A stretch of DNA of 36,899 bases from a virus: IMG/VR virus record IMGVR_UViG_3300018080_000357, positions 1-36,899 of that record; one strand, given 5' to 3'. This document shows, one piece after another, positions 1 through 36,899 of the stretch. The position numbers and the translations under genes are program-made. Positions within the stretch are counted from its first letter, which is position 1. Every line of letters starts with the position of its first letter. The notes beneath the pieces are model-generated. The model worked only from the letters and a program-made list of their open reading frames with translations. It searched no databases and was not told the origin of the DNA.

Positions 1-123
1 AAACCCCCTTATCCTTACTTAGCTCCATTCAAGGACTGGGTAAGAGCATTAAGAGCATTAAGCATAGCATTCTGGCTTTGCTGCATACCTGTTAATACAC
101 CACCAAGTTTAGCTATCTCTACA
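1..123. repeat. Left copy of 123-bp terminal direct repeat
   Basis: Bases 1-123 are identical to 36777-36899. The repeat covers the hairpin edge and the 3' end of the last leftward gene, so it lies in coding sequence and not in a dedicated end region. The simplest reading is an assembly overlap from a circular or circularly permuted molecule, giving a unit length of 36776 bp. A true short terminal repeat is less likely. Confidence 0.93.
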
Positions 124-440
124 GCAGGGTCTCCTGGTGTTGATTGTGCTGTCTTTGCACCAATCTGTCCTGCGGCAAGCTGTGCAAGCAAACTAGCAAT
201 ACCACTATCACCTTGTTGCTTAATAAGGCCTGAAATACCAGCAGCCTCTTTAGGGTCTGTCGTTGAGAATCTCTCAAGAGCAGTACTCAAAAAACCTTCA
301 CGGAGATGATCCATTGATTTTAAATGGGTCATGTTGTTTTGAGCAATCTGTGCCATAGCAAAAGCTGTAGCGCCACCGATGTTTTTCACGTTTTCAAGAG
401 CTAAACTATCAATGATAGCGGGCTCAATCTTTTCTGCCAT
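15..440 (-). CDS. Last gene of the late arm, 141-aa Ala/Gln-rich protein of unknown function
   Basis: I do not recognise a family. The protein (starts MAEKIEPAII) is rich in Ala, Gln, Leu and Asn, predicted mostly helical, with no signal peptide, Cys or membrane segment. The C-terminal third (GMQQSQNAMLNALNALTQSL) looks like an amphipathic helix. An in-frame ATG exists six codons upstream, but AGGAG sits 7 nt before base 440, which decides this start. It ends the leftward arm and faces the last rightward gene across a hairpin. Composition and position would suit a minor virion or chaperone-like protein, but this is a guess. Confidence 0.8.
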   Translation of the reverse strand: MAEKIEPAIIDSLALENVKNIGGATAFAMAQIAQNNMTHLKSMDHLREGFLSTALERFSTTDPKEAAGISGLIKQQGDSGIASLLAQLAAGQIGAKTAQSTPGDPAVEIAKLGGVLTGMQQSQNAMLNALNALTQSLNGAK

Positions 441-505
441 AATATGACTCCTGTACATAAATAAATGTTAACATGACTTTATGATGTATAAATTACAGGC
501 AGGTG

Positions 506-745
506 TCAATTCTTAATTAATGTACTCCATAGCGTGTTAAGGCTCTCCCTCAAGTCTTTGACGTTGTCTCTCATCTCTCTGAATATTGATTCAGTTCTCG
601 TTTGTACCTGGATGATTTGTCTGGAGTTTTGATCTATTTGGTGGACAATTCTTTTCAAATAAAAGCCAACTATACCCACAGCTATTGTTAAGAAACTTAA
701 GGCCACTGGCTGCGCTAGTTCAATTAGGATTTTCTCCTGACTCAT
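506..745 (-). CDS. Small membrane protein with a C-terminal coiled coil (holin or spanin candidate)
   Basis: 79 aa starting MSQEKILIEL. One hydrophobic segment (about residues 11-28, ending FYLKR) is followed by a charged, Gln/Asn/Arg-rich helix of about 50 residues with heptad-like spacing. The start is set by a strong GGAGG 7 nt upstream; a longer frame with an unconvincing N-terminus is open but has no such signal. It overlaps the preceding small membrane-protein gene by 26 nt. One membrane segment plus a coiled coil resembles XhlA-type accessory proteins or inner-membrane spanin subunits, but no motif proves it. No endolysin is recognisable nearby. Confidence 0.75.
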   Translation of the reverse strand: MSQEKILIELAQPVALSFLTIAVGIVGFYLKRIVHQIDQNSRQIIQVQTRTESIFREMRDNVKDLRESLNTLWSTLIKN

Positions 746-971
746 TTTCCATCCTCCAAAGTTTTTCCTCATCCTGGTAAATAGGCTTTCTTTTATCCTC
801 AACAATGTAATCACCACGGGGAGTGCTAAAGATTGTGCCTTTAGGCTTACCCATTTTAGTACCCTCCGTGGCCTTACTGCGATCTGACAAGAAAAGCTTA
901 TTAAAAGAATAGCACAGCAAGGCAATGCCTAACATTTGAAGTATTTCAATGGTCAAAATTACATATTCCAT
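720..971 (-). CDS. Small N-terminally anchored membrane protein, unknown function
   Basis: 83 aa. Residues 2-24 form a hydrophobic segment; the rest is polar and charged, with a basic stretch (KMGKPKG) and an acidic tail ending NESGENPN. It overlaps the acetyltransferase gene upstream and the other small membrane-protein gene downstream, so the three look co-translated. A weak GAGA lies before the ATG. The pair of small membrane proteins near the end of the late arm is where some phages keep lysis genes, so a holin or antiholin role is possible but unproven. Confidence 0.7.
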   Translation of the reverse strand: MEYVILTIEILQMLGIALLCYSFNKLFLSDRSKATEGTKMGKPKGTIFSTPRGDYIVEDKRKPIYQDEEKLWRMENESGENPN

Positions 972-1477
972 TCTGATCTCATAATACTGATTAAAGTGCA
1001 GTCTAAATATTTGCCGTCTTTATAATAAAAATCACGCCTTATACCATCTATTTTCATTCCTAATTTCTCGAATAAACCAAGTGCAGGATTGCCAACGAAT
1101 GTCTCTCCATAAATTTGTTTTAAATTTAACTCATTAAAACCATGAGTGAATAGAGTCTTTAATACCTTTTCACCAAGGCCTTTTTTATGATGTTGTGGAA
1201 ATATATAAAGAGAAAATTCTGCTCTGCGAATAATATGATCTATAGAGGTGAGCCCACAGACACCCAAAAGAGAGCTATCCAAATTACTAACGCTATACAT
1301 ACTAATAGTAGGATCTGAGTTTTGTTTCTCATACCATGCATCCTGATCTAAGTCAGAGATTAAATCATGCTGCCTACACCAGTCTCTAATTCTACTATCA
1401 TTCCTTGCTTGCCTTAGAACCGGCAAGTCATTTTTTCTAATTCTATCCAGTTTTACTTTATGACCATAGTCTATCAT
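959..1477 (-). CDS. GNAT-family N-acetyltransferase (PseH/RimJ-like)
   Basis: 172 aa, the usual length for Acetyltransf_3-type GNATs. The acetyl-CoA binding region is around residues 80-105 (SLYIFPQHHKKGLGEKVL, matching the R/Q-x-x-G-x-G/A pattern), followed by the conserved GNPALGLFEKLGMKIDG block and a C-terminal RRDFYYKDGKYLD of the RimJ/PseH type. PseH acetylates the 4-amino group made by the aminotransferase in pseudaminic acid synthesis. RimJ/RimL relatives acetylate protein N-termini. The location, one small gene after the sugar aminotransferase, favours the sugar role, which remains an inference. ATGA overlap couples it to the upstream 61-aa gene. Confidence 0.85.
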   Translation of the reverse strand: MIDYGHKVKLDRIRKNDLPVLRQARNDSRIRDWCRQHDLISDLDQDAWYEKQNSDPTISMYSVSNLDSSLLGVCGLTSIDHIIRRAEFSLYIFPQHHKKGLGEKVLKTLFTHGFNELNLKQIYGETFVGNPALGLFEKLGMKIDGIRRDFYYKDGKYLDCTLISIMRSEWNM

Positions 1478-1659
1478 GGCTTTATTATCCTGCTCTTGTT
1501 TTCTATTGTTTGTATTAATTGATCAACCAAACTCTTAACATTTGTATGATAGATGTTAAATCCCTCAATAGTATTTTTCTGGATTTTATCTAGCTCCTCT
1601 AAATACTTTGGTAAGCTCAACTCCTCTGATCGCATTTCTTTAGCTTTACTCTCACTCAT
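1474..1659 (-). CDS. 61-aa hypothetical protein
   Basis: Charged, helical protein without membrane segment or recognised motif. AAGGAG lies 7 nt before the ATG and the stop overlaps the acetyltransferase start (ATGA), so it is likely translated. It lies between the class III aminotransferase and the acetyltransferase, separated from the former by 171 bp without a convincing gene. I cannot assign a function; an accessory protein of the sugar cassette is only a possibility. Confidence 0.6.
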   Translation of the reverse strand: MSESKAKEMRSEELSLPKYLEELDKIQKNTIEGFNIYHTNVKSLVDQLIQTIENKSRIIKP

Positions 1660-1830
1660 TTTAATGTCTCCTTATTTTGAGGCTTTGGTAGTTTGCCAAC
1701 ACTACTACTGCTTTTAATGTGACTACAGTACACCCTTATCCCTTAGGCTCACATGCCAGGGAGTCCTTGATTGCATGACATTCTCACAGAAGGCTATGGT
1801 TAACTCATTCCTTTCCATGGGCTACATGCT

Positions 1831-3015
1831 TCAAAGCCCCCTTGATTTTAAACTAAAAGGTGATTTAGGCATATCTCCTATTAACTTAACTTTTCCTTTT
1901 TTCATGTTTTTTAATATTTCTTTGCAAATTAAAATTGTCTCATCGTTATATTGAACTAGATCAAAGTTATAAAACCATGACTTGCAAAACAGAATATGAG
2001 CACTGCAGGCCTCTTGAAAAAATTTGGCTAAAGTCTCAGGCTCACCAGTAAAAACACCCCTTGTTGGGTAGCCGTCAATTCTTATTTTCTCTGGATATAA
2101 AGCATTAAACCTATCGATAAACTCCTGGCCATTTTTCCATAGCTCACCCATATCATAGTCAAGTTTTTTATGCATAGTCCTAAACATGGCTTTGCATCCT
2201 GAGAGGCTTAAAATCTCCCCTGCGTACGTTGAACTAACAAAGTACTCAGAGTCCATGATTTCCTTTTTGCCGGCAACCAGAGCTAAAGGGAGCCCATTTG
2301 CTAAAGCTTTACCAAGGATGATTAGATCGGGATAGACATTGATATCATTTGCTACACACCATTTTCTATATCTCATCCCTGTTATCGTCTCATCGAATAT
2401 GAGGAGAGTGCCTGTATCGTCGCATTTTTTTCTTAATTCCTTGAGGTATTCAATTCTATCCCTGGAGTTATCCACAATCACTGGCTCAATTATGACTGCT
2501 GCAGTGTTGCTACATATAGCATCTGTTTTCTCAATGTAGGAATGTGGCATACACCCTTTGGCCGGTGGTGTGAGACTTGTAAACTCAGGATGCCAACCAT
2601 GATACCCATCCGATAAAATATATTTCCTACCAGTAAAAGCCCGAGCAATAGTAATAGCTGCAGTGCAAGCCTCTGAGGAGGTTTTAAGAAATTTGATTCT
2701 CTCTATAAAAGGGAAAAACTCTTTAATGATTTCTGCAGTATCTACCTCATGGTAAGTAGGCAAAGAATGTGAAAAACCGCTATAGACATGCTTTAAAATC
2801 TCTTGAGTAATATGGAGATTTCCATACCCTAATAAGTTTGTACCTAATCCGCAAATATAGTCTACAAACTTGGTGTCATTCATATCCCATAAATGACATC
2901 CTTGCCCTCCCTTTATATGGGTAGGGTATACTCCGAAAACATGACTGTGTGGATTTTTTGAATTGGTGAGTGCTCCCTGAGCAATTGCGTTTTCACTACG
3001 ATTAAAAACTGTCAT
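1831..3015 (-). CDS. Class III PLP aminotransferase (GSA-aminotransferase-like), sugar-cassette member
   Basis: 394 aa. Fold-type I class III signatures: GLGTNLLGYGN near the start, KTSSEACTAAITIAR (phosphate-binding region), YHGWHP, EPVIVD, FDETITGMR with the PLP-pyridine Asp (D208), and LGKALANGLPLA with the Schiff-base Lys (K236). Family members transfer or shift amino groups, as in glutamate-1-semialdehyde aminomutase. In surface-glycan clusters, homologues sit beside SpsF-type cytidylyltransferases and NeuB-type synthases, as here. PseC/LegC use a different (DegT) aminotransferase family, so the product may differ from standard pseudaminic or legionaminic acid. Start: GAGG lies 6 nt before base 3015; an ATG at 3027 overlaps the upstream stop but has no such signal. 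Confidence 0.9.
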   Translation of the reverse strand: MTVFNRSENAIAQGALTNSKNPHSHVFGVYPTHIKGGQGCHLWDMNDTKFVDYICGLGTNLLGYGNLHITQEILKHVYSGFSHSLPTYHEVDTAEIIKEFFPFIERIKFLKTSSEACTAAITIARAFTGRKYILSDGYHGWHPEFTSLTPPAKGCMPHSYIEKTDAICSNTAAVIIEPVIVDNSRDRIEYLKELRKKCDDTGTLLIFDETITGMRYRKWCVANDINVYPDLIILGKALANGLPLALVAGKKEIMDSEYFVSSTYAGEILSLSGCKAMFRTMHKKLDYDMGELWKNGQEFIDRFNALYPEKIRIDGYPTRGVFTGEPETLAKFFQEACSAHILFCKSWFYNFDLVQYNDETILICKEILKNMKKGKVKLIGDMPKSPFSLKSRGL

Positions 3016-3026
3016 AAATTTCCTCA

Positions 3027-3740
3027 TTAATATTTATAAATACCGTCCTTTGTACGTTTTAATAGCGCTAGTTTTTTCTGCTTTTCCTCATGAATTTTGC
3101 GTACAAACTCTAAATCCTCCGCCGTGTCAACACTATATTTTAATCCGCTCTCATCTACGTTGTGCATAACGTGAGCTATCCTTGCCCAACTAGGTGCCGA
3201 GTGCCTGATAAAACTAGTGACGTGCTCCCTATCATCTGGAGTGATTGCGTTTTGCAATACGTAGTCAAATAAGTCTTTAGACATGACCTCTACATCATAT
3301 CCGTCTGGACTAGTTCTAAAACGCGGATCTACATTTGACACGTAGTCTAATCTATGCTTAACGGCAAGCATGATATGCTTTGTGATTAATTCACTTGGTA
3401 ATAATGGACAGTCTGAGGTAACTCTAACTATATACTTTGGCATTAACTCCAATGCTCTGTCATACCTGGTTAAAACATCATTCTCTGGACCATAAAAAGT
3501 AGGCACACTAGTCATGCCTGAAAACTCTTTACACTCACTCTCTGGAGCTAAAAGACACATATCTACATTAATAGAGTGCCTCCAAGTCTGTTTATTAATG
3601 TGTATCCTGGATGATTTACATGCGTCTATAACATGGTCTAACATTCTTTTGGTACCAATGTACTCTAATATTTTTCCAGGCAATCTGCTGTTATTTAACC
3701 TTGCTTGTATGGCTATTACTACTTGTATTGTTGAATCCAT
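3027..3740 (-). CDS. SpsF/NeuA-type cytidylyltransferase (CMP-sugar synthetase)
   Basis: 237 aa. The N-terminal nucleotide-binding signature is clear: IQARLNNSRLPGKIL (residues 11-25). IVRVTSDCPLL (about 104-114) carries the metal-binding Asp, PDGYDVEVM fits the sugar-binding part, and YSVDTAEDLEFV near the C-terminus is the usual D-x-x-x-D-L ending. Enzymes of this family activate a 2-keto-3-deoxy acid sugar as its CMP ester, the donor needed by a nonulosonate transferase. It overlaps the oxidoreductase gene by 22 nt and abuts the aminotransferase gene. AAGGTG precedes the ATG. The exact sugar cannot be read from the sequence. Confidence 0.9.
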   Translation of the reverse strand: MDSTIQVVIAIQARLNNSRLPGKILEYIGTKRMLDHVIDACKSSRIHINKQTWRHSINVDMCLLAPESECKEFSGMTSVPTFYGPENDVLTRYDRALELMPKYIVRVTSDCPLLPSELITKHIMLAVKHRLDYVSNVDPRFRTSPDGYDVEVMSKDLFDYVLQNAITPDDREHVTSFIRHSAPSWARIAHVMHNVDESGLKYSVDTAEDLEFVRKIHEEKQKKLALLKRTKDGIYKY

Positions 3741-4348
3741 TTGATCACCTTTTCATGTGACTCTAAAATATAGTCATGATTATTAGTTGGGTTTTTAACC
3801 CAGTCATCAATCATATCAATATAGGCATGGTCCATACCACGGATGTTAAGAGACTTTCCGTTAATCCAACAATCCCAGATAGGACTATCGTTTTTTAGTT
3901 CTACATCACCTTTAGCCATGCCTATGATATTGATACAATCCCATGCTAAACCATCACGTCCCGTTTTAAAATAATTATAATAAGTCTTACCCTCAGCACC
4001 TGCCTCATCGGCTCTTGGCATATACTTATATTGGTTGACCATGCGTATATTCAAATTAGTCTTAGAAAGAAAATCAGCTAAACCAAGTGTTGAAGGTTTT
4101 CCAAAAATGCCGCATCGGCTAATAGGTTTTTCACAAAGGATTGGCAAATCATAATCATTTTCAAACGACCGCAAAATATCTGGATGGGTAATAGTTGGTG
4201 TGGCTAATATAATACCCTCTATGTCCTGCTCATTGCCTTTTCTCTCAAAAGGCTCTAACCCAGACCATTCAATACCCAAAAAATCTAAAATAGCAGTATA
4301 CCTGCTACCCATATTCCCTTTATATCCAACAACTAATACTTTTTTCAT
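3719..4348 (-). CDS. Short Gfo/Idh/MocA-family NAD(P)-dependent oxidoreductase
   Basis: 209 aa, versus about 330 in the family. The Rossmann N-terminus has VVGYKGNMGSRY, then IILATPTITHPDIL and LCEKPIS (about residues 72-77), the family's EKP motif with its catalytic Lys. The usual C-terminal beta-sheet domain is much reduced (about residues 95-209). The reaction would be oxidation or reduction of a sugar or sugar nucleotide. Relatives occur in legionaminic-acid loci of Campylobacter (PtmA/PtmF region), a context analogy rather than proof of orthology. ATGA overlap couples it to the dehydratase gene. The shortening may mean a narrowed or structural role. Confidence 0.85.
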   Translation of the reverse strand: MKKVLVVGYKGNMGSRYTAILDFLGIEWSGLEPFERKGNEQDIEGIILATPTITHPDILRSFENDYDLPILCEKPISRCGIFGKPSTLGLADFLSKTNLNIRMVNQYKYMPRADEAGAEGKTYYNYFKTGRDGLAWDCINIIGMAKGDVELKNDSPIWDCWINGKSLNIRGMDHAYIDMIDDWVKNPTNNHDYILESHEKVIKWIQQYK

Positions 4349-5187
4349 ATGTATGGCCTCACCAGCTCAGTTAGTTCTTTAATAGAATAAATTGGACAGT
4401 TGTCACTCCTAAGACAGAAATTATGAGTAGATCTAAGACACTCATGTATTTTCTCACCTGGTCTAATGCCTATAGTGTCTGTCTCATAGTCCTCAATACC
4501 TAATATGTCAGCTATTGTTAAAGCTACATCTGAGACAAGTGAGGCTTTCATATTTGGTATCATAGCGTCTACCTTACTTGCCTGTTTGTAATTATGGACT
4601 ATGTATTTAGCCGCATCATTTGATGTTATCCAAAATCTAGTCATTGCTGGGTGTGTGATTTTAACTAGTTTATCTTTAAGAAGTGACTCTTTAAATATAG
4701 GCACCACAGAGCCTCGTGATCCAATCACATTACCCCACCGAAACACAGAAAACCTTGTTGGTGTCTCTCCAGTATTTGCCTCAAAGAAAACCTTCTCAGC
4801 CAAAGCCTTTGAAAAGCCATAGGTGTTGATAGGCAATACTGCCTTATCGGTAGACGATAAAACTGCATACTTAACTCCCATCGTATGACAGAAGTTTCTT
4901 ACATTCTCAGTGCCTAAAACATTAGTCTTAATGCACTCAGTTACATTGTCCTCACAGACATCAATGTGCTTTAAGGCAGCAAAGTGAAATACTATGTGAA
5001 ACTTTTTAGCAGGGAATGTACTAACATCCCTCACATCTCCAATCACATAGCCAAATTGAGGATACTCCTGCATCATCTTTTTTTGCTTAAACTCATCCCT
5101 TGACAATACTGTTACATTGCAATGAGACAATAGAGGAGCAACGGCATGGCCTAAAGTGCCAGTACCACCAATCATTAATACATCCAT
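4345..5187 (-). CDS. PseB/LegB/FlaA1-type UDP-GlcNAc 4,6-dehydratase (extended SDR)
   Basis: 280 aa, slightly short against about 330. Motifs in order: GGTGTLG (7-13, NAD binding), GDVRD (50-54), FHFAALKH (68-75), SSTDKAV (111-117, with the Asp-Lys pair typical of 4,6-dehydratases), YGFSK (123-127, catalytic Tyr and Lys), RWGNVIGSRGSVVP (150-163), THPAMTRFW (178-186) and RPGEKIHE (242-249). These are diagnostic for the PseB/FlaA1/CapD branch, which makes UDP-4-keto-6-deoxy-HexNAc, the first step toward pseudaminic and legionaminic acids. First of five closely packed sugar genes. AGGGA precedes the ATG. Confidence 0.92.
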   Translation of the reverse strand: MDVLMIGGTGTLGHAVAPLLSHCNVTVLSRDEFKQKKMMQEYPQFGYVIGDVRDVSTFPAKKFHIVFHFAALKHIDVCEDNVTECIKTNVLGTENVRNFCHTMGVKYAVLSSTDKAVLPINTYGFSKALAEKVFFEANTGETPTRFSVFRWGNVIGSRGSVVPIFKESLLKDKLVKITHPAMTRFWITSNDAAKYIVHNYKQASKVDAMIPNMKASLVSDVALTIADILGIEDYETDTIGIRPGEKIHECLRSTHNFCLRSDNCPIYSIKELTELVRPYI

Positions 5188-5188
5188 T

Positions 5189-5410
5189 TTAACGTCCCTT
5201 GATATTGTGGTAGAAAATATTCTCTGGATCCATACGTGTTACATGCAAAACACCGCCCCCTCTATTGAGGAGGTCGGATATAAAGTCTTGTAACTCTATT
5301 GTGTTTTCTGGTTTGCCCTTGGATGAGGCTTTTCTGTAAAGGAGAAATAATAAAACATTCATAAACATACTCATCATAAATAAAATAATTAATGCATAAA
5401 TTTCGATCAT
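5189..5410 (-). CDS. Small single-span membrane protein
   Basis: 73 aa from MIEIYALIIL. One hydrophobic segment (about residues 4-26, rich in Met, Leu and Phe) is followed by a basic YRKASSKGK stop-transfer stretch and a polar tail. Three candidate starts lie within five codons (TTG, ATG, ATG); AAAGAG is best placed for the second ATG, used here. It sits between the fibre and the dehydratase genes, 1 bp from the latter. It might anchor or chaperone a sugar enzyme, or be a holin-type protein. I do not recognise a family. Confidence 0.65.
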   Translation of the reverse strand: MIEIYALIILFMMSMFMNVLLFLLYRKASSKGKPENTIELQDFISDLLNRGGGVLHVTRMDPENIFYHNIKGR

Positions 5411-5439
5411 CATAAACTCTTTCAATCATAAATTCTATA

Positions 5440-6555
5440 TTAGAATACAGTAGACTCGGGAGCATAATTGTGGAGCTCCTCTAATAATCCCTCAAATTCA
5501 AATGTGTGGATATTCAAAGTCTCAGTTACTCTCAAAAAGATATTGGTAGTAGCATCATCAGCATCAAATATCACTGATAGAGTCACTGGGTCCTTACCAG
5601 TGCTACCTCCTCCCGTTCTAACATTACCTGTTTTTGCCGTTGACCCATTATAAATTGTCACTGTTGCTGACCAATCTGAGCCTGTTTGTGCCTGGACTAC
5701 AATTGTACCAGTGTATTTATATCTTTGACCCGATATTAAGCCCGTGAAAACAGCAACATCATCGTAGCCTGACACATCCTCGTCAGAGTTGCCGCTAATT
5801 GTTTGCCATCTATTTTTTATTGAATTATCAATCATATGCCAATTAGTACCATTAGATTGAACGGTAATAGAGTCATATTGAGATGAGAGCAACATTGTTG
5901 CAGCACCATCAATAGTCTCAGCTCCCTCACCATCCACAGTAAGAGTAAAGGCACCACTATCAGTCTTTTTAATAGTTATAATTCTATCGGTGTTGTCGGC
6001 TGCAGTAGGGAGGGTCACTGTCCTGGCTGCGGTCATAGTTGTATCAGTGACAATAGTCCTATAGCCATCATTATCTAGTATTGTATATGCAGCATCACCA
6101 GTGGCCTTTATATCTGTCTGACCTGGGACCCAAATTAAAGCACCACTACCAGAATTTTGTGCTACCTGGCCTTTAACTCCTGCATCCACAGGCAAAGTAA
6201 TAGTATAGGTTGCTGTAGCAGACGCACTAGCAATGAGTCTAACAGTCTCACTATTACCACCTAAATAGATGCCTGCTAAACCTAATGTAGCTGAGCCTAT
6301 GTCGTAAGACTCTGTGGTCTTAATAAGAATAGAACTGGCTAAAGATGCATTAATAGTTAAGTCATCTGTAGAGCCATTACCAAGGTTAATATCCCCATTT
6401 AAGGAGACTGTACCTGCACAAGTCAAAGCACTAATAGACAAGTCTACTGTGCCGTCTGACATTGCATTTAGTAAATCGGAAAAATTAGTATTAATTTCTC
6501 CGGCATCTGCAGTAGTTGAATTAGTAAATGTATAGGTAACTGAGGGACCTGCCAT
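5440..6555 (-). CDS. Tail-fibre-like virion protein, receptor-binding candidate
   Basis: 371 aa, very rich in Thr, Ser, Gly, Asp and Ala, predicted nearly all beta. The N-terminus (AGPSVTYTFTNSTTADAGEINTNFSDL) and repeats such as YDIGSATLGLAGIYLG are typical of trimeric fibre shafts in environmental phages. The middle TITIKKTDSGAFTLTVDG block is a common beta-repeat, and the C-terminal 120 residues look like a compact beta-sandwich. No enzymatic residues are evident. AGGGAG precedes the start. It is the last clear virion gene before the sugar cassette, so a fibre or surface substrate for glycosylation is plausible. Confidence 0.8.
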   Translation of the reverse strand: MAGPSVTYTFTNSTTADAGEINTNFSDLLNAMSDGTVDLSISALTCAGTVSLNGDINLGNGSTDDLTINASLASSILIKTTESYDIGSATLGLAGIYLGGNSETVRLIASASATATYTITLPVDAGVKGQVAQNSGSGALIWVPGQTDIKATGDAAYTILDNDGYRTIVTDTTMTAARTVTLPTAADNTDRIITIKKTDSGAFTLTVDGEGAETIDGAATMLLSSQYDSITVQSNGTNWHMIDNSIKNRWQTISGNSDEDVSGYDDVAVFTGLISGQRYKYTGTIVVQAQTGSDWSATVTIYNGSTAKTGNVRTGGGSTGKDPVTLSVIFDADDATTNIFLRVTETLNIHTFEFEGLLEELHNYAPESTVF

Positions 6556-6558
6556 TTC

Positions 6559-9339
6559 TTATCTCCCTAAAATTGGTGTTTGTGGTTGTACACGTGGGAC
6601 TAAACCACTATTTGGTGATTGATCTACAGGCCTATCGAATAATGTTTGCGTGCCTGTTATTACCGTTGCTGCTGTGGGTGTTGCTGACTCTTTAAACCAT
6701 GTGCCTAGTTTTGTGAGTATGTTATCACCCCTTGCTGCTTTAGCCCTTATATTAAGGCTAAAATCCCTCCTAAGAGAGTTAAGATTGTCTATGATATACC
6801 TTAACCTAAAAACCTCCATACCTCTGGGAGTGCCTGATGGTCCTACTGGTTTTGGTATCTCTTGTAAGAATAACTTTAATGCTGCAGCCTTTTTAACTGC
6901 ATTAGGTCCAAATATAAGGTTTGCTGATTCTCTAGGCATAGCCTCAATCTTTTTAGCTAGCTTTAATGGATTGACGTTTGCTCCGATTGTAGCTCCCTTT
7001 GCTAGCTCTGCTATTTTGCCTTGCCTTAATGTTTCAAATGCCTCAGGGAATGCTTTTTTAACAGCAGCTATTTTCCTTGGGTCATTTGTATTTAAGACTT
7101 TGTTTATTCTAGCTATCTCTGGAGTTTTTTCTAAAAAGTCTTTTAATGCTGTTTTAGGAGCTCCTTTAATAGCTGTTTTTTGCCCTGGCCTCTTTAATAT
7201 TGTGGCTACCTCATCAATAGACTCTTTGTAAATTTTGTCGGCTAGTTCTATTTCTTTTTTTGCTTTTTTGAAAAACCCCGGACCCGATCCTCTAGGAGCC
7301 CTTGGGACTTTTGGTTTTCTTTTTGAGAGAGGTCCAAAAATATCTTCAACAAGGGCATTATCAGAGTTTGCTTTTATATAATCGACTAGTTTCTGGCCTT
7401 CTAAAAAATGTTTACCGCTAGCACCTAAAGAGCCTACTACGTCTCCTGGCTCGATATTTGCTAATTCTGGTATTGTTGCATCTAGCTCATCTGCTAACTC
7501 TTGAAAACTAATTTCATAGCCCTCATGAGTAAGAAATGTATCCTCATCCACTTTTTTATAAAATTGGCTGAACGTATCATCCTCAACATCTGTAACAGAT
7601 AGAAAACCATGTTTTTTAATGTCTGCCTCTGTTACCTCATCAGTGGCTTTGCCAAGTTTATTTGCCACTGCCATTATTGTGAAGCCGCCGACATCGTTAG
7701 GCTCATCTGAGAAAAAAGCTTTAGGTGAATAACCTTCATCTGAAAACTTACTAAAACCAGTAACAGACTCAGGAGATACACCCTCTGTCTTTATCTTTTT
7801 TCCAATATCCTTTGTGGTTTGATGAAACAAAAACCTTGGAAAACCCTCATCTGTAGTTGTTTGTTTTGAAAACGCAGGCTGTTTAGCTGCTTTTTTAGCT
7901 AGCTCTCTAGCCTCTGTAGACCTTCTAGCTAATTCTATCAAAGTCTCACTTCTAGCTTTAGTGATTGGTTCGTAAAGCTGACCTAGTATCTGCCTGTTAG
8001 TTTTATTTAGTGGGTCTCTAGCTAGCTCATTGCCTATAGCTGTCCTGAATTTTTTCAAGTCATCAAGGTTTGCAATACCATCTAATTGCTCCTCAAATGT
8101 ATTGAGTTTTGCAAGGCCAGCCTTATCAAATTTCAATTGATTTTTTATCTCATCAATTTTGTTTTTGATTGGGTCAATATTTGGTTTGTATGCTTTACGC
8201 CTAAATAGTGTTTCATACTTTGTATATAGTGCCTCTGCAGGCTCTAATTTACTGGCTAAAGACTCAGATATTTGCTTGCCTGCCTGATCACCTACTTCGA
8301 ATGATGATCTTTCAGATGCCTCAGATACGATACCATCTGCTACATCCTGGACAGCTTGCCTATTTTTCTCTACCTGTTTTCTAACACCAATACCGCCTAT
8401 CATACCACCTGACTGGGCTTGTGCAGACTCTAACTCCTGCAATATCCTAGACTCAGACAATTGACCCGGTGTGGCTGTAGCACCCAATTCTTTAGCTGCT
8501 GCCTCAATTTCAGGAGCTGATTTTTTTAGACCTGCAGAGAATTTAGAAACTATTTTCCCTACTCCTTTGCCTAATCCCCTAAGTAATACACCTGCACCAC
8601 CCCCTAAAAGCTCACCACCTGCACCTAACAATCCTGCTTGTGCTATTGCACTTGGATCTAACTCCTCTCTAGCCCCTACTGCCTGAGATACCCTTTGCCT
8701 ACCCTTTTCAAATAAGGCTGTGGTTGCACCTGCTCCTAATAAACCACCTGTTAATAAACCAGCACCACCACCTATTACCATACCTGCAGGACCGCCTGCT
8801 GTACCTGCTGCTACACCTAAAGGAGCTCCTACTGTAGCACCGACTAAACCACCAACACCTGCTGCTGCACCCTCTAAGACATCCCCGACAATATCAAATG
8901 CATCAAATGCATCTATACCCTCTGGGTCTACAGGCTCGAATTGAGTGCTGTCTGGTTTTCTTATTTCAAGGTTGCCATTTACAAACCTAGTCTCATTGCC
9001 TAGACGTTTGAAATATGCCTCTTGGACTTGTGGGTTTTGATCTAATAAGTTTTTGGCTACAAGCCTCGGAATACTAACGCCACCAAAAAAGCCTGGGTCC
9101 TCAGATGGCCTGGCCTTTGCCATAGCACCAAAAATAACATTCCTTACTTTAGATGCCCTTGGATCGTCTGGATTTTGGGCTTTTATCTTTTTAGCCTCAC
9201 GCCATGCCTTTGCATGTACATCTGTTAGGCCTAAAACCTGTAAAGCAGCACCGGCTTTTTGTCTCTTTGCCTGGTCTGGGCTATCTATATTGTCAGCAGC
9301 ATAATTAAGCGCTTTTTTGTCTACTTCGATAGATGGCAT
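6559..9339 (-). CDS. 926-aa internal virion (ejection) protein with an ART-like segment
   Basis: Largest gene. Residues about 150-262 are extremely Gly/Ala-rich with several hydrophobic helices (GVGGLVGATVGAPLGVAAGT), as in membrane-penetrating ejection proteins such as P22 gp16. Residues 270-480 and 690-870 are charged helices likely to form coiled coils. Between them, about 500-650 looks like an inserted globular domain: FLFHQTT (503-509), a Lys/Glu/Gly turn, AFFSDEP (541-547) and a later Glu-rich segment. This resembles the H-x-T, then Y/F-F-S/T pattern of ADP-ribosyltransferase folds. No lytic transglycosylase motif is seen. It heads a run into the fibre gene with a 3-bp gap. Confidence 0.75.
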   Translation of the reverse strand: MPSIEVDKKALNYAADNIDSPDQAKRQKAGAALQVLGLTDVHAKAWREAKKIKAQNPDDPRASKVRNVIFGAMAKARPSEDPGFFGGVSIPRLVAKNLLDQNPQVQEAYFKRLGNETRFVNGNLEIRKPDSTQFEPVDPEGIDAFDAFDIVGDVLEGAAAGVGGLVGATVGAPLGVAAGTAGGPAGMVIGGGAGLLTGGLLGAGATTALFEKGRQRVSQAVGAREELDPSAIAQAGLLGAGGELLGGGAGVLLRGLGKGVGKIVSKFSAGLKKSAPEIEAAAKELGATATPGQLSESRILQELESAQAQSGGMIGGIGVRKQVEKNRQAVQDVADGIVSEASERSSFEVGDQAGKQISESLASKLEPAEALYTKYETLFRRKAYKPNIDPIKNKIDEIKNQLKFDKAGLAKLNTFEEQLDGIANLDDLKKFRTAIGNELARDPLNKTNRQILGQLYEPITKARSETLIELARRSTEARELAKKAAKQPAFSKQTTTDEGFPRFLFHQTTKDIGKKIKTEGVSPESVTGFSKFSDEGYSPKAFFSDEPNDVGGFTIMAVANKLGKATDEVTEADIKKHGFLSVTDVEDDTFSQFYKKVDEDTFLTHEGYEISFQELADELDATIPELANIEPGDVVGSLGASGKHFLEGQKLVDYIKANSDNALVEDIFGPLSKRKPKVPRAPRGSGPGFFKKAKKEIELADKIYKESIDEVATILKRPGQKTAIKGAPKTALKDFLEKTPEIARINKVLNTNDPRKIAAVKKAFPEAFETLRQGKIAELAKGATIGANVNPLKLAKKIEAMPRESANLIFGPNAVKKAAALKLFLQEIPKPVGPSGTPRGMEVFRLRYIIDNLNSLRRDFSLNIRAKAARGDNILTKLGTWFKESATPTAATVITGTQTLFDRPVDQSPNSGLVPRVQPQTPILGR

Positions 9340-9342
9340 TAT

Positions 9343-10350
9343 TTATCTCCCAGGTAGTAATACTGTGCCTTGCCCTTGCGGTAATATGTTGCCTCTAGGT
9401 TTTTGTGTCTCTCTTAAAAGAATATCTACAGCATCTGCGTCTGTTATATCTGCCTTTGCTGTACCCTCTCCTGGCAATCCTATGCCTGATATTGTAGGTT
9501 GCTGCATAGCTTGTTTAGCTCTTTCAAATACCTCTTGTCTGCTAGGTATTAAATCTACAACATTCAGTTTATCCTCTACAAACTCAGGGTCAATATTTCT
9601 AAAAAGGTTGCTTAAACTCTTAACAGCACTTTTTTGTTTGGCTGTTAGTTCTAATTCTCTAGCTCCCTTTATAACATTGGTAGCCTCTAATAATGCTGCC
9701 CTAACCCCAGGAGTGAAAACCTTATTCTCTAATTTTTGTCCAGCAAATGCCCTTGCCTGCTCTAGTATTGCAGGGTCAGAGCCAAACGCTAGTATATCCC
9801 TATCCGAAGGCCTTGCATCACCTGCAAGCCTAAGAATAAACCGTTTGGCAATCTCATCTGCCTTTGGAGTTTTTAAGTTTAAGAGTATCTCTAACTGATT
9901 GGCACCACTCAAAGCATCTACAGTCTTTGCTATAGGTCCAGTAGTTTTTATTTTCTCAATCTCACCAACAAGTTTTGCTTGCCTCTCATCAAACTTATCT
10001 GCCTCTTTTTTAGTGATAAACTGGCTCTCTCTAACCTCTCCAGTCCTCTCATCTGTTACCTTAAATTTTCTAGGAGACTTTATTTTAAATGCTCCTAGAG
10101 TATCTGATTGGCCTATGTCTACAAACTTATCTTGTATTTCTGATTGAAATACATCGCCTTTTTTAACTCTGGCCAATTGCTCTTGTTGGGATTGCAATTG
10201 CTCTGCTTGTAGCTTTTTTAGATCTGCCTGCTCCATAGCAGACTTAATACCAAATACACTCTGGGCTATACTTAACCCTTTGGCTATTGTCATCAAAGGA
10301 TCTTTCTCACGTCGCCTTTGTGGTGTTACAACCGATACTGGACTAGGCAT
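9343..10350 (-). CDS. Putative internal virion protein, 335 aa
   Basis: I do not recognise a family. The N-terminus (PSPVSVVTPQRRREKDPL) resembles that of the next upstream protein (VEVQQPQRQQKDPL): a Pro/Gln/Arg-rich start ending in KDPL. Residues about 25-65 form a Gln-rich coiled coil; the rest is helical and charged. The C-terminus (RGNILPQGQGTVLLPGR) resembles the end of the 926-aa protein (VPRVQPQTPILGR). Shared ends across neighbours suggest common assembly signals of the internal core. Gaps of 3 and 9 bp place it in the ejection-protein block. Confidence 0.65.
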   Translation of the reverse strand: MPSPVSVVTPQRRREKDPLMTIAKGLSIAQSVFGIKSAMEQADLKKLQAEQLQSQQEQLARVKKGDVFQSEIQDKFVDIGQSDTLGAFKIKSPRKFKVTDERTGEVRESQFITKKEADKFDERQAKLVGEIEKIKTTGPIAKTVDALSGANQLEILLNLKTPKADEIAKRFILRLAGDARPSDRDILAFGSDPAILEQARAFAGQKLENKVFTPGVRAALLEATNVIKGARELELTAKQKSAVKSLSNLFRNIDPEFVEDKLNVVDLIPSRQEVFERAKQAMQQPTISGIGLPGEGTAKADITDADAVDILLRETQKPRGNILPQGQGTVLLPGR

Positions 10351-10359
10351 ATTTTTCTC

Positions 10360-10713
10360 CTAAACTTGCTGTAATGCTAAACCGATTGGCCTTTGAAACA
10401 TAGCTCTTTGCTCCTCTGGCAGTTGATTAACAGCCTCTTGAGCCTCTCTTAATGCCATCAAAGATTGCTGCCTACTAGGAGATGCCTCTAGCCGTCTACT
10501 AATAGAACCTTGCCCAGAGGTAGGTTGCTCCATAGGTTGCTCCTGAGGCTGTCTTATCGCTTGTAATGCTGTAGAGCCTGCAGTCATAGCAGGACCTATC
10601 ACCTGGCCACCGGGCACCAATGAAACAATCGGACCTGCTACCTGAGCTACACCTAATAATGTGCCTAGAGGGTCTTTTTGCTGTCTTTGTGGTTGCTGTA
10701 CCTCTACTGCCAT
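10360..10713 (-). CDS. Small Pro/Gln-rich internal virion protein candidate
   Basis: 117 aa. The Gln-rich N-terminus with the KDPL element is followed by a Gly/Val/Pro hydrophobic stretch (about residues 17-45, GTLLGVAQVAGPIVSLVPGG) able to insert in a membrane, then a Pro/Gln linker and a short C-terminal helix. Composition and position between two putative internal proteins suggest a minor ejection protein. No named family recognised. Confidence 0.6.
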   Translation of the reverse strand: MAVEVQQPQRQQKDPLGTLLGVAQVAGPIVSLVPGGQVIGPAMTAGSTALQAIRQPQEQPMEQPTSGQGSISRRLEASPSRQQSLMALREAQEAVNQLPEEQRAMFQRPIGLALQQV

Positions 10714-10722
10714 TTTAGTCCC

Positions 10723-11562
10723 CTATATCCCAAATGTTTTTCTGATTGGAGTAATAGTTGTCATCCCGGCTAGTGGGTTAAGAGCTGTCATCATCCCCTC
10801 ACCGGTACTAAAGTCAGTGCTAAGGCCTATATTACCAAAACCCAACTGATCAAATAAACCAGGTGACCCTTGTCCTGCTGCTTGTATGCCCATTCTTATA
10901 TTGTGGTCTGTTACTCTTACTTGCTCGGCAAACTCTTGATCAAACATTGCCTGCTCGAAAGACCTTTGCAGACCTGATTCCTTAGCAGCAAAGTCTAGCT
11001 GTTTTTGTTGTAAATTACCGGCATCTCTAGCCGCTGCTGCTGCTAAAACTCTTTGTTGTTTTAATGCTGCTGCTGATTGGCCTGCTTGAAACTCTTCGGC
11101 ACCTAATCTCTCACCAGTTAAAAAGCCTCTTTGCAGTTCTGCTTGCCCTGCACCAAACTCCTGAGCTCCTAATCTCTCTCCTCTTTGAAACTCTCTACCT
11201 AAACCTGCCTGTGTTTCAGCAAATTTTCTAGCTAGAGCACTCTGGCCTGCACCAAACTCTTGAGAGCCAAGTCTCTCACTGGTAGCAAACTCTCTAGCCC
11301 TACTCTCAGCATCAAGTCTCTCCTGCTCACCTAATTTAGCAAACTCAATACCCTCACGGGCTGTCTGCAATCTCCTAGCTCCTGCCTCACCTGCTTGCTG
11401 CTCTGCTTTAATAGCCTCACCTGAGGCTTGTGCTCCTAGTGCAGCAAAACGTCTTTTTAAAGCATCTTTTTGCTCTTGAGTCTGAGCCTTTGCTTGTTGC
11501 TCGGCTCTCCTTTGCAGGATATTGAATTTATCTGCAGTTGCTCCCGATATTCTTAAACCCAT
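10723..11562 (-). CDS. Internal virion protein with 11-residue (hendecad) repeats
   Basis: 279 aa. Residues 90-166 consist of seven consecutive 11-residue units of the form x-E-F-x-x-G-x-x-L-x-x (for example REFQRGERLGA then QEFGAGQAELQ). Looser copies extend over about 72-210. Hendecads form slightly right-handed coiled coils, suiting a long rod or helical bundle. The N-terminus has Gln/Ala-rich helices; the C-terminal 55 residues are Gly/Thr-rich and not coiled. It overlaps the hub gene by one base. Likely a core or ejection protein, inferred from the neighbourhood. Confidence 0.7.
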   Translation of the reverse strand: MGLRISGATADKFNILQRRAEQQAKAQTQEQKDALKRRFAALGAQASGEAIKAEQQAGEAGARRLQTAREGIEFAKLGEQERLDAESRAREFATSERLGSQEFGAGQSALARKFAETQAGLGREFQRGERLGAQEFGAGQAELQRGFLTGERLGAEEFQAGQSAAALKQQRVLAAAAARDAGNLQQKQLDFAAKESGLQRSFEQAMFDQEFAEQVRVTDHNIRMGIQAAGQGSPGLFDQLGFGNIGLSTDFSTGEGMMTALNPLAGMTTITPIRKTFGI

Positions 11563-13460
11563 TATCTCTGCCCTTTCAAATTATAAGTTAAGTTAAGAGC
11601 CAATATTTTGAATTTTTGATCTACTTTATTTTGATTGCCGAACCTGAATTGCAAACGCTTGCCTGTTAATTGACCTAGAAATACTTTGGTATCAATCTCA
11701 TCGGCACCACCACCCCACACATCTCTACCCCACATCATGGTACCCCATAGAGAACCGCCTGGGTTTAAATCAATCTGCCTAACATTACCCTCACCACTAT
11801 CTGAGTCTAATCTTAGATTCATATCCATGTAGTATGCTGCAGGTTGCTCATAGAGAATATTGGCAAATCTCCAATCTTTGGTGATGATCTCATGGCCTTT
11901 ATTACCTGAAAATTCTTTAGTCCAGTAATAGGAGTCTATAGCTGCCCCGTTATCATTGTATGTATCTGTGTTTGCCTCGAATATATAACCATCATCATTG
12001 CTAGAGGCATAGTAGACCTTATCATCGTATATTTGCAGTTGGGCTGCATTTAACCCAGTCCAAGGCACCCATGTGAATTTTTGGGCTTTGGCAATGTTTT
12101 CAATAGAAAAGTCAAATAAATAAATTCTATTGTTTATGGTATTGCCTGTGTCGTATGTCAGAGTGATATATGCTTTTCTCTTAAATACCAAAGATGAGAT
12201 ATTACCTACATAAGCCTCCTGCACTTTAAACATGTCAGGCTCTATCTTATCACTCTTAAACTCACTACCTGCTGCCTGGATGGTTAAAAGTGTTGCTGTA
12301 GCCTCTGTGGTTTGCCCTGCTATAGCTGCAAATCCCACAAAATTCTCATCGCTTGTGGCTGGAAACATCACCCTATTTTGGTATCTAAACATCCCAAATG
12401 GAGACCTTGTGCCCAGAGATGTCTTTACTCTTATATCCTGCCATGTAGATGCATCTGTAGATGGCATGTAAATGATCCAAATGGATTTTCTGCAGCCTAC
12501 AACTATGGAGTTATCGAATATCTCTAGCCCTACTGGAATATCCCCAGTTTTATCCCCAATGCGCCTAAAGCTTGTGGATTTAAAAACGTATGGATTGCCA
12601 ATTTCGGAATATTTAACAAAATTGGTAGCTGGGTCTATGACAAAGAGCCTCGATTGATGAAACACGATTGCTGAATAATTTGGTGGCTCACCCTGATCTG
12701 TGGGAGCTGCAGCACCTAATGAGGCATCTGCAATAGCATCATCATAGGTAGTAGTGGTGTTGTCCTCTATTGTGGTCACTAGTTTATAAACAGTACCACT
12801 GTTTTCTGTCCTATAGAGTCTCCTAGAATTAACACCAAATGAAATAGGAGCTATTGGAATGGATGTTACCCTTATATCCTCTGTGGCTGCTGTAAATGTA
12901 TTACTTACAGGATTGACATCACCCTCTACTAGGTTTGAATTGACGTAGGTAACTTTATAAGAATAAACACCGGTGAGATTGTTACCGCTGGGTGCTGTAC
13001 CTGCTGTCATTGTAGTAGTAGGTGCTGGGATACCATGCCTAGTAAAATGAGAATTGTATTTATATGGGGTGCCGTCTCCATTGCAGTAAAATCGATAGTC
13101 CTCATATTCAGCAGAGGCCACCCTTAATCCTGCTGTATAGACCGATACTGCAGAGGGAATAGATAGCAATGATGTGCCTGAGAGTACATGCATTGTACCG
13201 TCTGCCCAGGCTGTCATAGACTCGGCACCATCGGATGTGTGTCTTATATAAAAGCCATCAAATGCAAATGAGCCTATTGTAGCAGTGTTTAGAATATCAG
13301 TACCGCCACGGGTCTCTACACTACCATTGCCAAAAATAACATTCTGACAATCAGGAGACTCATTTTCTAATAGTAGAGCTCTATCGAATTTATTATTTAG
13401 CCCACCATCAAAGCCTATCCTGCCTGATTGTGGATAAACTACATTGAAAACGCTTGTCAT
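11562..13460 (-). CDS. Tail hub/nozzle-type protein (P22 gp10 or T7 gp12-like role)
   Basis: 632 aa, beta-rich, with many Asn/Asp/Thr-Gly turns and repeated hydrophobic-aromatic strands (RLFVIDPATNFVKYSEIG, KVYYASSNDDGYIFEA), as in propeller-type tail hub proteins. An early block (FDGGLNNKFDRALLLENESPDCQNVIF) reads like the start of many podoviral stabilisation or tail-tube-B proteins. Near the C-terminus a Trp-rich LWGTMMWGRDVWGGG segment recurs in the 126-aa gene upstream. The ATG at 13460 has a GGGG stretch upstream; a GTG three codons earlier is possible. It overlaps the adaptor gene by 4 nt, the usual adaptor-hub order. Confidence 0.75.
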   Translation of the reverse strand: MTSVFNVVYPQSGRIGFDGGLNNKFDRALLLENESPDCQNVIFGNGSVETRGGTDILNTATIGSFAFDGFYIRHTSDGAESMTAWADGTMHVLSGTSLLSIPSAVSVYTAGLRVASAEYEDYRFYCNGDGTPYKYNSHFTRHGIPAPTTTMTAGTAPSGNNLTGVYSYKVTYVNSNLVEGDVNPVSNTFTAATEDIRVTSIPIAPISFGVNSRRLYRTENSGTVYKLVTTIEDNTTTTYDDAIADASLGAAAPTDQGEPPNYSAIVFHQSRLFVIDPATNFVKYSEIGNPYVFKSTSFRRIGDKTGDIPVGLEIFDNSIVVGCRKSIWIIYMPSTDASTWQDIRVKTSLGTRSPFGMFRYQNRVMFPATSDENFVGFAAIAGQTTEATATLLTIQAAGSEFKSDKIEPDMFKVQEAYVGNISSLVFKRKAYITLTYDTGNTINNRIYLFDFSIENIAKAQKFTWVPWTGLNAAQLQIYDDKVYYASSNDDGYIFEANTDTYNDNGAAIDSYYWTKEFSGNKGHEIITKDWRFANILYEQPAAYYMDMNLRLDSDSGEGNVRQIDLNPGGSLWGTMMWGRDVWGGGADEIDTKVFLGQLTGKRLQFRFGNQNKVDQKFKILALNLTYNLKGQR

Positions 13461-14095
13461 ACATAGCACCCCACAGCAGGTGGATAGTCAGCATCATATT
13501 CTCTGACATGAGCCTGCCTATCGGTTCGTTTTCTATGAGCAGTCTCTTTTAAAGCTTTCTCTACAGTGAGAGCCCACCGATTAAGGTGAAAAGTGCTCAT
13601 TTGCCTATCCTTATCTTTGGCAAAAAATGCTGCCAGGATAAAATCAACAATAGCTAGATGATATTGCTCAGGTACATTTAATACTGAGGTAGCTGTTACC
13701 TTAGAGGCTCTTTGATGAGTAAACATCTTAATCGTTTTACTGGCTGTGTCTGGAGTAGGGAATAAAATCACTACATCATTCCAAATAGCATAGCTATCAG
13801 GAGTACCCGTGGTCTCTGTGGTAGATGTTTTAGGGTCATTTCTGAGCTCCACCTTAACAAGAGGATCACCATCATATTCTATTCTTTTAATTGAGATTGT
13901 ATTGTCTGGGTAAGTATACTCACGTTGATCTGCCACACTATCGGTAGTGAAAGTCTCCTCAATTAAATCTACCTCAACACCTAGCTCTAATTGAGCCTGA
14001 TAGATGAGATTGAAAATCATAGCCTGAGGAAAAAAGTCATCTCCCACAGCATTATATAATTGCCTTGCATGTGTTTCTATTTCAGTTGGTGTCAT
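13457..14095 (-). CDS. Head-tail/tail adaptor protein
   Basis: 212 aa. The pattern (helical MTPTEIETHARQLYNAVGD, a central beta part with REYTYPDNTISIKRIEYDGDPL, then helices YHLAIVDFILAAFFAKDKDR) matches the adaptor family of podoviruses comparable to P22 gp4 or T7 gp11, which docks below the portal. In P22 and T7 this protein joins the portal to the hub, and here it lies directly upstream of the hub gene with a 4-nt overlap. Assigned by pattern and order rather than by a unique motif. Confidence 0.75.
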   Translation of the reverse strand: MTPTEIETHARQLYNAVGDDFFPQAMIFNLIYQAQLELGVEVDLIEETFTTDSVADQREYTYPDNTISIKRIEYDGDPLVKVELRNDPKTSTTETTGTPDSYAIWNDVVILFPTPDTASKTIKMFTHQRASKVTATSVLNVPEQYHLAIVDFILAAFFAKDKDRQMSTFHLNRWALTVEKALKETAHRKRTDRQAHVREYDADYPPAVGCYV

Positions 14096-14098
14096 CGT

Positions 14099-14479
14099 CT
14101 AACTCCAAGTAGTTGTAGCAAAACTTGCTGCAGTAAAACTTGCATCGCTAAGGGTGGGGGTCGAAAATTCGGTGTCTATGGCATTGTTTGCATCTGTACC
14201 ACCACCGGGGAATACATAGTTATAGTCCCCACTTTTTAATTGTAGCACAGTAGCATCTGAGCTCAGATTGACTGAGTTTGTAATGCCAATTATAAAGAAA
14301 AAATTCAAAGAATCAGCTAAAGTGACTGACCCCGTTATTCCTTTACTTACATCAAGGGCTACAGTTTTCGACCCCTCACCCCAATCATCAACACCCCAGA
14401 CCATCTCACCCCATAAAGATGGCTCACCACCCCCTAAGAGGTTAAAGGATGCTGATATTGTCTTAGTAAAGTCTGCCAT
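14099..14479 (-). CDS. Small virion protein with a Trp-Gly repeat motif
   Basis: 126 aa, Ser/Thr/Gly-rich, probably beta. Residues about 21-35 (SLWGEMVWGVDDWGEG) share the pattern L-W-G-x-M-x-W-G-x-D-x-W-G-x-G with the hub protein C-terminus. A hydrophobic FFFIIGI lies mid-protein. The C-terminus (FTAASFATTTW-S) is Ser/Thr-rich. The shared motif suggests a common binding site or paralogous segment. It lies 3 bp from the adaptor gene. Function unknown; minor tail or head-surface protein is likely. Confidence 0.65.
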   Translation of the reverse strand: MADFTKTISASFNLLGGGEPSLWGEMVWGVDDWGEGSKTVALDVSKGITGSVTLADSLNFFFIIGITNSVNLSSDATVLQLKSGDYNYVFPGGGTDANNAIDTEFSTPTLSDASFTAASFATTTWS

Positions 14480-14480
14480 A

Positions 14481-14924
14481 TTACCCTACTGTAATGTCGG
14501 TGGAGACTATTAACGTATCATTGGCACCCTTATTGATTGTTGCCTCTACGTCTCTGTTAAAAAGTGTCCCTCCAGTAGAGCTAGAGAAAACTCCATACTC
14601 GACTATGGCACCGGTACCTAAACCACTAGCAAATGTCGCCTCTACACGATAAATGGCATTGGCTGCATTTGTTACAACACCGGTTTGCCTAGCTAGCTCT
14701 GTACCTAAAGCAGTGTTATTTGCATTTTCTGCAGTACCATCTGTGCCAATCGCACAGTATCTCATCGTGAATGTTGCTGCTGCTGTGGCAGCACTATCCA
14801 AAAACTCAGCTACAAACGACTTGCCTACATCTGTAATGACATTGGTGCCTTTTCTCTCCTCTTTTAGCTCACCTGGAGCTCCATAGAGCCGAATACACCA
14901 CTCACCCTTAAGATTGATTGACAT
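14481..14924 (-). CDS. Virion structural protein, beta-sandwich type
   Basis: 147 aa starting MSINLKGEW. The sequence MRYCAIGTDGTAENANNTALGTELAR is a pattern seen in many phage tail or baseplate-periphery proteins (x-Y-x-A-I-G-T-G-T-x, then D-T-A-L-G-x-E), followed by alternating beta strands (YRVEATFASGLGTG, VEYGVFSSSTGGTLFNRD). AGGAG lies 7 nt before base 14924; an ATG two codons earlier overlaps that signal and is unlikely. It overlaps the zinc-finger gene by 17 nt. Probably a surface or fibre-associated protein; exact role unknown. Confidence 0.7.
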   Translation of the reverse strand: MSINLKGEWCIRLYGAPGELKEERKGTNVITDVGKSFVAEFLDSAATAAATFTMRYCAIGTDGTAENANNTALGTELARQTGVVTNAANAIYRVEATFASGLGTGAIVEYGVFSSSTGGTLFNRDVEATINKGANDTLIVSTDITVG

Positions 14925-15285
14925 CCTCATCTCCTGTAGAGCCGTCTGCCATGGTGCCCTTTTCTAAATCCTCATGAGTTTTTAAGTGCTCATTTAAACC
15001 TTTTTGGGATTTACAAACCTTACCACAGGCCTGGCATTTGAATTTATTCATATTTGCTTTTTTAACATCTGCAGAGCTCTCAAACTTTAGCCATTTGAAA
15101 AACCTTGGATCCGGTACACCATTTTTTAACCTTGGTGGTGTACCCATAGTGCCCTTAAAAAGTAGAGCCTCTCCTGACTCCATTTCTATAGAATCTTTAG
15201 GAGCTATATAAATTTTATTCCCTTTGAAGTTTTCCTCATAGGGATAGTCATTAAGATTAGTAATTCTAGTCATACCTGGTTGCAT
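14908..15285 (-). CDS. Small protein with a C-terminal C2H2 zinc finger
   Basis: 125 aa from MQPGMTRITN. The N-terminal about 75 residues look like a small beta domain (NKIYIAPKDSIEMESGEALLF). Residues about 82-106 are a classical C2H2 finger: FKCQACGKVCKSQKGLNEH with C84, C87, H100 and H104 (C-x2-C-x12-H-x3-H), hydrophobic Leu correctly placed. The tail is acidic. GAGG lies 5 nt before base 15285. Its place among virion genes suggests a structural or capsid-binding role; a DNA- or protein-binding regulator is the alternative. Confidence 0.75.
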   Translation of the reverse strand: MQPGMTRITNLNDYPYEENFKGNKIYIAPKDSIEMESGEALLFKGTMGTPPRLKNGVPDPRFFKWLKFESSADVKKANMNKFKCQACGKVCKSQKGLNEHLKTHEDLEKGTMADGSTGDEDVNQS

Positions 15286-15295
15286 AAAAACCTCA

Positions 15296-15646
15296 TTAAT
15301 TTGCTCCACAAATAACATCAAAAGCTATTGAGCTATCAGACATCTTTGTAGAAAATTCTACTTTCATAAATTGACCACCAAACTCAATTGGTACAAAACA
15401 CTGTGTGATTGAGCTATTTAGATTCATAGCAACTACAACGGCACTAACACCCTCAGGCTTATAAAATAAATCTCGATAGGTCCCATTTTCAGAGCCACCA
15501 CATAAAACTTTTATGTTTGTGCCCGATGTCATGGTAGGGATGCCTAGCATTACCTTACCGTAGGACCCACCAAGATCTAATGATGAGGTTTTAGTAGCAC
15601 CTGTAGCCATTGCCATAGAGAAATGTCTTACTGTGCCTACTGTCAT
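15296..15646 (-). CDS. Small virion-associated beta protein
   Basis: 116 aa of mainly beta character: repeated V/I-x-V strands, GGSENGTYRDLFYKPEG loop, FGGQFMKVEFST. This resembles small phage decoration or carbohydrate-binding-like modules, without a specific motif. The start codon lies just after the stop of no other gene; gaps of 2 bp upstream and an overlap at its stop with the region before the zinc-finger start fit an operon. Role in the virion is inferred from context only. Confidence 0.6.
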   Translation of the reverse strand: MTVGTVRHFSMAMATGATKTSSLDLGGSYGKVMLGIPTMTSGTNIKVLCGGSENGTYRDLFYKPEGVSAVVVAMNLNSSITQCFVPIEFGGQFMKVEFSTKMSDSSIAFDVICGAN

Positions 15647-15648
15647 GA

Positions 15649-15918
15649 TTATTTACCCCATACTGTAATTGCATACTCATCACCACTAGCTACACCGGAG
15701 ATACCAATCCACCCTGCTGCTGCTGTGCCTGCTGTGAGTACATTTTTTCTAATATGCTGAGAGGAACTAGCTGCACTAGCCGCTGCCCATGCTACACCAT
15801 AGATATTTTGTAAACCTGTATTTACATTACCCGTGGCAGCATCTGGAGTGACTGAAAGATGCAAAACTCTCTCATCACCATGTACACTTCTTTTATCAAT
15901 CGATACTGTATATGCCAT
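15649..15918 (-). CDS. Small virion-associated protein, 89 aa
   Basis: The opening MAYTVSIDKRSVHGDERVLHLSVTPD continues with ATGNVNTGL, a pattern I associate with short structural proteins of environmental podo- and siphoviruses (beta-hairpin start, then an A-T-G-x-V-x-T-G-L turn). The rest is Ala/Ser/Gly-rich. It lies directly downstream of the Maf-like gene, 9 bp apart. Surface or decoration protein is the best guess. Confidence 0.6.
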   Translation of the reverse strand: MAYTVSIDKRSVHGDERVLHLSVTPDAATGNVNTGLQNIYGVAWAAASAASSSQHIRKNVLTAGTAAAGWIGISGVASGDEYAITVWGK

Positions 15919-15927
15919 TTTAAACCT

Positions 15928-16956
15928 CTAAAAAAGTATTTTTAGTTGATCTGACTCAGGATTTTTACATTGCTCTTCTAAGTGAAAACTATTGTCAAAC
16001 ATCTTAAAAGTATCCTCTAAATCCTGCTGAATAATATGCTGTATATTGCCTTGTGGATAAGCACCCAGTATACCACCCTCCGTAGAGTTTATGTAGACTC
16101 CTGGGCACCTTGTAACAATTAAGTCTGTCCATATCTTAAAGTTTTGATAAGACGGCCATGTCACTGCCCTATTGCCGAAAATATCGACACCGACAACACA
16201 TTGACCTAAATCCTTATCGTACTTGCTATCCCATGAGTGAAAACGTCTTTTCTCTACATTTGAGAAAGCAAAGTCTGCTCCTACCCATATGATTGGACCG
16301 CAACCTAATTGACCCTTAGCAATATGCAAAGCAGCACCTAAAACATGCCCACCACTGGATACATGAGTGCTGAATTTTTCTATTTCGAGGACCTTATTTC
16401 TAATTTCCTCGTCTGGTATGGGAGAGTTAAAAAAGTAAATCTCACCTTTCCATTTTTGAAGTAACTCTGGGTCACTCCCAATGTAACAGATGAGTTTTTT
16501 ATCTTTAGTCCTATCCCAATACCATGAATCATCTTTGGTGCATCCCTCTGTTACCTCCTCAATAGTCACCGGTCCGGCATCTAATGATACATAGTAGTCT
16601 ACACCACAATCCATATCCTCCATGAGATGGAAATTGTGCAGACACGATATCAAGAGCATACCCCCAGGTCTGTCCTTGAGGAGGTGTACATTTTTCTTAA
16701 GGCTAGGTCCTGCACCGGCAAGGATACAAGGCATATGTAGGTGTTTATTCCATAGTCTGCCTAAACCCTTGCTAGCGAAAGACCCATAGGCTTTTTTATT
16801 CTGAGCAATGTTTCTTAACCAAATATCCCGCCACATTTTAATGGTGGGCTCATCTGCACCCGTGGCTCTACCCCACATCTCATCCTGAGTCATGGGAGGT
16901 CCCGGAATGTACATTGAGTACTCTAGTAATATTTCTGCTGTCCTAACTTTGCTCAT
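15928..16956 (-). CDS. Maf/DUF115-family protein, putative nonulosonic-acid glycosyltransferase
   Basis: 342 aa. The central MAF_flag10/DUF115 (MptE-like) domain is recognisable: CILAGAGPSLKKN (78-89, nucleotide-binding G-x-G-P-S-L), YYVSLDAG (121-128), IIWVGADFAFS (222-232, the I-x-x-G-x-D-x-A/S motif) and YINSTEGGILG (288-298, the N-x-T-E-G-G motif). Family members include flagellin Maf transferases that move pseudaminic or legionaminic acid from CMP to Ser/Thr, and archaeal MptE pterin enzymes. With a CMP-sugar pathway in the same genome, the transferase reading is preferred. It lies between the decoration/capsid genes and small virion genes, so virion proteins are likely acceptors. Confidence 0.85.
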   Translation of the reverse strand: MSKVRTAEILLEYSMYIPGPPMTQDEMWGRATGADEPTIKMWRDIWLRNIAQNKKAYGSFASKGLGRLWNKHLHMPCILAGAGPSLKKNVHLLKDRPGGMLLISCLHNFHLMEDMDCGVDYYVSLDAGPVTIEEVTEGCTKDDSWYWDRTKDKKLICYIGSDPELLQKWKGEIYFFNSPIPDEEIRNKVLEIEKFSTHVSSGGHVLGAALHIAKGQLGCGPIIWVGADFAFSNVEKRRFHSWDSKYDKDLGQCVVGVDIFGNRAVTWPSYQNFKIWTDLIVTRCPGVYINSTEGGILGAYPQGNIQHIIQQDLEDTFKMFDNSFHLEEQCKNPESDQLKILF

Positions 16957-16980
16957 AAATTTAAAACCTCATAAAAAAAA

Positions 16981-17463
16981 TTAATAACAAGAGATGTATG
17001 CCTCTCCAGATGCGCTTGAAACAATAGCTGTCAATGCTTTGCCTACTGCTGGCACTAAGTTACCAGTTGTATTTGAAACTGGCACAAAAAGGCCGTCTGC
17101 AGCAATTTCAACTGGACCATGAGCAGCAACCGTACCTGACGTTGCACCCATTTCGATGTTAGTTACACCACGTCTTACTAGCCAGCCATATGTGCCAGTT
17201 GTAAGGGTAGCATTACGTACAACACCAACACAGATATCTGCAGATGTTACCGATGTACTCGAAAGTGAGTAGTTGGTAGCGTCAGATGTCATTACCATCC
17301 CCATTCCTGGAGAAACATCATTGTTACCTGCATTGTATGCATAGACATACTCTCGACCACCTTTTTGCATGGTCTGCCCTAGTTGAGGTGACTTGCCGTC
17401 TAGTGTAGCAGTAACAAAACTCTCGTCTCTAAAGACAATAGGTTCCGAACCGTAGTTAGTCAT
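16981..17463 (-). CDS. Capsid decoration/cement protein candidate
   Basis: 160 aa, beta-rich and rich in Ser, Thr, Val, Ala and Gly. It begins MTNYGSEPIVFRDESF and contains VYAYNAGNNDVSPGMGMVM, GVVRNATLTTGTYGWLVRRGV and VAAHGPVEIAADGLFVP, the alternating strand/turn pattern of small cement proteins. It follows the major capsid gene by 15 bp, the typical place for such a protein. A strong leader precedes it. The many exposed-looking Ser/Thr make it a candidate acceptor for the transferase encoded next. Confidence 0.7.
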   Translation of the reverse strand: MTNYGSEPIVFRDESFVTATLDGKSPQLGQTMQKGGREYVYAYNAGNNDVSPGMGMVMTSDATNYSLSSTSVTSADICVGVVRNATLTTGTYGWLVRRGVTNIEMGATSGTVAAHGPVEIAADGLFVPVSNTTGNLVPAVGKALTAIVSSASGEAYISCY

Positions 17464-17478
17464 TTTTTTATCTCCCTA

Positions 17479-18402
17479 TTAAGATGTTAATCCAGTGAAT
17501 GACCCGTGCAGTCTGTTATTAGTTGAACCGAAGGCTCCCATAAAAAGCACACGTGAAATTTTCACTTGCTGGTTGGTCGGTTTCATCCAATCCTCCATTA
17601 CGATATTTCTCTTTGGGTGATACCAAAGAATCGCAGATGGCTCATGCACTAAGAAAAGGTGATTTGCTGGGCAATGACTATCTGCCAAAACTGGGATGCC
17701 ATTAAAAAGCAAACTGTTAAATCCACCCTTAGCAGATTCACTGTTTTGGAACCTTTGCTGTGGTTGGAGCAATGAGTAGTAAGAATTAAACAGTGTACGT
17801 GTTGTTAGACATACAGTTGGGCTGTCATTGTCTACTGTACAATCTGTGTAAATCTTATTAAGAGCACTCATTGTGAGAGTGGTCGTTGTTGTATCTTGCT
17901 GTGCTTGCCACCATGAGTAAGTACTCTGGCTAATGCCACCAACTGTTTGATCAACATCAACGATGTCTCTCAAACCTACGATTGATTTGGCATCTGTGCC
18001 GTCTGAATACAAACCAGTACCTAAAAGATCTTTAAGAGTCTTTTCAGCTACCATGACTTTAGACTTGAGGAGATTCAAAACACCGGACGAGCCAGAGTTT
18101 TTCAGTTCTTCTTCTTCACTAATCGTCACGTTTGCATAAAGGTTTTTCCAGTCATATGATGCACCGGTCAAAACTTCATTGTCTGTAGTATTCAAAGTCT
18201 CTGTACCGGAAAACCACCCTGAGCTAGAAACGCTTGCATAGTTTAGAGGTACATCGATTGTCAAACCACCGTCTCTTGACTGGTAGCTAGACGATCTAAT
18301 CATTCTTTGAGTGTATGGATTGCTATCGAAAATGTTATCGTGCAATTTTGGTTGTATCCACTTGTGTGTGATACTGGATAGTTCATTGATACTTAAGGCC
18401 AT
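17479..18402 (-). CDS. Major capsid protein (HK97-fold type)
   Basis: 307 aa. The overall pattern fits a podoviral HK97-fold capsid protein without a long N-terminal delta domain: N-arm (MALSINELSSITHKWIQPKL), an E-loop region with GGLTIDVPLNYASV, helical backbone (LLKSKVMVAEKTLKDLLGTGLYSDG), and a beta C-terminal part with FNGIPVLADSHCPANHLFLV and an ending VSRVLFMGAFGSTNNRLHGSFTGL. It lies directly after the scaffold gene. AAGGAGGT precedes the ATG by 6 nt, the strongest ribosome-binding site seen, as expected for the most abundant product. Confidence 0.9.
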   Translation of the reverse strand: MALSINELSSITHKWIQPKLHDNIFDSNPYTQRMIRSSSYQSRDGGLTIDVPLNYASVSSSGWFSGTETLNTTDNEVLTGASYDWKNLYANVTISEEEELKNSGSSGVLNLLKSKVMVAEKTLKDLLGTGLYSDGTDAKSIVGLRDIVDVDQTVGGISQSTYSWWQAQQDTTTTTLTMSALNKIYTDCTVDNDSPTVCLTTRTLFNSYYSLLQPQQRFQNSESAKGGFNSLLFNGIPVLADSHCPANHLFLVHEPSAILWYHPKRNIVMEDWMKPTNQQVKISRVLFMGAFGSTNNRLHGSFTGLTS

Positions 18403-18432
18403 TTTAAACCTCCTTGTTTAAAACTTAAGTGT

Positions 18433-19287
18433 TTAGTTGTTACCTAACTCCTTACTTGCCTCAGAAAACACGTCATCCCATGACATGTCCTGAAACGTCT
18501 TAGGCCTTTGATATATGGCTTGTGGTGTCGGAGACTCTCCGATAAACCCAGCCTTATTCTGAGCCTGTATTGTTGATGCTACAGTTTCCTTTGCTCTCTC
18601 CTCTGCCTGTACAACCAAATGATCATGGTAAAAGTCTCTAAAGGCCGCTCGGAAATTACTAATGCCATTTTGTTTTGCGTGTTCCAATACCTTAAACTCT
18701 AAAGACTTGCCAGTATTTGGGTCAGTAGTGTGAAAATCGAGATTGGGGTATTGTGATTTTACAGCCTCAATCTCTTTGTTTAACTGTGCATCCTCCTCAG
18801 CCCGTTGGTAATTCTCCATAAAAGAATCCATTTTGCTGATTTTCTCGGCTATCTCAGGTGGCAATCCAGTAGAGCTCGGTTGTTGTTGCGTCCCTGCCTC
18901 AAAACCTAGCTGCTGTCTTTGCTCCCAGGATGTCCTCACGTGCTGCTCCCAATCGGGATTGGTACGTGCATACTCATCATATTGTTTCCAACGGTTTTCA
19001 GATTGTGCTAGTCGGGCCTCTCTCTCTTGAATAGTCTCCTGCCACTGCTGCTTTTCTTTCTTAAAACCCTCTAGGTTCTGAGCATAGTCATAGCCCATAG
19101 AGGCTCTCTTTAGGATTGTGTCTAAATCCTCTTTTATTGTCTGTCCTCTGGCAGTGTATTCAAATTGCTGAGGAGTAGACTCAGGTGCAGGAGTGCCCGT
19201 ATTCTCAGGTACAGGTGTACCTTGTGGTGCATTTGGCTCACCAAACGTTTCATTAACTTGATTTTCATTAACTGTTATCTCATCCAT
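18433..19287 (-). CDS. Scaffolding protein
   Basis: 284 aa, acidic, with a Pro/Thr/Glu-rich disordered N-terminus (about 1-45), a long charged coiled coil (about 60-200, rich in Gln, Glu, Lys, Arg) and a short C-terminal helix-turn segment (TFQDMSWDDVFSEASKELG) like capsid-binding ends of scaffolds. Position directly before the major capsid gene supports the call. Not a protease fusion: no Ser-His motif is seen. Confidence 0.85.
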   Translation of the reverse strand: MDEITVNENQVNETFGEPNAPQGTPVPENTGTPAPESTPQQFEYTARGQTIKEDLDTILKRASMGYDYAQNLEGFKKEKQQWQETIQEREARLAQSENRWKQYDEYARTNPDWEQHVRTSWEQRQQLGFEAGTQQQPSSTGLPPEIAEKISKMDSFMENYQRAEEDAQLNKEIEAVKSQYPNLDFHTTDPNTGKSLEFKVLEHAKQNGISNFRAAFRDFYHDHLVVQAEERAKETVASTIQAQNKAGFIGESPTPQAIYQRPKTFQDMSWDDVFSEASKELGNN

Positions 19288-19301
19288 AAGATATTAATCC
19301 T

Positions 19302-19559
19302 TTACTGTACTGGCATGCCACCTCTTGGTGCATTTTGTGGTACTGGTTGCCCTTGTGGTGCCTGCTGTCCTTGCTGGCCACCACCCCCTGAAATTGTTTG
19401 AACGATACCTGCATATCCTTGTAGGACAGCCTGCATTTGTTGCTTAACCTCATCGGGAGCTCCAGAGCCCATGATAGCTTTAGTAACAGCCTCTAGTCCT
19501 GCTCCCACGTTTTGAATCAGTTCGCCTATAGATGGTTGCCCACCTTGTCCATTAGGCAT
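19302..19559 (-). CDS. 85-aa small protein between portal and scaffold
   Basis: N-terminal half is a short helix pair (IGELIQNVGAGLEAVTKAIM), C-terminal half is Gly/Gln/Pro-rich and disordered (GGGGQQGQQAPQGQPVP). It overlaps the portal gene by 8 nt and precedes the scaffold by 14 bp. Small Gly/Pro-rich genes are frequent here in podoviruses with P22-type portals. Function unknown. Confidence 0.65.
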   Translation of the reverse strand: MPNGQGGQPSIGELIQNVGAGLEAVTKAIMGSGAPDEVKQQMQAVLQGYAGIVQTISGGGGQQGQQAPQGQPVPQNAPRGGMPVQ

Positions 19560-21429
19560 TAGTACCTCCTTGTTGTTGCTCTTGTTGGGCAGCTATTGCC
19601 TGCTGCTCTTTGATTCGTTCTAATAGCTTTTCTTTATTTGGGTGTTGCAAGTCATCTAATACCTGCTCGGCATCAATCAGACCTCTGTCAAATAAAGCTA
19701 AAGATCGTCTCTCTTTGTCTGCAATAGTAAATGGCAGACTAGAGCCAGTATTGACCCTACAATCAAAATCACCCTTGATGATATACTCTTTAGTATCCTC
19801 CTCACGGAGAACAGGCTTTGAGTTTTTAACATCATCGTCTAGGTCTGCAGTCTCACCAATCGATGTGAACCTTGAAACTCTGGCTTTTTTAAATTCATTA
19901 CCATCATCATCTTTAACAGGCTCTATGGACATCTTAAAGTATTGCTGGGCACCATCCTCACCTGTGTAAGTAAAAACCTTAGGCACAGCATAGAATTGCA
20001 TGACTCTATTTCTGTATTGCCTGCCAGCATCCCTCAGATATTCATCCATATTCCGCATTTTTTGCTTAATTCTAGTCCTAGAGTTATCGGTTAATTGCTC
20101 TATGGCACTAGCTGCAGTGACACTACCAGGTACATTACCCTGCTGTACCTCTGATAGCCCTGCTACATCATTAAACCATCCTTGCAGTTGATTTAGCACT
20201 TGCATAAATGCAGGATTTAGATTAGAGCCGTCAATCCTCCGAACGTCTGCTCCTGGATTAGGCTCTAAAATACCACCTGGCCTATTTGTCAGATTGCCAG
20301 TATCAATACCTGCATTTTTCGAAACTATCCATTGTGGATTGCCTGTGAGGGTCAATATATCGAGTGTAAAGCTTAATATTTTGTTGAATACCCTTTGAGG
20401 AGACTCCAACTGCTCTACTTCTGAGACCCCATAAAACTCTCTAGGCAGTATGTAATTGTTGTATTTAGAAAACGGGAATAAACCATCCTCATATGGCAAT
20501 GGACCATCCTCTAGCACCACACCACAAGCAACCACAATTTTCCTACCGTTAGGGTATTTCTTTCTTAATACATATATCTCTTTAGGCTCACCACCCTCCT
20601 CATCTCTTGTCTCTTTAGATTCCTCTAAGTCATGAGGTTTTAAATATGCCTCGATAACAAAGGATTTTTGTGATGATGCCAAATCCTCAGACTTGCCAGC
20701 CTCTTGCTCGGCAGGCATATTTCTATCTGTTTTGGTAGGCCTTATATAATGCTGATTTATGTTTGTTTTCTCTTGTCTTTCAAAGTCTACAACATCGGAT
20801 TTTATAAATTTGGCTTTGTCTGGATATTTTCGCTTTAACAGCATTGTATTGCAGGGATAGGCTTTGATAAATGCTTTAGAGTCAGGGTGATTTATGTCAC
20901 GGGCATCAATATCAGGGTAGCAATGGAATGGGTCCTCACTCTCATAGACTGCACCACCGATACCATAGTTTTTCTCAGGGTCATAATGCATGGAGCTAAA
21001 CCCAGTACCATAGATATAGCCATCCAAAATCACTGCAGAGAGCTCTCTTAACCAATCCTCTCTCTCCCAATCACTGATAGCAACCTGATCTAAGATGTCT
21101 GCAAACTCTCTATCCCCAGGCTCTTGAGGGATAAACTCAAAACGTGGTCTAACATCCGTTTGCATAGGGAATGAGGCTTGTATTGCCTGCCATACCATAT
21201 TGACTATCTCGGAGTGCATGTGTTTAGGTCGCATTTTATGCCACTGATCACCCCTAAAGAATTTATAAAAGTCTAAAAAACGTTTTTTATATGGCTGATT
21301 GTGGTTTTTGAATCTACCAAAGAGCTCTTTAACCTGTTTGACAAGTAACTGCTCTTTTTGTGGTATATCTGCAGAGGTAACAGCTTTGCTATTTGGTACT
21401 TGGTGTTCTCCCAAAGGCATATCACTCAT
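19552..21429 (-). CDS. Portal protein (P22-like)
   Basis: 625 aa, within the range of large podoviral portals. Typical features: N-terminal helical RFKNHNQPYKKRFLDFYKFFRGDQW, DGYIYGTGFSSMHYDPE (early domain), SEDPFHCYPDID, then the wing/stem region with FSKYNNYILPREFYGVSEVEQLESPQRVFNKILSFTLD, GNPQWIVSKNAG, and VPGSVTAASAIEQLTDNSRTRIKQKMRNMDE (tunnel-loop/stem helices). C-terminus is a Gln-rich tail (AIAAQQEQQQGG) as in barrel-type ends. ATGA overlap with the zinc-ribbon gene upstream. Confidence 0.92.
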   Translation of the reverse strand: MSDMPLGEHQVPNSKAVTSADIPQKEQLLVKQVKELFGRFKNHNQPYKKRFLDFYKFFRGDQWHKMRPKHMHSEIVNMVWQAIQASFPMQTDVRPRFEFIPQEPGDREFADILDQVAISDWEREDWLRELSAVILDGYIYGTGFSSMHYDPEKNYGIGGAVYESEDPFHCYPDIDARDINHPDSKAFIKAYPCNTMLLKRKYPDKAKFIKSDVVDFERQEKTNINQHYIRPTKTDRNMPAEQEAGKSEDLASSQKSFVIEAYLKPHDLEESKETRDEEGGEPKEIYVLRKKYPNGRKIVVACGVVLEDGPLPYEDGLFPFSKYNNYILPREFYGVSEVEQLESPQRVFNKILSFTLDILTLTGNPQWIVSKNAGIDTGNLTNRPGGILEPNPGADVRRIDGSNLNPAFMQVLNQLQGWFNDVAGLSEVQQGNVPGSVTAASAIEQLTDNSRTRIKQKMRNMDEYLRDAGRQYRNRVMQFYAVPKVFTYTGEDGAQQYFKMSIEPVKDDDGNEFKKARVSRFTSIGETADLDDDVKNSKPVLREEDTKEYIIKGDFDCRVNTGSSLPFTIADKERRSLALFDRGLIDAEQVLDDLQHPNKEKLLERIKEQQAIAAQQEQQQGGTNA

Positions 21430-21791
21430 ATTTCAATCCTTTTCTCATTGTGCCACCATTTTTCTAGCCCGTCATATCTGCTAGCCAGTTTTTTCTCTCT
21501 CTCTTTATTCATAGTATCGGTAATTTTGCCCATGTCCTCATTGCCTACCTCTACTAGACCCATGCTCTTTGCTATCTCTGCTCTATGTTTTTTGTTTTTA
21601 GTAACACACCCAAGGCCTGGGTTAAACTCGGCATCCTCTACCTTCTCTCCAGTAAATCCTACACCACCAACGACTAGCCTAGTCATGATTGTATCACAGT
21701 AAGAGCATGCCTCTTTGTTATCAATCTCTTTAACTGATTTTATAATGTCCGTCTCTTTATTACAACCAGGACACTTGTAAGGGTATCTCAA
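21426..21791 (-). CDS. Zinc-ribbon protein (FmdB-like) between TerL and portal
   Basis: 121 aa. The first 35 residues form a treble-clef or ribbon: YKCPGCNKETDI with C7 and C10, then ACSYCDTIMTR with C29 and C32, as in the FmdB/CxxC-CxxC putative regulatory family. A later Gly-rich VVGGVGFTGEKV and a charged C-terminus (IAKSMGLVEVGNEDMG, then KEREKKLASRYDGLEKWW) follow. The gene overlaps both TerL and portal by 4 nt (ATGA each side), so stoichiometry is coupled to packaging proteins. A DNA-packaging or assembly role is inferred. Confidence 0.8.
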   Translation of the reverse strand: MRYPYKCPGCNKETDIIKSVKEIDNKEACSYCDTIMTRLVVGGVGFTGEKVEDAEFNPGLGCVTKNKKHRAEIAKSMGLVEVGNEDMGKITDTMNKEREKKLASRYDGLEKWWHNEKRIEI

Positions 21792-23086
21792 TAGAAAACC
21801 TCTAAATTTGTATTCTTAGGTCTCATTAACTCTTTAATTTTCTCTAATTCACTCTTTGATTGGTCATTATTACTAGAATTTTTATTATTTGCAAATGCCA
21901 ATGCACCCATGGTGGCATACCTGTTTGCATCTAAGATGTCATCATCCTGCTTTACTGGATTAGGGTCTTTCTCATCCTTATTAACCCCTGACTCGGAATA
22001 CTCAGGGTAGTGATACTTCTCCATTTCATCCACAGTATGCTTATGGTGCCCATGAAATATTTGATACCTACCTGTCTTTATGAGCTCATAGTGCTTATCT
22101 ATCCCTGTCCTAATGGCATTGTCTGCAGCAATAGATGTGATGCCATGAGTATTAAAAGTATCTATGTATTCTGGCCTTGCTGGATCACAAAAAAAACATT
22201 GTATAGGGAATTGGGTCATGGCTGATTTAGCAACGTCTACCATCCTATCGATAGTCATGCCTGCTTTTTTAAACTCCATGACTTGATAGTGTCTGCCATC
22301 TTTGGTATATGCCCGAACCGTTAAGGCAAATGGATGCACATATCCCCAGTCTACCCCTGCCACAAACTTGGTGCCCGGTGGTAATTCGAATGGATGCACA
22401 ATACCGGCATCATCATCCCAGCAGTTATAAACTAAACCCTCTGCTCGGTCAAAACGCCCACCATATTGCATATTGAATCTACGGGCATCCATAGTCTTAC
22501 GTTTTCTCTCGTACTCTCTATCGGGAAAATATGGATTTTCTTTGGAGGTTGCCTGGATAAGGTCTACTTCGGCAAGGATATTGGGGTCTTTTTTGTTGTA
22601 GGGGAGTATGTAGTCTTTGTGCAACCAGTTAAGAGAATACGGGCTAGTAACAATTCTAATCGGGCTTTCTGAAAAGCTTGCTCGGCCTTGAATCGTCTCC
22701 CAGAACAGAAGTGAATACAATCCGGCCTCATCGCAAACGATTGCCCGTACTCTTGTGATGCCCACCACCGAGTTAGGATGAACGCCAGTCCGAAACCATA
22801 CAGTGCCACCATTGTGTATTTTAAAACAGTTCTCTTTTTTATCATGGGTACCTAATCCCTCAAACCAGTTATTGAAAGCAGGCATAGTTGATTGAGCCAT
22901 GATTGGATATGTGGGAGCAGTTACTAGAAAGTTATCCCTTGGGTCAGTATACCTGGTGATCATACGTCTTAGCCACACCACTGCTGACTCGGTTTTACCC
23001 CACTGTATGCCTGTAGCAGCAATGGTAATTGGCTTTTCTCCAAATACCACTTTATTTTGCTTTAGACTATGGGGTTTGAAGGTCAT
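21788..23086 (-). CDS. terL: Terminase large subunit (packaging ATPase and nuclease)
   Basis: 432 aa. ATPase: Walker A-like ATGIQWGKTESAV (24-36; W at 29 replaces the usual Ser/Gly neighbour of GKT), Walker B IVCDEA (115-120, D118-E119) and the coupling TSPY (146-149). Nuclease (RNase H-like) acidic residues: D245 in VAGVDWGYVHP, D300 in FFCDPARPEY and the DDDILDANRYA cluster at 381-391. Together these are diagnostic of TerL. It lacks a recognisable long N-terminal extension. It overlaps a 49-aa membrane-protein gene upstream (ATGA), which explains the poor free-standing ribosome-binding site. Confidence 0.95.
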   Translation of the reverse strand: MTFKPHSLKQNKVVFGEKPITIAATGIQWGKTESAVVWLRRMITRYTDPRDNFLVTAPTYPIMAQSTMPAFNNWFEGLGTHDKKENCFKIHNGGTVWFRTGVHPNSVVGITRVRAIVCDEAGLYSLLFWETIQGRASFSESPIRIVTSPYSLNWLHKDYILPYNKKDPNILAEVDLIQATSKENPYFPDREYERKRKTMDARRFNMQYGGRFDRAEGLVYNCWDDDAGIVHPFELPPGTKFVAGVDWGYVHPFALTVRAYTKDGRHYQVMEFKKAGMTIDRMVDVAKSAMTQFPIQCFFCDPARPEYIDTFNTHGITSIAADNAIRTGIDKHYELIKTGRYQIFHGHHKHTVDEMEKYHYPEYSESGVNKDEKDPNPVKQDDDILDANRYATMGALAFANNKNSSNNDQSKSELEKIKELMRPKNTNLEVFY

Positions 23087-23232
23087 TTATCACACACCGA
23101 ATGTGTCGGGTAATAGAGACACCCATCATCGTAGGGTTTCTGAGTTATATGCTTGTGCAGCAGTCTAAACCCCCATGCAAGCATGACTATTGCCCAAAGT
23201 ATAATAATGTAGGTCACTATTTTATCGAACAT
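23083..23232 (-). CDS. 49-aa single-span membrane protein
   Basis: A short ORF opening MFDKIVTYIIILWAIVMLAW and ending SVCDK. Residues about 5-23 are a transmembrane segment, the rest a polar tail with two Cys. Its TGA overlaps the TerL ATG (ATGA) and it fills the gap to the next gene, which supports it being real. The ribosome-binding site is weak (TTAGG). A holin-like or spanin-like function is possible, given the lipoprotein gene two genes upstream, but is not demonstrated. Confidence 0.65.
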   Translation of the reverse strand: MFDKIVTYIIILWAIVMLAWGFRLLHKHITQKPYDDGCLYYPTHSVCDK

Positions 23233-23244
23233 GGTTAACCTAAA

Positions 23245-23601
23245 TTAACTCCTCTTATAAAAAGCACCACCAAACAATCTCACAGCCTTGTAATATGAAT
23301 AAGCAATAGCCTTGCAATACGTCTTATGCCAATAGCCTCTTGCCTTGTAGTCAATGATGACTTTCATATTTCTCAAAAACGTCTGGTCTGCATACCTACG
23401 GGATATTTTGCCTTGATAGTAATATGCATCATGGATATTTGCTGCCTCTGTGATGCATATGTTACCTATCCTATCTCTCACACACCAACCAAAACACCTG
23501 GGACCTGCACCATTAATCTGATTCTTAGGCACATACTCATAGTGCATAGGATAATGGAGTTTATCCTCCCAGTAGGGATGTCTTTCGATATACTCGGTCA
23601 T
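23245..23601 (-). CDS. DUF1353-like protein
   Basis: 118 aa. The central block resembles PF07087 (DUF1353): CVRDRIGNICITEAANIHDAYYYQG with the conserved H-D-x-x-Y, then RRYADQTFLRNMKVII with A-D-x-x-F-L-x-x-M. The family is frequent in phage late regions and has no settled function. Its His-Asp pair may bind metal. It lies between a lipoprotein and a small membrane protein and overlaps the lipoprotein gene by 4 nt. Five aromatic-rich C-terminal residues groups (YSYYKAVRLFGGAFYK) are notable. Confidence 0.7.
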   Translation of the reverse strand: MTEYIERHPYWEDKLHYPMHYEYVPKNQINGAGPRCFGWCVRDRIGNICITEAANIHDAYYYQGKISRRYADQTFLRNMKVIIDYKARGYWHKTYCKAIAYSYYKAVRLFGGAFYKRS

Positions 23602-23786
23602 TTCACATCACACTGGCATTTACATTCAGTCTTTGATGGTTTGTAGATAGGACAATTCATTTTCCATTCCAAAGTGCCTACTGGCTTGGTTTTTACGGCA
23701 TCGTGTGTAGATAATTTTTCACTCGATGTAGATAATGTAATGCAGCTACAAGCAAATAGACCCAGTAATACGACTAATATTCTCAT
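23598..23786 (-). CDS. Small lipoprotein, 62 aa
   Basis: Starts MRILVVLLGLFACSCI: a short basic n-region, a hydrophobic core and a lipobox L-F-A-C, giving a predicted lipidated Cys near residue 13. The mature part is short, Ser/Thr-rich, with a Cys cluster at the end (TECKCQCDVK). GAGG lies 8 nt before base 23786; an upstream alternative start adds three residues. ATGA overlaps on both sides couple it to the NeuB-type gene and the DUF1353-like gene. An outer-membrane spanin or a superinfection-exclusion lipoprotein are the main options. Confidence 0.75.
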   Translation of the reverse strand: MRILVVLLGLFACSCITLSTSSEKLSTHDAVKTKPVGTLEWKMNCPIYKPSKTECKCQCDVK

Positions 23787-24715
23787 GACACACACCTCAT
23801 AGTTATCGGTTTGCCAGCTAAAACTAAAGCTTTAGACAATTTACCCTCTATTCTATCCTGATCAAACGGACTTATATAGTCATTACAAACCCTAGAGCTC
23901 CTAAAGGCACCATAATTAAGGTTGTACCTAAATTTGTCTCCAGGCCTGATATTAGTGATTGCAATGAGCCTACGATTGTGCTTTTCAACAAAATCTCTCT
24001 CACATGGTAGAGGCTCATACTTAAACTTGTTTGATCTAATAGTCTTAACCATCGCCTTAAAATTCTCAGGACCAAATGAATGACCCTGATCAGGAGTATC
24101 AAAGTCTCTCAGCTTAAAGTGCTTTTCTAAACACGTTGCACCATACTCAGTTGGGTCAATGATTGACTTGGTATGATCTGATAAACCCACAGCTACCCTA
24201 AACTTGCTAGCTAGATAGCCTATCTTTTTAAGGTCGTAATACTCCTCCAAAGCAGGATAGGCACCAACACAGTAGAGCAGTGTTACCAAGTCTCTGGCAC
24301 CACCAAAGATGTCCAAACACTCCTCAATCTCTCTCTCTGTGCTAGCTGCTGTAGATATATACACAGGCTTGCCAGCATCTCTAGCCTCCTCTAGCAGTGC
24401 AGGATACTTTAACTCGGCACTAGCGATTTTATGCCTATCTGCATACTTATCTATGACATTAAGCATGCCAGGAGCAAAGGTAGAGCACATAAACTCTATC
24501 TCATAGTCTCTACAAGTCTCCACAAGGTCCTTAATCCATAGCTGAGTGATGCCACCCTTTTTAGCAGGAGCAAGCTTGTAATTGCCATAGAGGTGATCAG
24601 GTGAGTACATCTGAAACTTGACAGCATCTGCACCACATTTTTTAGCCTCGATGATGCTCTCTACACAATCCTGGTAATTTCTGTAATTGCTGCCTACGTC
24701 TGCAATGATAAACAC
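23783..24715 (-). CDS. NeuB/PseI/LegI-family nonulosonic-acid synthase
   Basis: 310 aa, slightly short against about 340. TIM-barrel motifs in order: ADVGSNYRN (5-13), GADAVKFQ (28-35), CSTFAP (77-82), KIASAEL (96-102), ISTAAST (120-126), LLYCVGAYPA (146-155), VGLSDHT (176-182), GATCLEKHF (192-200) and DQGHSFGPENFKAMV (209-223). A reduced SAF-like C-terminal domain (about 245-308) contains RRLIAITNIRPGDKF. The enzyme condenses PEP with a six-carbon amino sugar to give a nine-carbon 2-keto acid. GTG start with AAGGAG 6 nt upstream. It is 9 bp downstream of the large virion-protein gene, far from the other sugar genes. Confidence 0.92.
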   Translation of the reverse strand: MFIIADVGSNYRNYQDCVESIIEAKKCGADAVKFQMYSPDHLYGNYKLAPAKKGGITQLWIKDLVETCRDYEIEFMCSTFAPGMLNVIDKYADRHKIASAELKYPALLEEARDAGKPVYISTAASTEREIEECLDIFGGARDLVTLLYCVGAYPALEEYYDLKKIGYLASKFRVAVGLSDHTKSIIDPTEYGATCLEKHFKLRDFDTPDQGHSFGPENFKAMVKTIRSNKFKYEPLPCERDFVEKHNRRLIAITNIRPGDKFRYNLNYGAFRSSRVCNDYISPFDQDRIEGKLSKALVLAGKPITMRCVS

Positions 24716-24724
24716 TCTGTCTCC

Positions 24725-26095
24725 TTAATCATCCACTAATACGATGTCAAAACCTGCTGAAACACTACCACCTGTAATTGGTGAGTCTGTTATCGAGGCT
24801 CTTATCTCTATATCTGTTTTAGCTGCAAAGACCTCGGGCTCTTCATACTTGTGTTGTATATAAGACGTGGCATTGTCACTAATTGCTGTCCTGTGTTTTA
24901 ACTGGAATACTTTCCCGAATGGCCTGGCAAATAGGTCCATTACATAGTTTGTATTCCTGCTTGCTCCTGAAGTAGATGCATACCAGTCTCTAACAAAGCC
25001 AGTTTTGCCATTTGGGATAGTGTAAATAGCCATGAGGGTTTGGTTGTTACCTGGTTGCATGACTGCCCTTACTTTAGTGCTATCGTTTGGAGTACCTGTA
25101 GTGAGAGCTGTATTAACATAGCAGTATATATGCCCGACGTTATTTGCTGTACCAACGTTTTTCATTCTAAAGACACGAATTAAGTTTGTTGTGAGTGCCA
25201 CCCTAGTCTGTCCAGTGAGGGTGATTGTTTGAATTACCACATCATAGTTAGTGTCGAGACCCTGTACCTCTATATCAAATGTATCGCTAGCTGAGTCACT
25301 TGATAGGCTATCGATGTCTGCAGTTGTTGAGTATACATAGCTCATCTGATCTATATGTGCATCATCGGCACCATCGTATACCGAGGCCGGTGAGTCTCCA
25401 TCATCCATATCAGGTATCGACCCGAATTTATGAATAAACGTCGTGCCTGTTACATTCCCTTTAGCTATACCTAAACCGTTCTCGGCATTTGATATTTTTA
25501 TGTTGCCATCATTAGTGGCTGAAGCATTTATAAAATCCCCAGCCTCAGTCTTTGCTGTCACCACAGCCTTAACAAGCCTAGCATCATCATCGTCTACGAT
25601 TGGGTCTTGTATACGGTGTGAGGAGTCAAGTGAGTACTTCTTTTTGGCTAAAACATGCAGCCGAAAAGCTGTCTGGTTTGTACCACCGTTTGTGTATCTG
25701 ACTCTAAGATACTGCAGTGCTGGCTGTATTGCATATGTTTTACCTATGCCTGCAGGTATCGTGTACTTATCATCGCTATCCCAATCTATGCCTGCAATGT
25801 CTGTCTCTGTATGCCCCTGCTCTATCACAAGGCCGTCTGTAGCACTTGCCACATCTGAATAGACTGTTACATATATGATGCTATAGTCCAGTATATCGGT
25901 AGCTGATCCTGTAAATGTCAGACCTGCATTAATTGGGGTGTGAGTGCTATTGTTATCATCAATAACCCCATTACTCTCCCCAGCAATCTCTGCAGCAGTA
26001 GTCGTTTGAACTAGCACCTTGCCATTGGCATCTACATAAAATTTATGTCTCTCAAAGTCCTGAATATTTTGTATCTCATTACCTATGTCAGCCAT
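24725..26095 (-). CDS. Large Ser/Thr-rich virion-type protein
   Basis: 456 aa from MADIGNEIQN. Almost all beta, rich in Thr, Ser, Asp and Ala; the middle (GDSPASVYDGADDAHIDQMS, then YVYSTTADIDSLSSDSASDTFDIEVQ) reads as a fibre or lattice-type domain, and the C-terminal third has NGKTGFVRDWYASTSGASRN, seen in environmental phage structural proteins. No enzyme motif. AGGAG lies 7 nt before base 26095. A virion protein between the terminase genes is unusual. Capsid fibre or a dispensable adhesion protein is the best guess. Confidence 0.65.
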   Translation of the reverse strand: MADIGNEIQNIQDFERHKFYVDANGKVLVQTTTAAEIAGESNGVIDDNNSTHTPINAGLTFTGSATDILDYSIIYVTVYSDVASATDGLVIEQGHTETDIAGIDWDSDDKYTIPAGIGKTYAIQPALQYLRVRYTNGGTNQTAFRLHVLAKKKYSLDSSHRIQDPIVDDDDARLVKAVVTAKTEAGDFINASATNDGNIKISNAENGLGIAKGNVTGTTFIHKFGSIPDMDDGDSPASVYDGADDAHIDQMSYVYSTTADIDSLSSDSASDTFDIEVQGLDTNYDVVIQTITLTGQTRVALTTNLIRVFRMKNVGTANNVGHIYCYVNTALTTGTPNDSTKVRAVMQPGNNQTLMAIYTIPNGKTGFVRDWYASTSGASRNTNYVMDLFARPFGKVFQLKHRTAISDNATSYIQHKYEEPEVFAAKTDIEIRASITDSPITGGSVSAGFDIVLVDD

Positions 26096-26103
26096 GATCA
26101 CTC

Positions 26104-26250
26104 CTAATCAAAGAAAAAAGAGATTAGTATCTCCTCTAGGTGTTTAATACCCTCTGGATGCAATTTCCATTCATGCACCATACCATGATATCTCATGTAC
26201 CTCTTACAAGTAACACTGCCGTCTTTGTTATTAGTTATCAGAATCAGCAT
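26104..26250 (-). CDS. 48-aa ORF between terS-like and virion genes
   Basis: The ORF opens MLILITNNKDGSVTCKRYM and ends ILISFFFD. It overlaps the small-terminase-like 3' end by 20 nt, fills the gap to the next gene, and its stop abuts that gene's ribosome-binding site. The only start signal is GAGG placed too close (1 nt). A mix of basic, His and Trp residues (VHEWKLHPEGIKHLEEIL) looks protein-like. Real small gene more likely than not; function unknown. Confidence 0.5.
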   Translation of the reverse strand: MLILITNNKDGSVTCKRYMRYHGMVHEWKLHPEGIKHLEEILISFFFD

Positions 26251-26632
26251 TCCTCATCTCACTTGCAAGGAGCTCTGCCTTACCTGTTTCTAAGTCCTCT
26301 ATTACAACTGGTTTAGGCATAGTATGCTCAATCTTTTTATTTGTCTGTCCATATAGTCTATCGAGTATTTCTTTGAATGCAATTGTATTACCCTCTCCTG
26401 CCATCTCATAGATTTTTCTTACCATGATCTGACCCATAGATAGATCATGATGAGACTCTTTTTTCCTTTGCTCATCTGTGAGGTTCCAGTAATGAAACAT
26501 TGTGCGGAGAAATTCTGCTTGGGAGACTTTTCTAGCCTCTTTGATAACAAGAGGGAGGCCTTTGGTGCCTGGTTTTTTCCCCTTAGGATTGCCTGACTGC
26601 CCTTTTTTAAAGGATGTCTTTGTTTTGGCCAT
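26231..26632 (-). CDS. Small terminase subunit candidate (DUF5681-type N-terminus)
   Basis: 133 aa from MAKTKTSFKK. Residues 7-24 (FKKGQSGNPKGKKPGTKG) are the DUF5681 signature, F/W-K-x-G-Q-S-G-N-P-x-G-R/K, common in phage proteins acting as small terminase subunits or DNA-binding partners near them. The rest is helical (LVIKEARKVSQAEFLRTMFHYW). It is the first gene of the leftward arm, upstream of the structural and packaging genes. No other small-terminase candidate is visible, so the assignment is by position plus signature. The longer start at 26662 lacks a better signal. Confidence 0.75.
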   Translation of the reverse strand: MAKTKTSFKKGQSGNPKGKKPGTKGLPLVIKEARKVSQAEFLRTMFHYWNLTDEQRKKESHHDLSMGQIMVRKIYEMAGEGNTIAFKEILDRLYGQTNKKIEHTMPKPVVIEDLETGKAELLASEMRNADSDN

Positions 26633-26699
26633 ATTTTCGCCTGCAAATATTAAAAAAAACAAATACCTCTAACGGTATTGTATCACATTAATTTAGTCA

Positions 26700-26760
26700 A
26701 TTATAACAACAGCTTATAACTCAAGGTAATTTATACCTAAATTTCTCAATGATTTCAACC
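26700..26760 (-). promoter_or_regulatory. Sigma-70-type leftward promoter for the late arm
   Basis: Reading leftward, TTGAAA (26758-26753), a 17-bp spacer and TATAAA (26735-26730) form a near-consensus sigma-70 promoter. A perfect TATAAT follows at 26705-26700 and may be a second -10. They lie about 70-100 bp before the first leftward start at 26632. Host-polymerase use fits the absence of any phage RNA polymerase gene. Predicted from sequence only. Confidence 0.6.
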
Positions 26761-26833
26761 GATAAGGCATAGTGTACAGGTGTGTAAGGATTATACAACT
26801 GTGAAATATAACACACTGTAATTACACAAAACC

Positions 26834-26848
26834 GTCTAAATATTAGAC
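26834..26848. promoter_or_regulatory. 15-bp dyad, operator candidate
   Basis: GTCTAA, a 3-base spacer, then TTAGAC form a perfect 6-bp inverted repeat in the divergent control region, at the size and place expected of a dimeric regulator site. No phage repressor gene is recognisable, so the binding protein is unknown. Confidence 0.4.
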
Positions 26849-26966
26849 AAATTTAATTTTTGCATTTTGCGAATGTGTGTGGTATTGGGCACATACATTT
26901 TGGCATGGATGCTGCAGTATATTTATCAAGAGCCCATTGGGGGCTAGGCAAACCGAGGAGGCCAAA

Positions 26967-27179
26967 ATGAAACTATTTCCATTAGACAGAAAATTTACAA
27001 CATTAATCATTCACATAATGCAAGCTATTCCCGGAGAAAGTAACGATGTTGCTACACATAAATTCTGCGAAACATTTCTGGATGAATTGAGAGAAAGGTT
27101 TTTAATTAAAGATACATCTCCCACAATTTCCGACTATGCCGACATTTTTAAAAAAGCCCTATCAGAAATTACAAAATAA
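26967..27179 (+). CDS. First early gene, 70-aa hypothetical protein
   Basis: Starts MKLFPLDRKFTTLIIHIMQ after a strong GAGGAGG signal; upstream frame extension has no such signal. Short, mixed alpha/polar protein with no membrane segment or Cys cluster beyond one Cys. Ends in KKALSEITK, right before a hairpin. Being the first rightward gene, it may act early, as a host-takeover or regulatory protein, but nothing in the sequence shows this. Its leader CAAACCGAGGAG recurs before the next gene. Confidence 0.7.
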   Translation: MKLFPLDRKFTTLIIHIMQAIPGESNDVATHKFCETFLDELRERFLIKDTSPTISDYADIFKKALSEITK

Positions 27180-27231
27180 GCCCTCCGGGGCTTTAGAGGA
27201 TGTTGTTATTGATAAGTGGTTTATCAATAAC
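27178..27231 (+). promoter_or_regulatory. Hairpin plus 11-bp perfect inverted repeat
   Basis: Two structures lie between the first two early genes. AAGCCC-TCCG-GGGCTT (27178-27193) is a 6-bp hairpin with a UNCG-type tetraloop starting at the stop codon. GTTATTGATAA-GTGGT-TTATCAATAAC (27205-27231) is an 11-bp perfect inverted repeat. Neither has a following T-run, so operator, RNA-processing or mRNA-stability roles are as likely as termination. Confidence 0.5.
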
Positions 27232-27264
27232 TCAAAAACACTTGACAAACCGAGGAGTAAAAAA

Positions 27265-27798
27265 ATGAAAACTTTATTATTAGGATGCATGATTTTATTT
27301 ATGTCCGCATGCGGCAAGCAAAGCGATGATGATGGTGTTGCTGAAATGCCAAACCCTGATGATGCCGTTTCAACAAAAAGAGCCGCTACTGAGGAGTCTG
27401 CCGAGGCTAGCATAGTAGGACATTGGAATTATGAAATTAGTTACTACGAAGGAAATTTTATGATGTTTGAGAGTGATGGTACATGCAGCACCGGATCTAT
27501 CAGAGTTGTAGGCAAAACAGCATACACACAAGGCAATGCATGTATCTATGAGATTTCTAACGATGTTCTATCTATAACGTTCTTAAAGTCATCTAAGCCT
27601 GATAAGGGTGTTTATGCTGATATTAATTTCGAGGTGACAGAGAGCCATCTTAAAGTAATGGATGCTACTGGCCTCATCGTATTTGAAAAGGTAGATTTGG
27701 ATACTACTGAGGACGTATCAATGTCTATTATCTATGGGTATTTCGACATTGACGGCACATTTTTCGAGCATGCTATTGTTGATTTGGGAGCATATTAA
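27265..27798 (+). CDS. Early lipoprotein, 177 aa
   Basis: Starts MKTLLLGCMILFMSACGKQ: a short signal and a lipobox ending M-S-A-C, predicting lipidation near residue 16. The mature part begins with a disordered acidic region (SDDDGVAEMPNPDD), then a small beta-barrel-like domain of alternating strands (GHWNYEISYYEGNFMMFESD, then GTCSTGSIRVVGKTAYTQG), similar in style to lipocalin-like or META-like lipoproteins. GAGGAG precedes the ATG. An early phage lipoprotein can serve in superinfection exclusion; this is inference. Stop overlaps the next start (TAATG). Confidence 0.8.
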   Translation: MKTLLLGCMILFMSACGKQSDDDGVAEMPNPDDAVSTKRAATEESAEASIVGHWNYEISYYEGNFMMFESDGTCSTGSIRVVGKTAYTQGNACIYEISNDVLSITFLKSSKPDKGVYADINFEVTESHLKVMDATGLIVFEKVDLDTTEDVSMSIIYGYFDIDGTFFEHAIVDLGAY

Positions 27799-28019
27799 TG
27801 GACCTACAAAAAGAGTTAAGACTAAGAGAAAAGAAATACGAGGCCGTCTCTAAAGCATATAGAAATGAGAATAGGCTACCTAAGAAAATGAATCTCTTAT
27901 CTAAACTCACTCAATTAAATAAAGAAATGGCAGCTATTTTTGAAATACTAAAATGCAAATACAGACTTGAATCAGGACATGAAATTGGACCATTCGGTCA
28001 GATAAAAAAGGAGGATTGA
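27798..28019 (+). CDS. 73-aa charged helical protein
   Basis: Rich in Lys, Glu, Leu and Asn, predicted two helices (LQKELRLREKKYEAVSKAYR and KLTQLNKEMAAIFEILKCKY). No recognised family. It is coupled to the lipoprotein gene (TAATG) and to the next membrane-protein gene (TGATG), so the three form one translated unit. GGGAG precedes the start. Confidence 0.65.
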   Translation: MDLQKELRLREKKYEAVSKAYRNENRLPKKMNLLSKLTQLNKEMAAIFEILKCKYRLESGHEIGPFGQIKKED

Positions 28020-28174
28020 TGTTTTTAACATGGGGATATGTAGCAGTACTTGTTTGTGTAGTCATGGCATTACTGTTAATAGGATCAATTAGATTAGGGC
28101 AATTTATAAAGAAAAATGAGCTGCGGGCTCATTCAACCACAGCAAAAAAAGATACGCACGTTTCCTCGGTATAG
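28019..28174 (+). CDS. 51-aa membrane protein
   Basis: Opens MFLTWGYVAVLVCVVMALLL and continues to a basic tail (FIKKNELRAH) ending THVSSV. One transmembrane segment of about 20 residues (4-24). AAGGAGG lies 5 nt before the ATG, which overlaps the previous stop (TGATG). An early single-span protein after a lipoprotein suggests envelope-directed function. A terminator follows. Confidence 0.7.
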   Translation: MFLTWGYVAVLVCVVMALLLIGSIRLGQFIKKNELRAHSTTAKKDTHVSSV

Positions 28175-28205
28175 CTGGCTGATTCCCAGCAAATAATTCC
28201 TTAAT

Positions 28206-28235
28206 AAACCCAGTTTGTATCTTACCTGGGTTTTT
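28206..28235. terminator. Bidirectional Rho-independent terminator
   Basis: AAACCCAG (28206-28213) pairs with CTGGGTTT (28226-28233), 8 bp with a 12-nt loop, and is followed rightward by a T-run to 28235. Read leftward, the same stem is followed by TTTATTAA. It lies between the converging rightward membrane-protein gene and the leftward 77-aa gene, so it can end both. Confidence 0.8.
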
Positions 28236-28468
28236 CAAATCTCGTTATAGTAACAAACAGCCCCTTCATGCACATAGCAGTATTTTGATTTGACAACCTC
28301 GGGAGGTTTGAAAATATCTTTTTCTTTTCGGGATATGGATGTGTTTTCGAGTTTGAACGTGGTGGATGACATATCAACCACATCACCATACCACTTGCAA
28401 TCCCTGCCAGTTAATTCAATTCTTTTCCCCATCATCTCGTCAAAACAAAAACGTTTTGGATAAGTCAT
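28235..28468 (-). CDS. 77-aa hypothetical protein
   Basis: Starts MTYPKRFCFDEMMGKRIELTG. The core (MGKRIELTGRDCKWYGDVVDM, then STTFKLEN) looks like a small beta barrel, possibly SH3-like, followed by a charged linker and aromatic tail (YCYVHEGAVCYYNEI). Four Cys. GGTGG lies about 9 nt before the ATG; a GTG four codons upstream is less likely. Last gene of the leftward block with the resolvase. Function unknown. Confidence 0.6.
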   Translation of the reverse strand: MTYPKRFCFDEMMGKRIELTGRDCKWYGDVVDMSSTTFKLENTSISRKEKDIFKPPEVVKSKYCYVHEGAVCYYNEI

Positions 28469-28513
28469 TTTCAATACCACCTATTGGGTATGATATAACT
28501 GTGGATATGTCTG

Positions 28514-29029
28514 TCAATTGGTGGAATTATGTAGCCGTCCATACTCAGCAATCAACAAAGCATCAACTAGCCCACTGTGAGGTAACTTACATCTATCACT
28601 AGCTCTAAGGTCTACACCAGGATACAAGCGGTTAAATGCTAAAATAGAGCGTTTTTTGGGGTCTATGTCTTTGCTCATCCCTTGGTGGTATTTTTTCTGC
28701 CAGGTTTTAGGTGTTACTAGGGTGTAGGGGATTGAATGAGCAGCAAGGCACATCTCTGTTGCACCGAATACATAGCCGAATTTAAAGGAGCTCACTGATC
28801 CGTTGCCTGGCAAACTGTGTACGGATTCCAGGTAGCACATTTTAATCTCTGGTTCTCTAAAATCGGCTCCCATACCTTTACTATACACCCATTTCGATAG
28901 CTCTCTCAAATCAAGTATCCTCTTAGTCTTAACCTTAATAGTAGGCATGATAAACTTATCGACTATAGCACCACCTGAATCTATTAAAACTGCAGCACCA
29001 TCAAGTCCGGCATCCACTCCAAGTATCAT
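28514..29029 (-). CDS. RuvC-like Holliday-junction resolvase
   Basis: 171 aa, the normal size. RNase H-fold acidic residues are visible: D6 in ILGVDAGLDGAAVLI, E68 in CYLESVHSLPGNG, and D156 in HSGLVDALLIAEY. The SSFKFGYVFGATEMCLAAHSI segment and VTPKTWQKKY (with the conserved P-x-x-W) are typical of phage RuvC-type proteins. It would cut branched DNA arising from RecE/RecT recombination or replication before packaging. It follows a winged-helix gene by 6 bp. Confidence 0.88.
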   Translation of the reverse strand: MILGVDAGLDGAAVLIDSGGAIVDKFIMPTIKVKTKRILDLRELSKWVYSKGMGADFREPEIKMCYLESVHSLPGNGSVSSFKFGYVFGATEMCLAAHSIPYTLVTPKTWQKKYHQGMSKDIDPKKRSILAFNRLYPGVDLRASDRCKLPHSGLVDALLIAEYGRLHNSTN

Positions 29030-29035
29030 TTTTCA

Positions 29036-29485
29036 TCACTCCTCCATAAACATTTTCTCGATAAACTCTTTTATATTCTCCGGCAAATCTCTATGCATGT
29101 AGACTTTTTTTAAAGCATCTCTGCATTTTTCTAGGTGTTTTCTAGTGGGTTTTTTGCTTTTATCTTTGTCTAATTTCTTTGGGAGATTTTTTGTTACATC
29201 CCAAAGAATCACATTTCTACCAGAGACACTACAAACCTTTATCCCTCTCTCGATAGCTACACCCATTTCTCTTAACTCGGTTAACCTAGCTCTTGTATTC
29301 CAATTCGGTAGAGATATTTTAGACACAAATTTATGTTCATTTTGTTTTTTTAGAATATTATAAATTTCACTTGCTGACAGAGGACCATGCTTGAAAAGAA
29401 CGTCATAAACCTCCCACCTTTTAACTCCAAGTGAGCCGTTTTCTTTTATGAAATTATAAGCCTCGATAGAGGTCTGCCTAATCAT
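29036..29485 (-). CDS. Winged-helix DNA-binding protein
   Basis: 149 aa. Residues about 17-85 form a winged helix: LGVKRWEVYDVLFKHGPLSA (helix 1), SEIYNILKK, then LPNWNTRARLTELREMGVAI (recognition-helix region) and a wing (VCSVSGRNVILWDVT). Such proteins accompany RuvC-like genes in many phages. The C-terminal tail is Lys-rich. It may regulate its own block or replication; no target is known. First gene of the leftward block, starting next to the repeat-rich gap 29486-29862. Confidence 0.75.
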   Translation of the reverse strand: MIRQTSIEAYNFIKENGSLGVKRWEVYDVLFKHGPLSASEIYNILKKQNEHKFVSKISLPNWNTRARLTELREMGVAIERGIKVCSVSGRNVILWDVTKNLPKKLDKDKSKKPTRKHLEKCRDALKKVYMHRDLPENIKEFIEKMFMEE

Positions 29486-29862
29486 AAATATCCATAAATT
29501 TAAGGTGCTCCCTCCCTACCTCTAAAACCCGTCTTTTGCCTAAAAACATAAAAATAGTTTGGGAGCATAAAGTGGGATGTACTAGCGGCTAACCTAGAAG
29601 TGCATGAAGCAAGCCATTCCTTTATATGCACCTTCGGGAATATTTCACCTGTATGTCTACCAGTGGTGGCTTTAGGCATTCAACGTAATTTCTCACATAG
29701 CCATACCTATCCACAGCCATGACATTGCATCCCATAATAAAGCAACACTTATGGCTGACTCACTGATACCAGCCAGTACTTTTAAGTCGGTAGATAAGTG
29801 TTGCAATTAATCAATAGCACTAATACAGTGTGCTTTCAACACTTTAATGTAGTGAGGTAATT
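29486..29862. promoter_or_regulatory. Repeat-rich control gap upstream of replication genes
   Basis: 377 bases with no convincing gene between diverging blocks. Visible signals: a DnaA-box-like CTATCCACA at 29707-29715 (one mismatch from TTATCCACA); nested inverted repeats GCAACACTTAT/ATAAGTGTTGC (29742-29752 and 29794-29804) enclosing TGGCTG/CAGCCA (29752-29757, 29770-29775); a third CAACACTT at 29837-29844; and AGCAC/GTGCT at 29816-29834. The first 200 bases show nothing definite. Function is probably operator/promoter, possibly also origin. Confidence 0.55.
29801..29829 (+). promoter_or_regulatory. Candidate rightward promoter with overlapping operator repeat
   Basis: TTGCAA (29801-29806), a 17-bp spacer, and TACAGT (29824-29829) give 4/6 matches at each box. 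The -35 overlaps the second CAACACTT-type repeat arm and a third copy lies just past the -10, at 29837-29844. That arrangement would suit autoregulation of the replication operon. Weak by sequence alone. Confidence 0.35.
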
Positions 29863-30246
29863 ATGTGCTTAGACGCTGTGTTTATCCGTCGTGGTGTGTT
29901 TAACAAGCACCTGCCGGATGGGTCTATAAACCCTCTGTATAGCAGAAAAGGAGTCAACCCAAGAGCCTTATGGGATATTTTAATATTCAACGTATGCCCA
30001 ATAACAAGGACAGGTTTATTCTCAATGCCTTGGCTCTGTCATGAGACAGGAATGCTCAAAGGAGCGTTAAGAGGAGCCTTTAAAAAATTGATTGATGCTG
30101 GGTTTATCACCATCGAAAAGGATGGAAAAAAACTAAAGATTGAATTGGTTGATAAGCATGGAATGGTGAGGTTCACCCCGCCAGAAAATGATGAGTCTGT
30201 TTTTGATGTACCTCCTATTTTTGCCTTTGGCGACCAACCATCTTAA
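29863..30246 (+). CDS. Winged-helix protein of the replication operon
   Basis: 127 aa. Residues about 32-95 look like a winged helix: ALWDILIFNVCPITRTGLFS, then WLCHETGMLKGALRGAFKKL (recognition helix) and DAGFITIEKDGKKLKIELV (wing). It precedes the initiator gene by 10 bp and may act as co-initiator or regulator of the repeats upstream. GAGG lies 5 nt before the ATG. No named family recognised. Confidence 0.7.
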   Translation: MCLDAVFIRRGVFNKHLPDGSINPLYSRKGVNPRALWDILIFNVCPITRTGLFSMPWLCHETGMLKGALRGAFKKLIDAGFITIEKDGKKLKIELVDKHGMVRFTPPENDESVFDVPPIFAFGDQPS

Positions 30247-30256
30247 CGGAGATACC

Positions 30257-31087
30257 ATGTCAAGACAGTACACTGGGTTTATACATTCGTACAGAAAAAT
30301 GCTCACACATCCCTTATTGGCTGGGCCAAAAAATAAGACAAGGTGTCATGTGTGGGTGTGGATATTACACAGTGCCAATTGGGCTGTGGATAAAGACAAA
30401 CCATTATTAGTTATCGGCAGACCTTTGCATCCTGGCGAATTATTCACAACATTACAGGAAATTGCAGACTGGACTGGTGTGTCAAAGATGCAAGTAAGCA
30501 GGATATTGAGGCAGTTTGAAAAGGCCAAAATGATACTTATCCACACCGTCAAAATAGGGTGTAACCAGGTTACACGGGAGGTTACACCTCGTGTTACGGA
30601 TGAGGTTACACAAGGCACGCTTGTAACTGTCTGTAATTGGCCCGAATATCAGGCATCAACAGAAAAGGATGTTACACCTGAGGTTACACCCCATGTTCGT
30701 AACCAGGTTACTAGTAATAAGAAGTTCTGTAATAAGAAGAATAAAGAAAGTAGTAGCTACTATGATCCTCGAAAACCACCCAGCCAATTAGACTACTACT
30801 CCCCAGAGGAAAAATTGAACGTCTACAGAGAGTACGACAAAATCACTTGCCAAGAGATTGATGGTAAGATTCGCAACACCAACGTCAAAATGATGCTCTC
30901 TACTCTTGGCCTAGAGAAAACATTACTAGCATGCCAAATTATCTCTAAGGAGCTAGAAAAGAAAAAACAACAAAGACTGAATGCAGCAGAGACGAAAGAT
31001 CTTTTTAAACTTGCAGAATTTATGCTAGGCAAAAAAAACTCTCAGCAGGGAAATACTGAGAGCTCAAACGAAGTGTTAATCCCCTAG
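30257..31087 (+). CDS. Replication initiator (O-like) with internal iterons
   Basis: 276 aa from MSRQYTGFIH. The N-terminus carries a winged-helix domain in the style of phage O/DnaD-type replication proteins: RQYTGFIHSYRKMLTHPLL, GELFTTLQEIADWTGVSK, then MQVSRILRQFEKAKMI. The linker (about 95-160) is a Val-Thr repeat (QVTREVTPRVTDEVTQGT, later VTPEVTP) whose DNA is an iteron cluster. The C-terminal part is charged and helical. GGAG precedes the ATG by 5 nt. The helicase gene follows by 14 bp, so this protein probably binds the origin and loads the helicase. Confidence 0.8.
   Translation: MSRQYTGFIHSYRKMLTHPLLAGPKNKTRCHVWVWILHSANWAVDKDKPLLVIGRPLHPGELFTTLQEIADWTGVSKMQVSRILRQFEKAKMILIHTVKIGCNQVTREVTPRVTDEVTQGTLVTVCNWPEYQASTEKDVTPEVTPHVRNQVTSNKKFCNKKNKESSSYYDPRKPPSQLDYYSPEEKLNVYREYDKITCQEIDGKIRNTNVKMMLSTLGLEKTLLACQIISKELEKKKQQRLNAAETKDLFKLAEFMLGKKNSQQGNTESSNEVLIP
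30537..30711. other. Candidate replication origin: DnaA box plus GGTTACAC iterons
   Basis: TTATCCACA, a perfect DnaA box, lies at 30537-30545. Then come: palindrome GTGTAACCAGGTTACAC (30559-30575), GGTTACACC (30580-30588), GGTTACAC (30604-30611), GTTACACC (30671-30678), GGTTACACC (30682-30690) and palindrome GTAACCAGGTTAC (30699-30711), with weaker copies between. The cluster lies inside the initiator gene, as in lambda O. Confidence 0.6.
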
Positions 31088-31101
31088 ACAAGGACACAGC
31101 T

Positions 31102-32451
31102 ATGGTAGAGCAACAACCTTACATTGTCGAGTTACAAAATCAGTGTTCAAAAACTGAGAGAAAATTTCTGCACAACCTATTCCATGACCGAGAGAGTTTG
31201 AATGCTCTTAGTGCGGAGATGTTTACTCATCTGAGGCCGAGTCACTTCAAAGATGCAAAATGCTCTGAGGCATATTCCAAAATTGTCGAGTACTACAATG
31301 CTCATGGCAAAGTTGACTACGATAGGTTGGTGTCCAAACTCAAAGACGATACTTACATCAATGAAATTTTCTATTCTAGGCTGACCGATAGAATTGTTGA
31401 TTCTGAGAATTTAGATTTTTTTGCACAGCAGGTGCTTGATAACGCTAGGAGGTTTGAGTTTTATCATCGAGTGGCAAATTTTGCCGTGAGATTCGATGAG
31501 AACACCACCGAGGAGCACTGGAAAGAGGAGATTGACGCACATGAAAGGCAGTGGCCTGAAAAACAAACAAGGCTCACACAGTTCAAAGAAATCACCGAGG
31601 AGATATCTGTGGAGATAAAAAACCCTGAAATTCAACAAAAAGACAAAATTGACTATTCAATCCGATACCCAAAAACAGCAGAGGTGTCTCCTCTCTGTAA
31701 AAAAGAATTGCTCATCATCGGTGGCGATACATCGATGGGTAAAACTGCATATGCTCTAAATCTTGCTACATCATTCACAAAAAACAACTATCGTGGAATA
31801 TATTTTCTCTACGAGGGCTCAGAGAAAAACCTCGGGTATCGATACCTGTCAGACAAACTTGAAATTGACTCCTATGAGCTCAGAGGCACAAAAAGACTAG
31901 CAGAAAAAGACAGACACACAATACCACCCATTATTGAACAGATGAAAGAGACCCTGCTTTTATGCGGAGAATGTCCAACCGTTGACAGACTTGAGGATTT
32001 GGTTGCATTTTATAAAAAACGGTTTGACCTTGATTTTATCGTGGTTGACCATATGCATGCGATGCCCACAAGGGGAGACTTGAGGCAGGCAACCATTGAG
32101 ATAACGAAAGGGTTTTTGAATATTGCCAAACAGCAGGACATACTCATCATCTCTCTAGCACAATTCAGAAAACGTGAGAATCCCGAGGCTGCCCCAACCG
32201 TTGAGGCATTGAGGGAGAGCTCGACAATCTACCAGGATGCCCACCATGTGTGGCTGCTGCATGACCCGTCGTATTACAAAAAAGATGACTCTTTGATGCC
32301 TACAAAGCACATAAATTTTCAAGAGCCTGCTCAACTAATCATTGCCAAAAACCGTGAAGGCAGCAGAAATATCACTATTCCGATGTCATACGTGAGAAAA
32401 TATCACAGGTGGTCAGAATATGAGCAAAAAGACTTGAATGAGCTGAAATAA
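31102..32451 (+). CDS. DnaB-type replicative helicase
   Basis: 449 aa. N-terminal helical domain (1-160) of DnaB type (ERKFLHNLFHDRESL, with HFKDAKCSEAYSKI). RecA core: Walker A GGDTSMGKTAYALN (207-220), YEGSEKN following the usual glutamate, Walker B DFIVVDHMHAM (311-321, D316), and ILIISLAQFRK with the helicase H4-type Q. It unwinds the template at the fork. No phage DNA polymerase or primase is seen, so host enzymes are presumably recruited. A terminator follows at 32512-32560. Confidence 0.92.
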   Translation: MVEQQPYIVELQNQCSKTERKFLHNLFHDRESLNALSAEMFTHLRPSHFKDAKCSEAYSKIVEYYNAHGKVDYDRLVSKLKDDTYINEIFYSRLTDRIVDSENLDFFAQQVLDNARRFEFYHRVANFAVRFDENTTEEHWKEEIDAHERQWPEKQTRLTQFKEITEEISVEIKNPEIQQKDKIDYSIRYPKTAEVSPLCKKELLIIGGDTSMGKTAYALNLATSFTKNNYRGIYFLYEGSEKNLGYRYLSDKLEIDSYELRGTKRLAEKDRHTIPPIIEQMKETLLLCGECPTVDRLEDLVAFYKKRFDLDFIVVDHMHAMPTRGDLRQATIEITKGFLNIAKQQDILIISLAQFRKRENPEAAPTVEALRESSTIYQDAHHVWLLHDPSYYKKDDSLMPTKHINFQEPAQLIIAKNREGSRNITIPMSYVRKYHRWSEYEQKDLNELK

Positions 32452-32468
32452 AGTGCTAGGAAAAATTT

Positions 32469-32544
32469 GTGACTTGGTATATATCGATTTTTAGCTCTGC
32501 ATGGGCTCAAAAAAAAACCCTCTGCTTATTGATCACCAAGTCAC
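32469..32544 (+). promoter_or_regulatory. Alternative pairing overlapping a terminator (attenuator candidate)
   Basis: GTGACTTGGT (32469-32478) is perfectly complementary to ACCAAGTCAC (32535-32544), the latter lying inside the loop of the terminator at 32512-32560. Forming the long-range 10-bp helix would leave CTGCT and AGCAG on opposite sides of one arm, so the two structures exclude each other except as a pseudoknot. This resembles a regulated terminator before the Cys-rich lipoprotein gene. Confidence 0.5.
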
Positions 32545-32560
32545 GAGCAGGGGGTTTTTT
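32512..32560 (+). terminator. Strong Rho-independent terminator
   Basis: AAAAAACCCTCTGCT (32512-32526) pairs with AGCAGGGGGTTTTTT (32546-32560), 15 bp with one T-G wobble, a 19-nt loop and a T-run built into the 3' arm. It follows the helicase gene by 60 bp and ends 15 bp before the lipoprotein start, so that gene needs read-through, a separate promoter or antitermination. Confidence 0.85.
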
Positions 32561-32575
32561 GCATTTGGAGATTTT

Positions 32576-33139
32576 ATGAAAATTTTAAGTTTACTTGTTT
32601 TGCTCATGGCTTTTGGTTGCATGGGTGATAGAGACGGCAAAGAAAAGGAGACAATTTACAATTTCCCTGCTGATAAAATGGGAGAACCTGCATTACCAGT
32701 CAATGGCAGTTATTCGGGGTATTCGTGCTATTGCCACAAAGATGATTGCAAGTCATGCCCTCCTGGTTGTGACATTAAAATCATCAATACCGTCTCAACA
32801 AAGAGCGATTGTGATGAGGACGAGTGTAAGAAAAAATGTGAGGAGTGTGGCAAAGATGATGGTGGGACACCAATCATTATCGTGAGCCAAACACAGACTC
32901 AAGAGCAGAAAAGCGATAATACAAACGACGTTGATAGCGAAAACCAAAATACTAATGACAATGCTATCGAATGGGAGTTTAAAGCAGACGTGCAAATCGA
33001 AAAACGGTGGTACAAATGCTACAAACCCTGCAAAACATGGGGATGCAAGTGGCCTTGCAAATATCAATGTGAGAGACGACTTGCTACCGATCATCTAGGC
33101 AATCAACTTGAGTGTTTTATGCAACCAGGACAACTCTAA
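32576..33139 (+). CDS. Cys-rich lipoprotein
   Basis: 187 aa. Starts MKILSLLVLLMAFGCMG: signal peptide with lipobox A-F-G-C (lipidated C15). Fifteen more Cys occur in three clusters: YSCYCHKDDCKSCPPGCD (about 49-66), SDCDEDECKKKCEECGK (about 77-93) and YKCYKPCKTWGCKWPCKYQC (about 147-166), plus one near the end; a disordered Gln/Asn/Asp linker separates the last two. Spacing suggests metal-binding or disulfide-bonded knots rather than a catalytic site. GGAG precedes the ATG. Outer-membrane or periplasmic; possible exclusion factor. Confidence 0.75.
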   Translation: MKILSLLVLLMAFGCMGDRDGKEKETIYNFPADKMGEPALPVNGSYSGYSCYCHKDDCKSCPPGCDIKIINTVSTKSDCDEDECKKKCEECGKDDGGTPIIIVSQTQTQEQKSDNTNDVDSENQNTNDNAIEWEFKADVQIEKRWYKCYKPCKTWGCKWPCKYQCERRLATDHLGNQLECFMQPGQL

Positions 33140-33174
33140 ATTTGTGTGTGAAGGTTGGAGAAAATATTATTTCC

Positions 33175-33213
33175 GGTGCAGAGTCTCTCACTCCTCTGGC
33201 TAGATTCTGCACC
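33175..33213 (+). other. Hairpin upstream of the RecE-like gene
   Basis: GGTGCAGA (33175-33182) pairs with TCTGCACC (33206-33213), extendable to 11 bp through one G-T wobble. It is followed by AATTAATTAA, not a clean T-run. A processing, stability or weak termination element between the lipoprotein and recombination genes is plausible. Confidence 0.5.
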
Positions 33214-33246
33214 AATTAATTAAAAATTTATGATTGTTTAAAATTT

Positions 33247-34131
33247 ATGACTATTTTTAAGACTGATAACTTCGATGAGTTAATTACTAAACTCCATTCT
33301 AAACATTGGGGTCTCTATGACATCCCAGACACATTGTACCACCACCCAGATTGCCCAGGCATGTCAAGAAGTGCATTAAATGAGTTTGCTAAGTCAGGAC
33401 AGCACTATTGGCAATACAAATTGAGACATAAAGAACCTACAGATGCCATGAAACTCGGCTCATTGTTTCACATTTCAATCCTGAGGCCTGAAAACTTAAA
33501 TTTAGAGTGTGGGGTGCTGCCAAAATTTAAAGGCGTGAGAGGCAATACTATCGCTCAGCAGAGGGATGCCCATATAGCGCAGAGAAGTGAGAGGTTGTGG
33601 ATAACTCAGGATCAATTAGACGCTGTGCAAAGGATGACAGTATCCATAGTGACTCACCCAATTATAAAAGAGGTGAGAGAGTGCCAGCATGTAGAGCTCT
33701 CTGTCTTTAATGAGGACCCTCAGACTAAACAAATGATAAAAGCTAAACCAGATGCTTTCTGCATAAAAGACGGAAAGATTCGCATATATGATATTAAATC
33801 ATGCAAAAAAGGTGGTGGTACTGCTCACGAATTTATGAGGGCAGTGACTAATACTGACTCTAGGCTCTATATACAAGCAGCAATGACAAGTTACTTGTTG
33901 CATCTTACTCTAGGATTGCCTATAGAATTTTTTAAATTCGTAGTAGTAGAGAAAGAGCCTCCTTATCCTGTCTCCATTTTCCAATTGACCGATGATTTTA
34001 TGAATTTTGCTATGGACACTATGTCTATGGATTTAGAGGATTTTGCTATTTGCAAAGAGAAAAATATTTGGCCTGGGTATCCTGAGGGAACCCAAACTTT
34101 AGAACTACCATCATGGATGTTAAAACAATGA
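33247..34131 (+). CDS. recE: RecE-like exonuclease (PD-(D/E)xK)
   Basis: 294 aa. Pattern of the phage RecE/exodeoxyribonuclease VIII branch: YHHPDCPGMSRSALNEFAKS (about 31-50), MKLGSLFHISILRPE (68-82, conserved His75), IKAKPDAFC (164-172, D169), IRIYDIKSC (178-186, D182-x-K184) and RLYIQAAMTSYLL (206-218). It resects double-stranded DNA ends to feed the RecT annealing protein, whose gene overlaps by 4 nt. The start has little ribosome-binding sequence, so the true N-terminus is less certain. Confidence 0.9.
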   Translation: MTIFKTDNFDELITKLHSKHWGLYDIPDTLYHHPDCPGMSRSALNEFAKSGQHYWQYKLRHKEPTDAMKLGSLFHISILRPENLNLECGVLPKFKGVRGNTIAQQRDAHIAQRSERLWITQDQLDAVQRMTVSIVTHPIIKEVRECQHVELSVFNEDPQTKQMIKAKPDAFCIKDGKIRIYDIKSCKKGGGTAHEFMRAVTNTDSRLYIQAAMTSYLLHLTLGLPIEFFKFVVVEKEPPYPVSIFQLTDDFMNFAMDTMSMDLEDFAICKEKNIWPGYPEGTQTLELPSWMLKQ

Positions 34132-34928
34132 ATAAAATACAAACCACCCAAAACCTACTACAATCAGATAACTTCAAAAACCAGCTTAAGCTTGCATTAC
34201 CAAAACACTTGGATGCAAACAGGATGCTAAGGATATGCCTCACTGAAATGAGAAAGACACCCAAGCTTGCTAGCTGTGATCCAACGTCTTTTCTCGGTGC
34301 AGTTATTCAGTGCTCTCAATTAGGTTTAGAACCTGGTAGCGGATTAGGTCAGGCTTATCTCATCCCATACGGGAAAGAGGTAACAATGCAGATTGGCTAT
34401 CAGGGATTGATCGACCTTGCTATGCGCTCAGGTAAGGTCGATTCAATCATAGCTGATTGTGTCTATACTGAGGATGAGTTTGATTTTTTTACAGACGGTA
34501 AGGGTCAGCATATCTATCACAAACCTAATTGGGAGAGTGAGAGAGCAGATAAAGACATTAAGATTGTTTATGCTATGGCTCAGATTAAAGGTGGTGGATG
34601 TGTCATGGCCTGGATGACAAGAGCCGAAATGGATGCCCACAGAAAGAAATTTTCCAAAGGTGGTAATATTTGGAATAACCATTTTGCAGAAATGGCAAAG
34701 AAAACTGTTATTCGTAGGCTATATAAATTCTTACCTAAGTCTATTGAGATGAGAGACACGCTAGAGAATGAGGCATCAAATGATTTAGGTGTTAAGCCTG
34801 AGCCTGCAAATCAGATAGATCTACCTCAAATAGAGGAGACACAGCCTGTAGGTAGCTCTGTAGAGGATATTAAAAAGTTAAATGCAGAACTAGACGCTAT
34901 TGGCAAAGCTGCAGATAAAATAGTTTAG
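34128..34928 (+). CDS. recT: RecT single-strand annealing protein
   Basis: 266 aa from MNKIQTTQNL. Matches RecT closely through the core: KLALPKHLDANRMLRICLTEMRKTPKLASCD, FLGAVIQCSQLGLEPGSGLGQAYLIPYG, IGYQGLIDLAMRSGKVDSI, and WNNHFAEMAKKTVIRRLYKFLPKSIE. It anneals complementary strands exposed by RecE in recombination and replication. ATGA overlap with recE gives the preferred start; an ATG five codons upstream is possible. The C-terminal 50 residues are acidic and less conserved. Confidence 0.95.
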   Translation: MNKIQTTQNLLQSDNFKNQLKLALPKHLDANRMLRICLTEMRKTPKLASCDPTSFLGAVIQCSQLGLEPGSGLGQAYLIPYGKEVTMQIGYQGLIDLAMRSGKVDSIIADCVYTEDEFDFFTDGKGQHIYHKPNWESERADKDIKIVYAMAQIKGGGCVMAWMTRAEMDAHRKKFSKGGNIWNNHFAEMAKKTVIRRLYKFLPKSIEMRDTLENEASNDLGVKPEPANQIDLPQIEETQPVGSSVEDIKKLNAELDAIGKAADKIV

Positions 34929-34934
34929 AAAATA

Positions 34935-35006
34935 GGGAGCAGTCAATTTTTCATTACTAACTATTCGTACCAGTTAAGATGATTGCTACAGCCTTTGGCT
35001 GCTCCC
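34935..35006 (+). other. Long-range inverted repeat downstream of recT
   Basis: GGGAGCAGTCAA (34935-34946) pairs with TTGGCTGCTCCC (34995-35006), 12 bp with one T-G wobble and a 48-nt loop. No T-run follows. It separates recT from a small membrane-protein gene and resembles the hairpin before recE in its role as a boundary. Confidence 0.5.
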
Positions 35007-35019
35007 TTACAGAGGATTT

Positions 35020-35172
35020 ATGAAACGCACCAAAGCAGATGACATATTAGATAAGTTAGATATAGCTTTATTTTTGATAGCTATTCTTATCATCGTGGTT
35101 GTTATCATAGGCTCTTGGGTAATTTATGACTATTACGGTCCATTGGGCATAGAATTGAAAGTCAATTTATGA
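35020..35172 (+). CDS. 50-aa membrane protein
   Basis: Begins MKRTKADDILDKLDIALFLI and ends GIELKVNL. A charged N-terminus precedes one long hydrophobic segment (about 15-36, rich in Ile and Val). GAGG lies upstream of the ATG and the TGA overlaps the next start (ATGA), which supports it being real. Unknown function. Confidence 0.7.
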   Translation: MKRTKADDILDKLDIALFLIAILIIVVVIIGSWVIYDYYGPLGIELKVNL

Positions 35173-35438
35173 GATTAAGATTGTTACTAAATAGAAAAAA
35201 CTCCCCGTACAAAACGTTTGCTGATTTTGATAGCGTTACAATTAATGGACACGGCAATGTTATAAACCTCTGGCAGGATGGTAAGATTGATACTGGTTTT
35301 GTTGGTGACTTTGATGATCTGATAGCAACCATCGAGGCATTCTTTGAAGAAATGAAAAAACAGCAAAATTTAAGCAATAGATTGTTTGTCATCTTTTATG
35401 ATGAGGATGATGAGGATTTTAAATATAGAGGAGTTTGA
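35169..35438 (+). CDS. 89-aa hypothetical protein
   Basis: Small acidic protein: a basic start (MRLRLLLNRKN), then FADFDSVTINGHGNVINLWQDGKIDTGFVGDF, and a helical acidic C-terminus with a DEDDED stretch. It is coupled to the preceding membrane-protein gene (ATGA). No family recognised. A regulatory or mimic role for the acidic tail would be speculation. Confidence 0.65.
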   Translation: MRLRLLLNRKNSPYKTFADFDSVTINGHGNVINLWQDGKIDTGFVGDFDDLIATIEAFFEEMKKQQNLSNRLFVIFYDEDDEDFKYRGV

Positions 35439-35439
35439 C

Positions 35440-35691
35440 ATGATAAAAGCTATCATGATTGTGGTGGGTCTAGTAATAGGCTTTAGTGCAGATGCCAAAA
35501 CCACCAGGATATTCCCTAAGATAGTTAATGGCAAAGCTGTGTTTGTTTACGGCACTCCTCCTAGCCTTGTGTCAAAGCCTTGTGATTGGAGAGTCTACTA
35601 CATAAAGGTGGGGGCGTGTCTAGTGTGGCGAGAGAATTATGTGCGTAATCCACGGTTCTACACATATTACGCCACGAGATGCTATGAATAA
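35440..35691 (+). CDS. Small secreted protein, 83 aa
   Basis: Starts MIKAIMIVVGLVIGFSADAK: a signal peptide with a probable cleavage after A-D-A. The mature part is aromatic and basic, with three Cys (PSLVSKPCDWRVYYIKVGAC). GAGGAG lies 6 nt before the ATG, 1 nt after the previous stop. Predicted periplasmic. Unknown function. Confidence 0.7.
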   Translation: MIKAIMIVVGLVIGFSADAKTTRIFPKIVNGKAVFVYGTPPSLVSKPCDWRVYYIKVGACLVWRENYVRNPRFYTYYATRCYE

Positions 35692-36136
35692 ACCAGACTT
35701 AAGTGAGTTTAGATACGACCCTGACACAGGTCTCATTTATAGAGAGAGAACTATGTACAAACAATTTAATGGACCATGCCTGTCTACAGACTTTTATGGC
35801 TATAAGAAGGTTAATATTAATGGAGTAACGTATAAACAACATCGCTTGGCTTTCCAACTAATGGGGATTGATATTCCAGACGAGAAAGAAGTAGACCATA
35901 TAAATGGGTTGAAGCATGATAATCGGTGGTGCAATCTGAGGCTGGTTACAAGGACAGAAAACCATCGTAATTTGAAAAGACATAGACAAGGCAAAACTCC
36001 ATACGTACATTATGGAAAAAAGCAAGGGTGGAGAGTGCAGAGGTACTGTGCCTTAACAAAAAAAAATGTTTTTCATGGCTATTTCAAAACAGAACAAGAG
36101 GCTATCAGCTATGTTAAGGAAAATTTTAACATTTAG
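35684..36136 (+). CDS. HNH homing-type endonuclease with AP2-like tail
   Basis: 150 aa. HNH_3 motif EVDHINGLKHDNRWCNLRLV (69-88) continuing to TRTENHRN (89-96), with D71-H72, N80 and N93-H94. The C-terminal part (about 105-148: PYVHYGKKQGWRVQRYC then FHGYFKTEQEAISYVKENF) is AP2-like DNA-binding. The N-terminal YDPDTGLIYRE is of the NUMOD type. This free-standing domain set is typical of phage homing endonucleases that spread within populations. It overlaps the previous gene by 8 nt. No intron is apparent. Confidence 0.88.
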   Translation: MNKPDLSEFRYDPDTGLIYRERTMYKQFNGPCLSTDFYGYKKVNINGVTYKQHRLAFQLMGIDIPDEKEVDHINGLKHDNRWCNLRLVTRTENHRNLKRHRQGKTPYVHYGKKQGWRVQRYCALTKKNVFHGYFKTEQEAISYVKENFNI

Positions 36137-36161
36137 CTTTCTAAAATTTAGGAGAAAAAAA

Positions 36162-36434
36162 GTGTACCACGACGGTATGAGTGACTTGCACAGAAAATAT
36201 ATCCTTAAAATAATGAAAAAAAACCTGGTGATAGTTAAAGCGAAAAAATGGAATAGTCCAGAGAGAGGGGAGCTCAATGTCAAATATACTGAGGAGTGTA
36301 TAGATCTACTTGAGACTATGGTCAATGCTGCTGCACGTCCTGATAAGAAAATAGATAAGCTTGTCTTATACTCAGGTGATGATATTGTTGATACATTTGA
36401 AAAAACTCAGGAGCCTAAATTGGAGGGGATATGA
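36162..36434 (+). CDS. 90-aa hypothetical protein with GTG start
   Basis: The GTG at 36162 has AGGAG 7-8 nt upstream. An open extension before it overlaps the HNH gene and lacks a signal. Protein: DLHRKYILKIMKKNLVIVKAKKW (basic start), then a helical, charged part with IDLLETMVNAAARPDKK and LVLYSGDDIVDTFE. Coupled to the last rightward gene by ATGA. Function unknown. Confidence 0.6.
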   Translation: MYHDGMSDLHRKYILKIMKKNLVIVKAKKWNSPERGELNVKYTEECIDLLETMVNAAARPDKKIDKLVLYSGDDIVDTFEKTQEPKLEGI

Positions 36435-36775
36435 TGCAGGTAGATGAGAGCATTTTAGATGACCTTGATGAGGTTTATGATGTGCCTGAAATTGAAACAC
36501 CAGAACCTCCAAAGACTATAGACATTGAAAAACTTCATGAATTAGAATTAAGATGGGCTGAAAAAGCCAATGAGATCAAACAAAAACAACAAGCCACAGA
36601 GATAGAGCTCGGGGTTAAAGTTTTAGACTTCATAAATACTGCAAGAAAACATGTCCGTGAGGAGCAGGCTGAATTAGCCAAAGCACAAGCCGATCTATTA
36701 CAAAGTACAAATAAATTAGCGGATGAGAAAAAAGGCAATCTGCATGATTTAATAGAGCAGTTCAAAGGGGGTTAA
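36431..36775 (+). CDS. 114-aa coiled-coil protein, last gene of the rightward arm
   Basis: Acidic N-terminus (MMQVDESILDDLDEVYDVPE) and a Pro/Glu linker lead into a long helix (about 35-110; ELRWAEKANEIKQKQQATEI, then VREEQAELAKAQADLLQ) with clear heptads. The stop codon lies within a hairpin shared with the converging leftward arm. GGAGG precedes the start. No recognised family; possibly a host-interaction or virion-core partner. Confidence 0.7.
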   Translation: MMQVDESILDDLDEVYDVPEIETPEPPKTIDIEKLHELELRWAEKANEIKQKQQATEIELGVKVLDFINTARKHVREEQAELAKAQADLLQSTNKLADEKKGNLHDLIEQFKGG

Positions 36776-36786
36776 CAAACCCCCTT
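36765..36786. terminator. Convergent hairpin, likely bidirectional terminator
   Basis: AAGGGGGTT, loop AACA, AACCCCCTT form a perfect 9-bp hairpin spanning the last rightward stop codon, 4 bp from the end of the last leftward gene in the closed circle. It has G/C-rich arms but only poor T-runs on both sides, so termination strength is uncertain. Confidence 0.5.
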
Positions 36787-36899
36787 ATCCTTACTTAGCT
36801 CCATTCAAGGACTGGGTAAGAGCATTAAGAGCATTAAGCATAGCATTCTGGCTTTGCTGCATACCTGTTAATACACCACCAAGTTTAGCTATCTCTACA
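36777..36899. repeat. Right copy of 123-bp terminal direct repeat
   Basis: Identical to 1-123. See the left copy: it implies a circular map in which the last rightward gene (ending 36775) and the last leftward gene (ending at 15) converge. Confidence 0.93.

Follow-up and report, generated by a model that had tools for sequence, protein, structure and literature searches.

Genes for a probable nonulosonic acid pathway and a compact Maf-like transferase in an uncultured lineage of tailed phages

Maf enzymes carry out cytoplasmic O-glycosylation of serine and threonine with CMP-nonulosonic acids (PMC11339370, PMC4065374), and the closest known system is the Maf-dependent modification of flagellin with pseudaminic or legionaminic acid in Campylobacter, Aeromonas and Clostridium. 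The phage genes analyzed here have in common with that system PseB-, PseH-, PseI- and CMP-synthetase-like enzymes and a Maf-domain transferase, whose gene in both cases adjoins that of an abundant self-assembling structural protein. They differ in that the neighbors are capsid genes, the aminotransferase is of class III rather than DegT type, a compact Gfo/Idh protein is added, PseG is missing and Maf is reduced to its core domain. Phage glycosylation of capsid and tail proteins is itself known from the mycobacteriophages Che8, Corndog and Myrna (PMC12363180), and a phage glycosyltransferase acting on such proteins is the outcome that we propose; whereas a glycosyltransferase is what has been reported there, the present lineage has a near-complete route to a dedicated sugar and a different transferase family. 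The spore-coat polysaccharide (sps) genes of B. subtilis also combine an SpsE-type NeuB with an SpsF-type cytidylyltransferase, but they are cellular, serve the spore surface and use other transferases. We found no paper describing this phage system; its novelty lies in the combination of virion glycosylation by phages with Maf/nonulosonic acid glycosylation of flagellin, each of them known on its own.

The window, the whole 36,899-nucleotide stretch analyzed, is a viral genome in which the initial annotation had recognized five co-oriented sugar enzyme genes, together with a distant NeuB-type synthase and a Maf-like protein. Families were assigned by Pfam and NCBIfam searches, and PHROGs were also searched. 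The genes concerned are as follows.

959-1477, minus strand: GNAT, PseH-like N-acetyltransferase (PF13302, 6e-14; PseH model TIGR03585, 1.4e-16, under cut-off)
1474-1659, minus strand: 61-aa open reading frame in the AT3/GNAT interval, no family, no relative in the records compared
1831-3027, minus strand: AT3, class III (HemL-like) aminotransferase, 398 aa (Aminotran_3 PF00202, 1e-28; HemL subfamily, 7e-49)
3027-3740, minus strand: CTP, SpsF/NeuA-type cytidylyltransferase, 237 aa (CTP_transf_3 PF02348, 1.9e-12)
3719-4348, minus strand: GFO, compact Gfo/Idh/MocA oxidoreductase, 209 aa (its own GFO_IDH_MocA match weak, 0.0026)
4345-5187, minus strand: DEHYD, short-form PseB/FlaA1-type UDP-HexNAc 4,6-dehydratase, 280 aa (Polysacc_synt_2 PF02719, 3e-70)
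15928-16956, minus strand: MAF, core-only Maf-like (MptE/DUF115) glycosyltransferase, 342 aa (PF01973, 4.5e-22)
23783-24715, minus strand: NeuB/PseI-type nonulosonic acid synthase, upstream of the terminase gene (NeuB PF03102, 4e-44; PseI model, 2e-39)

All five enzyme genes at 959-5187 are present on the minus strand and typical of their families, and the profile searches that had been suggested as a check upheld the family assignments: PseB-like dehydratase, NeuB, cytidylyltransferase and class III aminotransferase. No enzyme of the set reaches an NCBIfam equivalog cut-off. DEHYD, a putative inverting dehydratase, matches the PseB model TIGR03589 strongly (6e-65) but stays below its cut-off; its closest PDB match is H. 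pylori FlaA1 (2gn4, 1.4e-51), and the D-K-Y and YxxxK catalytic positions are retained in 24-25 of 25 phages. The family profile of NeuB matches pseudaminic acid synthase best (8h2c, 1e-58) and SpsE (1vli) second; all eight of its PDB matches are NeuB/PseI/SpsE enzymes, and the catalytic Lys, Lys, His, Glu and His are invariant (27/27), so that it qualifies as a canonical PseI/NeuB synthase. CTP matches a cytidylyltransferase structure (6oew, 1e-17) and keeps its motif residues in 27 of 27 sequences; measured against PseF, it belongs to the right superfamily but is SpsF-like. The AT3 profile retrieves GSAM structures (1.6e-58), with the PLP lysine and aspartate retained in all 26 alignable sequences. 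For GNAT, TIGR03585 is the top NCBIfam match at 61 bits against a cut-off of 93, and spermidine acetyltransferases score almost equally. GFO is recognizable through its family profile, which finds Gfo/Idh structures (1e-10), and its EKP motif is invariant (25/25 phages). Its AlphaFold2 model (pLDDT 91) is closest in fold to WlbA/WbpB, the UDP-GlcNAcA 3-dehydrogenase (2e-7), which supplies an aminotransferase with its keto sugar; WlbA/WbpB is about 100 residues longer, and the substrate and position of GFO are unproven. The 61-aa frame matched nothing in Pfam, NCBIfam or PHROGs, and comparison with 28 records gave no relative; known from the window alone, it is probably outside the pathway.

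The initial annotation held that nearly every step to a CMP-nonulosonate and its transfer was represented. The families and the link to NeuB and a Maf-like protein stand, but the hydrolase step is missing: neither PseG (TIGR03590) nor a NeuC/LegG-type 2-epimerase/hydrolase (PF02350) occurs in any of 26 phage records, the window and 25 others. The DegT/DnrJ/EryC1 (PseC) aminotransferase family PF01041 is likewise absent from the 26, yet present in 14 of 14 control genomes. AT3, being class III and hence not PseC-type, stands in for that enzyme. As no known type of UDP-sugar hydrolase or 2-epimerase is encoded, the pathway is complete only if this step is supplied by the host or by an unknown enzyme. 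Neither the Pse nor the Leg route, as given in textbooks, is known to include a Gfo/Idh protein.

This misfit to the textbook route, with its paired oxidoreductase and aminotransferase and its absent hydrolase, would also suit a Maf fed with another activated sugar acid, such as an octulosonic or amino-octulosonic acid. CTP matches KdsB models in NCBIfam too, and CMP-KDO is among the donors of C. botulinum Maf (PMC11339370). Against such a substrate stand the preference of the NeuB profile for pseudaminic acid synthase, the uniform identity of its eight matches and the resemblance of DEHYD and GNAT to PseB and PseH, and we regard it as improbable. The product is probably a nonulosonic acid, a nine-carbon sugar resembling sialic acid, of the pseudaminic type.

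The putative transferase is the remaining link. Of 68 records searched, 45, all of the window's lineage type, scored above cut-off for PF01973 (Maf_flag10), the central domain of Maf, and the top PDB match of the MAF family profile is 5mu5, the Maf flagellin glycosyltransferase of Magnetospirillum. Structure prediction, another check that had been suggested, agreed for both models, giving WlbA/WbpB for GFO and 5mu5 for MAF. The MAF model (pLDDT 91) retrieved 5mu5 first in Foldseek (4e-9), then MptE (8sd5, 1e-4), then the sialyltransferase ST8SiaIII (1e-3), and thus has a sialyltransferase-like fold, as far as a predicted structure can establish one. The superposition on 5mu5 is partial (TMq 0.51, 14% identity): MAF has 342 residues against 632, only the core is matched, and the flanking N-terminal Rossmann-like and C-terminal helical domains are absent. 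Among 50,697 phage records, neither Maf nor GFO had a close relative.

The distances between MAF proteins covary with those of NeuB, AT3, CTP and GNAT after correction for phage phylogeny (partial r 0.47-0.50, p 0.0005), with nothing beyond phylogeny for the neighboring capsid and cement-like proteins (r 0.01 and 0.05). Judged by these distances, MAF co-evolves specifically with the four sugar enzymes. This lends only indirect support to transfer of a CMP-nonulosonic acid to Ser/Thr, which is inferred. It also bears on the idea that MAF could be a phosphotransferase, of pterins or otherwise, with the cassette an auxiliary set unrelated to it. PF01973 is named after MptE, similar viral proteins bear that name, and the second fold match is the M. 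jannaschii pterin enzyme HPPK (8sd5); but 5mu5 is matched far better, no pterin gene was recognized among the proteins searched, and MAF co-evolves specifically with NeuB, AT3, CTP and GNAT. We consider this reading very unlikely, and caution that viral proteins labeled "MptE-like, pterin diphosphokinase" may be glycosyltransferases.

The genes are tightly packed, with DEHYD-GFO, GFO-CTP, CTP-AT3 and the 61-aa frame-GNAT overlapping by 4, 22, 1 and 4 bp, respectively. Among 25 related IMG/VR phage records of 33 kb or more, 21 carry all seven genes, leaving aside the 61-aa frame, at a median protein identity of 33-51% and with the catalytic residues nearly all conserved. Because the same set and order recurs in dozens of divergent phage records, the set is not due to chance. 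In 14 records picked only by portal or Maf, we found AT3 in 14, NeuB and CTP in 13 each, GNAT in 12, and DEHYD and GFO in 11 each. Positions shift yet the genes are retained: DEHYD has moved in two genomes (G004 and G042) and GFO in another (G026), G045 has the entire cassette inverted, and G046 has the genes assembled beside the terminase gene. Substitution rates in Maf, NeuB, DEHYD and AT3 (dN/dS 0.04-0.14, with the exception of 0.33 for NeuB in one pair) bear the signature of purifying selection. As far as these genomes can tell, the pathway is a near-universal trait of this uncultured tailed phage lineage, not a stray acquisition; the initial annotation, which called a phage-owned route unusual, was right about its presence but understated it. 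A recent acquisition with odd base composition was considered and rejected, as the cassette has 37-39% GC against about 40-43% across most of the structural region, only a small difference.

Where the sugar might go is suggested by the structural genes.

5440-6555, minus strand: fibre-like protein upstream of the cassette, Ser/Thr-rich (24%), role from position and composition; candidate acceptor
11562-13469, minus strand: tail/internal virion protein (phrog_511, 3e-16)
16981-17463, minus strand: small cement/decoration-like protein in the MCP/MAF interval, role from position; candidate acceptor
17479-18402, minus strand: major capsid protein, MCP (phrog_9953, 4e-56); candidate acceptor
17872-17895, minus strand: MCP Thr run D-TTTTT-LT, residues 170-177; candidate acceptor site
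19552-21429, minus strand: portal protein (phrog_156, 2e-62)
21788-23086, minus strand: terminase large subunit, TerL (phrog_2, 1e-37)

In 81 of 82 distinct loci the MAF gene comes immediately after the MCP and cement-like genes; in the window the gaps are 15 bp (MCP-cement), 24 bp (cement-MAF) and 9 bp (MAF to the next gene). The fibre-like gene has a conserved place before DEHYD. The Ser/Thr run of MCP is kept across Maf-carrying phages and absent in five Maf-less relatives, which makes it a candidate acceptor site, although shared ancestry could explain its distribution; a scan with the single MCP protein gave only two distant matches. Covariation did not name an acceptor: for MCP, cement and the majority of the other structural proteins it does not exceed what phylogeny accounts for. 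The fibre-like protein, which covaries with the sugar enzymes, does show an excess (0.44), but this fell to r 0.03 once those enzymes were controlled for, so no structural protein is singled out.

Alternatively, the sugar could be destined for the host's flagellin, LPS or capsule, where it would mask receptors or exclude superinfecting phages. Bacterial surfaces often bear such sugars, the Maf of bacteria works on flagellin (PMC4065374), and phages are known to carry genes that modify the nonulosonic acids of capsules (PMC6586298). We think this unlikely: we recognized neither a flippase nor a polymerase, ligase or membrane glycosyltransferase, Maf lies within the late structural operon, and near-universal retention despite great divergence suggests a need of the virion. 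Moreover, the Maf profile matched nothing in 84,980 genomes, hence no integrated relative and no prophage or host link.

We therefore favor, as likely, a single phage-owned system whose seven genes yield a CMP-activated nonulosonic acid and link it to a protein of the virion while still in the cytoplasm, either ahead of particle assembly or as it proceeds; its chemistry, CMP-sugar donor and virion acceptor are all inferred, without wet evidence. DEHYD would convert UDP-HexNAc to the 4-keto-6-deoxy sugar, AT3 would then add the amine and GNAT the acyl group. After removal of UDP by a host or unrecognized hydrolase, NeuB would condense the hexose with PEP, CTP would form the CMP-sugar, and the compact Maf would move the sugar onto Ser/Thr of a structural protein. 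GFO may perform one oxidation or reduction, at a step we cannot place, perhaps providing a second keto substrate for AT3. By analogy, these phages probably sugar-coat their own particles as some bacteria coat their flagella.

About one sixth of the 37-kb genome is devoted to this one sugar, and such a cost, together with retention despite drift to 33-51% protein identity, implies a central role for the sugar, either in the particle or in host entry. If the model is correct, sialic-acid-like protein O-glycosylation would reach from flagella to virus capsids, compact Maf enzymes would be available for glyco-engineering, and a variant route to nonulosonic acid would become open to testing in this lineage.

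In a second phage group, NeuB-PseB-AT3-GNAT-CTP lies beside the group's own capsid genes and is accompanied by a different glycosyltransferase; we found no paper on this BFO_1060-type enzyme as a known nonulosonate transferase. A more specific version of the model can be offered only tentatively: that the window's lineage covers its particle, perhaps at the MCP Ser/Thr run or the cement-like protein, through a new hydrolase-less route using class III AT3 and compact Gfo/Idh, and that the second group is convergent with an unrelated transferase. A third group of AT3 loci (G062, G063), glycosyltransferase-rich and with a carbamoyltransferase, was set aside as phage evidence, being probably cellular islands. 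Its resemblance to bacterial polysaccharide islands despite the viral collection raises the question of bacterial sequence misbinned as viral. For the window's lineage such an artefact is scarcely conceivable, as dozens of independent contigs show the genes sitting among those for terminase, portal, capsid and tail.

Among the matches listed in a genome scan, cellular relatives of AT3 reach only 24-34% identity, and closer ones may lie outside the listing. Of those listed, just two thaumarchaeal clusters, that of Ca. Nitrosotalea devanaterra (L221) and L220, have NeuB- and CTP-like genes within 10 kb; although cellular and only 32-34% identical, they are among the best cellular AT3 relatives listed.

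The window, an IMG/VR virus record of 36,899 bases, derives from a tailed phage, whose minus strand bears the terminase, portal, major capsid protein (MCP) and head and internal virion proteins, and whose plus strand carries DnaB-like helicase, RecT, exonuclease and HNH genes. The five enzyme genes that the initial annotation had proposed at 959-5187 are indeed present, and profile searches matched them to a PseB/FlaA1-like dehydratase, a Gfo/Idh/MocA protein (Gfo), an SpsF/NeuA-like cytidylyltransferase, a HemL-like class III aminotransferase and a GNAT acetyltransferase. Its nonulosonic acid synthase, NeuB, was likewise borne out, upstream of TerL, as was its Maf-like gene, which encodes a PF01973 protein immediately 3' of the capsid and cement-like genes. 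Sugar-cassette and capsid-side genes overlap or almost touch their neighbours, as in translationally coupled operons.

Structural comparisons supplied closer identities. The dehydratase matched FlaA1 (1.4e-51); the NeuB profile matched pseudaminic acid synthase (1e-58), SpsE (2e-49) and NeuB (1e-36); and Gfo is predicted, in a high-confidence model, to adopt a compact fold closest to WlbA/WbpB. Alignments indicated that key residues are almost all retained in the dehydratase, Gfo (EKP motif), cytidylyltransferase, PLP enzyme, NeuB and Maf, the catalytic positions being inferred by analogy with FlaA1 and Neisseria NeuB and from the structure-hit alignments. The position equivalent to NeuB Glu134 varies among the phage proteins, and the C-terminal-domain Arg is absent where that domain is truncated. 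The predicted Maf model (pLDDT 91) best matched Maf of M. magneticum (4e-9), followed by archaeal MptE (1e-4) and the sialyltransferase ST8SiaIII (1e-3). Mafs attach nonulosonic acids to Ser/Thr from CMP-sugar donors, and their central PF01973 domain resembles the sialyltransferase Cst-II (PMC11339370). The phage protein consists of the PF01973 core alone. Predicted viral proteins in BFVD (A0A0F7L3H2, A0A6J5PG89 and others) also have a Maf-like fold but are called 'MptE-like', a pterin-enzyme-derived name that is probably misleading.

The sugar cassette is a trait of the whole phage lineage. Single-protein scans of IMG/VR returned 12 Maf and 16 Gfo relatives, and most records retrieved by Gfo only also contained NeuB and PF01973. 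Tracing all window families through complete related records with iterated profiles revealed a recurrent order: TerS, NeuB, TerL, portal, scaffold, MCP, cement-like, Maf, tail genes, fibre-like, dehydratase, Gfo, cytidylyltransferase, aminotransferase, GNAT. Wider profile scans turned up 140 portal relatives and 133 Maf relatives, and the best 80 of each were used. Of 109 loci, 108 place Maf right behind the cement-like gene (81/82 once duplicates were removed). Of 25 records that are 33 kb or longer, the window among them, 21 carry the full set of seven sugar genes; in two of the four incomplete ones (G034, G041) the sequence stops within the cassette. Among 14 records selected independently of the biosynthetic genes, the aminotransferase was found in 14, NeuB and the cytidylyltransferase in 13 each, GNAT in 12, and the dehydratase and Gfo in 11 each. 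Deviating orders represent relocation of cassette genes, not loss: the dehydratase adjoins NeuB in G004 and G042, G026 has Gfo next to TerL in antisense orientation, G045 shows an inverted cassette, and five genes cluster by TerL in G046. In one sub-clade (L065:779-1459, also L125, L136, L146, L207 and L210) the Gfo/Idh gene has been retained but moved out of the cassette: it lies in antisense orientation, with TerL on one side and the following late gene on the other.

Across 27 genomes, median pairwise protein identity was 33-51% for the seven sugar genes, compared with values of 41-53% for the portal, TerL, MCP and tail proteins; the cassette is therefore old within the lineage. The portal distance matrix correlated with all seven sugar-gene matrices (r 0.36-0.64). 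In the pair G007/G008, dN/dS came to 0.04 (Maf) and 0.07 (NeuB); in G016/G017 it came to 0.10 (dehydratase) and 0.14 (aminotransferase), with NeuB higher at 0.33. The cassette is under selection and coherent.

Maf itself belongs with the sugar genes. In partial Mantel tests on protein distances from 22 genomes, with structural proteins controlled for, Maf covaried with NeuB (0.50), the aminotransferase (0.50), GNAT (0.48) and the cytidylyltransferase (0.47; each p 0.0005), and less with the dehydratase (0.25) and Gfo (0.09). In contrast, it showed no excess covariation with its own neighbours MCP (0.01), cement (0.05) and p89 (0.04). When the fibre-like protein was controlled for, the links to NeuB (0.33) and the aminotransferase (0.31) remained (p 0.001), whereas that between Maf and the fibre-like protein was lost once the sugar enzymes were controlled for (0.03). 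The partial Mantel test is sometimes liberal, and the informative point is the contrast between near neighbours and distant sugar genes.

The initial annotation had called the route nearly complete. That wording stands, and 'complete' would be wrong, because PseG, Epimerase_2 and a DegT aminotransferase were not found in 26 phage records, although the same searches detected them in control or thaumarchaeal genomes. The class III aminotransferase presumably stands in for PseC; the hydrolase might be supplied by the host or by an unrecognised protein.

Related genes occur elsewhere. A scan of IMG/VR with the aminotransferase uncovered a second phage group (G048, G053 and others), with weak portal and MCP matches and no PF01973, in which the sugar genes stand downstream of capsid and adaptor genes in the order NeuB, dehydratase, aminotransferase, GNAT, (acyltransferase-like), (BFO_1060/TIGR04396-type glycosyltransferase), cytidylyltransferase:

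L410:13914-20000 with L411:1-1009, sugar genes of the second phage group
L415:198-8002, sugar genes of the second phage group

This arrangement supports a general link of the sugar route with virion genes. A third group of aminotransferase loci is probably cellular and was left out of the phage evidence. Its contigs in the viral collection, such as those of G063 and G062 (L412, L413, L416, L417), resemble bacterial polysaccharide islands, with many glycosyltransferases and a Nol-like carbamoyltransferase; their almost consecutive row of PseB, cytidylyltransferase, Gfo, aminotransferase, NeuB, formyltransferase-like, PIG-L deacetylase and GNAT genes is helpful for deducing the pathway. Thaumarchaeal clusters (L221, from Ca. 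Nitrosotalea devanaterra, and L220) hold aminotransferase, NeuB-like and cytidylyltransferase-like genes; they are cellular nonulosonic-acid-like islands with an aminotransferase of the same kind as that of the phages.

Flagellin glycosylation by Maf with nonulosonate is already well known, and mycobacteriophage capsids are glycosylated by phage glycosyltransferases (PMC12363180). We found no account combining virion glycosylation with Maf and nonulosonate in the literature, subscription papers and preprints not being covered; annotated phages yielded three weak NeuB relatives and none of Maf or Gfo. The nonulosonic acid pathway, its chemistry inferred from sequence, and its Maf-type transferase are real, conserved and phage-owned, and their purpose is most likely O-glycosylation of the virion. 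A candidate O-glycosylation site is a Ser/Thr run, D-TTTTT-LT, at MCP residues 170-177 (window 17872-17895), kept throughout the Maf-carrying phages and missing from five Maf-less relatives.

Four further genes of the window deserve mention:

6559-9339, minus strand, 926-aa protein preceding the fibre-like gene, probable internal virion protein
27136-27798, plus strand, small lipoprotein-like protein
32501-33139, plus strand, small lipoprotein-like protein
23598-23795, minus strand, small lipoprotein-like protein

The 926-aa protein has no Pfam match; by eye, it contains an ADP-ribosyltransferase-like stretch (FLFHQT...FSKFSDEGYSPKAFFSDEP). Each lipoprotein-like protein displays, again by eye, a signal peptide followed by Cys, and roles in superinfection exclusion or lysis are possible.
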